Part shown: piece after piece, positions 1 to 64,000 of the stretch | How positions within the stretch are numbered: position 1 is the stretch's first letter | Layout: every line of letters starts with the position of its first letter | Origin: Owenia fusiformis | Taxonomy: Eukaryota; Annelida; Polychaeta; Sabellida; Oweniidae | Assembly (NCBI GenBank): GCA_903813345.2 | Contig: CAIIXF020000004.1 | Span: 7,953,525-8,017,524, forward strand | Direction: 5' to 3' | Length of the DNA: 64,000 bases | Notes under the pieces: model-generated | The model's database searches: none | What the model saw: the letters and a program-made list of their open reading frames with translations, nothing else | Told to the model about the DNA's origin: nothing | Made by a program: the position numbers and the translations under genes

Positions 1-446
1 TGTGCCCAATATATCGCTCTAAATAATGCAATCTTTGAAAATGTGATATCATTCGTAGAAAAAGAAAAAAATGAACAAAACTGAATTGAAAAGTGATCTA
101 TTTTCCTTTTTATGACTGCCATTTTTGTTTCAGACAATTTTCTAAAATTTCGAAGATTGTATCAGGGTACATTTTCTGAAAAAATCAAAAGATTCTGTTC
201 AGTGACCTTTCCTGAGGGCTACTTTTAGCTATTATTCAGTCACATTTTCAGTGGGCTGAAAAAGTTATTTCTTCATGTTTAAGGTCATTCTGACCATGGA
301 CATTGTGATCCTGGTCATGTAAATGATATGTGGAACTATTTGAATTGACTGGAGATCAAAACAGAACTCTGTTATCTTTGTTCAAAAAATGTCAATTTTT
401 TGTCACTTCCTGTTTTGTCATTTTCAGTTAAGTACCACTGCACCTA

Positions 447-780
447 AGGTTCAGCTGGAAAGTAACAGTTTGGTAAAAAATTGCTATACCTGCACATGTT
501 ATTTTCTAGTACAAAATTAAGTATGAAGGCATGTGTATATTTCCTTGCTTCTTTTCTGGAAAGTATCATTACATTGTCTCCTTCTAGTAAACCTGGAAAC
601 AGGTCAATGGTAGCTCCTGTGTTGTCTGGAAACTTTGAAAAAAAATTGGAAAAATAAAAAGTATGAAATATCAGAATTTCCTGGAGTTCCCATTGACCTC
701 TTAACAGATATACTAAAAGAAGACAATGTTATGATACTTTCCTAAAAAAAGCAAGGAAATTAACACATGCCTTCATACTT
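447..780. mobile_element. foldback MITE copy 1, right end broken
   Basis: Preceded by TA, it starts AGGTTCAGCTGGAAAG and aligns along its length with the complete element at 52834-53236. The right terminal inverted repeat is cut near 'gccttcatactt', close to the retroelement tail at about 805. Bases 1-446 before it hold no gene that I can support. Confidence 0.7.
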
Positions 781-804
781 CATACTTTAGACAACAAAGA
801 AACA

Positions 805-2480
805 ATAGAACTACAATATTTCAATTTCAATTTTCAATTTTATTCTTTAATAATACATATATGGTTTACATAATTACACATAGTAGGTGGCATCATTTTC
901 AGACGCTTATACCCACACATACGAGAACGGAATATGGTGTACAAAAATTTAACATAAGAATCAACTCAATCTTGATCAGTGGTATTGTCAAATTATAGCG
1001 ACACTATAGTTATTCATTTGCAAGTGAGTGGAAACTGGATATCTCAGATAATGTAAATAGATATGTGAATATATTAAGACATAAATGTATATGCACATTA
1101 AGACAAATACTCAAACAAAATATGTGACATAAACTAATAACTGATATCAATAGCCAGTAAATATATACAGAATATTGATAATGCACCAAACTGTAAACAG
1201 TTAATGTCATACAAGACTTGTATGTAGATGAAGGAGTTATTGTAGCTATCATAGCACAATGGCAGAAATTACATTTATATGGTACATAAATGTAGTGTGA
1301 AGTGAGGTTATTCCAGTCATAGTTTTTTTTGTTTTAGTAACATTTTCGACCGTACCGTGATATTAATAAGAATTCAATTAGCCAATTAATCTAGTTGGTT
1401 CTACTGTTAATAAGTTGTTGATAGATTTCATGGGGATTAGAATTAATGTCCACTTCAGTACGGTGACATCTGTTGTCAAACCCTTGAAAAGAACAGAAAA
1501 CTTTCCCATTAAACATCCAACAGTCTTTCACAAAATCCATATTCCTAACTGTTTTCATCAGCTTGACATTCTTTCCAGTGGCATCCTCATGGATAGCAAT
1601 ACCTGTTTTGACAAGTTTCTTCCTGTTTTTTATCATACGGTGCCTAGGCTCATTAGTGTTGAACTTTGCAATCAGTGCCCTCTTTCTACCTGGTACTTTA
1701 AGTCCAACTCTATGCGCAATATCAATATCTGATTTGGAAATATTAGCTTCAATTCGCTCGGCAACTTCAAGAACTAATGATATACAATCTTCATTTTCCG
1801 TTTCCTCGATTCCACTAATCTTAATGTTACTTTTCCGAGAATATTGTTCATTTTTATTTGATTCTGCTTCAACTTCTGCCAAACGTTTATTCAAACCAAT
1901 AATTTCGTCATTGGCCTGAATAAGATCAGATTCGAAAGAATCATTGATGTATTTTAGTTGTTGTATTGATGTTTCAGCATTTGATAGTCTTTGATTATAT
2001 GCTGCCATAGAGCTGTTGATTGATTGCGGAATTAATTCATTCAGAGAAGTGTTGATTTGAGATTCTATAGCAGTTACAATTTCACTAATATTTGAGCTTG
2101 AGATTTGGGAAGTACATTCATTGTCTTGTGGTAGCGATGAATCTGCGCGAAATGGTGTTGAGATCGGATGGGAACAAGGTTGGTGTGGGGATTCTGAGAC
2201 CGAGTGGAAACTTCCCGACATATAGTCGATGGTTGGAACGGTGAATGTCATATTGGCTGATGAGGCTGTTGATGATATAACACTAGTTGTAATGACTGAT
2301 AAAAAGGTGGAAGACATAACAGGTAGACAGGGTTGAGACAGTCCTTCTTGATCTGCTGGTTTTGTTATTGTTGTTGCATACTGGGTAATAGGTGCTTGTG
2401 TTAAATGTGACATGGTATTATATGTGTTTGATTGCACCCAAAACACTATATCCTATTTGAGTGAAGTCAGTCTGGTAAAG
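805..2480 (-). mobile_element. non-LTR element carrying only ORF1 (HAL1-like layout)
   Basis: On the minus strand: short 5' leader, ORF1 (2446-1391), about 570 bp of 3' UTR, and a 3' end with ATGTAAACCATAT and a short A/T-rich microsatellite tail near 805-840. The two-ORF LINE at 36511-41989 has a matching motif near its 3' end. No RT is present and none is half-deleted at the edge, so a non-autonomous ORF1-only element is the simplest reading. Boundaries are approximate and no TSD was identified. The tail abuts the broken end of the MITE at 447-780. Confidence 0.55.
1391..2446 (-). CDS. LINE ORF1-like RNA-binding protein (intact ORF1)
   Basis: 351 residues. The N-terminal 130 are Ser/Thr/Pro/Gln-rich. 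A coiled coil follows (SNAETSIQQLKYINDSFESD, then LNKRLAEVEAE). A Transposase_22/L1-ORF1p-like RNA-binding core comes next: YSRKSNIKISGIEE, IDIAHRVG, RALIAKF and a lysine-rich segment MIKNRKKLVKTG. ORF1 proteins form trimeric RNP chaperones for the retrotransposon RNA. No ORF2 follows; the 580 bp downstream on this strand lead to a 3' tail with TTGAAA-type repeats. It is an ORF1-only retroelement or a decayed copy. Confidence 0.75.
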   Translation of the reverse strand: MFWVQSNTYNTMSHLTQAPITQYATTITKPADQEGLSQPCLPVMSSTFLSVITTSVISSTASSANMTFTVPTIDYMSGSFHSVSESPHQPCSHPISTPFRADSSLPQDNECTSQISSSNISEIVTAIESQINTSLNELIPQSINSSMAAYNQRLSNAETSIQQLKYINDSFESDLIQANDEIIGLNKRLAEVEAESNKNEQYSRKSNIKISGIEETENEDCISLVLEVAERIEANISKSDIDIAHRVGLKVPGRKRALIAKFNTNEPRHRMIKNRKKLVKTGIAIHEDATGKNVKLMKTVRNMDFVKDCWMFNGKVFCSFQGFDNRCHRTEVDINSNPHEIYQQLINSRTN

Positions 2481-2847
2481 TCACACTGGTCTATAAATAG
2501 TGAGCTGGCAAATCCAATAAATAGCTGATTATTAGTGTTACTGTATTATGACACAGTCTGGTACATGTGTACTGCTTTTGAACTATGTCATTTATAAATC
2601 CATAACATAATATGTGTATTTTTCTTCTGCAAATATCTTTAAAACCACAAGTAATATTCCTATAATTCACATCTGTCTATCATGCCTATTCATTCATGAA
2701 TCTAGAGGTGTCCATATTTTTGTCGATATAATCCTAAATAATATCCTTCTATTTCACATAATAACAGGAGCAAAATAAGTGTGTCTGAACTCAGTTATAC
2801 TACACTACATATCACAAATATATATATTACAAATATAATATTACAAA

Positions 2848-4287
2848 ATGGTGCATATTTTTAAAATACAAAAAGGGAACATGCAAAAATATGTTTCACT
2901 TCTGGTAGGAATACTTGGTGTTTTTCTGGTAGGAAAAATATACAGCTTTAACACATATGCAATTGCCCTGAAAAAGACTTTCAACTATACACAGACAGAA
3001 GTTGAGACTATAGCGTCAAGTGGAGACTTGGGCCAGTTCTTAATGGTTCCAGCGGGACTTATGTATGATAGGTTTGGACCAAGACCTCCATGTATACTCG
3101 GTCTAATTCTCACTGTACTAGGATTTACGTTATTATGGATGAGTACAATGTTTAATGCATTTTTCGCTGTGAATTCTTGGCTGCAAAACTTCATTTATTT
3201 TGCAACATTATTCGGAACATCATTTCTGTATATAGTAAGTACAGGAGTTAATGTTAAAAACTTTGAAGGAAAACAAAAAGTTTGAGTTCAGGTGGTTCTT
3301 GGTTGCGTATTTGGAATTGCCCCAACAATATTCAGTGCCATCTATCAAGGCTTTTTCGTACAAGGCCACATAAAAGATGCAGAGAATCAAAAATATGGAG
3401 ATTTTATGCTATTCCTAGCAGTGCTGTCCGTGATCATTTATTTGTTAGCCATTGCGCTGCTGAAGGAAATTCCAATGAATGAAACATTTCAAATAGATGG
3501 AGCTAAATTAAATGAGCTGTTCAAAACTTTAGAAGAAGAAAGAGACGTGCGAGAAGCTGATGAAAACATGAATACCGAGCACTTCAATGAAAAGACAGAA
3601 TTGATGTCAAATGCGAATTGCAAAGACAACACTGCTGGTCCACCTGATCTGAATATATGGCAAATGATACAAACATTGCAATTTTATTACCTCTTTCTGA
3701 TAATTATTATTATAGGTGGAACTGGCGTAACGTTAATTAATAATATCACCATAATTTTGAAATCTGTCCATCGGGAATATGACATCACAGTTTTCACAAT
3801 CTGTCTTCCAATATTTTGTACATTAGGAAAAATTGTTATCACATTTACGACTAATTATATCCTCCGAAAATGGGATAATATTCCTAGATCAGTGTATCTA
3901 CTTCCGTGTGTACTGTTAATGTGCATGGGTCTGATTGCATTAATTTTCTCCAATCAGATGTTCTTTGGATTATTAAGTGGTACATTTTTTATGAGTCTTT
4001 CATTTGGGGCACTTTTTATACAACTACAATGTGTCGCTATTGAACTATTTGGTATAAAATATTTTGCACAGAACTATGCAGTCTTTTTCTCGGCACAAAT
4101 CATTGGTATGTTTGGCTTTCAAGAATTGTTTGGATTTAGCTATCAACTTAACAGCCTGCCAGGATCAAATGAGTGCTATGGTGAATATTGCTCAAAGTGG
4201 ACATTTGTTTTGCAAGCAATTTTATGTTTTTGTGCATTGTTCTTAAACATTTGTCTCATCAAAAGAAAAGAATCACAGGAAGTTTGA
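2848..4287 (+). CDS. nodulin-like MFS transporter, one in-frame TGA
   Basis: A 480-codon reading frame that stays in one frame throughout but carries a TGA at 3283-3285 (codon 146). Hydrophobic segments fit a 12-helix major facilitator. The N-terminal half has IASSGDLGQF and DRFGPRP (codons 74-80), and NVKNF before the stop. The second half has GGTGVTLINN (codons 290-299). These are hallmarks of the nodulin-like/NFD4 MFS family, plasma- or organelle-membrane transporters of uncertain substrate. There are no introns, and Met12 is an alternative start. Apart from the TGA no lesion is visible, so it is a very young pseudogene, an allele with a null mutation, a readthrough gene or a sequencing error. 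It lies upstream of the first recognised MED12 exon, probably inside a MED12 intron. Confidence 0.75.
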
Positions 4288-6480
4288 TTCCATATTCCAG
4301 CTTTTGATATGCAGTAAAACCTGTGTATAGTTTTTTGCCGAGAAAAACAGTTGGTAGATGTTCATTACAGCAAGGATTTGATTTCGCAGCATGTTGCCGT
4401 ATTATATAAACACCCTTGGTATACACAGCTAACGAAAATTGACCGGTACGGGTCAAAAGCTGGACCGGTACGGGTTAACGGTTTTATTTGAATTTAAAAC
4501 AGCCATAACTTGCTCAATATTGACTTCCTAGTGTCTAACTTGAAATATATGATGCCTCCCGATGCTTTTAAGTACCCCAATTTTTTACAGATTTTTAAAC
4601 GGACCAAAGCTCTCTTAATGCGCATTTATGCTATTTTCTCTCGAGAACGACTGTCTCATTTTCAGATAACTTTTATTTAGTACTTCTAACATATAAGATC
4701 TATTTTTCCCCATCAAGGTATGATGTAAATGACATGCTATTTACATCTTGTGAGTTTCAATGACTCGCGTTTGATTTTATAAAAAATGCCAAACTTTGTG
4801 ACAAAGAATTTCATCCTGCTTGCAGCGAGAAGATGGACCGGTTCGGGGCAATAGCATGAACATAATTTAGGAATCTTTATACATGTGTGTTATTACCATT
4901 GAAACATATTACTCACACACTCGCTCAAATATAAAACAAAGTTTGATTTGCTTTAATATTGAACCAATGAAAAAATAACTCACATAGAAAAAGCATTTGA
5001 AGTTCAGAGATCATTAGACATGCATGCACATGATAAACAAAGTGCATGTTTTTAACACTTGTAACACTTCTATAAAAATGAATGTATCATGTTATACAAC
5101 AATTTTGCCATCTTTCAATGACACTGATAAAAACTTGATATATAAAGCTTGACAGATTGAAAAATTTTTTTGATTAGTTATTGTAAGCTTTGATGTGGTC
5201 CGTTAGAGCTGTTGATGGTGTCAAATGAAAGATAGGGTTCTTATCAGTACATTGGACATTCTATAGAATTCAAATAAAAGTCTTTATTTTGCCCAAAAAC
5301 ATTGAAAATACGCAAAGTGGGCCTTTAATTATAGATTTTAACTCATCACTTTAAGGCTATCATGAATGTGATTAAAGTATTAAAGCTTTTTGAGACATGT
5401 ATACAACAGTATTGTGTACAGAAATGGCTCGATTGTACCAGTAAGTGAATTTACCTATTATCGTCCAACCATTTTTTCGAATAAATTATATTTTTTCTTG
5501 ATTTTTGTTACTCAAGTTGGCAGAGTCTTTCATGAAAATCCAGGGTTTGCATTTATCAATGTGCGTCTTTTAGAGAGAATATGGTAGTATATAGTATACA
5601 TGCATTAATACTGAGGTGAAGGCTGTATATTTCTTTTATTGCCAAAAGTGTCAGAGCATAACCCATTAGTCTATGTACAAACTAAAAAACTAAAAACTAA
5701 CTAACTACAAACTATGAGAATAGTAGTAGTATGTATAAAATTAACTCTAAAATAAAACTATAAAAAGGAAGTACTTAAGTGACTCCAAGCCTATTGCTTT
5801 TTATGTTTCTTATATATCCAAACAAAATAAACAACTTACATTACTCCTAATGTTTCATTTACTTGTTGAACCATGATCAATATAGATAATATAAATTGAC
5901 ATTTCAATTTCTCAATTAGTGGGCCTTTTTGGGCATAACTTGGCCTTTTTGGGCCTTATTAGGCCAAATTATCAATAAATGTGTTTAAATTTTCAAAATG
6001 TGGGCCTAATTTGGGATTTAGGGGCCCAAATTTTTTTTCTGATTTCAGATGTGGGCCCCTTGTTAGCTTCTTGATTCCCACTGTATTTCTACCACAATCA
6101 TGCATGCTCTTGTATGTCTGGTGCATTTTAACCAAGCAATGTTGAGATAGATTTGATAAAACTGCCTTATTTTGATCATGGCTTGATATGTCTTATACAG
6201 GGTCAGTGTGTGTTGATAGCATTAAGCCTCAGTCACATTTGCTTTACAGCAGCCGTACGACTGCCATAGCTTCACAAAATCGATATAGAAAATCTACATG
6301 GTGCTGCTTAATTCTTATATTTTATGCTGCATATTTCTTTCTATTTTGGGAATTAATATATAAGCGCAATTGCCAACTATTTTGAGAAGCTTTGGTCGTG
6401 GTATGGTTGCCATAGATCATTACATTACTAGTATCCCGAACATGTTGTCATTTCAATGCTTAATATTACAGTAGCTTTTT
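4288..6480. other. non-coding, AT-rich
   Basis: No gene seen. Repeats include 'gaccggtacggg' twice at 4441-4475 and a related form at 4833. At 5921-6065 is a block of 'gggcctttttgg' and 'ggggcccaaattttt' motifs, with a second direct copy at about 22195-22345. A motif at 4313 (GCAGTAAAACCTGTGT) resembles pogo/Tigger ends elsewhere in the window. Confidence 0.5.
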
Positions 6481-6623
6481 ATGTCACAACCAAAAAGTGG
6501 TGACATATTGTTATGGTCTCCGTTTTTTATGTCTCAACCAAAAAGTGGTGACATATTGTTATGGTCTCCGTTTTTTTATGTCACAACCAAAAAGTGGTGA
6601 CATATTGTTATGGTCTCCGTTTT
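6481..6623. repeat. tandem repeat, about 48 bp x 3
   Basis: Units begin at 6481, 6529 and 6578 with ATGTCACAACC or ATGTCTCAACC and end 'ttatggtctccgtttttt'. Each unit has a small internal inverted repeat (atgtcac...gtggtgacat). Just downstream, 6650-6705 (gtaacaaatggtggtgacat) recurs at 49690-49745, so this is probably the end of a dispersed element. Confidence 0.75.
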
Positions 6624-7620
6624 TAGTGACAGCGGTTGGCGATCATTGGTGGTGTCTGTAACAAATGGTGGTGACATTTTGCATTTTAATGCCTTGTTAA
6701 ATATATACAAATGCTTGTACAAATAGAGTCAAATATTTCAGGATGAAAGTACATCTAAATGCTTCTGCCATTCTACCAACCTAAAATCCTGAGTTATTCA
6801 AATCATTCTCCAATCATTCGCTAAATCCATGAAAACTTAATCTGTATATCTTAATCTGTATACTTAATCTGTAAATGTAGTAATCAGACTGATATAGATT
6901 TAGATAATCCAGATATTTGTCATGTCTGCTCCAACCGCACTAAGAAAAGTTTTGTAGATTAAACGTACGAGGTCAAGTAATTTCCTATGAATCGATCAAT
7001 TTACAAATCATATAGATTTGCTTATTCAAGATAAACACAGAAAATGGATTTAATGTACCTATGTAAACATCATCATGGACTTAAAATGGATCAAAATGGA
7101 TTAAAACCTAAAGGAAATGAATACCTAGTATGTAAAAGCCCAGAAAACCCCGAATTTCGGAAAAATTACTCTCAATTTTTCAAATTTTAAGTTGAGAAGT
7201 ATGCAATACTATAGCCCCGTTCTTCTCCATCTTCTTGTAAAACTTGCTTTGCCTTAGCTTTGTTTATTCTAGTATACTGCCATTTTGAAACAACCTATGT
7301 ATGCAGTGATCTCCCCATGTCACTTTTTACCACCCCCCCCCCCATACTTGAAACCAAATGCCATCCAGTTGGCAGCCTGCACTTCAACTTCTGATTTGAA
7401 AAATAAGTGAAGTAAGCAGCCACCTGGAGATATCGTGAGCGAGTGCCGATTTTTTTAGGCTTGAAAAATTGCACCCAGTTGAAAATTTTTTTTGGGAGAA
7501 CACTGGTATGTATGTTGATTAACCATTCCATATTATGTAGACAAACAAGAGAGCATGGCATTTCTACATAACATAGGGTGGAAATTTAATATTGTAACAT
7601 CGGGATCCATGTATCTTTAG

Positions 7621-7811
7621 CAGGCCTGTAGCCAGGGGTCCGATGAACCCCCCCCCCCTGGCCAAAAAATCTTTCAAAATCATGCAGTTTTTCACCTTTC
7701 AGAGCACTTTTTAAGTGATTTTGGCCATTTTTGGACCACATTGTCTCAAGTGAACCCCCCTGGAATTTTTCAAAAAGTGACCCCCCTTGGCAAATCCTGG
7801 CTATGGGCCTG
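7621..7811. mobile_element. short TIR element, 191 bp
   Basis: Left end CAGGCCTGTAGCCAGG and right end CCTGGCTATGGGCCTG are inverted repeats with two mismatches. C-rich runs lie inside both ends. Flanks 'ctttag' and 'cttagt' hint at an imperfect target duplication. Probably a hAT-like MITE; a related end (CAGGCCCGTTGCCACC) starts at 13364. The long ORF across it is a repeat translation. Confidence 0.6.
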
Positions 7812-7856
7812 CTTAGTATGTATATATAGAGGCCTGCAATACTTGTATTTCCAATT

Positions 7857-7899
7857 ATACAAGGGCCGATCAAAAACTTTTTGATGGGCCCTTGTATAT
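7857..7899. repeat. 43-bp near-perfect palindrome
   Basis: Reads TATACAAGGGCC, a centre around 'gatcaaaaactttttgat', then GGGCCCTTGTATA. Only one position breaks the symmetry. It would form a strong cruciform or RNA hairpin; no associated gene was identified. Confidence 0.7.
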
Positions 7900-8454
7900 A
7901 AGATGTCCATGAAGTCTTTTGATACACAGACGTTGTATTATAGTTGTAAATAAACTTATGGACACCATGTATTATATGTACAGTACATATTGAGTAAAGG
8001 GAGCAACTCAGGGTAAGCGACTGAAGTAGTGCTACTCAGTTTGTGTTACTCAAGCTGTGTCTCTTGAGTACTGCTACTCTATATGCACTACTCGAGGTAT
8101 GCCACTCAAGTTGTGATGCTAAATATATTTTTACTCAATATATACCATTCATGTAGTCCAAACTCAAATTGTAACATACAATAAAACCTGTGTACTGTTT
8201 ATAGAATGCCCCCAATACTTGCCGGAATTGTTCCTTGAGACATGTTCTTCTGTGCAGGTTTTGATGTATGCGAAATGAATCATAAACAGCATTAGCTTTT
8301 GCTTGTATAATGTGGAGTTGTTTGTTTGTTTGTGTGTTTAGTAAACCAAGTGTTGTATCTTCCCTGCCTAAGTATAACCAGCAGTAAGTATTAAACAACC
8401 CATTTGCTTTAAGCAGTTTCATCCGTCTGCAGTGGGTTGTTATTTTGTACGATT

Positions 8455-8995
8455 TCTCTCAAAGATTTGAATGAAGTGTCTGATTTTCTTAGTTATTCAA
8501 GAAATTGTAAGCATTGGCTTTACTTCCATTCATGTCTATTATATACCTTATCGGACTCCTTTTCTTAACAACGTGGTAATAAATTCAAAAGATATGATTC
8601 TGATTTTCTTACTATATTCTCCACTTGACTATCTCCTTAAATGGGTCCAAAATTCTCAAAACATTTTAACAATTTGACCAAAATTAGTTAAATATGCCAT
8701 TCATGCATTTTCTCAAATTCAATTGATCAACCTATTTTGAAAATTCCACGATTGTAGTAGGTGCAGGCACATATTCCAATAGTGCTGGAGAGATTGTTAT
8801 TCCTCCCTCCCCGTTAAATCTTCAACATTACTATGGAGAAATATTAAGTATAAGGGGAAGACTACAATTTGTACAATTGAGATAATAATATAATCCACCC
8901 TGTATCTTATACTACCCACTCTTAAATCTATCACTACCTATTTAAATAATTACTTGATAAAATCAGACACTTCAAATCTTAGAGATTTTAATAAG
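8455..8995. mobile_element. foldback element, about 540 bp
   Basis: The left arm, 'agatttgaatgaagtgtctg' then attttcttag, is inverted at the right end as 'aatcagacacttcaaatctt'. No transposase. Bases 7900-8454 hold low-complexity ACTCAAG-type sequence and another 'aataaaacctgtgta' motif at 8180, but no gene. Confidence 0.55.
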
Positions 8996-9000
8996 TTTTG

Positions 9001-9150
9001 AGTCATCTGAGTTCTGAAAGCTGATTGGATGACTCAGGAATCATGTGCCCAATGAGTTTTGAAAGCTGAAAGCTGATTGGATGAATTGTGAATCATTTGA
9101 CCAAAGAGTTCTGAAAGCTGAAAGCTGATTGGGTAACTCAGAAAAAGACC
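9001..9150. repeat. short tandem repeat x 3
   Basis: Three degenerate units of about 50-60 bp share 'gagttctgaaagctgattgg'. No gene lies between here and 10293; that stretch is AT-rich with a 'ccaccctgta' motif near 9923 resembling the Tc1-type ends. Confidence 0.6.
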
Positions 9151-10293
9151 GAATTAGCATGTACAAATATTTGGATGCTCTAGTATTCAATTCATTTGAA
9201 TACTTCAGCAATACATTCTGTGGTGGATTTATTTTGGAATCTATGCAAGTTATTTTTTCTGAGATAAATCTGATATCCCCAGAGTCTTGAATAAGTGTTT
9301 TCTTTTAGGTTATTTCCCATAGTAATTTGGTACTTATTTTAATTTTCTTTTCACAAAAATTATGTTATATTTATGTTACAAGAGATTGATTTTGGTTGAC
9401 ATATTTTATTTAGATTAATGACACATTTAGTTAAGGTAAATAAAGACACAAATTAAATAATTAAATATGTAGACCTACTCTTTATTTTCTGCCAGTTAAA
9501 TAACTGTTTATACTTAGAATAAGTCTTAACCCACTATAGTGTTAAGGTTTTCCCAATAACCCGAAGAGGATGATTCTCTTAAAATGATGTATGACATTAC
9601 ATACTATATAAATATTGAGTAGATTTTCATGTAGATGAGCTGTCATTATTTCTTGACACCATGTACATATTTACAATGATGAAAACAAATTTTATCTCAT
9701 TTTCATGTGATTTTTATTACATCGGGGACTGAAAGGCAACATTTTAATTCTGGTCAGATTTTCTCCTCATAATATGAAACAAATAAAGATTAGAATAATA
9801 TTCTGTTGCTACTTTCAGCCAGGCTGGGACAAAATAACAATGTTTTATTTCTCTAGAAGTAACTTACAGAAGTGTCCACCCTTGTTTGTTGAATTTGGAT
9901 AAAGATTGGAGATATATTATATCCCACCCTGTATTTGTAGATCACATGTCTGTGAACAATTTAAAAGTGCCATTCGTTTAAACCAATGCTCATGAAATTC
10001 TACGGGGTGTCCTGCCCATAATTCACACCATTATCAGTCCTGTGGTACCTATGCTTGTCTCAATTTGTAGAATGGGACTTTATTAACAGAATGGTGCTTT
10101 TTGAAGTTAAGTTTTTGCGAAACACAAAACAAAAACAAAAACTATTACATTGTACTTTATTGATGTTTGATCTGGCCTTTTAGATAACCTTATACAACAT
10201 TCTTCAATTTGAAGGGCTAAATAATGATAAGATTCGAAATATTGTACCAAATCATCTGAATACAAAATTAAACGTTATTTTGTATAATTTCAG

Positions 10294-10661
10294 ACAAATG
10301 ACGACGACGAGTGCTAACCAGTCTCTGCCAAGCCCCCTCCTTACTGTATTAGCCGAATACAATAATTGTAGTCAACACAGAGGGCTAATTCTTCTCCTTA
10401 GCTCCGCCCTACAGTGTATAACGCTAAAATGCCCCACAGCCATGGTATGGAACTACTTAGGAGAAGGAAAAAGTTCGAGTCCATTTTGCGGGTCACCATT
10501 AGATATGTTACCGTGTGCGCCATCTAGTTTACCAATGCCCCCTGGGATTGAGAATGCCCATATAAGGCAAGGGATTAGAGCAGCAGAGCAGTTGATTTGT
10601 CAGAGGAGTCAGGCGGTTGAAGCTCGATGGTCTTCTGATAAATGTCAACAGTCTACTGCAG
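10294..10661 (+). CDS. MED12: MED12 exon a
   Basis: Acceptor at 10291-10293 (tttCAG) and donor GTAGGT at 10662. It encodes [20 protein letters not shown], then the [15 protein letters not shown] segment and [20 protein letters not shown]. It begins with the last base of a codon and ends in phase 1. A tandem array starts directly at its donor. No upstream MED12 exon was recognised. Confidence 0.9.
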
Positions 10662-13600
10662 GTAGGTTGAACATTTTTGTATACAGTAAAACCTGTCTTA
10701 GTGAATGCCTCTCTCTAATGAACACCTGTGTCTGAGTGAACACCTGTCTTAGTGAACACCTATAATTTAGAGTGAACCATTTGATTTATAGGTTGGACTT
10801 TTTGTATACAGTAAAACCTGTCTTAGTGAATGCCTCTCTCTAATGAACACCTGTGTCTAAGTGAACACCTGTCTTAGTGAACACCTATAATTTAGAGTGA
10901 ACCATTTGATTTATAGGTTGGACTTTTTTTTGTATACAGTAAAACCTGTCTTAGTGAACGCCTCTCTCTAATGAACACCTGTGTCTAAGTGAACACCTGT
11001 CTTAGTGAACACCTATAATTTAGAGTGAACCATTTGATTTATAGAACACTAATATGCACCTGTATTGAGATATACAGTAAAACCTGTCTTAGTGAACGCC
11101 TCTCTCTAATGAACACCTGTGTCTAAGTGAACACCTGTCTTAGTGAACACCTATAATTTAGAGTGAACCATTTGATTTATAGAACACTAATATGCATCTG
11201 TATTGAGATATACAGTAAAACCTGTCTTAGTGAAAACCTCTCTTTAGTGCACACCTGTGTCTAGTAAACACCTCATCTCAACACATTCTCAACTGAGTTC
11301 TGTATAAAATTGCCTCTCTGTAGTGAACACCTACCCACAGTAAACACACTTTTGTGAAACCATGGGTATTCACTGTACACAGGGTTTACTGTATTTATAT
11401 GTTTAAAAATAAAACCTTGTGATGTTTACAGTAACATGTAAAGGCTAAAAAGAGGAATTAGATTAAAAGGTTGAATTTACATTCATGCTGTTTTAAAGTA
11501 ATAGTAACAAAAACTAAAGTAAAAAACTTTTATTTAAGTGCATATGTATTTAGTGGCTGTTTATTTTAGTTATTAAGACCAAGAAAAAATAATCACATTT
11601 TTTTTCTAAATCGCAACACTTTCAAGAAAAAGAGTTGACTTGCCTACATTATTGGCAGAATCTAATCAAAATTTTAAGGTTTAAAGAAGCAAACACTTTT
11701 TACTACTTCATTGTTTTTTAAAAAAGCTGAAAAAAAAATGACAATTACTAGTATTACCAGTCTTAAATTTGAACTGACCCGCCTTGCTAAAGATCAACTG
11801 TTTATACAAAATAAATCAATGGTATGCAAATACATTGAATACTGAATAAGTAACTGTACAAGGTATTATCAGTTATCACACGTTTCAGCATGTGATACAG
11901 GAAATCATCCACGAAGCAAAGCTTGAGGATACATTGTTAACGGAGTGGAATATTTCCTGTATTACATGAGCTGAAACATGTGATGATGATTTTATCACAT
12001 GTCTAGGACTTTTTAAGTATTCTGATTTTGTCAATTGTGAATACTCTGTACTCTGTAATTTTGATACTAGTAACTGTATTTTAAGTTATTGAATGATTTG
12101 AAGTGCAATACAGGATATATTCTGCTCGAGAAATTCTGTATTGGAACGAGACAAAGTTGAGACAAAGTCAATAATGTTTTTATCATGTGATCTTCTGTAT
12201 TGCTACTGAGATTGTTCCCTCCATACCAATATTTTCTGTATTGCGACGGAGATGATCAATGGGGACAATCTCAGTAGCAATACAGATTGGTACAGCACAA
12301 GAACTGATCAATCAGAAGGCTTCATTTTACAGATCATGAGATTTTGCTCCGGAATAATATGACGTCATACCGTTGTCTTTGTACTTGTCTGTGAAATAAT
12401 ACGATGTCATACTGTTGTCTTCAGCTATGAAGTTATATAATCAGTGATGTCATATCATTGCTATTGGCTCTGTAGTGATACAGTCCATCGTATCACATGA
12501 AAATTAGTCACGTGTCATTTGATACGGAATATGCATCACCCGATTGACCAATCAAAATGCTTAGAAACTCCTAACCATGTGATAAGAGTCCATATGACCG
12601 TAGAAAATATAATTATTGTTTAAAACATGCTTTTAAGTTTCAGGTACAACCATATCCTGAGTGCTGAACTTTCTAGATTTATTAGATCTGTTAATAACTA
12701 CTAATTACTGTTAATTGTTGTTTAAAACATGCTTTTTGGTTTCAGGTACAACTATATCCCGAGTGCTGAACCTTCTAGATTTGTTAGATCGTCAGAACTT
12801 TGAGATTGCAGATAGTAGTTTCCCACTAGACAGTCTTTACTCCAAGATGTTTAATTCTCCACAGGCTAAAGACTGTAATGATGTAAGTAAAAGGTGTTTT
12901 AAAATGCAAATTAAGGTGAGGAAGAGTGGAATAAGCAAGGAATAAAGTATACAGACATGCAGTCAACACTCTAATTTGTACAGAAATTAAACAAAATGAG
13001 GGGCTTCGTTCAAATTTTGAAAAGAAATTGTGAAATAGAACTAGTTTCTTACTCTAAGATATTCAATTCTCCATAGGCCAAATACTGTCACCATTTGTGT
13101 CACCAACACAAAATATTGCAAGTGACATATTATTGACCCTTTTCTAAATCATTCATTTTCTCAAAAACACAAATAAAGGTGACATGAATTTAATCTCTAT
13201 CGAGTTAAACGGTTTTATGACATATAGAGCCTCCAAAATGATGCATTACTATAGCATTGTTGTTTTCTATGAGGCAAATACTACACTTAGTCTTTCAATT
13301 AAATGTCATGATCAATGAGTATATCCTCCCAGAGCTCAGAGTAGTTTTGTCATATGTATGTACAGGCCCGTTGCCACCTTTTGCTATGGGGGTGTTCAAT
13401 TTTCAGAAAAATTCCAGGGGGATAGGGGAAAGGTGAAGTAACTTAGTAGATTCTATCAACCCGTCTGATTTCGGAACGAAATCTTATCTACAAATTAGGA
13501 GGGGGGAAAGGTGAAGTAACTTAGTAGGTTCCATCAATCCGTCTGATTTCGGAACAAAATCTTATCTACAAATTAGGAGGTGGGAAAGGCGAAGTAACTT

Positions 13601-16600
13601 AGTAGATTCTATCAACCCGTCTGATTTCGGAACAAAATCTTATCTACAAATTATGAGGGGGGAAAGGTGAAGTAACTTAGTAGATTCTATCAATCCGTCT
13701 GATTTCGGAACAAAATCTTATCTACAAATTAGGAGGGCGGAAAGGTGAAACAACTTAGTAGATTCTATCAATCCGTCTGATTTCGGAACAATATCTTATC
13801 TACAAATTAGTAAGGGGAAAAGGTGAAGTAACTTTTTCATTTTTCATTTTTCCTGTGTGTTAAAGCGAAAACCAAAGCCCTAAAAACAATCCAAATTTTG
13901 AAATGAAAAAATTTGCTTATCAGTTACTTCTATCAATAAAGCTTTCAACTTTTCATAAATAATTCATTTCCATTCATGATATTACAATACAATATGTTCT
14001 ATTATCGTATGATCTGTAAAATGAGGCCCTCGGATTGGTCAGTTTTTGTGCTGTACCAATCTGTTTTGAGACCTGTCACCTTGTATTGATAAGGGTCGAT
14101 TGATCTTCTCCGTAGCAATACAGAAAATATTGATACGGAGGAGGCAAACTAAGTAGCAATACAGATTTCATTCAGGAAATAAAAGCGTCCTCTTTGAATT
14201 AATGGTTTTAGAGCAAGTTAGAATATTTCTAAGGGGTCATCTCCTAAGAAAAATGTATTGGCTTAAGATCATATGACAAAAATATTGTAGAATGATTTGA
14301 ATTGCAATACAGTATCTATTTTGCACTCAATATTCTGTATTGGCACTCGACTTTGTCTCCTACCAATACAAAGTTTTTTGAGCACAATATATCCTGTATT
14401 GGACTTCAAATCATTCAATAACTTATATCATTTACTAAAATTTGATCAGGACCCCTTTTCTTGAAAACATCGTCAATTACGATTCGTGAATTCAATTGTC
14501 TTCTATGATTTTTCCGTTTCCGGAAACTTGAATATTTTCATCAATCTATGATCTTATTGTGGATGGAGACGATTTTGACAACACTTATAGCGGTGCTCAC
14601 CGACCATCCACGATTTTTTGTGATCTGATAGGTTTATAATACACTGCATGAAACGCATCTGTCGTGATTATCTTTTGAATTCCTATATATTGTATCATGT
14701 ATCATTGTATCAGTCAGATGGGCACACAGGCTTGAAGTCAGCCAGGCAGGCAGACAAGTGGCCCATAACAATAGTTCACCCATGTGAACTAAACATATGT
14801 ATTCCATAACTACACAGGTTCTTGGTAAATAATGAGCGGGAATATATACTGTATCTAGGGATCTATCACTGAGGAGCGAGGCGGGATGGATACAGCCTGT
14901 ATCCATCCCGGTCCTGCTCCATAAAAGCTAACTAAATTTACGTTAGTTTTTCCTATGCATTCAAAAAAGGATTATATTTCAAACTTATGAACGTTGTATA
15001 TTTTATCAATTCATTGATCTGCTAAGACTAAGAAATGCGTATTTTTGAATTTTGGAACTTTATAAGACAATATTGATACAGTAGAACCTGTATATCTGAG
15101 CACCTGTCTTATCTGAACACCTTCCAATTTGAACGCTTTTTTTCGGTCCCATTTTTTCCACCCATTGACTCACATGTTAAAAAAACTTGAAATCTGAACA
15201 GTGAACAACCAGATTTGAAAAACTGACCTGTCTAATCTGAACATTCAAATTATTTCACTCAGAAATCAAATGTCTGGACATTTCAATAATAATAGCCACA
15301 TATTGAGTCAATGTTATAGTTGTTATTTATCTTTAGGGGCGGGGTCAAAATATCAATGTTCATATGGAGACGAAAGTAATTTTGTTTGGACAACAACCCC
15401 CCCACCCCCCCCCCCCTCTAGACGAAAGCTCAGGTCACTTCAAAAAAACATTGATTTTGAGAGGCATAATCGTATCCTATTTGCCGGGTTATTATTACGG
15501 TGAATTAACACACGTTCGCAATTTAACTGCATTGAACTCTTCAAAAGGAGGAGGGAAAAGTACGGAATTTATTTGAAAAATGATCGAATTATCGTCTTTA
15601 TCTACCGATATTTTGGACCTATCACACAAAAAAGCTCACGAACTATTGAAAACAAGCCTTTTTATCAGAACATAGCGCCAGAAAAAGTGGGTAAGTCCAA
15701 TTATTTTTTGTATATCAGATCCGAATTATCGATGTTTTTTTGGTCAACGAAAGTGCCCAAAAACCCCCTCCCCCCTCGCGAAAGTACTTTTGTCTCCATA
15801 TGAACATCGATATTTTGACCCCGCCCCTTAGATATACAATGTAATCAAAGAACCTATATTGTCCTAATTAACTCAGTGACATCTCAGTGACATCCCTAAT
15901 TGTGGAAAACAACAGGATGCATTGGAAAGGTGTGAATACAGGAGTTAATTGGATTATCCTTTTAGAAAAGAACTGAATGTTTTATGTTTGGATTAAGAGA
16001 AAGGTGTGAATCAAGAAGTTAATTGATTTATCATTATTGGAAATAACCTGAATGTTTTTGATTTGGATTAAGAGAAAGGTGAGAATCTAGGAGATTATTG
16101 GTTTATCCCTATTGAAAATTAACTGGATGTTTTTGATTTGGATTATAAACTGTTTTATATCCCATGGGTTTGTTATGACAGCTAAAATTCAATCATTGAA
16201 TATTTATAATCACAAAGACAACACAGACACATTTGCAGATCGTATCACGAGAAAGAGAAAAAATTCAACTTCGTATAAATATCCTATCACTGAAATGCCT
16301 CCTAAAAAGGCATACATCTGACATCCTGAATGCCCTTGATATTTTGAAGGATCATACATCATCTCGGATGAACACTCATGAAAAATTCTTTTTACTTGAA
16401 GAGGATATCTACTCAAATATTGCTAATGCTAAAAGTGCCAAGAAACAAACAACAATGATTGACTTTTTCAAGCTAAAGTAAAGCATACGATTTCGTACGA
16501 GACTATCATATACTTATACAGTGTATTACAGTTTTTGCCAAAATTTAAAGAGTTATTTTTCATTAAGTAATGAAATTGTTCAAAATGTAAATAAAACATA

Positions 16601-19600
16601 GCATATACATGTAGGCTATAGGCCTATTGTAGAATGAACTCATCAACAACATGTATTGTTTTCTGACTTAGTATTAAGTGTTCAATATATTGGACTGAAC
16701 AATGAAAATCCCCCCCGACCAAAAGTATCCTCGAAATTTGAACACCTGCCAATTTGAACGCTTTTGGCTGGTCCCATGGGTGTTCAGATTTGACAGGTTT
16801 TACTGTATATAAGAATATACCTATATCTTAATATTTGTATGACAGATAGAAATTAAAACAAACACTCGTTTGTCCAGTTGAGATTTTATTGTATTGCAGT
16901 TTCCCTTGACATCTGAAAGTTAAATGAAGTACAAAAACTGTCATTTGGCACTGGATCCAAAAACTCTGGTGAAGAAAAGATCAAAGTAATGGAGTATCAT
17001 AAGATTTGTATTGATATGATAGTAATTCAGATGCAATATCTGAGATTTTACAATGGCTAATACATTTTCCCTAACACATGGAAGTTCTCATAAATGAAAT
17101 ACAAAATTTGTCATTTGGCAAAAGCTCCAAAGATCCAAAAGCTCTGGTAAAGAATAGATCAAAATTGCAATGTTTTGAATGTACTGAATGATCTTTCTTT
17201 CATAATGTTATCCAGCCTAGCCAGAATGCATCTACCTTGTGTAGGGCAAAGGGGTGTAACGTTGACATGTGGGGTAAAGTCGACATAAGAGACGGGGTAA
17301 CTTCGACACTTACTTATTAGAAAAAAACATGGCTTCCCCCAAGATCGGAAATTAGAACAAATAAACAACAAGGTGTCGAAGTTACCCCACATGTCGAAGT
17401 TACCCCAATATGGAGTCGACGTTACACCTCTTCGCCCTACATCAATGATCTATTAACCTAGAATAAAATAGGTTGGACAGGGTAAGTTCGTGTTCAGCCC
17501 ATCTGATACAATATATAGGCTATTCAAAAATTACTCGTGACATTTTACTGTACAATCTAGACTTATACAGCAAAATAATGTTTCAAAATTTTTACACCAA
17601 TAAAGCTGTTTTTGCTGAATTGCTAGGCGATGGCCATCAAGTAGATGGCAAAAAGTCTTAATTATTTGTATATCTACGATTTTGTTGATAAGGTGCTTCA
17701 AGAAATACAATTTAGAAAATTGTGAACAACATCGTAGAAATCAAACTTCGTCAGATCGTGAATCATATTTTCGAGAAATGGGTTCCAGTTTTCCAGGATT
17801 TATCTACCACAACTCCCTGAAGTTTTTTTTTTATTAAATTGTAAAAGACTATATTTTTTCGTCATTCGTCATTTTTATTCTCATTCTAATACAAATAGAA
17901 ATATTGTTAGACATATATTCACTCTACTATACCTTGCATTTGGCGTTCATGAACAACCCTTGTGGCTTATTAGTAATGATTTTTTTTTTTTTTTTTTTCA
18001 TGTGTCTGTTCCTTATGAATGTTTTATTGGATGACATTAGATATTAATAAGGCACTTTCAAAAATATACTAAACAATACAATTGGACAAACAGAGTATCT
18101 TTTGCATTTCTAGGGGTTAGGTATAATAGAGTGACATTTACAAGTGCAAAAGGGAAAGGACCAGAAATTGTCACAGAACACAGTTTATACCAGTCATTAG
18201 GAAAACAAACCCCAACTATCCAAAACCATAATCTAATGTGAAGAGAAAAAATACCCAATACCCACTACTCCCCACCATTCAAGATCCATTATCATAACCC
18301 TGGACCATAACACCAATGGACATTTCATTCATATCTGAAACTTTAAGAGTTCCAAATAAGAAGATGTACTTCATATATACCAGTATGAATGAAGTTTATT
18401 CCATATTATATATAAGAGGAGGATATGAGCCTCAGTTACAAAAAGTTTTGCGGACTACATTCCCTAAAAGTCAACAATTTTGTATCTGAATAATTACATG
18501 TTTCCGCGGCATTGTTGATATTATATATACATTACATCAATTTATTCCTTACATATTTCTTACATTATTCCTTTCATGTTCTAACATCATTGATAATTGA
18601 ATTCAATCAACTTTGTATATACAAGATCTAATAAAAAGATTGCATTTTTACGTGCATGATGCTGGTATGAGACTGAATGTTATTTCCCTTCGTCTCTCAA
18701 CCAATTAGCCTTCTAGTTTTAATTTTTGTCCTTTTCGTAACTGTTTCATTCAAAAATTTGGTTAGTTTTTTGCGAAAAAAATGTAACATTATTTGTGACA
18801 GATATGAGCACTATGACATACAGATATGAGCACTATGTTTTTTTCAAAACCCAAACACCCTGAAATGCGCTGAAATGATCAAGCACTTCAAAATTGGCTG
18901 TTAAATGCTTGAGCCTACTGTGTCCATAAACTCTATGCGCATTAAACTCCATGAAGGAGTTATTAGCATGTGTCTCAGGAACTCCAAGTTGAAATAATCC
19001 CCCTGGTTTGAGCATGCACCAAACTTGTGCAACAGCTTCTAGATCGCCATATGGATTAAGAGGGTCACCATAGCGACCAAGTCCAGAATGTTCTATTGAT
19101 GAAAATGATAAAGCAAAATCAAATGCTTGAAAACTACCATCTCTATATTTTCTTGCCATATCATACGGATGGATTTTGGTTATCTTAGGGTGGAGAAACA
19201 TGTTGTTGTTGTATTCCAGTGTTGTAATGTGCTCTGCCCCTGCAGATAAAGCTAGTGCTTCAAGCCAGGGTGATTGAGAGCCAATCACAACTCCACGCTT
19301 GTTCCTAATATCCTCGACATATGCTGCAATTGCGTTTTTAGGCTCAGGAACTCCATAAGTTCCAAATATTATCCCTTTTTTATCTTTGTCTATTAGTTCA
19401 TTGATATGATCTGTTGAAAAGTTTTTTTGTTTTCCAATATTAGTTTCATCGAAATACCAATACTTATTGATTGGAAGCTCCCCATTTTGAGTAAACTCGT
19501 CAAACATCTCCACTGGAATTTTCTTTGGCGGAGGTGTTGGTGTTTCTGGATTGAGTGCCATGCGTCCCATTATAGATTTACAGTTTACAGCTTTTTGGAG

Positions 19601-22600
19601 AAATGGATAATATTTTCCTGGTTTTTCAACTTTTACTTCATAGCTACATATTTCACCACATTCCAAATTTGTGGACACATCAATATCTGAAAAAATGTTA
19701 ATAGGCCAAGCAAATGGGCTCATAAAAGGCTCAAACATCCCAAAAATTGCAACAGTTTTTAAATTAGTCTTATATTATGTATTAATATCAGTTGAAAAAT
19801 ATATCAAAAATATAGAAAAATGTATGCAGTGGACAAATATGAAATTTCACTTCCTAGGTACCCCCTACAACCCTACCCAAAAATTGAGTATTGGTAGGAA
19901 ATAATTTTTTCTTCCCAAATGGAATACTTTAGTCAAGTATTCAAGCTTTATTATGATAGATCACATATTCACAAATAATTAAAATATTATTTTAATCAAT
20001 TTTGAGACCAGTAATTGGTCATTTGACCCCAAAGTATAACAAAATAGGCCACAAAACAGGCATGTTATCACATATCTATTTAGATATTTTAGGATCAGTT
20101 TGTCAGAAAAGCATGAAAAAAATCATGGTGTTACATATTCATATGAACTTCATATTTGGTGAGTGTCAGCATTCTGAAGTGTATACTTAGGAAGAAAAAA
20201 ATTATTTCATTTTCATAGTTTTACCCCGCCCACTATAGGGGAGACTTAGTTTTGATGATTAACTCCCACAATGCATCACATTTGTATTAGAGTTGACATC
20301 TAAATCATTTATATAGGCTTGTCATCATCTAAAATACAAGTTTTGTGAAGGTTTATACCTTATTAGTATGAAAAATGGGAATTATTAGTTGCACCTGGTG
20401 AAATGTTAAGGTGACCTCACTTTTATTTGATGAATAATTACATATCACCACTCTGATATTAGGGTATTTGATAACTGCTATATACTAGGCTTATCTAAAT
20501 AATGTAAGTTGTAGTTTTTGTGGAATTTAATATTGTTTAAATTATTAATTACAATCCGCAATTACAAAATTTGCATATATTTAAATTCATCAGATAAATA
20601 AATCATTACATAAGAGTACATTACTATGGAACTATCAATTGGATGTATAATGCTGTAGAAACGAATTTATGGTTATTAAACGGAATTTAAACTGACAGAG
20701 AACATTAAAATCTCAGATATATAATATCTGGGGAGTCTTTCATTAATATAATTTCAGTGCATAGGAATGATGGTAATTCTGTCTGTCAGGTTGGTCAGGT
20801 CATGTGCTGCATTCAGAATCGGATGCAGATATTGTGATTGTGAAAACTGCAATCCAAAGTGTCCAAACCTCAAATACAGTACTCATACAGTTCTCCTTGT
20901 GCTTCTCATTTATCATGCACAAACACAAACTTCAACATTTTCTTCAAACCTGAACCAAAAGCAGCAACCCAAGAATCCAAAATGTTGGAATATAAATGAA
21001 ATAAGATTGTCTTTGGGAAAAGTGGTCTGTGACAATATTTTGTTTCTTTTCTGGGGTGTGACATCGCATTCAGGTTATATATGGCATAGACAAGAGGCTA
21101 TCATTGAGGCAGATAAAAAAGAGTGAGTTCTTGAGAAAACAAGCGGTTGTTTTTAAATTACCAAAAGCACTGGTGATCCGGTCGATTACGCTTGTTGTTT
21201 CGGTAACAAAATGTCTAAACGTCGAAAGTACGATATTTCTTTTTTCCTTTTTTCACGCGTTGTAGGCAGAATCCCCACGATGTTTTTTTCTCACAGAATT
21301 GTTGATTTAATTCCTTACTTAAGTTAAATAAACGGTTTGGGTTAAAAGTGCAGAACTTAATTGTTTATCGAAATACCGTTTATGTAACTTAAGTGAGGAA
21401 TTAAATCGAAGATTCTGTTGTCTTCTGAACTATTTGTTCGCAAATATGTACATTTTTTAAACATATAATACTGATACATGTTTGTGATAACAATGTTGTG
21501 GGAATTCTGCCTACAATGTGTGAAATAAAGAAAAAAAATCAAACGTTCGATGTTCCGACATTTTGTTACAACGTAAACAAGCAGAAAACCAGTGAAATGC
21601 AAGCAACTCTGTCATTGCAGAGGAACATGCTCTTTTGTCAATTTATGGTGGAAAAATGGTGAAACCCTAAATTATCTTAGGCTTCTACGATTCTATTAAA
21701 AGAGAGCAGCAAGATCTGAATTATTGTAGCCCCGTGTTCTTCCTCCATTTTCTGATGGTGCGGAATACCACAGTTACAGAGTGTACCATCAGATCCAGGA
21801 GTGGGAGGGAAATAAACTGCCTCCATTATAATTGGGCTGGGAATTAAGCAACGAAACTATGTACCAATTGCCTAAATGCAGCTCCCCTTTCTCAGAGATC
21901 ATCCATTGTGTGTGTAAGGCAGATCGTATTTCTATGAGATGTTCTTGTAGAAAAATGAAATAACTGTTCTTTGATATGTAAGGTATGCAAAGGCATTTGT
22001 GCAAATACCTCCATTACTGATCGTGAGAATAATGATGACTAAATATGAACACTGGCAGATCTGGGCCCCTCCCACCCCCTACCCTGCGTGCAGAGTCTAG
22101 TTAAAGACGAAGCTCTCTTTTAAGAAGTGAAGTCAAACGAATGCAAAGGGTACCCACCCCCTTGGGCGGGCCCAGAAAAAAAATTGGGCCCAAAAAAAGG
22201 CATTAAGGCCCCGAAAAGTGGGCCTTTTTGGTCATAAATGGGCCTTTTAAAGCCTTATTTTTTAATTGAAGAAAATGGGTCTCAATATTTCAAAATTTGG
22301 GCCCACTTCAGGGTTTTAGGGGCCCAAAATTTTTTCCGCGGAAGTTTTTTTCTCAGACCTGACATTTGACCAGGGATTTACTTTGCGTTACACTAGTTAA
22401 CTCAGGAGGATTTATTAATGTAGAAACCTTTTCCTCATTTTTTATTGAATTTCATCTTGAAATCGAACATTCTTCAGTTGAACTTCTTCATTTCATTTCT
22501 CAATATCACTGTGTGGTTAAGAAAACCTTAGTCAAAAGTAACAATTTTTCCTTAATACAGGGCGAGCCAAAATGGTAACCCAAACAAATCTTAATAATCC

Positions 22601-25600
22601 AGTCCAATCATCCTGCATGGATTTAGTGTCATATTTGGCAGAATTGAGTCTTGGTCAATGTATTATCAATCTACGAAGTCTCAGTGGTCTCTAGTGGTCA
22701 CGATTTTATGGCCATTTTATACCATGCCATGAAATATGGGTGTCATGCCTGGAGGCCAACTTGAACGTATCGTGCGTTGTTGTTCAAATCAGGAGCATAA
22801 AAATCATGTGTTATGACTCTCATCTTCATTCTTATCTCTTGTTTTAATGTTTCAAGTGTTGTTAGTATCGAAAAAAGGTCCACAGATAAAAAAAACTGGT
22901 GGTATTGATGTCCAGTCAGTTAGGCACATTTCGATATTTTGAGCACATTTTGTAAATGGCCATAAAATCGTGACTATTAAGGATAGATCAATGACACTTA
23001 GTAGAATGAAAGAACATTGAACAAGGTAATTGTGCCAAATATGATGTCAAACCCATGCTGAATGACTGGGTTATTAATAAACATTTGGTTGGGTTACCTT
23101 TTTTGGCTCATATTAATAAACTGATGTCAGGGACAGGGATATTTAACATTTTGTTGCCTTTTCAAGGACATTTTTTGACCACTGATTGTAACAAATCATT
23201 CTCTGTTTTACCAGAAAATGTATATTATATATCAAATTGAATTTAAAAGGAAAAAACATTTGATAATTTAACAGTTATCAACTAAAAGTAGGGCTTCCCC
23301 TATATTTCACCTGGCATTTGCTGTTTTTCTACTTTTTTTTACATAATCCTTTCCTGAAAACCTCAAAAACTGTTTTCAGGACAAAATAAGCCTTTACAAA
23401 TAATTTAGTTGTGCTATTGAGTTCAAATATGACATATCTTGGAAGAAATTAAACAACAGTAAGGTCACCCCAAAAGTGGGTGTGATAAAATATTGAAATT
23501 TCAAATATTATTTTCACGCTCAATATTCACTTAATAACCCTGATACTTATCAAATACAATGTTCAGGTGTACAATACCCTCCTTGATATTTTTCATGCAG
23601 TTCTGATGAATTGATACAGAAATAAATACATTGTTATATTAAATTCGGGCTATTTGATGGCCTATTTTCAGATATTTGGCGCTAGAAATGCCAGTTATTG
23701 CACTCAAATAGTTGGTTAACAATTTTTAGTTGCTCTTATGTCAGTAAACTATCATAATATTACTCGTTTAGTTGACAAGAGTATTCCATTTTTAAAATAA
23801 AAAAATATTTACAATCCCATACTCAAATTTGGAGGGGGGTACCTGGAATGTGACATTTCATATTTGTCCACTGCATATATTTTTCTATATTTTTGATATG
23901 TTTTTCAACTGGTATCAATATACAATATAAGCCTAATTTAAAAACTGTTGCAATTTTTGGGATGTTAAACTTCCATTTGCCTAGCCTATAAAGCAGATAT
24001 GAAATGGTATTTTTGACCTAAAGGAATCAATATAATTTTTTAATAAATGTATTTGGACATGTTTTCTCATCAGTAAAGGCAAAAATGGAATCAATATGGC
24101 AAATATTTGATTAAAACTTTAAAGTTTGACTGTTACTCATCTAGTTTACTTAAAAAGCTACTTACCATCTTCAAAAAATTGCTGATGCTTTAATCCTCCT
24201 GCTAACTGTTTTATGACTTGCTCTAATCTTAAAAATTTGAAATAAATTAGCACAAAAGCTGCAACACATAATAAAGCTATAATCTTTTTGAATGCGGGTG
24301 CACTAGAACTCATCTTGCGTATCTCGGTAACTTTTATGAAGTAAAACACAAACTCAAATGCAAATGAAAACTTCACTATTGATTTTGTATTTTCAATACG
24401 AGAGTTTATTAATAAGAAATAGACTCTTTTTACAGCGCTTGTTGACCAATTTTACTGATGTTTTCAGAAGTGGTACGTCATTCAATTATCTAGGCCTTAT
24501 TAGTCCTCAAAATCTTAAGACAAAATAAGCAAGATATCTCATGCAGTCCTAAATATAATAAAGGTAATACAGAACATGATTATTAATTACTCTCTGATCA
24601 CTGTTCCACAACTATAGTTACTTTGACAGAACGTCAATGTAACAAAATGGATGAACTTCCTGGATGCGAGTTTTTGTTTTAGCACAAAGTTAGACAATAT
24701 AGTCTAGCTTTTAAAATGCTCTCAGTTTGGAATTTTAATTTTAAATAAAGCTGTAATTCATGCATTTAGATCATCGCTTTTGTTACATTGACGTCAGTCG
24801 GCAAAGTAACATACATTGGTAATATAACACACTTTCGTCAATGTAACAAAAGCGAGAGGCTAAATATATGAATTGCAACTTCATTTACAAAACAAATTCC
24901 AAATCGTATAAACATATAAAAACTAGACTATATTTTCTATTTGTGTTAAATAATAATCTGCAACTTGACTTATAAGTAGCTTTAAATCAAGAAAACAAAA
25001 AAACTTGTAACCAGGAAGTTCATCCATTTTGTTACGTTGACGTTCTGTCAAAGTAACTATTTGCGGAACAGTGCCAATGCTGGCTTGTTACTTTGTTTAT
25101 TTACACTTGTACAGATTAATCCAGCTGCAGCTGGGATGATGCCTTTCCAATAGGCCTAATTACAGTTTTAATTGAGTTTAATCTATATTAGTGGGTTTAT
25201 TTTGATGAAACTATCATAACTCCGTTAATTGGTGTTTGTTAGATCTAAATATGAAGAAGATTTACAATCTGATAGTTAATTCCTAATGGAATAACTTTTT
25301 GATTACATACAGATGTATTTAGAAATCTTGCTAGACTTCCAGCCATGTACAACTGCAAATTCACTCACAAATTTTTCATATATCTTTTTTAGGTTGTACT
25401 TTTATATGGTAAAAGAGTTTAGATATAATTGAAATTAAGTCTACTAAATAAACAATATCCCAGTGATATCATGATATGAAAATCTAGTCTGCTTTAACAG
25501 AGTCTGATGAAATACTACTACTGTATAATACATAAGTATAAGTTGGACACCAATGACTAATCATATAATATCTGCTATGGATTCCTATCACAAGAAAAAG

Positions 25601-28600
25601 CTTTTTTAACTTATATAACATGTTATCTAAAGTTTATCTTTGCCTACTTTCAACTTCTAAATTCCATATGTGAAACTGAATACTAGTAATGATGGAATTC
25701 TGTTTTTAAAATGACTTTCTCCCTTATTTTCACCATATATTAGCTGGTGCAATTTAAGAAGATTTATAAACTATTTATCTGGGATATCTAGTTCCCCAGC
25801 CCTTTGTTTTACTGTACATAGTTTCCTTTATATAACTATCAGATACATAAAGGTAATAAGAAAATTGATCCACTGAAACTGATGAATATTCAATTTTAAG
25901 AGAACTTTTTTATATATTTGCTGTGTTATCTGACCCAAATTACCCACTTGGTGGTGAAACTGGTAACTTCCCACTCGCATCTAGGTTATTGGAACAGCAA
26001 TGGCTTTGGTTCAAATTTCATTTGTTGGTGCCCTCAGTACACAAGATAACTGCTTAGTATGGGCAGGAATTTTCAAGATGACCACTAAATTCAAAATGGT
26101 CATCAAAATGTAATCTTTGATAACTTACATAAAAGTTGACATATTTGGTTCAAACTTTATATGGCATTGTTCAGGGACATATGAATCTACTCAATGAGGA
26201 GTTTTCAAGATGGCTGCTGAATTCAAAATGGCCACCAATAGGAGGCAATGCACAGTGGAAGTAATGTAACAAAGTGATGATTGATTTGATAGAATATTGT
26301 TTGTTTGGTGGAATTTGCTACTCCATAGAGTTGCTTTTCTTCAAGTTTGATTTTCCTTTTAGATTGTCCTAAACGATGCTCCCATTGTGGACCTAATATT
26401 TTTTTTGCAATAATTTAAGAAACGTACATGATTCCCCAGAAAGAGGACAGTGGGGTTATAAACATAGGGTTTACTTAAGGAGTCAGCATGAACACGCTGT
26501 AGAGAATAATAAAACATAACATCTAATTAAAATATAAAAACATAACCTTCAATTTTCTAAGTTATACATTACATTCTGATACTTTTAAAAATTACCTAAA
26601 ATCTTCATAGCATGTTTCAATCATCAATGCAAAGTATTATAGGCATATAATTATTTATTGAATGGAGCTTTACAGTACCTCATTTTAGGGTTCCATGACA
26701 CCGTTTCAGTTAAAATGTTATTTTTTACAAGATTCACTCTCCGACATTCTTACCCATTCAAATACACTCAGAGTTCACAATTACACAGGCATCATTTATA
26801 AAATAAAGTAAAAACAACAAAACAATTTTTAAATCAGTGATTTCATTTTATTCAATAATTCTGTTGCACCTGTAGTATATTTTTGGTGGTTTTTTATTCC
26901 ACAGAAATTTAAAAATTATCTTATTTATGTCCTTTATTATGTTCGCAGGAATATACTGTACTGCACTTAAAAATGAAAGTTGTGAGATTCCTAATGATTT
27001 AATTATTTGGACTCTTCCTTCTAAAGTTAAATTTCTTTGTTTCCATAGGTTTGATTTACTTTTCATGGTTCCTATCTTATCATAAATGCTATTATTAATA
27101 ATAAAGTATTATTAATAGTATTGCTTACATACCACCACAGTCACACATGTCCACTGAAATAATGTTAACATAATTCTAGTATTCATTCTGGTAATTTTTT
27201 TTGTTTATTCCGGTGTTTGGGGCAGGGTACTATCTACCCTGCAAGTTGCAGCTAAAATGCAGTAACAAAGGGTTATAAGTGCTGCAATAAAGACTTTAAA
27301 GCTATTTTAGCAATTATTTAAAATACTGTTAGCACGTATATACATAAGAATGTAGCTCAAAATTATAAGTGATTAAGTTCATATAAACATTGACTATTTG
27401 TCAACGTACACGGGCATTCACGTTTGTCTTCCCTGTAATAAAAGCTATCTACATACCCTAAGATTTAATAATTGTATTAAAAACTCGTAAGAAAGTCTGT
27501 CAAGAGTCTATTTGCACAAGTGTTCGCATGTCTCTCAACCACACTTGATCTGCATGTTATTTTGGTGTTTTAATATTAAAATCAGTGTATTTGCCATAAA
27601 GCGCAAGACTCTGTCATAAAAAGCTGTTAGATTATTAATTAAAACAACCACATGTACATGTTGTATCACATATTAAACATACTTTTTGTTTAACATACTG
27701 CGTCCATCTTGAAAATAACCGAAAAGATGTTCCTTTCAACAATACCAACTACTAGGTATACTATTGGGTTGCATTATAAGTTATGATACTGATTTCTTGG
27801 GGGGGGGGTTCACTTTTGCATTGATGTATATGCATATGCTTATTAGTAATTTCTGTTGACTGACCAAGAAACCCAATAGTGCACAGTTTATGTTGCTTAA
27901 ATTTTGGCATGCTGCCAAACATGATTGACTGTGTATTTGTTTTTGTTTTTACTCCACAAGTTGTCTGCACAAATGAGCTGAATATCAACTGAGTCTATTT
28001 CTGTTGTGATTATAAGTTATAAAGTTGTTATGAACGATTAAAATATGAACGATTAAAATAATTGAACTAGTTTATTCAGCTAATTAGTTCAAGAGGCTGA
28101 TTTTCAAGTTTGAATTTCCTTTTAGATTGTCCAAAACGATGCTCCAATTGTGGACCTATTGTGCCAATGGGCTGTCACGACTGAAAGAGCTGGGGACCAA
28201 CGAGCATTCGTTGTGGCTAAACTTCTGGAGAAACGACAAGCTGAGGTTCAAACAGAAGTAAGTGTAGAGTCAACATGTAGCTAAGAGGCAAACCCCACAA
28301 AAATTCTACACATTAGAGAAGTATTTTCTGAATGTTACCTTCCTAAAGCTGTAAAATGATGTCTGGTAGAAGTGGTCTCTGGATTGATTTTTTCTTGCCT
28401 ATTTAATTTTGCCTGTTTTTGGATCATGATTATACTCCTAAAGCTTAAATATTATCATTACTAGGGCGAATTATAGCATATCTAATGGGATATAGAATTA
28501 AATACAAATGTTTCAAAATAAAGGGGTCTTTTTCCAGAAATACCTAGAGAATGACATGATAGATGAGAAGGGGTCTCCAGATAATGAAATGATGATACCA

Positions 28601-29442
28601 ACAGGGCTCCCTATATACCAGAGCCAACTTGTCACATTTCTAGATGAAAAAGCACCTGTATTAGGTAAGTAAAATATGAGAGCACATTTTGTGAATATGC
28701 AGTTAGGACAACTTGAGGCAATTTCTACAGCTGTATAAATACCAAGTATCAAAGAATATAGTATATAAAGGAAATATTCTTACCTCAAAATCAAGATAGC
28801 TTCTGAGACCAAATATTAAATCTCCCTTACTGACTATTTGTCAATTTGAAAATGAACATGCAAAAACTAAATTGGCAGCCCTGGAAGTTTCACTTTTCCA
28901 CCCTTCCAAATTCAATTTGGATAGGTGTCAAACCTTTCAAATAAGTGAAACATATTACTGTACTCTCATTTTTCTGATGAGAAACTGACATGTTCATTTT
29001 AGAAACCTTTGAGACCCCTCAAAACAGGCAAGCATTTGGAAATCTTGTACTGCTTTTTGCCGAGCTCATCCGTCACGACGTGTTCTCCCATGATGCCTAC
29101 ATGAATCTTCTCATTGCTCGTGGGGATCTTGAAACTGCTCCACTATCAACCAATCAGATGGCAGCTATCCCGTTAGTGACTGAACCAGTTAGTGTTGAAC
29201 CTGTTAGTGGCTGTGGTACTCCAGGTGTATGTGGACCATCCAGTGTGAAATCTAACCTGGGCAGTGTGAAACATATTGAGGTATGGGATAATTATCATAT
29301 CTTCTCCCCCTTGTTCATAACATTTAATGTTTAAACCTGAGTAGTGTCATACATCAAGGTACATGTATTTAATGATTCTCATATCGTTAGCTCACTGCGA
29401 ATAACATTAAGTGTGGTGTCTTACCTAGGTGATATATCTAAA

Positions 29443-29486
<44 letters not shown>

Positions 29487-32400
29487 TATTTCCTAATGCA
29501 AGATACAAGTATACAAATAACATAATACAATACTAGCAACAGCAACAGGTTGTGTAACACTTACATTTTTCTAATCAATATTTCAAAGTTAAATAAAAAC
29601 TCCAAATTTGGATGGTTTCCCTTTTTGTATTTGCTTATAACATTATGTGCCAATGATATAACTACATTAATTTTTTGATCCTTTGTCCCTATCAATTTTT
29701 CTGTTGGACTCAGATCAATATTTTTGTTAAATTTATCTTGACAATATTTTTTCACTAATTCCCAAACCTGTTTAATATGTGGACACTCAACAAAGAAATG
29801 CTTGTATGTGTCTCTTAATTTACATTTTTCACATTCATTATCATCTTTCTTTTTCATCTTATACAGTAGTTCATTTGTTGGGTATATTTTATAAATTATC
29901 TTATAATAAAGGGACCTAAGTCTTGGCTCCTTCAGACATTGAACTGTTCTAAATATCAATTTCATATCTATGTCACCCTCTTCCCTCCATTTTTCAGGAA
30001 TATTAGGTAGTTCTGTTTGATTTTTTATTATTATATTTTTATAGTCTTTTAATTTTGCTGTTGCTATAACAATATTATTATACATATTTTCATTGCTTTT
30101 GTGAACAATGGTTTTATTATACAATAAAGATTTTAACAAATTATATTGCATTCTTAACTCTGGTCTAGGGCCTATGATATTTAAAATTTCCTCAAACTCC
30201 TTTATTTTATCATTTTCATCAATAATCTGTCTAAGTTTCTTTATACCCCTTTTAACCCATTCTTCAAAATATATAACCTTTCTACCATATCTCAAACTGT
30301 GGTTATTCCATAATATATCATCATTGTTTAATTCATTATGTAAATCTTTATTGTCTAACCATTGTTTAACAAGTTCAACATAAAATGATGGCATTTCATC
30401 CTGTTTTAATTTTGGTTTCAACTCTGCATATTTTATATTGTAGTCAAATATATCTACATGTCCCATTCTTTTTATAAAGTAAAGGAACATATGCTTCCAG
30501 CTTGACTCATAATTTTTAACATTTTTTATACGTGATACCCAGACCAATAGTGCAGCACTTTGCACAGAAAAAATGTCAACCATATTTAACCCACCATTTT
30601 CAATGCTTTGTCTTAGTATTTTTCTTTTGATCCGTTCACCTCCACGATAATGCGGTTTTAAATTCCAGATGAATTTGTATAAAACATTATTAATCTCTTT
30701 CAAGATCGAGTCAGGTGCCTTAAAAACCATTAATAAATTTGTTAATTGAGATGCTACTAAGCTTTTCACTAAATTAATTCTGCCAACAATGGATAAAGTT
30801 CTGTGTGACCATTGATTAATTATCTTGTTCATTTTAGTGATTTTTTTATTCCAGTTTTCTTGAATAGAAGCTGCAGATCCCCTGTTTCTAAAAAGTACCC
30901 CTAAAATTTTCAATTTTGCATTTTTACCTAATTGCCATTTTAATCCTGCAGGTGATTCAAGAGAGTTTTTATTTCTTCCTATCCACATTGCCTCTGATTT
31001 TTGCATATTCAACCTTAATCCAGAAACTTTATAGAAATCATCAATTACTTTTAAGAGTTCAATTAAAGAGTCTTTGTTTTTGACAAATACGGTTGTATCG
31101 TCGGCATATATTGTTAACTTAATTTCTTTATCATTTGGCAATTTTAACCCTTCAACGTTTTGATTTTGGCGTACTTTACAAGCAAACATTTCAGTAGCAA
31201 TGATGAATATTATTGCACTCAATGGACACCCTTGTCTCAGTCCAGCCTTTAACCTAAACCAATCTGTGAAATAACCATTATTTGAAACAGCAGCTAAATT
31301 ATATCTAAAATGATAGCATATGTAATAACTCTCATATCTGTCCCTTCATGTGACACAAACAGAGTAGTATATTTAAGGATGCAGTACCAGGTCAGCGTAG
31401 AAAAAGTTCCAGACATTAGATTTTGCTCATATTTTTTACAATGTATCACTATGATGTTATCATCATCCAAGTGCAATATGAAGAGGATTGACCGTCTGGT
31501 AATTACAAAATAAAAAATTTATTTTACCTACCCAAAATGAATCTTTTTACTTTTTTGAGTTTTCAAAAGAGCTGGCACCTTTCGAACCCTGGTTTTCGTA
31601 TCCACTAATTGCGACTCAAGAACAAGTTTTCCCATAAAAGTGAAAGAGATAAAATATGCTTGATAAAATGTTTGCAATTTAATTCTTTTCTGGAAACACC
31701 ATTATTGAAATAAACTATAATTTTTGAATAAGACTAAATGCGAAAATGACGTTCTTGGGAGCTAGCTTTCTCAAACCGGAAGTCAAACCTGCGCAAACAG
31801 ACGTGAAAACCGACCCGGTACTGCTTCCTTAACAACAAATGTTTGTTTTATATTGCAATTATATCTTCACTCAATGAATGAATTGAATTGATAATACTTG
31901 TACTTGTATCTGTTTTTTTATCATATCACACATCCCAAGAAAGTGCTATCTTGTCATCATCTTGTGATGATGGGCATTTGGAAGTCTGTCCGCATATTTG
32001 CTTAACAATGCATTTTACTGTATAACTGTATAATTATGTCTTGTAATTGATTTTGTGAGGAAGTCAATTGTTTTGGCTTGAAAGACAATAAAATCTTGAA
32101 TCTATATGCATCACATTTGGAAGTATGCGGGCATACATCAATCTTATCATCAAAATTCATAGAAAACTAAATCTTGAATTTTTACATATGCAGAGCAACG
32201 GGTATGCCAACATCTGATTAGGTTTTGGACATGTTGACTTATATACATAGCAGACATTTGCTCTTTAAAGTGATATATCTGTCACTGTGTGTCCTTTTAT
32301 CACTGTGTGTCTTTTTATCACTGTGTGTCTTTTTATCACTGTGTGTCTTTTTTTATAGCCACTGGATGATCCTATGAAAGCAGACCTAGACAACCAGATA

Positions 32401-35400
32401 TTTGATCCACAGTTTGACTTCTTCGCTTATCAAGATGAACAGAAGCCAAGTCCTGAACAGCCAGGTAATATATACTGTAAAACACATTGAATATGTGGAA
32501 GCAGTTTTCATGCATTTGTACATTATCCAGGTAATATATACATGTACTGTAAAACACATTGAATATGTGGGAGCAGTTTACACGCATTTGTACATTAACC
32601 AGGTAATATATACTGTAAAACACAATGAATATGTGGAAGCAGTTTTCATGCATTTGTACATTAGCCAGGTAATATATACATGTACTGTAAAACACATTGA
32701 ATATGTTGGAGCAGTTTTCATGCATTTGTACATTAGCCAGGTAATATATACTGTAAAACACATTGAATATGTGGGAGCAGTTTTCATACATTTGTACATT
32801 AGCCAGGTAATATATACTGTAAAACACATTGAATATGTGGGAGCAGTTTTCATGCATTTGTACATTAGCCAGGTAATATATACTGTAAAACACATTGAAT
32901 ATGTGGAAGCAGTTTTCATGCATTTGTACATTAGCCAGGTAATATATACATGTACTGTAAAACACATTGAATATGTTGGAGCAGTTTTCATGCATTTGTA
33001 CATTAGCCAGGTAATATATACTGTAAAACACATTGAATATATTGGAGCAGTTTTCATGCATTTGTACATTAACCAGGTAATATATACTGTAAAACACAAT
33101 GAATATGTGGAAGCAGTTTTCATGCATTTGTACATTAGCCAGGTAATATATACTGTACTGTAAAACACATTGAATATATTGGAGGAGTTTTCACGCATTT
33201 GTACATTAGCCAGGAAATATATACTGTACTGTAAAACACATTGAATATATTGGAGGAGTTTTCATGCATTTGTACATTAGCCAGGTAATATCTACTGTAA
33301 AACACATTGAATATATTGGAGCAGTTTTCACCCATTTGTACATAGCCAGGTAATATATACTGTAAAACACATTGAATATGTGGGAGCAGTTTTCATGCAT
33401 TTGTACATTAGCCAGGAAATATATACTGTACTGTAAAACACATTGAATATATTGGAGGAGTTTTCACGCATTTGTACATTAGCCAGGAAATATATACTGT
33501 ACTGTAAAACACATTGAATATATTGGAGGAGTTTTCATGCATTTGTACATTAGCCAGGTAATATCTACTGTAAAACACATTGAATATATTGGAGGAGTTT
33601 TCATGCATTTGTCCATTAACCAGGTAATATATACTGTACTGTAAAACACATTGAATATGTTGGAGCAGTTTTCATGCATTTGTACATTAGCCAGGAAATA
33701 TATACTGTACTGTAAAACACATTGAATATGTTGGAGCAGTTTTCATGCATTTGTACATTAGCCAGGTAATATATACTGTAAAACACATTGAATATATTGG
33801 AGCAGTTTTCATGCATTTGTACATTAGCCAGGTAATATATACTGTAAAACACATTGAATATGTGGAAGCATTTTCAAGCATTTGTACATACATTTGTTTA
33901 TTTTATTTTTTATTTATTTTATTGTTTTACAAGTCCATCCGTTTGTCCATCTATCCATCTGTCCTGTGTGTCTGTCTACCAGTCCCTTAATGTCATTTTG
34001 TGTTTCAGCCTCAGTTAAGTCTATCAGATCAGAAAAACAGGACACCCAGAGCCCAGCTGTGAGTCACGGTCCTACCCCAACCCAGGGGCAAGTTCACGCA
34101 CCACCCCCAGGCAAACAGCAATCACGTCACCTCATATATGCCACACATTTTCCTATCCCCCAGGATGAGAATTCGGTTCATGAGTGCAATCAACGAATGG
34201 TGACGCTCTATGGTGTAGGCAAGAGTAGAGAAGAGGTACAGTTTACAAAACTTTAAAATAAATTTCTTAATTATTTCATTTTTATTCATGAATAAGTTTA
34301 AAAGATTGATGATAATGGGAAATTGTTTATTCAGTAACATAAAGATAATAATGGTAAAATACGTTTCAATAATATTTTTGGGGTATTTTTTATGAATTAA
34401 TTTGGTTTCCTTGCCATTGTTAGAAAACTCACTTGCAGTAAGTAAAGTCTTGATACTTAGACCTCTTTACGTCCCCCTTGTTTAATATATCTTCCCCTCA
34501 TAGTAAATAATAATAACAATTATACCTTTCAGGCTAAACATACAGTCCGAAAAGTCACCAAGCGACTTTTCTCGAAGCTTAATCTGATCGACAACAAAAA
34601 CTCTAGCGAAAAATACAACATGAAAAGTACATTTAAAAAGTTTCAACAATTGTCCTATTACGACCAGCACTCTGTGACATCATCATGCACAATGGCAGTT
34701 TTGGAACAAGTTAGTAGTTTCGTGAGCCGCACGTCGACGTATCTACCTCTGTTGGAGAATATCTCGTATTTATTGGACCTCATGGAGTACTGCTTGAATA
34801 TCAATGGCTTACTGGAATTCGCAATACAGGTATTTTGGCTTTGTTCTCTATTTTCTTGTATAGCTCACATTTTGGCTTTGATTGTTTTTATGTTGCATAC
34901 TACTTGTGGGGGTTTCTTTGTTTTCTTGGATATCTCACATTGATTTGTCCAACTTCTGTCTTGTATATGTGACTTTGTACAAAGTGTGTACTGGGTATTG
35001 TTTAATAGTATTGAAGATATATCCAAAACTGACCACATTATCAATAAAACCTGTGTTTCGATATTTGCACATTTTGAAAATTCATGAAACTTCACAAACA
35101 TTTTAACTTTATTTCCTGGGTTTGACTGCATATTTTTAGTCTCTTCATTTACTCTCTGAAACAATTCCAGTTGTTGAAAGAAATGAAAGAGGTTGAGTTC
35201 CATGCGTCCAGTCTCAGAGGGAGCTACATTACATCACTGTGTCTATGTTTAGTCGCCATACTTAGGAAATACCATGCTTGTCTATTGTTGTCACCTGACC
35301 TAGCCATAGCAGCATTTGAGGGGTGAGTCCAGTAAATAGAATTTCTAAAACCAGTGATTATTCTAGCATAAAACAACCAGGTGTTCCACCCTCTAGAAAA

Positions 35401-38400
35401 ACTTAAAATTGTTAGTACCCTACCAATAGGCTCAGATATTTTGACCAAAATAATTTTGATCAATAGGATTTGGGCTGAAAGCCAAGCTGTTTTCTTTAAG
35501 ATGCAGCATTTAAGGGGTGAGTCCAATAAATAGAATAGCCAAATAGGATTATGGGATGTTTGATGCAAAACCAATGACCAACACTGTGCAAAAAAGGCTA
35601 TATAGTAATAGAATATCCTGTTAACTATGCTCTAATATCAACTGTCATAGTGTGAAATATCTCCCGTATCTCCCGTGTTGTATAGACACATGCTATATCC
35701 AGATATTTGGCGGACAACTAGTATAGTTAGTACTATTTGCCACTCTACTAAATATGAACTAATATAAGCTGTGTTATATATCAAGGCTAACATATAGTTT
35801 GTCTACCACTCTATCAGATCTACAGAAAGGATATACTAGCCGATTCTATGAACAACAGCTTCTTCTAGCATATATCAGGATATACTATTAAATCAGAGCT
35901 CCAAAAACAAGAGATACGCTAACTATACGAAATGACGTCATCACATCTTATTTCTGTAACTTATCTGGCTTATTAATGATTGATGACTTGTTTACATTGA
36001 TAATTAATCCGTTTGTTGAGTGAATGGATTAATTTTCTACAACCGAGGGTTCTTATTTCCTTAAAAATAATTTTTGAGTTCATTTTTTATATACATTTAA
36101 TTGTATAATGTCCCTAATGCTATGATAAACATTGTGTTAAATTTTGAATTTAATTGATCAACTCCATGGAAAGTTATTTTTTAATTATTGAGTTTTCCTC
36201 TCGATCGGTTTTACTCTGCAGATTGTTTACACCTGACAAGAAAAGCTATTTAATGTTAAAAACAGTTTAGGAATCTCAAACAATTTGTTTAAAATATCAG
36301 AGATAAACACTAGATTAGTCTTTGCGATTAAGCTGTTTCTATTTAGAATTTCACTATGACAAATTTACATTGATAATTAATCCGTTTGTTAGAGTTTATA
36401 ACATTGGCGCATTTAGAGATGCAAGTAAATTGCATGGAACTTAATACTTCATAATTCATGTTCTATGTTATCTAGATTATCTGAGATAAACATCAGATTG
36501 GTCTCAGTAATTGTATTGTATTGTATATTTATTGCCTCATTTATATGAGAGAATACATTTTAGTATACATATGGTTTACATATAAAATATAAAATACAAG
36601 GATAAGATTAAATTATGTGATAAAAAAGTTGTTGTTTTGGAAAACATAAAAATAAAGTGATAGAGAAATTATGTGTCAAGCAGAGCCAACAGGTTGGCTC
36701 TGTGATTGTACATTTTGTGTACACATGATGATACAATTATTAACGTCTCACATGAAACATCTGAGAGACCTAAAACTTTCTTCATAATAACACCCATACT
36801 GTCACCACGACAGCCAAGGGCTTCAAATATGTTATGCCTATATGGTTCATACATAGGGCATCTTAATATAAAATGTTCAATTGTTTCAGTTTCACAGAGG
36901 TTGCACAATATACATCGTTTTGAACCATTGAAGTTGTTCGTATTTAATACATGGGCGTTACATATCAATTGCATCATAGTTTTACACTGGCTTTGACATT
37001 TAGGATATTTCTGACAAATCAACCACCATATGCAAGGTTTTAAGTCTGTGACATAGTCACGTAGGTATAAAAGTTTGCCATAACATGAGCATTGCAAGAA
37101 AAATTGCTTGACCTCGACGGATCTTACAGCATTGACAATTTGCAGTCTCCATGACCTCTTCGACGGAAGATATCCAGAGTCCAGCACATTTTTAACCAGA
37201 TTTTCAATTCCTAGCATTTTGGTCTTAAGGAAAATGCGCCGGATAGGAGAGAAAATATCGGCATGGTTGTCATAAGTGACATGAAACATCTTTACTAACC
37301 GTGTTATAGTTATATCCCTGTAAATATTATTAAACCTAAGTAAACTCCAGAGATACATCATCTGCAACACTGTAATATAGCCGTCTATTGACAACCATCC
37401 CAACGGCATCGTTGCACTAGGATTGGCTGAGGTTTTGGGGAAAAATTGGATACGTTTGCCAATCTCCCTATGAGTCAATTCAAGCTTTTCAACATCTGAC
37501 GCTTGGTAATTTATAACTGGTGCCCCAAACAGCATGGTTGGAATAGAAAAGGCCCAGTACAGTTTTGATGCTGTTAAGGGTGACAAACCACCTGTTTTGT
37601 GCCCCAGTCCCAAAAGTGAGCAGAATTTTCGCTTACCACTAGTGCAGCGATCATTAACATATTGTGAGATATCATTTTTACTAGATATTGGAACACCAAC
37701 ATGAACAGTGAAATTGACCTTTGGAATTCTCGTGTCACCTATCTTGAGAACGACATGACCTTTAACACTTGAATCAGTGACCATATCATTAAATGTCAGA
37801 AAGTTACATTTCGCTGGATGGATTTCATATCGCCATCTTCTACTATGTTCAAAGGCAGCGTTTAACATAAGTTGCATATCCATTTGATTTGTGGCAATAA
37901 TGGTCATGTCATCCGCATAAGAAGGACATACACAGTTTACATCATCAATGTGGCCACCTATATTCATTTCACATAGATCCTGAATAAGGTCAGCCATGTA
38001 CAACTGATAAAATAGCATAGATAGGACACCCCCTTGGTGGACGCCCTGCATGACATTAAAAGGTTTAGAAAGTGTATTTGAACTTCCTACACGAACGGCA
38101 CATTCATATTTATGGTAATTATCATAAAGCATACGCCACAGTTTGCCATGGATACCAAGTTTATGTAGTTTGACCATCAATCCATCTAACCAAACGGTGT
38201 CAAATGCTTTTCTAATATCTAATGTGGCTAATATTACATTTCTATGCTTTTCGACATTGTGGGCAATGGTTTCCTGAACTAAAAGGGAAGTATGAACAGC
38301 AGAGCAATGACTCTGAGAAGCACCTTGTAAGTTAGGCATAATATTTTTTGCAAGGGATCCAATTCTTTTTAACACAATATGATCGTACACTTTACGCAAC

Positions 38401-41400
38401 ATGTTCATCAGAGTGATGCCTCTGGAATTGTCTTTATTACAAGGATCTTTATTTCCTGCCTTTAGTATAGGTATCAGTATACCAAACCTAAAATTCATGG
38501 GAGTGTATTCGTTTAACATGGTTGCATTAAAAAGGGTGCATATGATCGAAATTACAGTGTCATTGCTATATTTTAAATGTTCGGCACATATCGTATCCGA
38601 TCCACATGCACGATTATTATGCAACCGTGATATGGCATTACTCACTTCACTATCCTGAAAAGGTTCATCAAAGAAAGTATTATCTTCAAAATATGATGTT
38701 TGCTTAATATGCATAATTTCATTTTCAATTTCACACTTGGCATGGCTGTGAAAATGAGGCTTATCAGAAGGGGTTGCCAAACGAGCAAAGTGAGTGCGCC
38801 ATTCATCCCTTATTCCAGCCTCGTCACTTACGATGACGTCATTATCAGATTTAATTGGAGACAGACGCCTAGAAGCCCTATTTCGGCTCTTATTGAGAAG
38901 ATGCCAATAGTAACGCTGATCAAGTGATTCTGACCTGTATAGACGATTAAGCTCATTTTGTTCATACATAAACTCACTACATCTAAAACATTTTCTAAAA
39001 GCACATTTGGCAGATTTATATTGGGCCCTAATTACATTATCCGCATTTCGAGGTCGACCAGCCGACACCCACTCACGCCATCTTTTCTTCTTTAACTTTA
39101 CTAATCTGGTTAATTCATCATTCCAGAATGGCTTTACATGCTTTGAGAACTTCTTAATGGGGATATGTGCATTAGAGCATTCAATCAGGCCATTTACCAG
39201 TTTCAAGATATAACTATCAATTTGGCAGTTTTCCAAATTATTTACACCAATTAACCGTAAATCATTCAGAATGCCCTTACATTGCAAATCAAGAGATGAT
39301 GTGTACGTTGATTTAATTTCATCGGATGATAATTTATTCCACGCATATCCAACACAATCATTTCTTTGAATTACATGCTTAACACTAGTGAGGTCTCTAA
39401 AAGTCGTGATTATGGGGAGATGGTCTGACGTGTTGCCAGGCTCATTGTCTAATATAACACATTCGGAAACATTACCGCATAGAGGAAGGGACACAATAAT
39501 ATGATCAATATATGACCTATAGTAATTACCATTTCTCAACATTTCAAATGTATGCACAGGACCCAAAGTAGCTCTGTTTGTATCAACTGCCCATAGCTCA
39601 TTACTCAGGCAAAAATTGTGCAATTCTATGCCACTCTGCGTCTGTGTATCCCTTACACCATGTGATCCCTGTAAAGTACCTAAATTTGCATTCACATCGC
39701 CAAATATCACAACATTTCCATCATTAGATATACGCTCAACAAAATCATTCAAAATATCCAAAGTTTCAGTAAAAGTGGTATGATGACAATTTTGCTGTGG
39801 CAGATACACAGAAAATATAAATAATGCAGAATCATCAAACACTAATTTAACACATAAAATCCTATCCGAGCACAGCTCTAGCATAGGCACGACCATATGG
39901 TCTAAGGATCTTCGCCAAAAAATGGCGGTACCGCCACTGCCCCAAACAGTCCCACATTGCATAGGATCCAAAATACTACTGCTTTTAGCCAAACATACAA
40001 AATCATTTGACAAATCATCTAACTTGTGGAGATTACATTCATAGAGTTTATGTTCGCTTAGTGCGAAAAAATCACATTTCGCCAAAATGTCCAATATATA
40101 GCGGTTAGAGGCCCCAAGACCTCTACAGTTCCATTGCCCAAATCGTAATTTGTTCTCATGAGGTGACATTGTTAATGATAACACGGAGTGAAATTCTGCG
40201 CTCGGGGCTGATGTGCAAATGTGTAGTGTCACAACAAGTAATAGGAAAGTGTAAGAATTTATCATTGTTTTATTATAGGCCATTATTATCATATTCATAC
40301 CAATCAATCTGTGACTTGTAGGCGTCATTCATCCTGTCTAGGTTGTCGATTCCACAGTCATAGTCGGACTGATCATCGGCATGGGTAGCCTGTCGTCGGT
40401 ATCCAGTTATAACTGGAATCGGTTTTTCTCGTCGCATGGCTGCTCTAGGTGCCCGTCGTTCCCAGCGCCTGCAGACTATTGATGGGTCGGGCCAAAATTT
40501 TTCTGATAGTAAAACATGTACATCAGTCTCGGGAACGCAAAGTTTGCATCCCACTTTGTCGTCGCAGAATTTATTCTTCACAATCTCAGCACGCATTACA
40601 CGCACCCCAGAGTTACGAGCGTGCTGCACGACTGCATCGCGTAATGAGACATCAGATACATCAGGTTCCATCCTCAGGTTATTCACATATACAAACGATC
40701 CCCGTACATCTTTTACTCCACGGAGTTTCACAATTCCTTTTGCAGCAGTCGGGGCGTTGGATTGTATTGTGTTTTTATGATGGTTTACAACAGTCCATTG
40801 CGCCTTAGAGGCTGCAGCAGCATATGTAGATAAAGTGCGGGCTTTGGGTTCTGATTCTAATTTATCCCTCGCGACATACTCAGATAGACCCTTTTTAAAG
40901 GGTATGTCAGTTTCAGTGTCAGATGAACGTCCTTCATGTGACTTGCCGTTGCGGCAAATACGATCCATATGCGTGGCAAAGGTGGAGCTTTTCGAAGCAC
41001 TTGGAGTTGAGGCATTTAGAACATTTTTATTTAGAGGTCTCAACGAATGCCCATTTGTAGTGTTTATGCATGGTCCAGGTTGCGCCTTTACAGGGGCGGA
41101 CTTACCATCAGATATCTTTGATGAGGTATTAATACGGCTCTCCGCCATTTCAGTTTCGCACGGGTGTTGATCAGATAAATCCAGAGTAATGTCCCTTGCT
41201 ATTGAACTTTCACTCAAAGCCCGTCTGTGCATGGCATTGTTTTGATTTATATCGAGGTCAACAGGTGCACGGTTAGTTTCACATACAGATACACTGGTCT
41301 TAGAGCCAGAATTAACTTGATTAGCTTCGTTTTGGCCATTTGAAATGGTTCTACATGTGCACAGTTTTATATGTGTTGATACCAAGTTGTTCATATCGTG

Positions 41401-44400
41401 CAATTCCTTACGTATAGTATTCAATTCCTTTTTGTATTCTTTATTCTCCCTCTCTAAATCCGCCACCCTCGTCGTCAATTTCACCAGTCTGGTATCCAAA
41501 TCAATAGATCTGTAATCCGGGGTGGGAGGTTCAGTGGGCTTCGCTGTATCAGGGATAGTTGGAACGAACGAAGAATCACTTAGGATTGATCTCGGAAATG
41601 CCCGATTTTCATTTTGGGTAGTAGGCTTGTTTAAATATAAATACATATCACAAATGTCACTTGCCATACGCTCTGCTTTATCGGTCTTGTTACGACGTAG
41701 TTTCAGCTTAAGCTTTCGGGGTATTTGTCCTGGCGTGCGGTTTTCAATAGGTCCAAAACATTCATTGTATTCCGATTCAAGATATCCTACAGCTTTTTCG
41801 AACATTACAATCCTCAGATTCTCGATCTGGTCCACATCTAACTGGGCACAAAGTTCCTCAATGGTATCATTTTTGGAATTATCCAATCCTTGCTCCATAA
41901 TACGCTCAATAGCGTCCATATTTTCGGAAGATATTATCAAATCCGTGAAAGATTTTTCATGTGCGGCCATCTTGGTCACGTGCTTTAGTCAATTTGTTTC
42001 TATTTTACTCTGTAATATTGATAAGTAATTGGGAAATTCCATTAATGCATATTATTGTAGAATGATGCATACCATTGTAAATGGTAATATTGAGCAGTAA
42101 TTAGGAAAATCAATTAATGCAAACTACTGTAGAATGATGCATACCATTAAAATGTCATTTTATACAATAATATTGAGTAATAATTGGGATATTTAATCAA
42201 TGCATACTATTGTTGAAATGATGCACACCATTGTAAATATCAAGTTACACTGAATATTGAGCAGTAATCGGGATTTGGGATATTGAATCAATGCATACTA
42301 TTGTAGAATGATGCACACCATTGTAAATATCAAGTTACACTGAATATTGAGCAGTAATCGGGATTTGGGATATTGAATCAATGCATACTATTGTAGAATG
42401 ATGCATACCATTGTAAATGTCATATATTCTGTAATATTGAGCAGTAATCGGGAAATGATGTAAATAACATCTTGAGACATGTCAGAGCAAAATGCTAAAA
42501 TAAATGTTTAATCCCTAATTATTCAATTTCAGTGGAATGAGTTTTGAAAACTAATCCGTTTACTAAAGTTAATGGATTAATTTCTACAACTGACGGTTCT
42601 AAGTTCCAATAAAAATAATTTGCAAATGAATTCTTTAAAATAAATTTGATGGCATAATGTCCCCAACGCTATGATAAACATTGTGTTAAATTTTGAAATA
42701 AATCCATCAACTCTGTGGAAAGTTACTGTTTTAATTTTAATAAGTTTTCCTCTCGGTTTTACATGTACTACATTGTTTCTCTTTCACATTGAGTTTTATA
42801 TTAATCTATTTGTTAGAGTTTATGCATTAATTTAATGTCACATTTAGAGATACAATAATATTGAGTAATAATTGGGATATTAATCAATGCATACTATTGT
42901 TGAAATGATGCACACCATTGTAAATGTCAAGTTACACTGAATATTGAGCAGTAATCGGGATTCGGGATATTGAATCAATGCATACTATTGTAGAATGATG
43001 CATACCATTGTAAATGTCATATATTCTGTAATATTGAGCAGTAATCGGGAAATGATGTAAATAACATCTTGAGACATGTCAGAGCAAAATGCTAAAATAA
43101 ATGTTTAATCCCTTATTATTCAATTTCAGTGGAATGAGTTTTGAAAACTAATCCGTTTACTAAAGTTAATGGATTAATTTCTACAACTGACGGTTCTAAG
43201 TTCCAATAAAAATAATTTGCAAATGAATTCTTTTAAATAAATTTGATGGCATAATGTCCCCAACGCTATGATAAACATTGTGTTAAATTTTGAAATAAAT
43301 CCATCAACTCTGTTGAAAGTTACTGTTTTAATTTTAATACGTTTTCCTCTCGGTTTTACATGTACTACATTGTTTCTCTTTCACATTGAGTTTTATATTA
43401 ATCCATTTGTTAGAGTTTATGCATTCATTTAATGTTACATTTAGAGATACAAGAACAAGCGCATGAAACATAATACTTCATAATTCATGTTCTATGTTAT
43501 CTAGATTATCTGAGATAAACATCAGCTTGGTCTCAGTAATACATTTGTTTCTATTTTACACAGTGTAATATTGATCAGTAATTGGGGTATTCCATTGATG
43601 CATACTATTGTAGAAATGTATACCATCGTAAATGTCATTTTATACTGTAATATTGAGCAGTAATTGGGAAATACAATTGATGTAAACTATCGTAGAGTGA
43701 TGCATACCATTAAAATTCATTTTATACAATAATATTGAGTAATAATTCGGATAACAATCAATGCATACTACTGTTGAAATGATGCATACCATTGTAAATG
43801 TCAAGTTACACTGAATATTGAGCAGAAATTGGGATTCGGGATATTGAATCAATGCATACCATTGTAGAATGATGCATACCATTATAAATGTCATATATTC
43901 TGTAATATTGAGTAGTATTGGGAAATGATATAAATAACATCTTGAGACATGTCAGAGCAAAATGCTAACATAAATGTTTAATCCTTAATTATTAAATTTC
44001 AGTTTAATGAGTTTTGAAAACTAATCCGTTAATTAAAGTCAATGGATTAATATCTACAACTGGCGGTTCTAAGTTCCAATAAATATAATTTGCAAATGAA
44101 TTCTTTTAAATAAATTTGATGGCATAATGTCCCGAACACTATGATAAACATTGTGTCAAATTTTGAATTAAATCCATCAATTCTGTGGAAAGATACTATT
44201 TTAATGAATGAGTTTTCCTCTCGGTTTTACTACATTGTTTCACCTTCAGATTGAGTTTACATTTGAGAACAGAGGCTCCATTTTACACAGATACAACCTA
44301 CAATCTGTATGCCCTTTGTTAAACAACGTGTATTTCCTTATATTTCACAATTCATGTTTTCTGTTATCTATTATATCTGCTGTATTATAAGTGTTAAAAA

Positions 44401-47400
44401 AACAATTTAGTTATCTCAAACAATGTGTTTATAAAATCTGAAAAACCACCAGATTATAGTCCCTTTGATAAAGTAGTTTCTATTTAGATATCCATATGAC
44501 AAGTTTACATTAATCCGTTTGTTATAATTTATGGATTAATCTAATAGTACTTGTGTGGGGTACTATGATATAAAATTATAGAAAACAGTTTTGAACAATG
44601 GAATGTAACTAATACTTATTAACTTTTGTACATAGATTTTACCCCACTGAGTGTTAAAATCACAAAGTTATATATCTTAATGACAATTCACTTTATTAAT
44701 AGACAACAGAGAAGGGATAAGCTTCTCCAATTTGTTTATCTAATAGCTTAAATATTTCAGTTGTGGTTAATAAGCTAGATAAGTTATTTTACTTTATTAG
44801 CGCTGCAAGCAATGAGACCTGATGACGTCATTTCGTATAGTTAGAGTATCTCCTGTTTTGGGGGTCTGATTTGGGAGTATCTCCTGATATAAGCTGAAAT
44901 AAGCTGTCTCTAGCACAGAATAGGCTGCATATCTCCTGTTGTGTATATCCAGTACTGTATGAATAGTAAGATATAGTCAGTTTTTTTAAGAGTATAGACA
45001 GAAGATATTTAATATAGATAGCAAATCTCCTGATCATATTTCCATTTAAATTAGTATAATTGGGGACCTATTCTTTGACATACCATCAAATAATTTGATA
45101 TAGGTAGTATGATACTCAAATTTGTCCGTATTAAACATTTGATATCTGACTATATTTTAGGGGATTCTAAGGAGATTTGCAAACTATTTATGCAAATCTC
45201 CTGAAATAAAACAGGAGATATCGCACATTTTGCACAGTGCAATCAGGGAATGAATTATTGCTTATGAAAGCAGATTTAGCACTGACCATAGTTGAATCTT
45301 TGGATGAAAACAGTTGGATTTGTGCTAATATTTTACCATTTATTATTGCAGGCTGATCAGTGTAGTGAAACAGTGTGTGAATTTCATATCTGATTGTTCC
45401 TCAGCGGAGCGTTGCATACTAGCATATCTACATGATCTTTACACTTCATCGACATATATCAAGGTATGATACATTGTCATGATTATTAACCTTTTGACTA
45501 CCCAGGGTAACCTTGAAACCTAGAGTTACAAGACAATCCGTCATAGAATATTTCACTAAAATTGCTCTTATTTGAACAATTTTCATTCAATTTACATAAA
45601 AATTGTTTTAGAATGTGTAGAAATGAACTCTGCGGTCTGATTTTATTAAAATGAGCATCGTCTGTTGTATTTGTATGTATTAAAATGCCGAAAGCTGGCA
45701 AAAAATGAAAATTCTCTGGTTTCAATCAATATTAGAGCCTGGTATTCTAAAGGTTAGAGGAAATTGACTAAATAAAAATGCAATTTATATTCAAAGGAAA
45801 GATGGCAGCATGGTTTGTCTATAATGAAAATATATGTACAGACAAACAATGCTGCCTCCTTTCTATCGACTCGGTACATTTGGTAAATTCTGGTTTGTGA
45901 GTATCAATGATTTTGAATACTACAGCTCTCTATGTTCATATTTTCAATACATTTTATTTATAGAATCGATTCCAAGAGGATTTTGCGAGTGTATGTTCCA
46001 AAGTGAAGCAAGTTCTTTATGAGATGTTGACGCCAACTGCCTCCAATTTGAGATGGGACCCTAACTATCTAACTCACCTCATCACAAGTGCAAAGTAAGA
46101 TTTTATAGCTCAAACCAAGGAGGATTGGCTCCCAGAATGCAATCTCGATATTTTTCAACAATGAATCCGATATTTGAGAATGTTGTGATTTTCACTTCAA
46201 ATATTGAATCACAAGTTTTTGCTTTATTACATAACAAAAAAATCAAAACACGCAAGAAGTGATCAAGATATTAGCTCGAATCTTTTGGATTGCTGATTAT
46301 AAGGAGTTTAATAACGACATTCTGACATTTTCATTGTTGGAAAAAGAGAGACTGGGAGCATCCTCCTTGGGCTCAAACATATGTATTTTTGAATACTGTT
46401 TTACCCTATTTTGCTCTTTAAATTTTAAATGAACTGCTAACCATATTAAGTATACATTTTAACTTTCTGATTCCACTCTTCTGGTCTTTTTGCATTATAA
46501 AATATAAATATGATGACTTGATATTGTCCCTCCTTAATGCCTCAGTTACATTTGCTCAGATTTTCAATCTGGCGCCTGGCCGATTGAATATTTTGTTCAA
46601 AATTGCGCCGGATTGAAAATCATAGCAAATGCAACTCAGGCATAAGTCTGGATTTCTTTACCATTCTTTTTCGACAAAGAGATGTTAATATGGGATATAT
46701 TTTATTTATTTTAGCAACCAATCAAAGCCTGAACGAGCCTTGGTGACCCAACTGAGTGAGAACCCAACGAATCGTTACAGCTTTGTGATAAACGCCCTCC
46801 TCAATGTCTGTAATGGACAAAGCATAGAAAGGTTTGTTTCCCTAAAATCCTGAAATAAACGTCAACATTTTCAATATTTTGATCAATTATCATTACCACA
46901 ATCATTCATGTAATATTTGAGATACTACTTACAGGTTAAACGAGACATCTATACTGTGTGCTGAGTTGACGGCATGTTGCAACAAGCTGAGTGCTGAATG
47001 GCTAGGACTTCTCAAGGCGTTATGCTGCTCAGCCAATCACAGCAATTGTGGCTTCATCGATGCTCTAGCCCAGGTTGATGTCACAGATTTATCAATTCAT
47101 GACTCGTTGGCTGTTTTTACCGCAATTTTAGTCGCCCGTCATTGTTTCTCGCTCCACGATTTTGTTTATCACGTTGCCCTGCCATCTCTGCTGTCAGCTA
47201 TTCCTACAGGTTAGTGTTTTAATATTTTCCTTTCCCTTTTTCTTAATAATTAGATACATAAGGGTTATGTACTGGGAGGTTTTGGATATGGGGTTTATCC
47301 AGAGGGAGATATGCATATTTACCTGAGGGACCGTAGGGACCGAAGGTAGATGTGAATATCTCACGAGTTATGAACCCCATATCCAAACCGACCGTACATA

Positions 47401-49186
47401 ACTGCTTTATCATATACCAAGTAGAGTTTTCAAGGGCATATGGCCATTTTTATAGTACATAGTGTAAAAATAAACAAATCATTCACATGCAAAGTCATTT
47501 TATTGCATTACCGGAAGCGGGAAGATATGCACCGGAAGCGGGAAGATATGCACTGAAGCGGGAGATATGGAGGTTCTGGATATGGAAACCTCAAAATCAG
47601 GATACGGGATATATCTTACCAACTTATCTCCCTAAAACTCTACTTGGCATAGGATAAATGTAGTTTTATAACCATGTGGATACCTTGGTTAAGATAACAT
47701 GAGTTGGTTATTCCTTAGCATTAAAGTAATTCGACACTGCACTCACTTTAGCTTTTGAAAATAGGAAAATTCATTTGTACAGAATTGAAGTCATGAATTT
47801 TGAAAATTAGATTTTCAGACTGAATTCGGAGAGAATACAAAAATTCCTTACATATAAATACTGTCTGATAATAAATTATTTTTTGTAAAGGTGGAGGTGA
47901 CCGTGACGCAGAAACTGGTGCAAGATTGACCTGCCATCTATTGTTGCGGTTATTTAAAACGGCACCTTCGGGATCAATGACAGCAATTCCAAATGTGAAA
48001 AATGTCTGCAGTATAAGATTGTCAAGTGATCGCCATCTATTGGCTGCGGCACAGAGTAAACTGAAGCAAGGGCCCATCCTGGCTGTCTTGAAGTTGATCC
48101 TTATTTTAGGTGAGTATTTATTGTTAAGAAATATATATGAAATAAAAAATGCTTCATTGGAGCATTATTATGGAGGCCTTTTTCAAATGTTATACAGTTA
48201 ACAATTTGGAATTTTACACATCTTTACTTTGTTCTGTTATAAATTTGTGTTCCATCATACAAAATTAAATGTTCCCGAGACAGGTTGTCCCAAAAATAGC
48301 TCCCCAATTCAACTAGTCCTGAGTTTTAATGCGTAATAAATTTAAACAGTATTGGAGTGTTAGTATGGGACATAATAAACTGAATTTAGAATATAAATAG
48401 TACATATAAAAAGTACATAGCCTCATTCCAATATTTCTGTGAAAATAATTACATAAACACAAAATTAAGATGAGATTTGAATGGACAAAAATAGTCACCA
48501 GATATTGAGGAATTAATTTTACAATTTCAGCGGACTCCGGTAACTATGAGCCAAAGTCAAAGTCTGCCGCTGAGAAATCTGGTGACATCATCACAAAGTT
48601 GTTCAGTAGCCTTGAAGATGATGAGGATATGGACATGATGTTGGGGTCAGTAGCAACTTTTGTCCTTTCCTAGTAGCAGACGTCTTTCATTTCATTGGTC
48701 ATCAGTAGCAACTTTTGTCCTTTTCTAGTAGCAGACGTCTTTCATTTCATTGGTCATCAGTTGCAACTTTTGTCCTTTTCTAGTAGCAGACGTCTTTCAC
48801 AGTGTTGACTACGTTTGCAATAATCTTTTGTGAGTATTGACATATTGTTATTAGCCACCTTTTTGTGACCAACATTCAGCATTGGTGTTTGCCTTTCATA
48901 TCAAACGATTACACATCTTTTTTTGAAATTGCAATCAGGTGGTGACATTTCATTCTGTAAATTACATGTTTCTTACTTTAATATTTCCCTCATAAGCAAT
49001 TTATTCTCTTATTTTAGGACATCTTCAAAGAGAATTGGAATGAAATCAGTGGGTCTAAATCAATTTGCCAAACACACGTTACGGGAGATGTGCAGTCAGT
49101 CTTGGGTGCGTGAAAAGTTCCTTAAAGATCCTCAGAATCTTTTCCAGCATGACCTACTTTTGGATGATCAGCTTACGCCAAAACAG
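10294..49186 (+). CDS. MED12: MED12, Mediator kinase-module subunit (partial, 16 exons)
   Basis: Sixteen exons, listed separately below, join in compatible phase and give about 987 residues that I recognise as metazoan MED12. Landmarks in order: a segment [30 protein letters not shown], the family's LCEWAV block; [92 protein letters not shown]12 activates CDK8/cyclin C and bridges it to MED13 in the nuclear Mediator kinase module. Human MED12 is about 2,180 residues, so the window holds less than half. The first exon starts mid-codon and the last ends at a good donor, so both ends are missing. I did not find the following exons in 49187-64000. Introns are rich in transposons and nested antisense genes. 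Product identity is very sure; exact junctions are read from GT-AG and phase. Confidence 0.95.
10662..11395. repeat. donor-anchored tandem array derived from a pogo-like end
   Basis: Five units start TACAGTAAAACCTGTCTTAG at about 10682, 10807, 10935, 11073 and 11211 (period 125-138 bp). Each contains subrepeats 'agtgaacacctgt'. The first unit begins at the MED12 exon a donor: 'gtaggttgaacattttt' recurs as 'taggttggacttttt' before units 2 and 3. The far end, GGTTTACTGTA at 11383, is the inverse of the start, so the array looks like a pogo/Tigger-like MITE with its left end amplified together with adjoining intron sequence. Confidence 0.7.
11873..11984. mobile_element. small foldback element
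   Basis: Arms 'cgtttcagcatgtgatacag' (11881) and its inverse 'ctgtattacatgagctgaaa' (11957) enclose about 50 bp. Bases 11396-11872 hold no gene. Confidence 0.55.
12080..12360. repeat. dispersed repeat, inverted partner at 14020-14430
   Basis: Motifs 'gaatgatttgaagtgcaata', 'gagacaaagt' and 'tctgtattgctactgagatt' reappear in reverse complement at 14020-14430. The two copies form a large imperfect inverted repeat inside the same MED12 intron, with the 78-bp array between them. Confidence 0.6.
12614..12692 (+). pseudogene. decayed duplicate of the MED12 exon b acceptor and exon start
   Basis: Matches 12716-12794 over about 75 bp: intron 3' end, ttCAG acceptor and first codons. In the copy the Arg codon CGA is TGA (12658-12660), and similarity stops before any donor. 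It lies 102 bp upstream of the real exon. Confidence 0.8.
12746..12882 (+). CDS. MED12: MED12 exon b
   Basis: Acceptor ttCAG at 12743-12745, donor GTAAGT at 12883. Encodes [16 protein letters not shown] then [12 protein letters not shown], matching the MED12 segment after DKCQ-x-TAG. Enters in phase 1 and ends in phase 0. A decayed copy of its acceptor and first about 50 bases lies 102 bp upstream. Confidence 0.92.
13433..13840. repeat. 78-bp tandem repeat, five full copies and a partial one
   Basis: Copies of 'gtgaagtaacttagtag' start at 13433, 13511, 13589, 13667, 13745 and 13823, exactly 78 bp apart. Each continues 'ccgtctgatttcgga' and 'cttatctacaaatta'. Few differences between units imply recent expansion. 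Confidence 0.85.
14020..14430. repeat. dispersed repeat, inverted copy of 12080-12360
   Basis: Contains 'gtagcaatacagatt', 'gactttgtctcctaccaata' and 'cttcaaatcattcaa', the reverse complements of the 12-kb copy. Bases 14431-15076 hold no gene that I can support. Confidence 0.6.
15335..15828. mobile_element. foldback element nested in the pogo-like copy
   Basis: The left arm, GGGGCGGGGTCAAAATATC then 'atgttcatatggagac', is inverted at the right end (15770-15827). C-rich runs lie just inside each arm. Arms are about 65 bp. No transposase. Confidence 0.75.
16233..16481 (+). pseudogene. pogo/Tigger-like transposase, C-terminal remnant
   Basis: Translates to a helical segment ending [15 protein letters not shown]. 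The K-x-T-x-I-x-x-FF ending is characteristic of CENP-B/pogo/jerky-type transposases. The catalytic DDE region is not recognisable. It lies 320 bp inside the right TIR of the host element, in the expected place and orientation. Confidence 0.6.
17240..17441. mobile_element. TIR MITE, 202 bp
   Basis: Ends TGTAGGGCAAAGGGGTGTAA and, inverted, TGTAGGGCGAAGAGGTGTAA. The interior repeats 'ggggtaa...tcgaca' motifs. No coding capacity. The following 17442-18832 has no gene and a run of T at 17981-17998. Confidence 0.75.
18833..19686 (-). CDS. DUF268 protein, exon 2 (methyltransferase-like domain)
   Basis: Acceptor ttttttCAG at 19689-19687; joined to exon 1 it gives a 333-residue protein. Near the middle is [20 protein letters not shown] followed by TTLEYN. 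Further on come [36 protein letters not shown] and FNAHRVYG, the core of Pfam DUF268, first named from Caenorhabditis and found in many invertebrates. The Rossmann-like layout (VIGS, then LEY, then SIEH, then LKPGG) suggests a class I methyltransferase fold; no activity is known. The whole gene lies antisense inside the 15.2-kb MED12 intron. The frame runs further at the 5' side (to 19738), but the splice site fits better. Confidence 0.88.
21185..21590. mobile_element. foldback MITE, about 400 bp
   Basis: Arms with 'taacaaaatgtc', 'ttgtaggcagaat' and 'gatttaattcc...acttaagtta' are inverted around a centre near 21400. No coding capacity. Confidence 0.6.
21595..23600. other. non-coding intron sequence
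   Basis: No gene seen. It contains the second copy (22195-22345) of the 'gggcctttttgg' dispersed repeat found at 5921-6065. Confidence 0.45.
24166..24313 (-). CDS. DUF268 protein, exon 1 (membrane anchor)
   Basis: Encodes [10 protein letters not shown] followed by a hydrophobic stretch, [15 protein letters not shown], then a short stem ending FFED. This looks like a type II signal anchor placing the rest in the secretory-pathway lumen. I chose the ATG at 24313 because the longer frame begins only with GTG. The donor on this strand is G|GTAAGT at 24165, leaving phase 1, which fits exon 2. The intron (19687-24165) is filled by an inverted-repeat-bounded block. Confidence 0.75.
24599..25073. 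mobile_element. foldback MITE, 475 bp
   Basis: Left arm CACTGTTCCACAACTATAGT then 'tactttgacagaacgtcaat' is inverted at 25010-25073, with arms of about 65 bp. A second inner pair (gcttttgttacattgacg) is also inverted. It starts about 290 bp upstream of the DUF268 start codon on that gene's strand. No coding capacity. Confidence 0.75.
25074..26335. other. non-coding intron sequence
   Basis: No gene seen. At 26065-26240 motifs 'caagatg(a/g)c(c/t)' and 'aattcaaaatgg(t/c)c' repeat, a type of degenerate interspersed repeat. Confidence 0.4.
26336..26413 (+). pseudogene. decayed duplicate of the MED12 exon c acceptor and exon start
   Basis: Matches 28099-28159 closely: 'ttcaagtttga', ttTTAG acceptor, then codons for [11 protein letters not shown]. 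Similarity ends in a T-run and an in-frame TAA at 26411-26413. It lies 1,763 bp upstream of the real exon. No donor follows. Confidence 0.8.
26848..27066 (-). pseudogene. L1-like ORF2 fragment
   Basis: Encodes [20 protein letters not shown] and [16 protein letters not shown]. This is the segment just downstream of the RT domain in L1-type ORF2 ('W..R.L.L.GK..IIK', then 'F.F.W'). Only about 70 residues remain; no ends were recognised. The following 27067-28125 holds no gene. Confidence 0.65.
28126..28257 (+). CDS. MED12: MED12 exon c (LCEWAV block)
   Basis: Acceptor ttTTAG at 28121-28125 and donor GTAAGT at 28258; 44 whole codons. Contains the family signature as [20 protein letters not shown] followed by [10 protein letters not shown], nearly identical to vertebrate MED12. 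Preceded by a 15.2-kb intron. A decayed copy of its first bases lies at 26336. Confidence 0.95.
28538..28664 (+). CDS. MED12: MED12 exon d
   Basis: Acceptor ttCCAG, donor GTAAGT at 28665. Encodes a divergent linker ending [20 protein letters not shown], matching the 'LQFLDTQAP' region of vertebrate MED12. Starts in phase 0 and ends in phase 1. Confidence 0.88.
29003..29280 (+). CDS. MED12: MED12 exon e
   Basis: Acceptor ttTTAG at 28998-29002, donor GTATGG at 29281. Encodes [20 protein letters not shown], a strongly conserved MED12 block, then a low-conservation Ser/Val/Pro-rich tail. Ends in phase 0. The L1-like insertion at 29448 lies 168 bp past its donor. Confidence 0.93.
29433..29447. 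repeat. target site duplication, left copy
   Basis: TATATCTAAAATGAT, identical to 31300-31314, flanking the L1-like insertion. Confidence 0.9.
29448..31299 (-). mobile_element. 5'-truncated L1-like retrotransposon
   Basis: On the minus strand it ends in a poly(A) tract (37 or more T on the plus strand from 29448) and is flanked by a perfect 15-bp TSD. It is truncated inside the RT domain. The intact remaining frame and perfect TSD indicate a recent insertion, antisense in the MED12 intron between exons e and f. Confidence 0.92.
29561..31297 (-). CDS. L1-like ORF2, RT C-terminal part
   Basis: Open from the truncation point; the longest Met-started part is 553 residues from 31222. It begins inside RT with [16 protein letters not shown], then [12 protein letters not shown] (catalytic YADD). 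It continues through the L1-type thumb ([27 protein letters not shown]) to a C-terminal cysteine cluster ([20 protein letters not shown]). Endonuclease and RT N-terminus are missing, so it cannot move on its own. No stop interrupts it. Confidence 0.88.
   Translation of the reverse strand, partial: LAAVSNNGYFTDWFRLKAGLRQGCPLSAIIFIIATEMFACKVRQNQNVEGLKLPNDKEIKLTIYADDTTVFVKNKDSLIELLKVIDDFYKVSGLRLNMQKSEAMWIGRNKNSLESPAGLKWQLGKNAKLKILGVLFRNRGSAASIQENWNKKITKMNKIINQWSHRTLSIVGRINLVKSLVASQLTNLLMVFKAPDSILKEINNVLYKFIWNLKPHYRGGERIKRKILRQSIENGGLNMVDIFSVQSAALLVWVSRIKNVKNYESSWKHMFLYFIKRMGHVDIFDYNIKYAELKPKLKQDEMPSFYVELVKQWLDNKDLHNELNNDDILWNNHSLRYGRKVIYFEEWVKRGIKKLRQIIDENDKIKEFEEILNIIGPRPELRMQYNLLKSLLYNKTIVHKSNENMYNNIVIATAKLKDYKNIIIKNQTELPNIPEKWREEGDIDMKLIFRTVQCLKEPRLRSLYYKIIYKIYPTNELLYKMKKKDDNECEKCKLRDTYKHFFVECPHIKQVWELVKKYCQDKFNKNIDLSPTEKLIGTKDQKINVVISLAHNVISKYKKGNHPNLEFLFNFEILIRKM
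31300..31314. repeat. target site duplication, right copy
   Basis: TATATCTAAAATGAT, matching 29433-29447. Downstream, 31315-32282 is intron sequence with no gene seen. Confidence 0.9.
32283..32358. repeat. 18-bp tandem repeat forming the exon f polypyrimidine tract
   Basis: Units CACTGTGTGTCCTTTTAT, then CACTGTGTGTCTTTTTAT twice, then a fourth that runs into the acceptor ATAG at 32358. The repeat supplies the pyrimidine tract of the splice site. Confidence 0.85.
32359..32464 (+). CDS. MED12: MED12 exon f, flanked by tandem arrays
   Basis: Acceptor ttATAG at 32358 and donor CCAG|GTAATA. Encodes a divergent acidic linker ([19 protein letters not shown]). It starts in phase 0 and ends in phase 1, matching both neighbours. 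Its acceptor tract is the last unit of an 18-bp tandem repeat, and its donor is the first unit of a 21-copy array of about 66 bp. The residues are poorly conserved, so the call rests on phase, splice sites and position. Confidence 0.75.
32461..33893. repeat. minisatellite of about 66 bp x 21 starting at the exon f donor
   Basis: CCAG occurs at 32461, 32527, 32599, 32665, 32737, 32803, 32869, 32935, 33007, 33073, 33139, 33210, 33281, 33346, 33412, 33483, 33554, 33620, 33691, 33762 and 33828. Spacing is 65-66 or 71-72 bp. The first is the real end of exon f. Seventeen units read CCAG|GTAATAT and four CCAG|GAAATAT. Because 66 is a multiple of three, long frames appear on both strands; they are not genes. 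Confidence 0.92.
34009..34235 (+). CDS. MED12: MED12 exon g
   Basis: Acceptor gtTTCAG, donor GTACAG at 34236. After a Pro/Gln-rich stretch it encodes [20 protein letters not shown] and [10 protein letters not shown], a strongly conserved MED12 block. Enters in phase 1, ends in phase 0. Confidence 0.95.
34533..34829 (+). CDS. MED12: MED12 exon h
   Basis: Acceptor cttTCAG, donor GTATTT at 34830; 99 whole codons. Encodes [37 protein letters not shown] and FLDLMEY-like [20 protein letters not shown], collinear with vertebrate MED12. Confidence 0.95.
35171..35322 (+). CDS. MED12: MED12 exon i
   Basis: Acceptor ttCCAG, donor GTGAGT at 35323. Encodes [20 protein letters not shown] then [15 protein letters not shown]. 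Ends in phase 2. A copy of its donor region lies 194 bp downstream. The following intron holds the CACTA-like element and a LINE. Confidence 0.94.
35503..35536 (+). pseudogene. decayed duplicate of the MED12 exon i donor region
   Basis: Repeats 35309-35342 (gcagcatttgaggggtgagt, then 'cca.taaatagaat') with two changes, 194 bp downstream. It keeps GG|GTGAGT. It lies just left of the CACTA-like element. Confidence 0.7.
36669..40328 (-). CDS. LINE ORF2: APE endonuclease and reverse transcriptase
   Basis: Up to 1,219 residues. Starts possible at 40328, 40283 (ATGGCCTATAA, overlapping the ORF1 stop) and 40265. After a hydrophobic leader comes the endonuclease: [28 protein letters not shown] and [13 protein letters not shown] follows: [50 protein letters not shown] and [10 protein letters not shown] (catalytic YADD). 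The C-terminus has a [20 protein letters not shown] cysteine/histidine cluster. No stops or shifts, so the copy may be young and active. Confidence 0.9.
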   Translation of the reverse strand: MTPTSHRLIGMNMIIMAYNKTMINSYTFLLLVVTLHICTSAPSAEFHSVLSLTMSPHENKLRFGQWNCRGLGASNRYILDILAKCDFFALSEHKLYECNLHKLDDLSNDFVCLAKSSSILDPMQCGTVWGSGGTAIFWRRSLDHMVVPMLELCSDRILCVKLVFDDSALFIFSVYLPQQNCHHTTFTETLDILNDFVERISNDGNVVIFGDVNANLGTLQGSHGVRDTQTQSGIELHNFCLSNELWAVDTNRATLGPVHTFEMLRNGNYYRSYIDHIIVSLPLCGNVSECVILDNEPGNTSDHLPIITTFRDLTSVKHVIQRNDCVGYAWNKLSSDEIKSTYTSSLDLQCKGILNDLRLIGVNNLENCQIDSYILKLVNGLIECSNAHIPIKKFSKHVKPFWNDELTRLVKLKKKRWREWVSAGRPRNADNVIRAQYKSAKCAFRKCFRCSEFMYEQNELNRLYRSESLDQRYYWHLLNKSRNRASRRLSPIKSDNDVIVSDEAGIRDEWRTHFARLATPSDKPHFHSHAKCEIENEIMHIKQTSYFEDNTFFDEPFQDSEVSNAISRLHNNRACGSDTICAEHLKYSNDTVISIICTLFNATMLNEYTPMNFRFGILIPILKAGNKDPCNKDNSRGITLMNMLRKVYDHIVLKRIGSLAKNIMPNLQGASQSHCSAVHTSLLVQETIAHNVEKHRNVILATLDIRKAFDTVWLDGLMVKLHKLGIHGKLWRMLYDNYHKYECAVRVGSSNTLSKPFNVMQGVHQGGVLSMLFYQLYMADLIQDLCEMNIGGHIDDVNCVCPSYADDMTIIATNQMDMQLMLNAAFEHSRRWRYEIHPAKCNFLTFNDMVTDSSVKGHVVLKIGDTRIPKVNFTVHVGVPISSKNDISQYVNDRCTSGKRKFCSLLGLGHKTGGLSPLTASKLYWAFSIPTMLFGAPVINYQASDVEKLELTHREIGKRIQFFPKTSANPSATMPLGWLSIDGYITVLQMMYLWSLLRFNNIYRDITITRLVKMFHVTYDNHADIFSPIRRIFLKTKMLGIENLVKNVLDSGYLPSKRSWRLQIVNAVRSVEVKQFFLQCSCYGKLLYLRDYVTDLKPCIWWLICQKYPKCQSQCKTMMQLICNAHVLNTNNFNGSKRCILCNLCETETIEHFILRCPMYEPYRHNIFEALGCRGDSMGVIMKKVLGLSDVSCETLIIVSSCVHKMYNHRANLLALLDT
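40273..41970 (-). CDS. LINE ORF1 protein
   Basis: 565 residues from ATG 41970 (MAAHEKSF); the frame extends 9 bp upstream only to a GTG. A predicted coiled coil lies around [19 protein letters not shown]. The middle is Ser/Asn/Thr-rich and low in complexity. A possible RNA-binding fold near the end has [18 protein letters not shown] and [20 protein letters not shown]. The stop overlaps the probable ORF2 start. ORF1p coats the element RNA. Confidence 0.8.
   Translation of the reverse strand: MAAHEKSFTDLIISSENMDAIERIMEQGLDNSKNDTIEELCAQLDVDQIENLRIVMFEKAVGYLESEYNECFGPIENRTPGQIPRKLKLKLRRNKTDKAERMASDICDMYLYLNKPTTQNENRAFPRSILSDSSFVPTIPDTAKPTEPPTPDYRSIDLDTRLVKLTTRVADLERENKEYKKELNTIRKELHDMNNLVSTHIKLCTCRTISNGQNEANQVNSGSKTSVSVCETNRAPVDLDINQNNAMHRRALSESSIARDITLDLSDQHPCETEMAESRINTSSKISDGKSAPVKAQPGPCINTTNGHSLRPLNKNVLNASTPSASKSSTFATHMDRICRNGKSHEGRSSDTETDIPFKKGLSEYVARDKLESEPKARTLSTYAAAASKAQWTVVNHHKNTIQSNAPTAAKGIVKLRGVKDVRGSFVYVNNLRMEPDVSDVSLRDAVVQHARNSGVRVMRAEIVKNKFCDDKVGCKLCVPETDVHVLLSEKFWPDPSIVCRRWERRAPRAAMRREKPIPVITGYRRQATHADDQSDYDCGIDNLDRMNDAYKSQIDWYEYDNNGL
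41963..41982 (-). promoter_or_regulatory. E-box and YY1-like site at the LINE 5' end
   Basis: On the minus strand CACGTG (41982-41977) is followed by CCAAGATGGCCGC (41975-41963), which contains the ORF1 ATG. The second motif matches the YY1 consensus. Human L1 has CCAAGATGGCCG near its own 5' end. Functional role here is inferred. Confidence 0.5.
42001..44390. repeat. composite tandem repeats inside the CACTA-like element
   Basis: Two modules alternate. One is built of 60-90-bp subrepeats ('atattgagcagtaat', 'atgcatactattgtagaatg'). The other, of about 430 bp, begins 'acatcttgagacatgtcaga' and holds 'aactaatccgttta' and 'acggttctaagttccaataa'. The second module occurs at about 42465, 43060 and 43935, with a diverged copy at 35990-36490 left of the LINE. 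Confidence 0.75.
45352..45463 (+). CDS. MED12: MED12 exon j
   Basis: Acceptor attGCAG, donor GTATGA at 45464. Encodes [20 protein letters not shown] then [10 protein letters not shown], a highly conserved block. It begins 110 bp beyond the right end of the CACTA-like element. Confidence 0.95.
45964..46094 (+). CDS. MED12: MED12 exon k
   Basis: Acceptor tttATAG, donor GTAAGA at 46095. Encodes [20 protein letters not shown] and [17 protein letters not shown]. Starts in phase 0 and ends in phase 2. Confidence 0.9.
46108..46380. mobile_element. foldback MITE in the MED12 intron k-l
   Basis: 'gctcaaaccaaggaggattg' at 46108 is inverted at 46352-46378 ('gcatcctccttgggctcaaa'). The same core 'aaggaggattgg' bounds the element at 61220-62538. 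Confidence 0.65.
46715..46831 (+). CDS. MED12: MED12 exon l
   Basis: Acceptor ttTTAG, donor GTTTGT at 46832. Encodes [20 protein letters not shown], matching the 'SENPANRYSFVCNALMHV' block of vertebrates. Enters and leaves in phase 2. Confidence 0.93.
46935..47209 (+). CDS. MED12: MED12 exon m
   Basis: Acceptor ttACAG, donor GTTAGT at 47210; separated from exon l by a 103-bp intron. Encodes [40 protein letters not shown] and ALPSLLSA. One of the best conserved parts of the gene. Confidence 0.96.
47255..47665. mobile_element. foldback element in the MED12 intron m-n
   Basis: Two nested inverted pairs: 'ggttatgtactgggaggttt' with 'aaaccgaccgtacataac', and 'taccaagtagagtttt' with 'aaactctacttggca'. 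Between them 'ccggaagcgggaagatatgc' is repeated. Confidence 0.55.
47891..48109 (+). CDS. MED12: MED12 exon n
   Basis: Acceptor gtAAAG, donor GTGAGT at 48110. Encodes [16 protein letters not shown] and [20 protein letters not shown] then [10 protein letters not shown], collinear with vertebrate MED12. Confidence 0.94.
48531..48645 (+). CDS. MED12: MED12 exon o
   Basis: Acceptor ttTCAG, donor GTCAGT at 48646, chosen because phase 2 fits exon p and reading on meets a TAG. It encodes a variable acidic linker with [13 protein letters not shown] 55-bp tandem repeat begins at the donor. Confidence 0.8.
48646..48800. repeat. 55-bp tandem repeat x 2.8 starting at the exon o donor
   Basis: Units contain 'cagtagcaacttttgtcctt' at 48648, 48703 and (cagttgcaac) 48758. 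The first unit starts exactly at the donor GTCAGT; later ones read 'gtcatcagt'. Confidence 0.8.
49018..49186 (+). CDS. MED12: MED12 exon p (last one found)
   Basis: Acceptor ttTTAG, donor GTAAAG at 49187. Encodes [20 protein letters not shown] then [10 protein letters not shown] and LTPKQ, matching the segment just before the 'RLMQLICYP' exon of vertebrates. The next exon was not found in the rest of the window, so the following intron is probably longer than 14 kb or the assembly is broken. Confidence 0.9.
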
Positions 49187-49194
49187 GTAAAGCT

Positions 49195-49510
49195 CCCTTT
49201 TTTCTTTTTTTTATTATATCTTGGTTACCTCCATTTTGGCGAGCAATACCTCATTGGTATATTCCATATTTTTACGTATTTTACACTCGAAGACAGAGCC
49301 AGAAACCCCTCCTTGGAGGAGCCCTGTGTTCTTTTGTGTGCACAGGTACACAGACATACAGGTACACAAGACAGCCTTTTATACGAGTCGTGAACCACTC
49401 AGTCAAACACCCAGAATGACATAACGCTCAAACAAACTTGTCTGAATCAGGAATCAAACCCGGGGCCAAGCGATATTGGTAACCTTGACTCTGCCACTGA
49501 ACCAAAGCTG
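49195..49510 (-). mobile_element. tRNA-derived SINE-like sequence
   Basis: On the minus strand an A-box-like TGGTTCAGTGG (49504-49494) precedes a B-box-like GGTTTGATTCC (49460-49450) at tRNA spacing. A non-tRNA body with 'gtacctgtatgtctgtgtac' follows. The acceptor stem is not conserved, so it is not a functional tRNA. The right part of exon p's intron start overlaps its tail. Confidence 0.5.
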
Positions 49511-49525
49511 GTGGACTTTGTTTCA

Positions 49526-50575
49526 GCTGGGATTGCTATACTATAGGAATTCCTTCATGAAAAAATTAAATGTCATAATTATGTCATCACCACAAGTAAT
49601 GGGACAGTCTCCAACTTTTTGTGGACTTTGTTTGGTTTTTGGTGTTTGGCATTAGGCACTTGGTGTTTGGCATTTGGTGTTTGGTTGTTGGGATCTGTAA
49701 CAAATGGTAGGTGGTGACATTTTGCAAGTTTTAATGCCTTGTTTAGTCTTGTCATCAAACAAAATCATATCTCATTCACCTCACATTGATGGAAAATTAG
49801 CTACATCGCTCCACAACTGTTAACATTTGGTCTCACCTTTTAAAATAAGAATTAATATTGGATATACTTAAAGGAACAGACAACACATATGGAGAAAATC
49901 TACCCTTAGGTCCCCTAGAAAATTTAAATACCATGTTATGTAACTTTAATTAGGCATCCACCTTATTTTGGGAAATTTGGCAATTTGAAAAAATTAAATG
50001 TGTAGCTGAATCAGTATGCTACTGAATTTAAGTTATAACAAAAAAGGTCCAATATAAGTTTTTATTTTTATTTAAGTTTTGCATCATTTCAGTATACAAA
50101 AATGTTAACATTCAATAGACTGGGACATATACCCTTGTTCTGAAGGTATCAAAGCTTAAAAAATCCTCACCTAGAAAGCAGATAAGCAGAATGACAAATT
50201 CCAAAATCAAAAAAATAGTCATAAGTCTTTCATCACACTATCGGTGGGATAAAGTTTTTTGTCATCACAATTTCAGGAAATCTGCTCATCGGATTTTCTT
50301 CAAACTCGCAGACATGATGGATATCAAGTTCAAGCCTTGTGAAATTTTATGAAACAATTTATTCATTTTCTTCAGGAACAATTTTCCAAGCTTCAATAAA
50401 TTACAGAAAAATGGTTTCCTTGTCTATTGATTGTGTAATTGACATATATCATAAAGAAATAAAACATTTTAAGGTTAATTATTAATATATTTGCTCTTTA
50501 ACATATGTTTATATATTGTTTTAATAGGATGAATATTCTATGAATCCAAAAATGCTAACAAATTATTTTTGCGTA
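49526..50575. other. non-coding, with repeat end
   Basis: No gene seen. 'ggtgtttggcatt' motifs repeat at 49640-49690. 'gtaacaaatgg...tggtgacatttt' at 49695 matches 6655-6690. The rest is AT-rich. Confidence 0.4.
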
Positions 50576-50584
50576 TATGCTCCA

Positions 50585-50696
50585 AGGACATTATAGTAAA
50601 ATAACAATACATTATAGTAAAATAACAATACATTATAGTAAGATAACAATACATTATAGTAAAATAACAATACATTATAGTAAAATAACAATATGG
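50585..50696. repeat. 22-bp tandem repeat x 5
   Basis: Unit 'acattatagtaaaataacaa' plus two bases, nearly perfect. Sequence from 50700 to 51205 has no gene. Confidence 0.85.
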
Positions 50697-51206
50697 TAAA
50701 ATATTTTGGGTGAAACACTACTCTGAAAGGAACACCTTTCTATATCATTTTTTAATAAACAGTTTTCAAAATAATTTACAACCATTTTAATACTCTCGTT
50801 GTAAGGCAAACCTTTCTTAAAGTATCTACATTAAACAGTCTTCAAATGAATTTACTTGATTCCCCTGATGATAAACTCTCTCTATTATCTTTGAATTCCA
50901 TTTTAATGAACTCTCTATGTAATACTATAAGGTGAACTTTTCTGATGTCATCTTTCTCAAATGAATTTTTTCCATCTTAATTTACTTTCCCAGGAAGGAA
51001 CGCCTCTATGTATTTATCATCTATATTAAACAGTTTTCAAATGAATTGACTGGCATTTAACAAACTCTTTCTCTAAGGAACATTCCTCAATAACATCTTT
51101 ATCAAACAACTTTCACCATGTTAAACACTCCCTCTGTAAGCAATACATTTAACCTCCTGAATCCCAGGCTCTAAAATCGGTTGAAACCACTAACCACTAA
51201 CCACTA

Positions 51207-52232
51207 AGGGGGGTCTTAGTTTTATAACAGGGTCTTAGTTTTATTACGTGGGGGGTCTTAGTTTTATAACAGGGTCTTAGTTTTATAACGTGGGGGGTCT
51301 TAGTTTTATAACAGGGTCTTAGTTTTATAACGTGGGGGGTCTTAGTTTTATAACAGGGTCTTAGTTTTATAACGTGGGGGGTCTTAGTTTTATAACAGGG
51401 TCTTAGTTTTATAACGTGGGGGGTCTTAGTTTTATAACAGGGTCTTAGTTTTATAACGTGGGGGGTCTTAGTTTTATAACGTGGGGGGTCTTAGTTTTAT
51501 AACAGGGTCTTAGTTTTATAACGTGGGGGGTCTTAGTTTTATAACAGGGTCTTAGTTTTATAACGTGGGGGGTCTTAGTTTTATAACAGGGTCTTAGTTT
51601 TATAACGTGGGGGTCTTAGTTTTATAACAGGGTCTTAGTTTTATAACGTGGGGGGTCTTAGTTTTATAACAGGGTCTTAGTTTTATAACATGGGGGGTCT
51701 TAGTTTTATAACAGGGTCTTAGTTTTATAATGTGGGGGGTCTTAGTTTTATAACAGGGTCTTAGTTTTATTACGTGGGGGTCTTAGTTTTATAACAGGGT
51801 CTTTGTTTTATAACGTGGGGGGTCTTAGTTTTATAACAGGGTCTTAGTTTTATAACGTGGGGGGTCTTAGTTTTATAACAGGGTCTTAGTTTTATAATGT
51901 GGGGGGTCTTAGTTTTATAACAGGGTCTTAGTTTTATAACGTGGGGGGTCTTAGTTTTATAACAGGGTCTTAGTTTTATAATGTGGGGGGTCTTAGTTTT
52001 ATAACAGGGTCTTAGTTTTATTACGTGGGGGGTCTTAGTTTTATAACAGGGTCTTAGTTTTATAACGTGGGGGGTCTTAGTTTTATAACAGGGTCTTAGT
52101 TTTATTACGTGGGGGGTCTTAGTTTTATAACAGGGTCTTAGTTTTATAACGTGGGGGGTCTTAGTTTTATTACATGGGGGGTCTTAGTTTTATAACAGGG
52201 TCTTAGTTTTATAACGTGGGGGGTCATAGTTT
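51207..52232. repeat. 1-kb minisatellite, about 43-bp composite unit
   Basis: Alternates GGGTCTTAGTTTTATAACA with GGGTCTTAGTTTTATAACG plus TGGGG, roughly 24 times, with few changes. It is a recent, possibly length-variable array. The following 52233-52833 contains no gene that I can support. Confidence 0.92.
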
Positions 52233-52833
52233 TGTAGGTCTTAGGTCTTAGGTCTTTGTTTTGTAGACACCCCCTCACCAATGGCAAATTAGTAATTGTT
52301 GAAAACAGTGCAAAGAAAACCTTCTCAACAGTTGTAATGATGACATACTCTGTATGCTATGCAACAATAGTTACACATAAAATGGCACAATAAGTTTACC
52401 CAATGGTCCATTTATCTCTGTGGACTGCTGTAAACATTTTTTATTTAATCTAGCAATGAAGTAGGAATTTTCACTTCAATGCAATTATATGTAGTCATAC
52501 ATCATATCAGAGTTGTTCTGCAGAACTGAAAATGAGAGGACTGATGAAAGTGTAACATTAAGGTATAACATATCTACTATTATGAAACACCCTTTACATT
52601 TAAACACATTTCCAGTCATTTATATTGTACACTTATTAGATACATACAAAATGATGAAAATGCAATTGCGTAATGCGTATGGTGGTTTCTTCTGAGAAGA
52701 GTAGAAAAAGTAGTTAAGTTAGGTTTTTGCTATAAACTGCAACTCCCTTTATGTTTAAAATGTAAACAACCCATGTTTAACCAAGTAGAATCTTGATTGC
52801 ATGTGTAGTTTGTGTGTTAATTATGTACAGTTA

Positions 52834-53236
52834 AGGTTTAGCTTGAAAGTAACATTTTGGTAAAAAATTGCTATACCTGCACATGTTATTTTCTTGTACA
52901 AAATTAAGTATGAAGGCATGTATTTCCTTTGCTTTTTTCTGGAAATTATAATTACACTGTCTTCTTTTAATAAACCTGGAAACGGTCCAATGGTAGCTCC
53001 TGTCTTGTCCGGAAACTTTGAAAGAAAATTTGGAAAAATAGAAAGTGTGAAATATCAGAATTTCCTGGAGTTCCCATTGAACTTCTGCCAGATATTTTAA
53101 AAGAAGACAATGTAATGATACTTTCCTGAAAAAAGCAAGGAAATTGACAAATGCCTTCATACTTTATTTTGTACCAGAAAATAACATGTGCAGGTATAGC
53201 AATTTTTTACCAAAATGTTGCTTTCCAACTGTACCT
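52834..53236. mobile_element. foldback MITE copy 2, complete (403 bp)
   Basis: Bounded by TA on both sides. The left end, AGGTTTAGCTTGAAAGTAAC, and the right end, GCTTTCCAACTGTACCT, are inverted repeats. The inverted similarity runs inward for more than 120 bp, through 'tttggtaaaaaattgc' and 'acctgcacatgttatttt'. No transposase. TA flanks fit a Tc1/mariner-type non-autonomous element. Open frames here are repeat translations. Confidence 0.8.
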
Positions 53237-53711
53237 TAGATCATTTAATATAACCTGTTGTTGTGTAAGTAGACGGTCATATATGGTTAAATGAAAATTT
53301 GTGGTCAGTCAATCTCCAAGGTCCCACCGAATAATTACAGCACTTACTAGCTTCACAATCACTTTAATTTCAAGAATACTGTATATCTTGCAAAATCACA
53401 AAATATTAATCATGCAATCAAATAATGTTTTACAGTTATCTGGAATCTCCCATGTTGTGCTCATTAATAAGTTCTGCAATTGTATAGTAATGTTCCTATT
53501 CAAATGGTGTATCAGATCCAATGCTGCTCAAAATTTGGGTGGTCATTTTAAATTCTGCATGTGCAATTGGTTGGTTATTTGTAGTTTCAAGAAAAAAATG
53601 ATTCAGTGAATTTACTTCAAATCCTTAAGGTCCTTATGTTGTGTGATCTCCCATATTGTAATATATAGTGCCTAGCATCTCAAACTCACATTGACCACTG
53701 AATGTGAATCA
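53237..53711. other. 3' flank of the NTase-TPR gene
   Basis: No gene seen. It presumably contains the 3' UTR of the minus-strand NTase-TPR gene. 'aatattaatcatgcaatcaa' and other AT-rich sequence; no unambiguous polyadenylation signal was chosen. Confidence 0.35.
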
Positions 53712-56700
53712 TTATGAAATTGTGCAAGAACAACACCTTCTATTGTCAAAATGGTCACTCTGATCAATGAGTTCTAATATACTTCTGTAACCAGAATTTG
53801 AATCCTCTCCATACTCATGGTTAATGCCAAGATTTCCTGAATCATCAGATTGGTTTGCAGTTTGGCCACACTGTTCAATCAGTTCTAATGCTCCTGTGTA
53901 ATCAGCATGGGAATCTCCTCCATACTGGTGGGCCATGTCAAGACTTTGCATGAAATAAGACAAAGCTTCTGTGTGGTTCCCAATTTCTTGATTAATTATT
54001 CCAATGTTTCTTAATAAGCAAGTGATATCAGGATGAGGATTGTCTTGATGGATCCGTCTTAACATTGCCAGACTCTCCTTTTGATATTCTAGTGCTTGAG
54101 TGTTATCTCCCATGATAAGATACGCATTGCCAATGTTGTTAAGTGAATTAGCAACATTTGTATGGGGACTGTCTTTATGGATCAGTCTTAACATCACCAG
54201 ACTCTCCTGATGATATTTCAGTGCTTCGGTGTTATCACCCATATTGAAATACACATTGCCAATGCTGTTTAGGGAATTAGTAACATCTGGGTGGGGACTG
54301 TCTTGATGGATGAGTCTTCTCATTTCCAGACCCTCCTGATGATATTTCAGTGCTTCATCGTGATCTCCCATGTTATCATATACATTGCCAATGTGGTGAA
54401 ATAAAGCAGCAAAATTTGGATGGGGACTGTCTTGATGGATCAGTCTATACATTGCCAAACTCTCCTGATGATATTTCACCGCTTTAGTGTGATCTCCAAA
54501 ACTATCATATACTTTGCCAATGCTGTGAAGTGAAATAGCAACATCTGTCTGGGGACTGTCTTGATGGATCAGTCTATACATTGCCAGGCTCTCCTGATAA
54601 TGTTTCAGTGCTTCAGCATGATCTCCTATGTTAGCATACACATTGCCAATATTGTGAAGTGAAATAGCGACATCTGAATGGGGACTGTCTTGATGGATCA
54701 GTCTTCTCATTTCTAGACCCTCCTCATGATATTTCAGGGCTTCACTGTGATTTCCCATGTCGTAATACACATTGCCAATATTGTCAAGTGAATTAGCAAC
54801 ATCTGTATGGGGACTGTCTTGATGGATTAGTCTTAACATTTCCAGGCTCCCATGATGATGTTTCAGTGCTTCAGTGTGATCTCCCATGTTATTATATACA
54901 TTGCCAATGCTGTGAAGTGAAATAGCAACATCTCTATGGGGACTGTCTTGATGGATTAGTCTTCTCATTTTCAGACTCTCCTGATAATGTTTCAGTGCTT
55001 CAGCATGATCTCCTATGTTAGCATACACATTGCCAATATTGTCAAGTGAATTAGCAACATCTGTATGGGGACTGTCTTGATGGATTAGTCTTAACATTTC
55101 CAGGCTCCCATGATGATGTTTCAGTGCTTCAGTGTGATCTCCCATGTTATTATATACATTGCCAATGCTGTGAAGTGAAATAGCAACATCTCTATGGGGA
55201 CTGTCTTGATGGATTAGTCTTCTCATTTTCAGACTCTCCTGATAATGTTTCAGTGCTTCAGCATGATCTCCTATGTTAGCATACACATTGCCAATATTGT
55301 CAAGTGAATTAGCAACATCTGTATGGGGACTGTCTTGATGGATTAGTCTTAACATTTCCAGGCTCCCATGATGATGTTTCAGTGCTTCAGTGTGATCTCC
55401 CATGTTATTATATACATTGCCAATGCTGTGAAGTGAAATAGCAACATCTCTATGGGGACTGTCTTGATGGATTAGTCTTCTCATTTTCAGACTCTCCTGG
55501 TGATGTATCAGCGCTTCAGTGTGATCTCCCATGTTGTAATACACATTGCCAATTTCATTAAGTGAAGTAGCGACATCTGAATGGGGACTGTCTTGATGGA
55601 TCATTCTTCTCATTTTCAGACTCTCCTGATGATATTTCAGTGCTTCAGTGTGATCTCCCATGTTATGATATACAAGCCCAATGCTGTGAAGTGAAGTAGC
55701 AATATCTGTGTGTGGACTGTCTTGATGGATCAGTCTTTCCATTGCCAAACTCTCCTGATGATATTTCAGTGCTTCAGTGTTGTCTCCCATGTTATAATAA
55801 TCATTGCCAATGTTGTGAAGTAAAGTAGCAACATCTGGGTGGGGACTGTCTTGATGGATTAGTCTTCTCATTTCCAGACTCTCCTGATGATATTTCAGTG
55901 CTTTAGTGTTGTCTCCCATGTTGTAATACACATTGCCAATTCTGTGAAGTGAATTAGCAACATCTGTGTGGGGACTGTCTTGATGGATTAGTCTTAACAT
56001 TTCCAGGCTCCCATGATGATGTTTCAGTGCTTCAGTGTGATCTCCCATGTTATTATATACATTGCCAATGCTGTGAAGTGAAATAGCAACATCTCTATGG
56101 GGACTGTCTTGATGGATTAGTCTTCTCATTTTCAGACTCTCCTGATAATGTTTCAGTGCTTCAGCATGATCTCCTATGTTAGCATACACATTGCCAATAT
56201 TGTCAAGTGAATTAGCAACATCTGTATGGGGACTGTCTTGATGGATTAGTCTTAACATTTCCAGGCTCCCATGATGATGTTTCAGTGCTTCAGTGTGATC
56301 TCCCATGTTATTATATACATTGCCAATGCTGTGAAGTGAAATAGCAACATCTCTATGGGGACTGTCTTGATGGATTAGTCTTCTCATTTTCAGACTCTCC
56401 TGATAATGTTTCAGTGCTTCAGCATGATCTCCTATGTTAGCATACACATTGCCAATATTGTCAAGTGAATTAGCAACATCTGTATGGGGACTGTCTTGAT
56501 GGATTAGTCTTAACATTTCCAGGCTCCCATGATGATGTTTCAGTGCTTCAGTGTGATCTCCCATGTTATTATATACATTGCCAATGCTGTGAAGTGAAAT
56601 AGCAACATCTCTATGGGGACTGTCTTGATGGATTAGTCTTCTCATTTTCAGACTCTCCTGGTGATGTATCAGCGCTTCAGTGTGATCTCCCATGTTGTAA

Positions 56701-59700
56701 TACACATTGCCAATTTCATTAAGTGAAGTAGCGACATCTGAATGGGGACTGTCTTGATGGATCATTCTTCTCATTTTCAGACTCTCCTGATGATATTTCA
56801 GTGCTTCAGTGTGATCTCCCATGTTATGATATACAAGCCCAATGCTGTGAAGTGAAGTAGCAATATCTGTGTGTGGACTGTCTTGATGGATTAGTTTACT
56901 CATTGCCAAACTCTCCTGATGATATTTCAGTGCTTCAGTGTTGTCTCCCATGTTATAATAATCATTGCCAATGTTGTGAAGTAAAGTAGCAACATCTGGG
57001 TGGGGACTGTCTTGATGGATTAGTCTTCTCATTTCCAGACTCTCCTGATGATATTTCAGTGCTTTAGTGTTGTCTCCCATGTTGTAATACACATTGCCAA
57101 TTCTGTGAAGTGAATTAGCAACATCTGTGTGGGGACTGTCTTGATGGATCAGTCTTTCCATTTCCAGACTCTCCTGATGATGTTTCAGTGCTTTAGTGTG
57201 ATCTCCCATGTTATCATATACATTGCCAATGTTGTGAAGTGAATTAGCAACATCTGTGTGGGGACTGTTTTGATGGATCAGCCTGTACATTGCCAGACTC
57301 TCCTGATGATGTTTCAGTGCTTTAGTGTGATCTCCCATGTTATCATATACATTGCCAATGTTGTGAAGTGAATTAGCAACATCTGGATGAGGACTGTTTT
57401 GATGGATCAGCCTGTACATTGCCAGACTCTCCTGATGATGTTTCAGTGCTTTAGTGTGATCTCCCATATTATTATAAACACTGCCAATGTTGCGTAGTGA
57501 ATTAGCAACATGTGGGTGGGGACTATCTTGATAGATTTTTTTATACATTGCCAGGCTCTCATGAAGATACTCCAGTGCTTTAGTGCAATCTGCTATTTCA
57601 AGACCAAGATTGTTCATTGAATGGGCAAGATCTTCATGGGGCCTGTCTTGATGGATCAGTTTTTCAATTTCTAGACTCTTCTGATATAGTGTTAATATTT
57701 TAGTGCGATCCTTACTAATGTCATATGTACTGGCAATGTTGTTAAGAGTAGCAGAAAAATTTGGGTGGGAACTTTGTTGGTGGATCAGTGTTTTCATTGC
57801 CAGACTCTTATGATGGTATTTCAGTTGTTGAGTCTCTTCTCCTCTGCAATTATATACATACCCTATTTTACTTAGAAGTGCAGAAATCATCTCTTTATCA
57901 TCTAGATCTCTACATATTTCAAGACTCTCCTCAAGATATTGAAGTGCAATGGCATATTTGCCTTGGGCCTTATATAGATCACCTATTTCTGTAAGGATGG
58001 AACTGATGTCCTTCTCTTGACCTCCATATTCAATGTTCTTAAGTGTTTTCAATTCTGCTTTATATACAAATAGTGCCCTCTCAAAGAAAAATGTGTTCTT
58101 GTATAACTCTCCTTTCACTTTATTATTTTCTTCAAAGTATTTGTTCTCATATACCCATGGATTCTTGTTATCAACGTTTGAATTGAGGAATTTACACCAA
58201 GGGTTGAAAATGTTGTAAAAGCGGAAAATGGCTGTAAAACTTCTGACTGGTATGACCTCTTGTGTTTCATCATCATTGGAACTGTGTAAGAATGATATGA
58301 GCTCCTTTTGTTGCTTATAATTACCATAGACCATATGTCTAAGATTGATGACAGTACTAACCATCATCTGGAGATCCTTCTTGGCCCTTAAGGTCAAAAT
58401 TCCTTTCTCCTGCAATTCCTCTAAGACATCTAGAGGGGCAGATGATGAACAGCCATGCATTAGTTTCAAAATGTTTATAGATATTGTAGCAAATCTGTAA
58501 ACATCATGCTTGGTATGTATTTTCTTTGAGAATGATTTTGATGTCAATGGGTTCTCATTGTATTTTTCCAAATCTTCTCTCAATGTCTTCATTGCTCGTT
58601 CCTTCCCAACAGTGATTTTTGGATTTTCTGTTGAGGATGATGCTAGTATTGCATGGACTTTGTCATTGTACTCCTTCCAAAGATGTTGATCTCCAATTAT
58701 GAGGGTTGATGACATTAGAACATCACTAAGGTGGTATCCCTCCTTAAGTGATTCATCCTTATACTGAAATTTACTCATCTCTTCAACAGTCATGATCAGT
58801 TCAAGTCTTGCAGGTTTGCTAGTGGTAAGGTCCTTTTTAGATTTCCTACCAATAGCTGTCTTACTAGCCCATGGCTGTGTTCCATCAAAAGAAACCCCTC
58901 TGGTGGTCACTTTATCCCAAAAGTCATTGTCTGTCATGTCATGTGGAAGGTGATTGTTATAATCTGTCAGAACTGGTATGTCTAAGCAGTTTAACAGTGT
59001 TTCCCCCAAGTTTAAAACCTTTAAGTGCATGTAATAGGCTATCATACGCAATTGCATTTTGACATTTTCTACTGGTTTACCTAAAGAATCATACAATATT
59101 GCCCACTCTATGTCAGAGTATGCTGTGACCTCTTGACGAGACAGGGAACCAAGTGCTAAAAATGCAAATTTACAATCGGGCTCCCCTAAAACAGAAATGC
59201 AATCTTCAATCATAGATTTATAAAAATCTAAAAGCTGTTTTGTGAGTCCACCATACAGATCTTTACTGTGTTTTATAGTGTTGTCTTCATCTTCTTCTTT
59301 CATCTCTGTTGTTACCTCATCAACTGTCATGTCTTCCTTTATGATGGTATTCACAGTGGTGTTGGAATAGTCCCTTATCTCTTTCAGTATTTCTCTGTAC
59401 TTTTGAGTTGAATCTTTTGTGGGCACTTCACAATTTTTTGACAGCTTTTCTAAAAAGCTGTTTTCTATAAGCTGAAGCTGCCTGTCAGTGCTTTCTAAGT
59501 CATGTTCCAGTGAGGTGTCCATGTCAGTATACTGCTTACTGTGTAACAACTCGAATCTTCGCTTTGCAGCATTGTACAATGCACAGGACCATATATAATG
59601 TTCATGCCAGATTTCCGAGGTCTGAGCTAATCTGATATGCTCCTCTCCAAGAAGGCACATCAAGTCTGCCTGTTTTCTTAGTTCTGTCTTTTGGTCACAG

Positions 59701-59743
59701 GCAGTTATTTTGCAACCAAGTTCATACATTGTTTGGGTAACCT
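53712..59743 (-). CDS. giant nucleotidyltransferase (DUF294-like) - TPR protein, main exon
   Basis: One uninterrupted exon; from ATG 59729 it encodes 2,005 residues. Residues 194-209 read GSLSRQEVTAYSDIEW, the GS...R.E....SD.E pattern of the DUF294/GlnD-type nucleotidyltransferase fold (acidic residues D206 and E208). LIIGDQHLWKEY and a helical segment follow, as in DUF294 proteins. From about residue 555 to 1950 run about 32 TPRs of 43 residues (IGNVYxNMGDHTEALKxHQESLxMxRLIHQDSPHxDVA), kinesin-light-chain-like in pattern. The end is RRCCSCTIS, with CTIS a CaaX-type prenylation signal. Upstream of the ATG is an acceptor (ttttCAG|AG at 59743), so the true start is probably in the 2A-like exon at 62924. 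The TPRs presumably bind proteins; substrate and pathway are unknown. Confidence 0.88.
54796..57117 (-). repeat. 9-TPR block (1,161 bp) tandemly duplicated inside the NTase-TPR gene
   Basis: Sequence at 55921 on recurs at 57082 on, offset 1,161 bp = 9 x 129 bp (nine 43-residue TPRs), with very few differences. Inside each block a two-TPR pair (258 bp; HSIGNVYNN then DNIGNVYAN) is itself repeated. The duplication keeps the reading frame. Confidence 0.88.
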
Positions 59744-60353
59744 CTGAAAATGAAAATTTTTTTTTTGCTTTTGATAATGATATGATAATAAGATTAAAAT
59801 ACTTTCAAATCTTATTTTTGCATGCAACTTCATGAGTTGATAATAGGTGGTTTAAAGGCCCCATTTGAAAGTTTCAACCACTTTGGCTCATATTATAGTC
59901 TTATTTTTAAACATTTGACCAATGGTGTTGAATTTATTATTTTCTTTAAAATAGCATTTCAGGGATCACTTGTATCTAGAAGTATTTGACATGTTTTATC
60001 ATCAAAAAATCTCAGCTTTTGTAAAATAAAAATATTTGACAATTTTAAAATACCAATATTATTTTTCAAGTGAAAAATGTCTCGAACATCTTTTAAAGTT
60101 GGCCAAAAAATATATTTGGATGAATAGAAATATTATCAAACTTTACTCCGGACCTTTAATTAAGCTGGGCATGGATAAGTGAAACTTTCTTAAAAGATAT
60201 GATATATAGTATTGATGCAAAGGTGAAATAAAGAACCTGAAGTTGTCAAGGTTAATGATTAATAGAATGTAAGCAGGTTCCGAATTGTTCTTGCTTTCAA
60301 TTGGAATACTTTATTGATTTTATTGATGATTATACAAATACAACAAGGTCTTA

Positions 60354-60988
60354 CAGGGTGGACCAAAAACATTTGAACATTACAAAATTGATATGCTTTA
60401 TTGCCTCTAACATCAATCAAGATTAAGCTAAAGATTGATTGATTTTATGTAATAAACATAAAACAAACAAGAAATACTTATCGATTACAAACATAATTTG
60501 AGTATTGGGTGTATCAGGAGACATTTTATATTTATAGCTTGAAATATTGTATCCCTCATCACAACCTTACTTTGTTCACCTTTCAAAAAGTCTTTATGCA
60601 AAACCTTTTAAATTGTAGCAATTAATGTTGCCTCTGTAGAAAGTTATAGATCACGCCCAAAAAGAACTTGTCACTGCATCCATAAAGGACTGTCAGCCAT
60701 AGATCAAGTAAAGCTCATTGTTCAGATGGTGAAGAAGAGTAAAACTTTCTAGGTTCGAAAAATTGGGTGGTCATCATAAGAAATGGAAAATGGAGAAGAA
60801 CAAACCAATACTTCACTTCTCCTATAACAGGCATAGGACAGATAGCATTGGCTGTTGGACCAATTGCCCACTTTTTGGATAAGTTAATCTTGTGTTTTTA
60901 CTTGCATTTCATAACATTCTTATAACAATATTTTTTTGTAATTTTGGAGAAAGATCTTGAAAAATGTTGTGATTTTTAGACCACCCTG
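60354..60988. mobile_element. Tc1/mariner-type non-autonomous element
   Basis: Flanked by TA. The left end is CAGGGTGGACCAAAAACATT and the right end, inverted, CAGGGTGGTCTAAAAATCAC. No intact transposase; a short helix-turn-helix-like remnant may lie at 60690-60790. It lies in the putative intron of the NTase-TPR gene. Confidence 0.65.
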
Positions 60989-61219
60989 TATATTAACTAT
61001 TTATTTAGATTTTTCTCTCAAAAGCAGGACTATCCTATGAGTTAGGGTTCAGAGCTTAGACAGCTACAAACTTTTCGGTTTAGTTCAGTTTGGTTTTTGA
61101 CTCCCTTGGTTTGGCTTTCGGTTGAGTTATTCTTGGTTCATATCGCACTGTTCTTATATTCTACTATAAAGAATATAAATAAAATTAGTCTTAATGATCA
61201 CTATATTTTGATTTTTATA

Positions 61220-62538
61220 CAAGGCAAGGAGGATTGGCTTCCAGATTTACAACTTGATATTTAAGTCTCCAAGCAGTTTGTTATGTGATGTTTGTGTTCC
61301 TGCATGTTTCTTTTGATGGCAATAGCAATGATAATGAGAAACATGTCATGGTGAGGTACAGGTGACGCCCATATGGATACGGATGTGTTTTTGTCAACAC
61401 TGAGGAGGCTTTTTCTGAGACGTGGGGAGGTAGATTTTTAAAGTTGGAAATAGATTGTTATCTTTGACTTTTATGTAAATATATTTGAGTTTGAATGTTA
61501 ACAATGCTATGTATTATTTCTTCTTTTTTGCACAAACCGACGGCTATCATCTGTGAAGGAAAATGAGCAATTTCGTCAGTGTTGACACATTTTTATCTTT
61601 TAGCCTTGGTACCATTCTGTGAACATACAATTACATCGGTAAAGTATTCACATGATGTGCGAAAACCAAGAGTGAAAAGAGTCTAAATAAGTTTTAATTG
61701 TCCTGAAAAATTAGTTTTGAGTAAACCATGAGGAGGGGTTCAAATTATTTCAGTTGACGTCAAGGAAGTGTTAAGGGAAGTGTAGAATACATGTACACTG
61801 ATTGTTAACGATCTGGAAGTGTAGAAAAACTTAGTATGACATGTTACACTAGGGATCGCACATACATGTACATTATTTACGTATCTCGTTGTTATGAAAT
61901 GTATTCTTTAAAGATTTGATAGATAGGTCAAGGTTAAAATAAATCTTAAAATAACAATTATGGCATTTGTTGTGTGGTACTGAAAATAAAATAAATCAAT
62001 ACCTACCTGAAAATACATACCTGAAAATGTATCTCGACCCTTAATAACTTGATATAAATATACCTTTATTGTGCATAGAGCTAACATGGGAACCCCACTT
62101 GACATACGTTGACGAAGCCTATGCGAAGACTTTCTGATCGTTAACACATTGAAACAAATTACAACGAATGACACACAAAACTTTTATTCGCCGCAAATTT
62201 TTAATCATGTTCAACATTTTCAGAAAAATAAGACAAATTTCAACGGATGTACAATAAACGCTCACTAACACATCCAAACGAACACCACCAACAATGTTCG
62301 ATGTACTGCCAAGTACATATACTAATGGGAATGAATTTGATTCATGTCCTTGACATTAAGTTGATGTTTAGGGGGTTTCACTCATATGTGAGGGGGCCCT
62401 CAGATTGAATAATTGTAAGCAGCAAGATGGTGAAATTTTGTCATGTTAATTATGCCTTGTTTGAATTTTGTAAACACGCCATGACTCCATGTATGACAAA
62501 ATATCAAGATGAAATGCTGGAAGTCAATCCTCCTTGTT
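61220..62538. mobile_element. TIR-bounded element, 1.3 kb
   Basis: 'caaggcaaggaggattggct' then tccag at 61220, and its inverse 'ctggaagtcaatcctccttg' at 62517. The same core bounds the MITE at 46108. Interior ORFs are short and unrecognised. It lies between the 2A-like exon and the main NTase-TPR exon. Confidence 0.5.
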
Positions 62539-62725
62539 CATCAGGCATTTTTTTTCAATATTTTAGAGAATATGCAATTTACAAAGGGTAATTTTCACTC
62601 AATTAATGTTTTCTGAAAAACCAAACTGAACAGCTTTTCTGAACTGTCGAGGACAATGACCGTTGGAACGCTGCACTTATGGTTAGCCATCTGACCCCTA
62701 CTATGAGTACTTAATTTATTGTTAC

Positions 62726-62924
62726 CTGATTTCTTTTGTGGTTGAGTTTGTGGGCCTGGGTTTTGTTCAACTCCTCCTCGTACCAGCAGTATCGTAATGA
62801 TTTGCAGTATCAATACCATCTGTTTTGGAGATTTAACGATTCTTGATAAACGGATTGTCTTTTTTTGCCGACCTCCATTGAACATTCCAATGGCAACTCT
62901 CCATTGCTCCATTGAGATCCCCAT
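62726..62924 (-). CDS. leader exon with 2A-like NPGP motif, probable first exon of the NTase-TPR gene
   Basis: ATG at 62924. Residues 1-18 are MGISMEQWRVAIGMFNGG; 36-48 are hydrophobic (MVLILQIITILLV); 49-58 are RGGVEQNPGP, the D-x-E-x-NPGP 2A signature except that the usual Asp is Gly. A donor TCAG|GTAACA lies at 62725 and leaves phase 1. The acceptor at 59743 of the NTase-TPR exon needs exactly phase 1 and keeps the frame to its ATG. Reading on without splicing gives a 109-residue ORF ending at 62595. In 2A peptides the ribosome skips the Gly-Pro bond. N-terminal 2A-like leaders are known in sea urchin NLR-type proteins and in non-LTR retrotransposons. The alternative is a stray LINE ORF1 5' end. 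Confidence 0.6.
62751..62777 (-). other. 2A-like ribosome-skipping motif GGVEQNPGP
   Basis: Codons 50-58 of the leader exon. The NPG|P junction is intact. The canonical Asp before VE is Gly, so skipping may be weak or absent. The preceding helix-forming hydrophobic stretch is retained. Confidence 0.65.
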
Positions 62925-63890
62925 GTTTCTGTTCCTGTCAAGTTACCTTAACTTTTTAAAATCAAATTCAGTTTTAAATTTTTCTCGATTGGATATCATT
63001 CATGAGTTTATAGTTTACTTGACCAGTGATCAAATTAATTGCAATAATTTAGGGTTCAGTTTTTGTCCCTTTGGTTTTTGAATGTCCAGTTGTGACTCTC
63101 TATTTCTTAATACAATTCACCATTTTTAAATTTTTGCCAACTTCTTTTAGTTTTCTGATATCAAGTTCTTCATTTCTGATTTTAGCAGCAGATTTGAGCA
63201 GCTATATATTCAAAATATTGTCTTGCCAAAGAAAGGTTCTCATCCAAAGATTTTTGATTATGTTTTTTACTCTTTGAAAGTTTCATGTGACATCCATTCT
63301 AAATCTTATAATGCAAAGCTGTTTTAGTAAACATCTACATAATGATCTAAGAAGGTGTAATTTATAACTAGCTTTTAAACCCAAAATAGCACATCAAGTA
63401 TTGTCTGAAGTAGAGTGATAAAGCATTTTTAAACATTGCTTGATATCAAATCTATCTGCAATATTTATTTAAAAGGCGTTGGAGATTTTCTTCTCAGTAT
63501 TTCATCTTGAAAAACCATTAAAATAAACTGAAATGTGTTAATAAATCTCTGATGCTTTGTTCTTATATAATTTTATGTCCCTAGGTAACATGGGGTCCCA
63601 ACTACGACCATTAATTTGAATTTTAGACCTAACAGGTGTTTAAAAATCAAGGATTGTGAGTCTCATACTGCACCGTTTTTCTTCAAACTTGTTCCATTCA
63701 AAGCAAAACAAAAATGCCTTTCTGTTGTTGCATTGCTTTATTGTACAGAGTCCCTCGTTTTAGCAGTGTTTGGGTCCCCAGCTGTGGAAGTATAAGCACA
63801 AAATAATTTGTGAAACACATTCCAAGGTTTATTTATATTGTTAGAACTGTGCTATAACCTAAATACAAGTGGTCACTAATTGGTATTATA
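62925..63890. other. upstream region of the 2A-like exon
   Basis: No gene seen. It would hold the promoter of the NTase-TPR gene if the 62924 start is right; no clear TATA or initiator was chosen. Confidence 0.3.
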
Positions 63891-64000
63891 CAGGGTGGGC
63901 TAAAAAACAGTACATAAGTTTTTAGATGAATATTATGAGGTTATATAATGGTTCATTCTGTATATCGTGTTTATACTCGAGTGAGTATATGATATATTCA
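63891..64000. mobile_element. Tc1/mariner-type end, runs off the window
   Basis: TA then CAGGGTGGGCTAAAAAACAG, the same type of terminus as the element at 60354. The other end is outside the window. Confidence 0.45.

Follow-up and report, generated by a model that had tools for sequence, protein, structure and literature searches.

A predicted 2A/StopGo leader exon joined in frame to an expanded nucleotidyltransferase-TPR family in the annelid Owenia fusiformis

Does a short exon with a 2A-like sequence belong to the giant repeat protein encoded downstream of it and, if so, what would it do there? The question arises on the minus strand of a 64 000-nucleotide stretch of Owenia fusiformis DNA (hereafter the window), where the initial annotation had joined, in frame, a leader exon encoding a hydrophobic stretch and an NPGP motif to an exon for a nucleotidyltransferase (NTase)-TPR protein, and had proposed that the leader divides the product between cytosol and endoplasmic reticulum (ER) as in sea-urchin NLR-type proteins. 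We compared the window with the rest of the 498-Mb assembly that contains it. The window gene is likely to be a member of an expanded family in which a 2A/StopGo first coding exon is followed by a phase-1 intron and a DUF294-NTase-TPR exon.

The features of the gene are collected in Table 1, and the exon, its motif and the intron phases can be read directly in the letters. The coordinates and translation of the leader exon check out: it translates as MGISMEQWRVAIGMFNGGRQKKTIRLSRIVKSPKQMVLILQIITILLVRGGVEQNPGPQTQPQKKS plus one further base before the GT, its 3′ end reading ...LLVRGGVEQNPGP-QTQPQKKS-G and then GT. The donor in phase 1, the acceptor needing phase 1 and the open frame to the ATG were likewise confirmed, the downstream exon opening at 59743 with two bases that complete a joint GAG codon and keep the frame to the ATG at 59729. 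No Pfam match was obtained for the window leader.

Table 1. Features of the window gene (positions in the window).
Feature	Position	Strand	Remarks
Leader exon	62726..62924	-	ATG 62924-62922 to split-codon G 62726; 66 codons + 1 base, phase 1; homologous exons known
Conserved N-terminal motif MGxSxxQWRxxIGxF	62880..62924	-	Family conservation, dN/dS
Hydrophobic segment MVLILQIITILLV; 2A upstream element, signal-like	62781..62819	-	
2A/StopGo core GVEQNPGP	62751..62774	-	Fits (D/G/C/N)(V/I)ExNPGP (PMC12846837)
Predicted skip point	Between Gly 62756-62754 and Pro 62753-62751	-	From core position
Predicted phase-1 intron	59744..62725	-	GT 62725-62724, AG 59745-59744; family donors and acceptors
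NTase-TPR exon to stop	53712..59743	-	About 2010 codons; internal ATG 59729-59727
DUF294 nucleotidyltransferase match	59058..59225	-	Pfam
GSLSRxExTxxSDxE motif	59106-59150	-	Paralogue alignment
TPR array	54033..57585	-	129-base unit, 27.5 copies, 85% matches; Pfam TPR

Leader exons resembling that of the window are abundant in the genome. Protein searches with three leader queries led to 60 loci that were read individually, 58 of which contained NPGP; 56 were accepted as leader exons, 55 of them with NPGP and one (L038) with DPGP in its place. Excluded were L068 and L069 (LINE-like), L070 (LINE-like and without NPGP) and L067 (a small exon of another type). The length to the NPGP ranged from 54 to 215 residues, and leader L017 starts with Leu. 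Among the NPGP leaders 52/55 were distinct in protein; the few others may stem from very recent duplication or from duplication within the assembly. Searches with the NTase region gave 84 genome matches at E up to 0.001, merged to 80 loci (66 close and 14 distant).

The two sets of loci proved to be tightly associated. Fifty-two of the 56 leaders pair 1:1 and collinearly with an NTase paralogue that lies downstream on the same strand within 60 kb (44/56 within 20 kb and 33/56 within 5 kb, eight pairs spanning more than 20 kb), which answers the suggestion of the initial annotation that NPGP leaders be sought in paralogous NTase-TPR genes. Random placement, a control made at 20 kb only, gave a mean of 0.07 and a maximum of 2 pairs in 300 trials, and before any selection of loci 41 of the 67 raw leader matches already had a same-strand NTase match within 20 kb downstream. 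Four leaders remained unpaired (C1:60903211, whose downstream sequence begins with a run of N; C354, on a 21-kb contig; C11:35430834; and C7:36440295), and nothing decisive was found in the 10 kb downstream of C2:3830202. Seen from the NTase side, a leader is present at 52/66 close loci and at 0/14 distant ones. The 14 close loci without a detected leader include a well-supported clade of four; for three leaderless loci (two of this clade and C8:19828740) the upstream 5.3-6.1 kb contained no leader in a regular-expression search. In a tree of 40 NTase rows, 31 carried leaders, the clade of four (support 100/100) did not, and the leader label required five changes. Leader and NTase distances are correlated (r 0.64 over 30 matched pairs of the 52; 0/2000 permutations as high), which fits a union of the two that predates much of the family expansion.

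What marks these exons as candidate StopGo elements is first of all their core. That of the window meets the expanded StopGo motif (D/G/C/N)(V/I)ExNPGP, derived from viral sequences (PMC12846837), and the same source presents G at p12 as a known functional variant, as prevalent as D, as well as L-rich upstream elements, one motif of which ends in (A/G/S)G at p12. The window core is preceded by ILLVRG, and the family leaders resemble, by eye, such L-rich upstream motifs. A chance origin of the NPGP was ruled out by shuffled-window and reversed-motif controls: the six frames of the window contain three NPGP, whereas 20 mononucleotide shuffles gave 0.05 per window, only the leader copy of the three fitting the expanded motif, and GG(V/I)ExNPGP occurs 37 times genome-wide against 0 in the reversed control. 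By coordinates 33/37 of these sites are leader exons of the family; the remainder comprise the LINE copies L135 and L136, a site sharing the letters of L136 and a small exon at C11:27966453.

Across the 55 NPGP leaders p12 is G in all, while p14 is E in 48, Q in six and H in one. These sequences lead us to infer StopGo activity for the leaders, with graded exceptions. Because the N16A substitution abolishes activity and the rare p14 variants listed in PMC12846837 include H and not Q, the DPGP copy is probably dead for skipping and skipping by the Gln-p14 clade is uncertain. The Q and H leaders (7/55) and the DPGP leader may thus be inefficient or inactive in skipping, and StopGo would then not be indispensable in every copy.

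The junction predicted in the window recurs in its paralogues. The best-scoring donor, using animal splice weights, was in phase 1 in 55/56 leaders, the lone exception (L009) having a phase-1 CAGGT as well; the donor predicted for L041 is weak and far. An acceptor AG occupies the codon position of the window's own at 48/60 NTase loci, and 11 of the remaining 12, with the outgroup L110 left out, showed a phase-1 AG shifted by whole codons when read by eye. For codon counts 47 of the 48 acceptors were kept, L098 being dropped for its doubtful acceptor context. Given the G of the leader, the split codon is E in 46/47, the third codon is T or S in 45/47 and the sixth is Met in 46/47; the same frame 5′ of the AG displays no comparable conservation, its commonest residue reaching at best 17/47. 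Leader and junction are therefore well supported as predictions, and the in-frame join claimed for the window is backed by the whole paralogue family, this conservation among paralogues being the ground on which splicing of the leader to the NTase-TPR exon is proposed.

The leader also bears the marks of a protein-coding exon under constraint. In 26 pooled pairs, which were hand-picked and share members, dN/dS was low over residues 1-16 (0.17) and over the final 24 residues (0.15) and higher in between (0.56); for the whole leader it was 0.35 over 29 pairs, single pairs ranging from 0.04 to 0.80. These substitution ratios show purifying selection on the N-terminal motif and on the 2A segment. 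G2, R9 and G13 are kept in 54/54 leaders and Q7 and W8 in 53/54 (L030 being left out as cut), and the start context has a purine at -3 and a G at +4 in 55/55. Judged by start context and pairing, both taken from genome sequence, the 2A sits N-terminally in a cellular protein. N-myristoylation was rejected as a general role of the MGxS beginning, since only 6/55 leaders fit the classical Gly-2 pattern.

The body of the protein consists of DUF294 and TPR and is not of the NACHT-LRR type found in the sea-urchin proteins. The DUF294 profile matched 25/25 aligned paralogues at E up to 0.01 and SidM_N matched 10/25, and the GS, R, E, T, SD and E residues of the NTase motif (GSxxRxExTxxSDxE) are invariant across the alignment; because of these matches and invariant residues, a working nucleotidyl- or adenylyltransferase is likely. 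The protein shares motif and DUF294 match with DUF294/SidM_N-type nucleotidyltransferases, and is here fused to a TPR array. Structure prediction confirmed no fold, a single-sequence AlphaFold model of the NTase region having a mean pLDDT of 35.6. Among solved structures a single-sequence search with this region gave no match; a profile search listed eight chains with E values of 1 or less, of which two, both DrrA, fell under 0.01. A bacterial origin of the NTase was also considered; a prokaryote scan with two peptide patterns returned 17 matches, none of which was confirmed as a relative. The open frames around the NTase matches reach up to 4014 codons and TPR length therefore probably varies strongly among paralogues.

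The leader has counterparts among retrotransposons of the same genome. Work by Odon from 2013 is said to concern 2A elements of LINE (non-LTR) retrotransposons. Genome-wide, GD(V/I)ExNPGP was found 73 times against 0 in the control. In five of the seven such sites that were read (L026, L028, L068, L069, L134, L138 and L139) the 2A lies directly before an endonuclease-like stretch, and in L026 and L069 it precedes an ORF1-like coiled coil, all named by eye. A WRxxxG motif also opens several LINE ORFs, the N-terminal identity to the window leader being 10/15 in L026, 8/15 in L028 and, counted by eye, 11/15 in L025. Further weak leader matches with long frames exist outside the 60 loci read, most of them, by place or score, apparently copies of the LINEs already read. 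The shared motif and 2A point to a LINE-related origin of the module, and a common origin of the two in LINEs and leaders is likely. This similarity could even suggest that the segment at 62.6-62.9 kb lies outside the gene, as a LINE 5′ end or as a leader moved by retrotransposition, which we regard as highly improbable. Whereas the LINE 2A, mostly of the GD(V/I)E type in those read, continues in frame into an endonuclease-like or ORF1-like protein, the window leader stops at a splice donor and the exon paired with it is an NTase; a DNA search with the segment listed only four places, itself included (very common words being skipped by the search); by coordinates none of the 73 GD(V/I)ExNPGP sites is among the 56 leaders; and leader and NTase evolve together, with 52/56 paired. 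The donor ending, the pairing and the scarcity of DNA copies thus contradict a LINE copy, and the alignment to a LINE 5′ end that the initial annotation had named as refuting its claim did not materialize, although LINEs do share motif and 2A. It is also unlikely that the NTase-TPR protein starts at the conserved Met at 59729 from a downstream promoter, with the leader a pseudo-exon or present in some transcripts only. The Met found after nearly every acceptor would permit leaderless initiation, and the close loci without a detected leader would suit such a start; against this, the codons from acceptor to Met are conserved as protein (E in 46/47, T/S in 45/47), the leader exon is under purifying selection, and the Met stands within a conserved M-Y-x-L-G stretch and could be kept for structure.

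If the leader is translated, the question becomes what it is for. In sea urchins, reporters carrying the SpNLR2A6 leader indicated that the unskipped protein enters the secretory pathway (PMC4981915), and the proposal transferred to Owenia was that signal and 2A together make the leader, skipping efficiency splitting the NTase-TPR protein between ER or secretory pathway and cytosol. The part concerning hydrophobicity holds: the 12-residue Kyte-Doolittle maximum is 3.12 in the window leader vs 3.08 in SpNLR2A6, a value reached by 31/55 leaders, and a net charge of +7 lies ahead of the window's hydrophobic segment. Dual targeting itself is not established, and as an account of the leaders we consider it rather doubtful. 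Eighteen of the 55 leaders score less than 2.3 and have a charged residue in their best segment, and nevertheless retain the 2A, because of which dual targeting, possible for the window gene and some relatives, would not be the conserved core of the device. Moreover, the hydrophobic segment begins 32 to 195 residues from the N-terminus among the leaders measured, in contrast to the sea-urchin leader of 26 residues, and L-rich segments are known among the upstream elements of 2A (PMC12846837), so hydrophobicity need not mean targeting. By the time of the skip decision the segment has probably not yet left the exit tunnel, so that this decision would precede any targeting; PMC2978324 lends some help to this view and places the residues that influence 2A within 30 residues of the site. 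ER targeting does not account for the N-terminal motif, which selection keeps along with the 2A. This leaves the possibility, a tentative one in our judgement, that the leader peptide is itself selected, making the gene effectively bicistronic for an MGxSxxQWRxxIGxF peptide and the NTase-TPR protein in fixed ratio. The N-terminal motif is indeed as constrained as the 2A (0.17 vs 0.15) in spite of the short reach of 2A-influencing residues just cited, and leaders are 77-215 residues long in several clades; however, the window leader lacks a Pfam match, the classical Gly-2 pattern offers no general role, and the motif could help initiation or influence the ribosome instead.

For the gene structure that we favour, a 2A/StopGo first coding exon on an NTase-TPR exon, pairing and selection, like the exon itself, come from the sequence; we infer splicing, skipping, the share of ribosomes that skip and the separate fates of the products. 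The ribosome would make MGIS...NPG, released without a stop codon, and translation would then resume to give a separate protein that starts with PQTQPQKKSEVTQTMYEL... The larger share of the NTase-TPR protein would accordingly be leaderless and cytosolic with an N-terminal proline, and the leader peptide would be a second, conserved product. A non-skipping minority would keep the leader, and where the leader is strongly hydrophobic, as in the window, this form could be membrane-directed.

StopGo is only rarely used by cellular genes, according to PMC12846837. As in the RNA-virus elements described there, the leaders combine the core with an L-rich upstream element that closes with (A/G/S)G at p12; unlike them, they are cellular, predicted to be spliced, N-terminal and include a Gln-p14 clade. 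With the SpNLR leaders as described in PMC4981915 they share an N-terminal 2A, an L-rich character, an expanded repeat-bearing cellular family and a similar peak hydrophobicity, whereas SpNLR has a leader of 26 residues, a DVE core and a NACHT-LRR body, and the Owenia leaders form a separate exon with a mostly G(V/I)E core, an extra N-terminal motif and a DUF294-TPR body. Cellular 2A leaders were thus already known on sea-urchin NLRs, and what may be new here is a 2A leader on an NTase-TPR family. Among the 10 to 20 best-ranked open-licence papers of each literature search, none joined a 2A to an NTase-TPR protein; a 2025 study of eukaryotic 2A by Rao, which falls outside that scope, reportedly covers cellular proteomes.

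The expanded, repeat-bearing nature of the family suggests, by analogy, a role in recognition or immunity. A more speculative reading, improbable as it stands, is that a StopGo module shared with LINEs was domesticated as the first exon of an approximately 50-member NTase-TPR family, diversified in its repeats and similar in architecture to innate receptors, serving as a translation-state switch. Normal skipping would then release the leader as a free peptide and leave the Pro-NTase-TPR protein in the cytosol, and impaired skipping (under stress, or with altered release factors or eEF2) would give a leader-tethered receptor; if true, this would be an independent parallel to the sea-urchin NLR 2A leaders. 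The Q, H, L and DPGP leader forms would offer a ready natural mutant series. For the gene family itself, the predicted structure implies that each messenger of about 50 related genes probably makes two proteins. If so, ribosome skipping would be put to extensive cellular use here, some 50 host genes keeping a 2A under purifying selection, and 2A leaders on expanded repeat-protein families would be known from two cases that differ in the body of the protein.

Among the leaders, the small first coding exons that carry the 2A core, those of one clade (loci L054-L060) have the core Glu replaced by Q or H, giving the forms GVQLNPGP and GVHLNPGP with the rest conserved. In other leader exons (L029, L030, L047, L051, L052 and L053), approximately 90–160 added residues separate the 2A sequence from the N-terminal motif.

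A six-frame scan of the window for NPGP detected none in its LINE, which is listed in the table below together with the other open reading frames. DUF268, matched by one of these, takes its name from Caenorhabditis proteins.

Further features of the window
Feature	Position	Strand	Detail
Major Facilitator Superfamily-matching ORF	3286-4287		
DUF268-matching ORF	18836-19774		E 1e-40
Second reverse-transcriptase ORF	29564-31345		zf-RVT match
LINE	36672-41988	minus	571-residue ORF, then 1219-residue endonuclease-reverse transcriptase ORF

Elsewhere in the assembly, the NTase-TPR paralogue at G000:C10:2665367-2666983 contains an unbroken open frame of 4014 codons, and ORF units lie in tandem repeat (NREALREYASSVATRGIIHSNSSRATTSS...) at positions 654-4202 of locus L031, close to C1:60903211, a leader lacking a paired NTase locus.

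A small exon standing alone was also observed at G000:C11:27966453 (L137; sequence ...VIKLLLIRGGVELNPGPHLKGG). This exon displays a donor-like GGTAAG site in phase 1, and no NTase matches were found in its neighbourhood when these were sought. L137 possibly represents a further host gene bearing a 2A leader.
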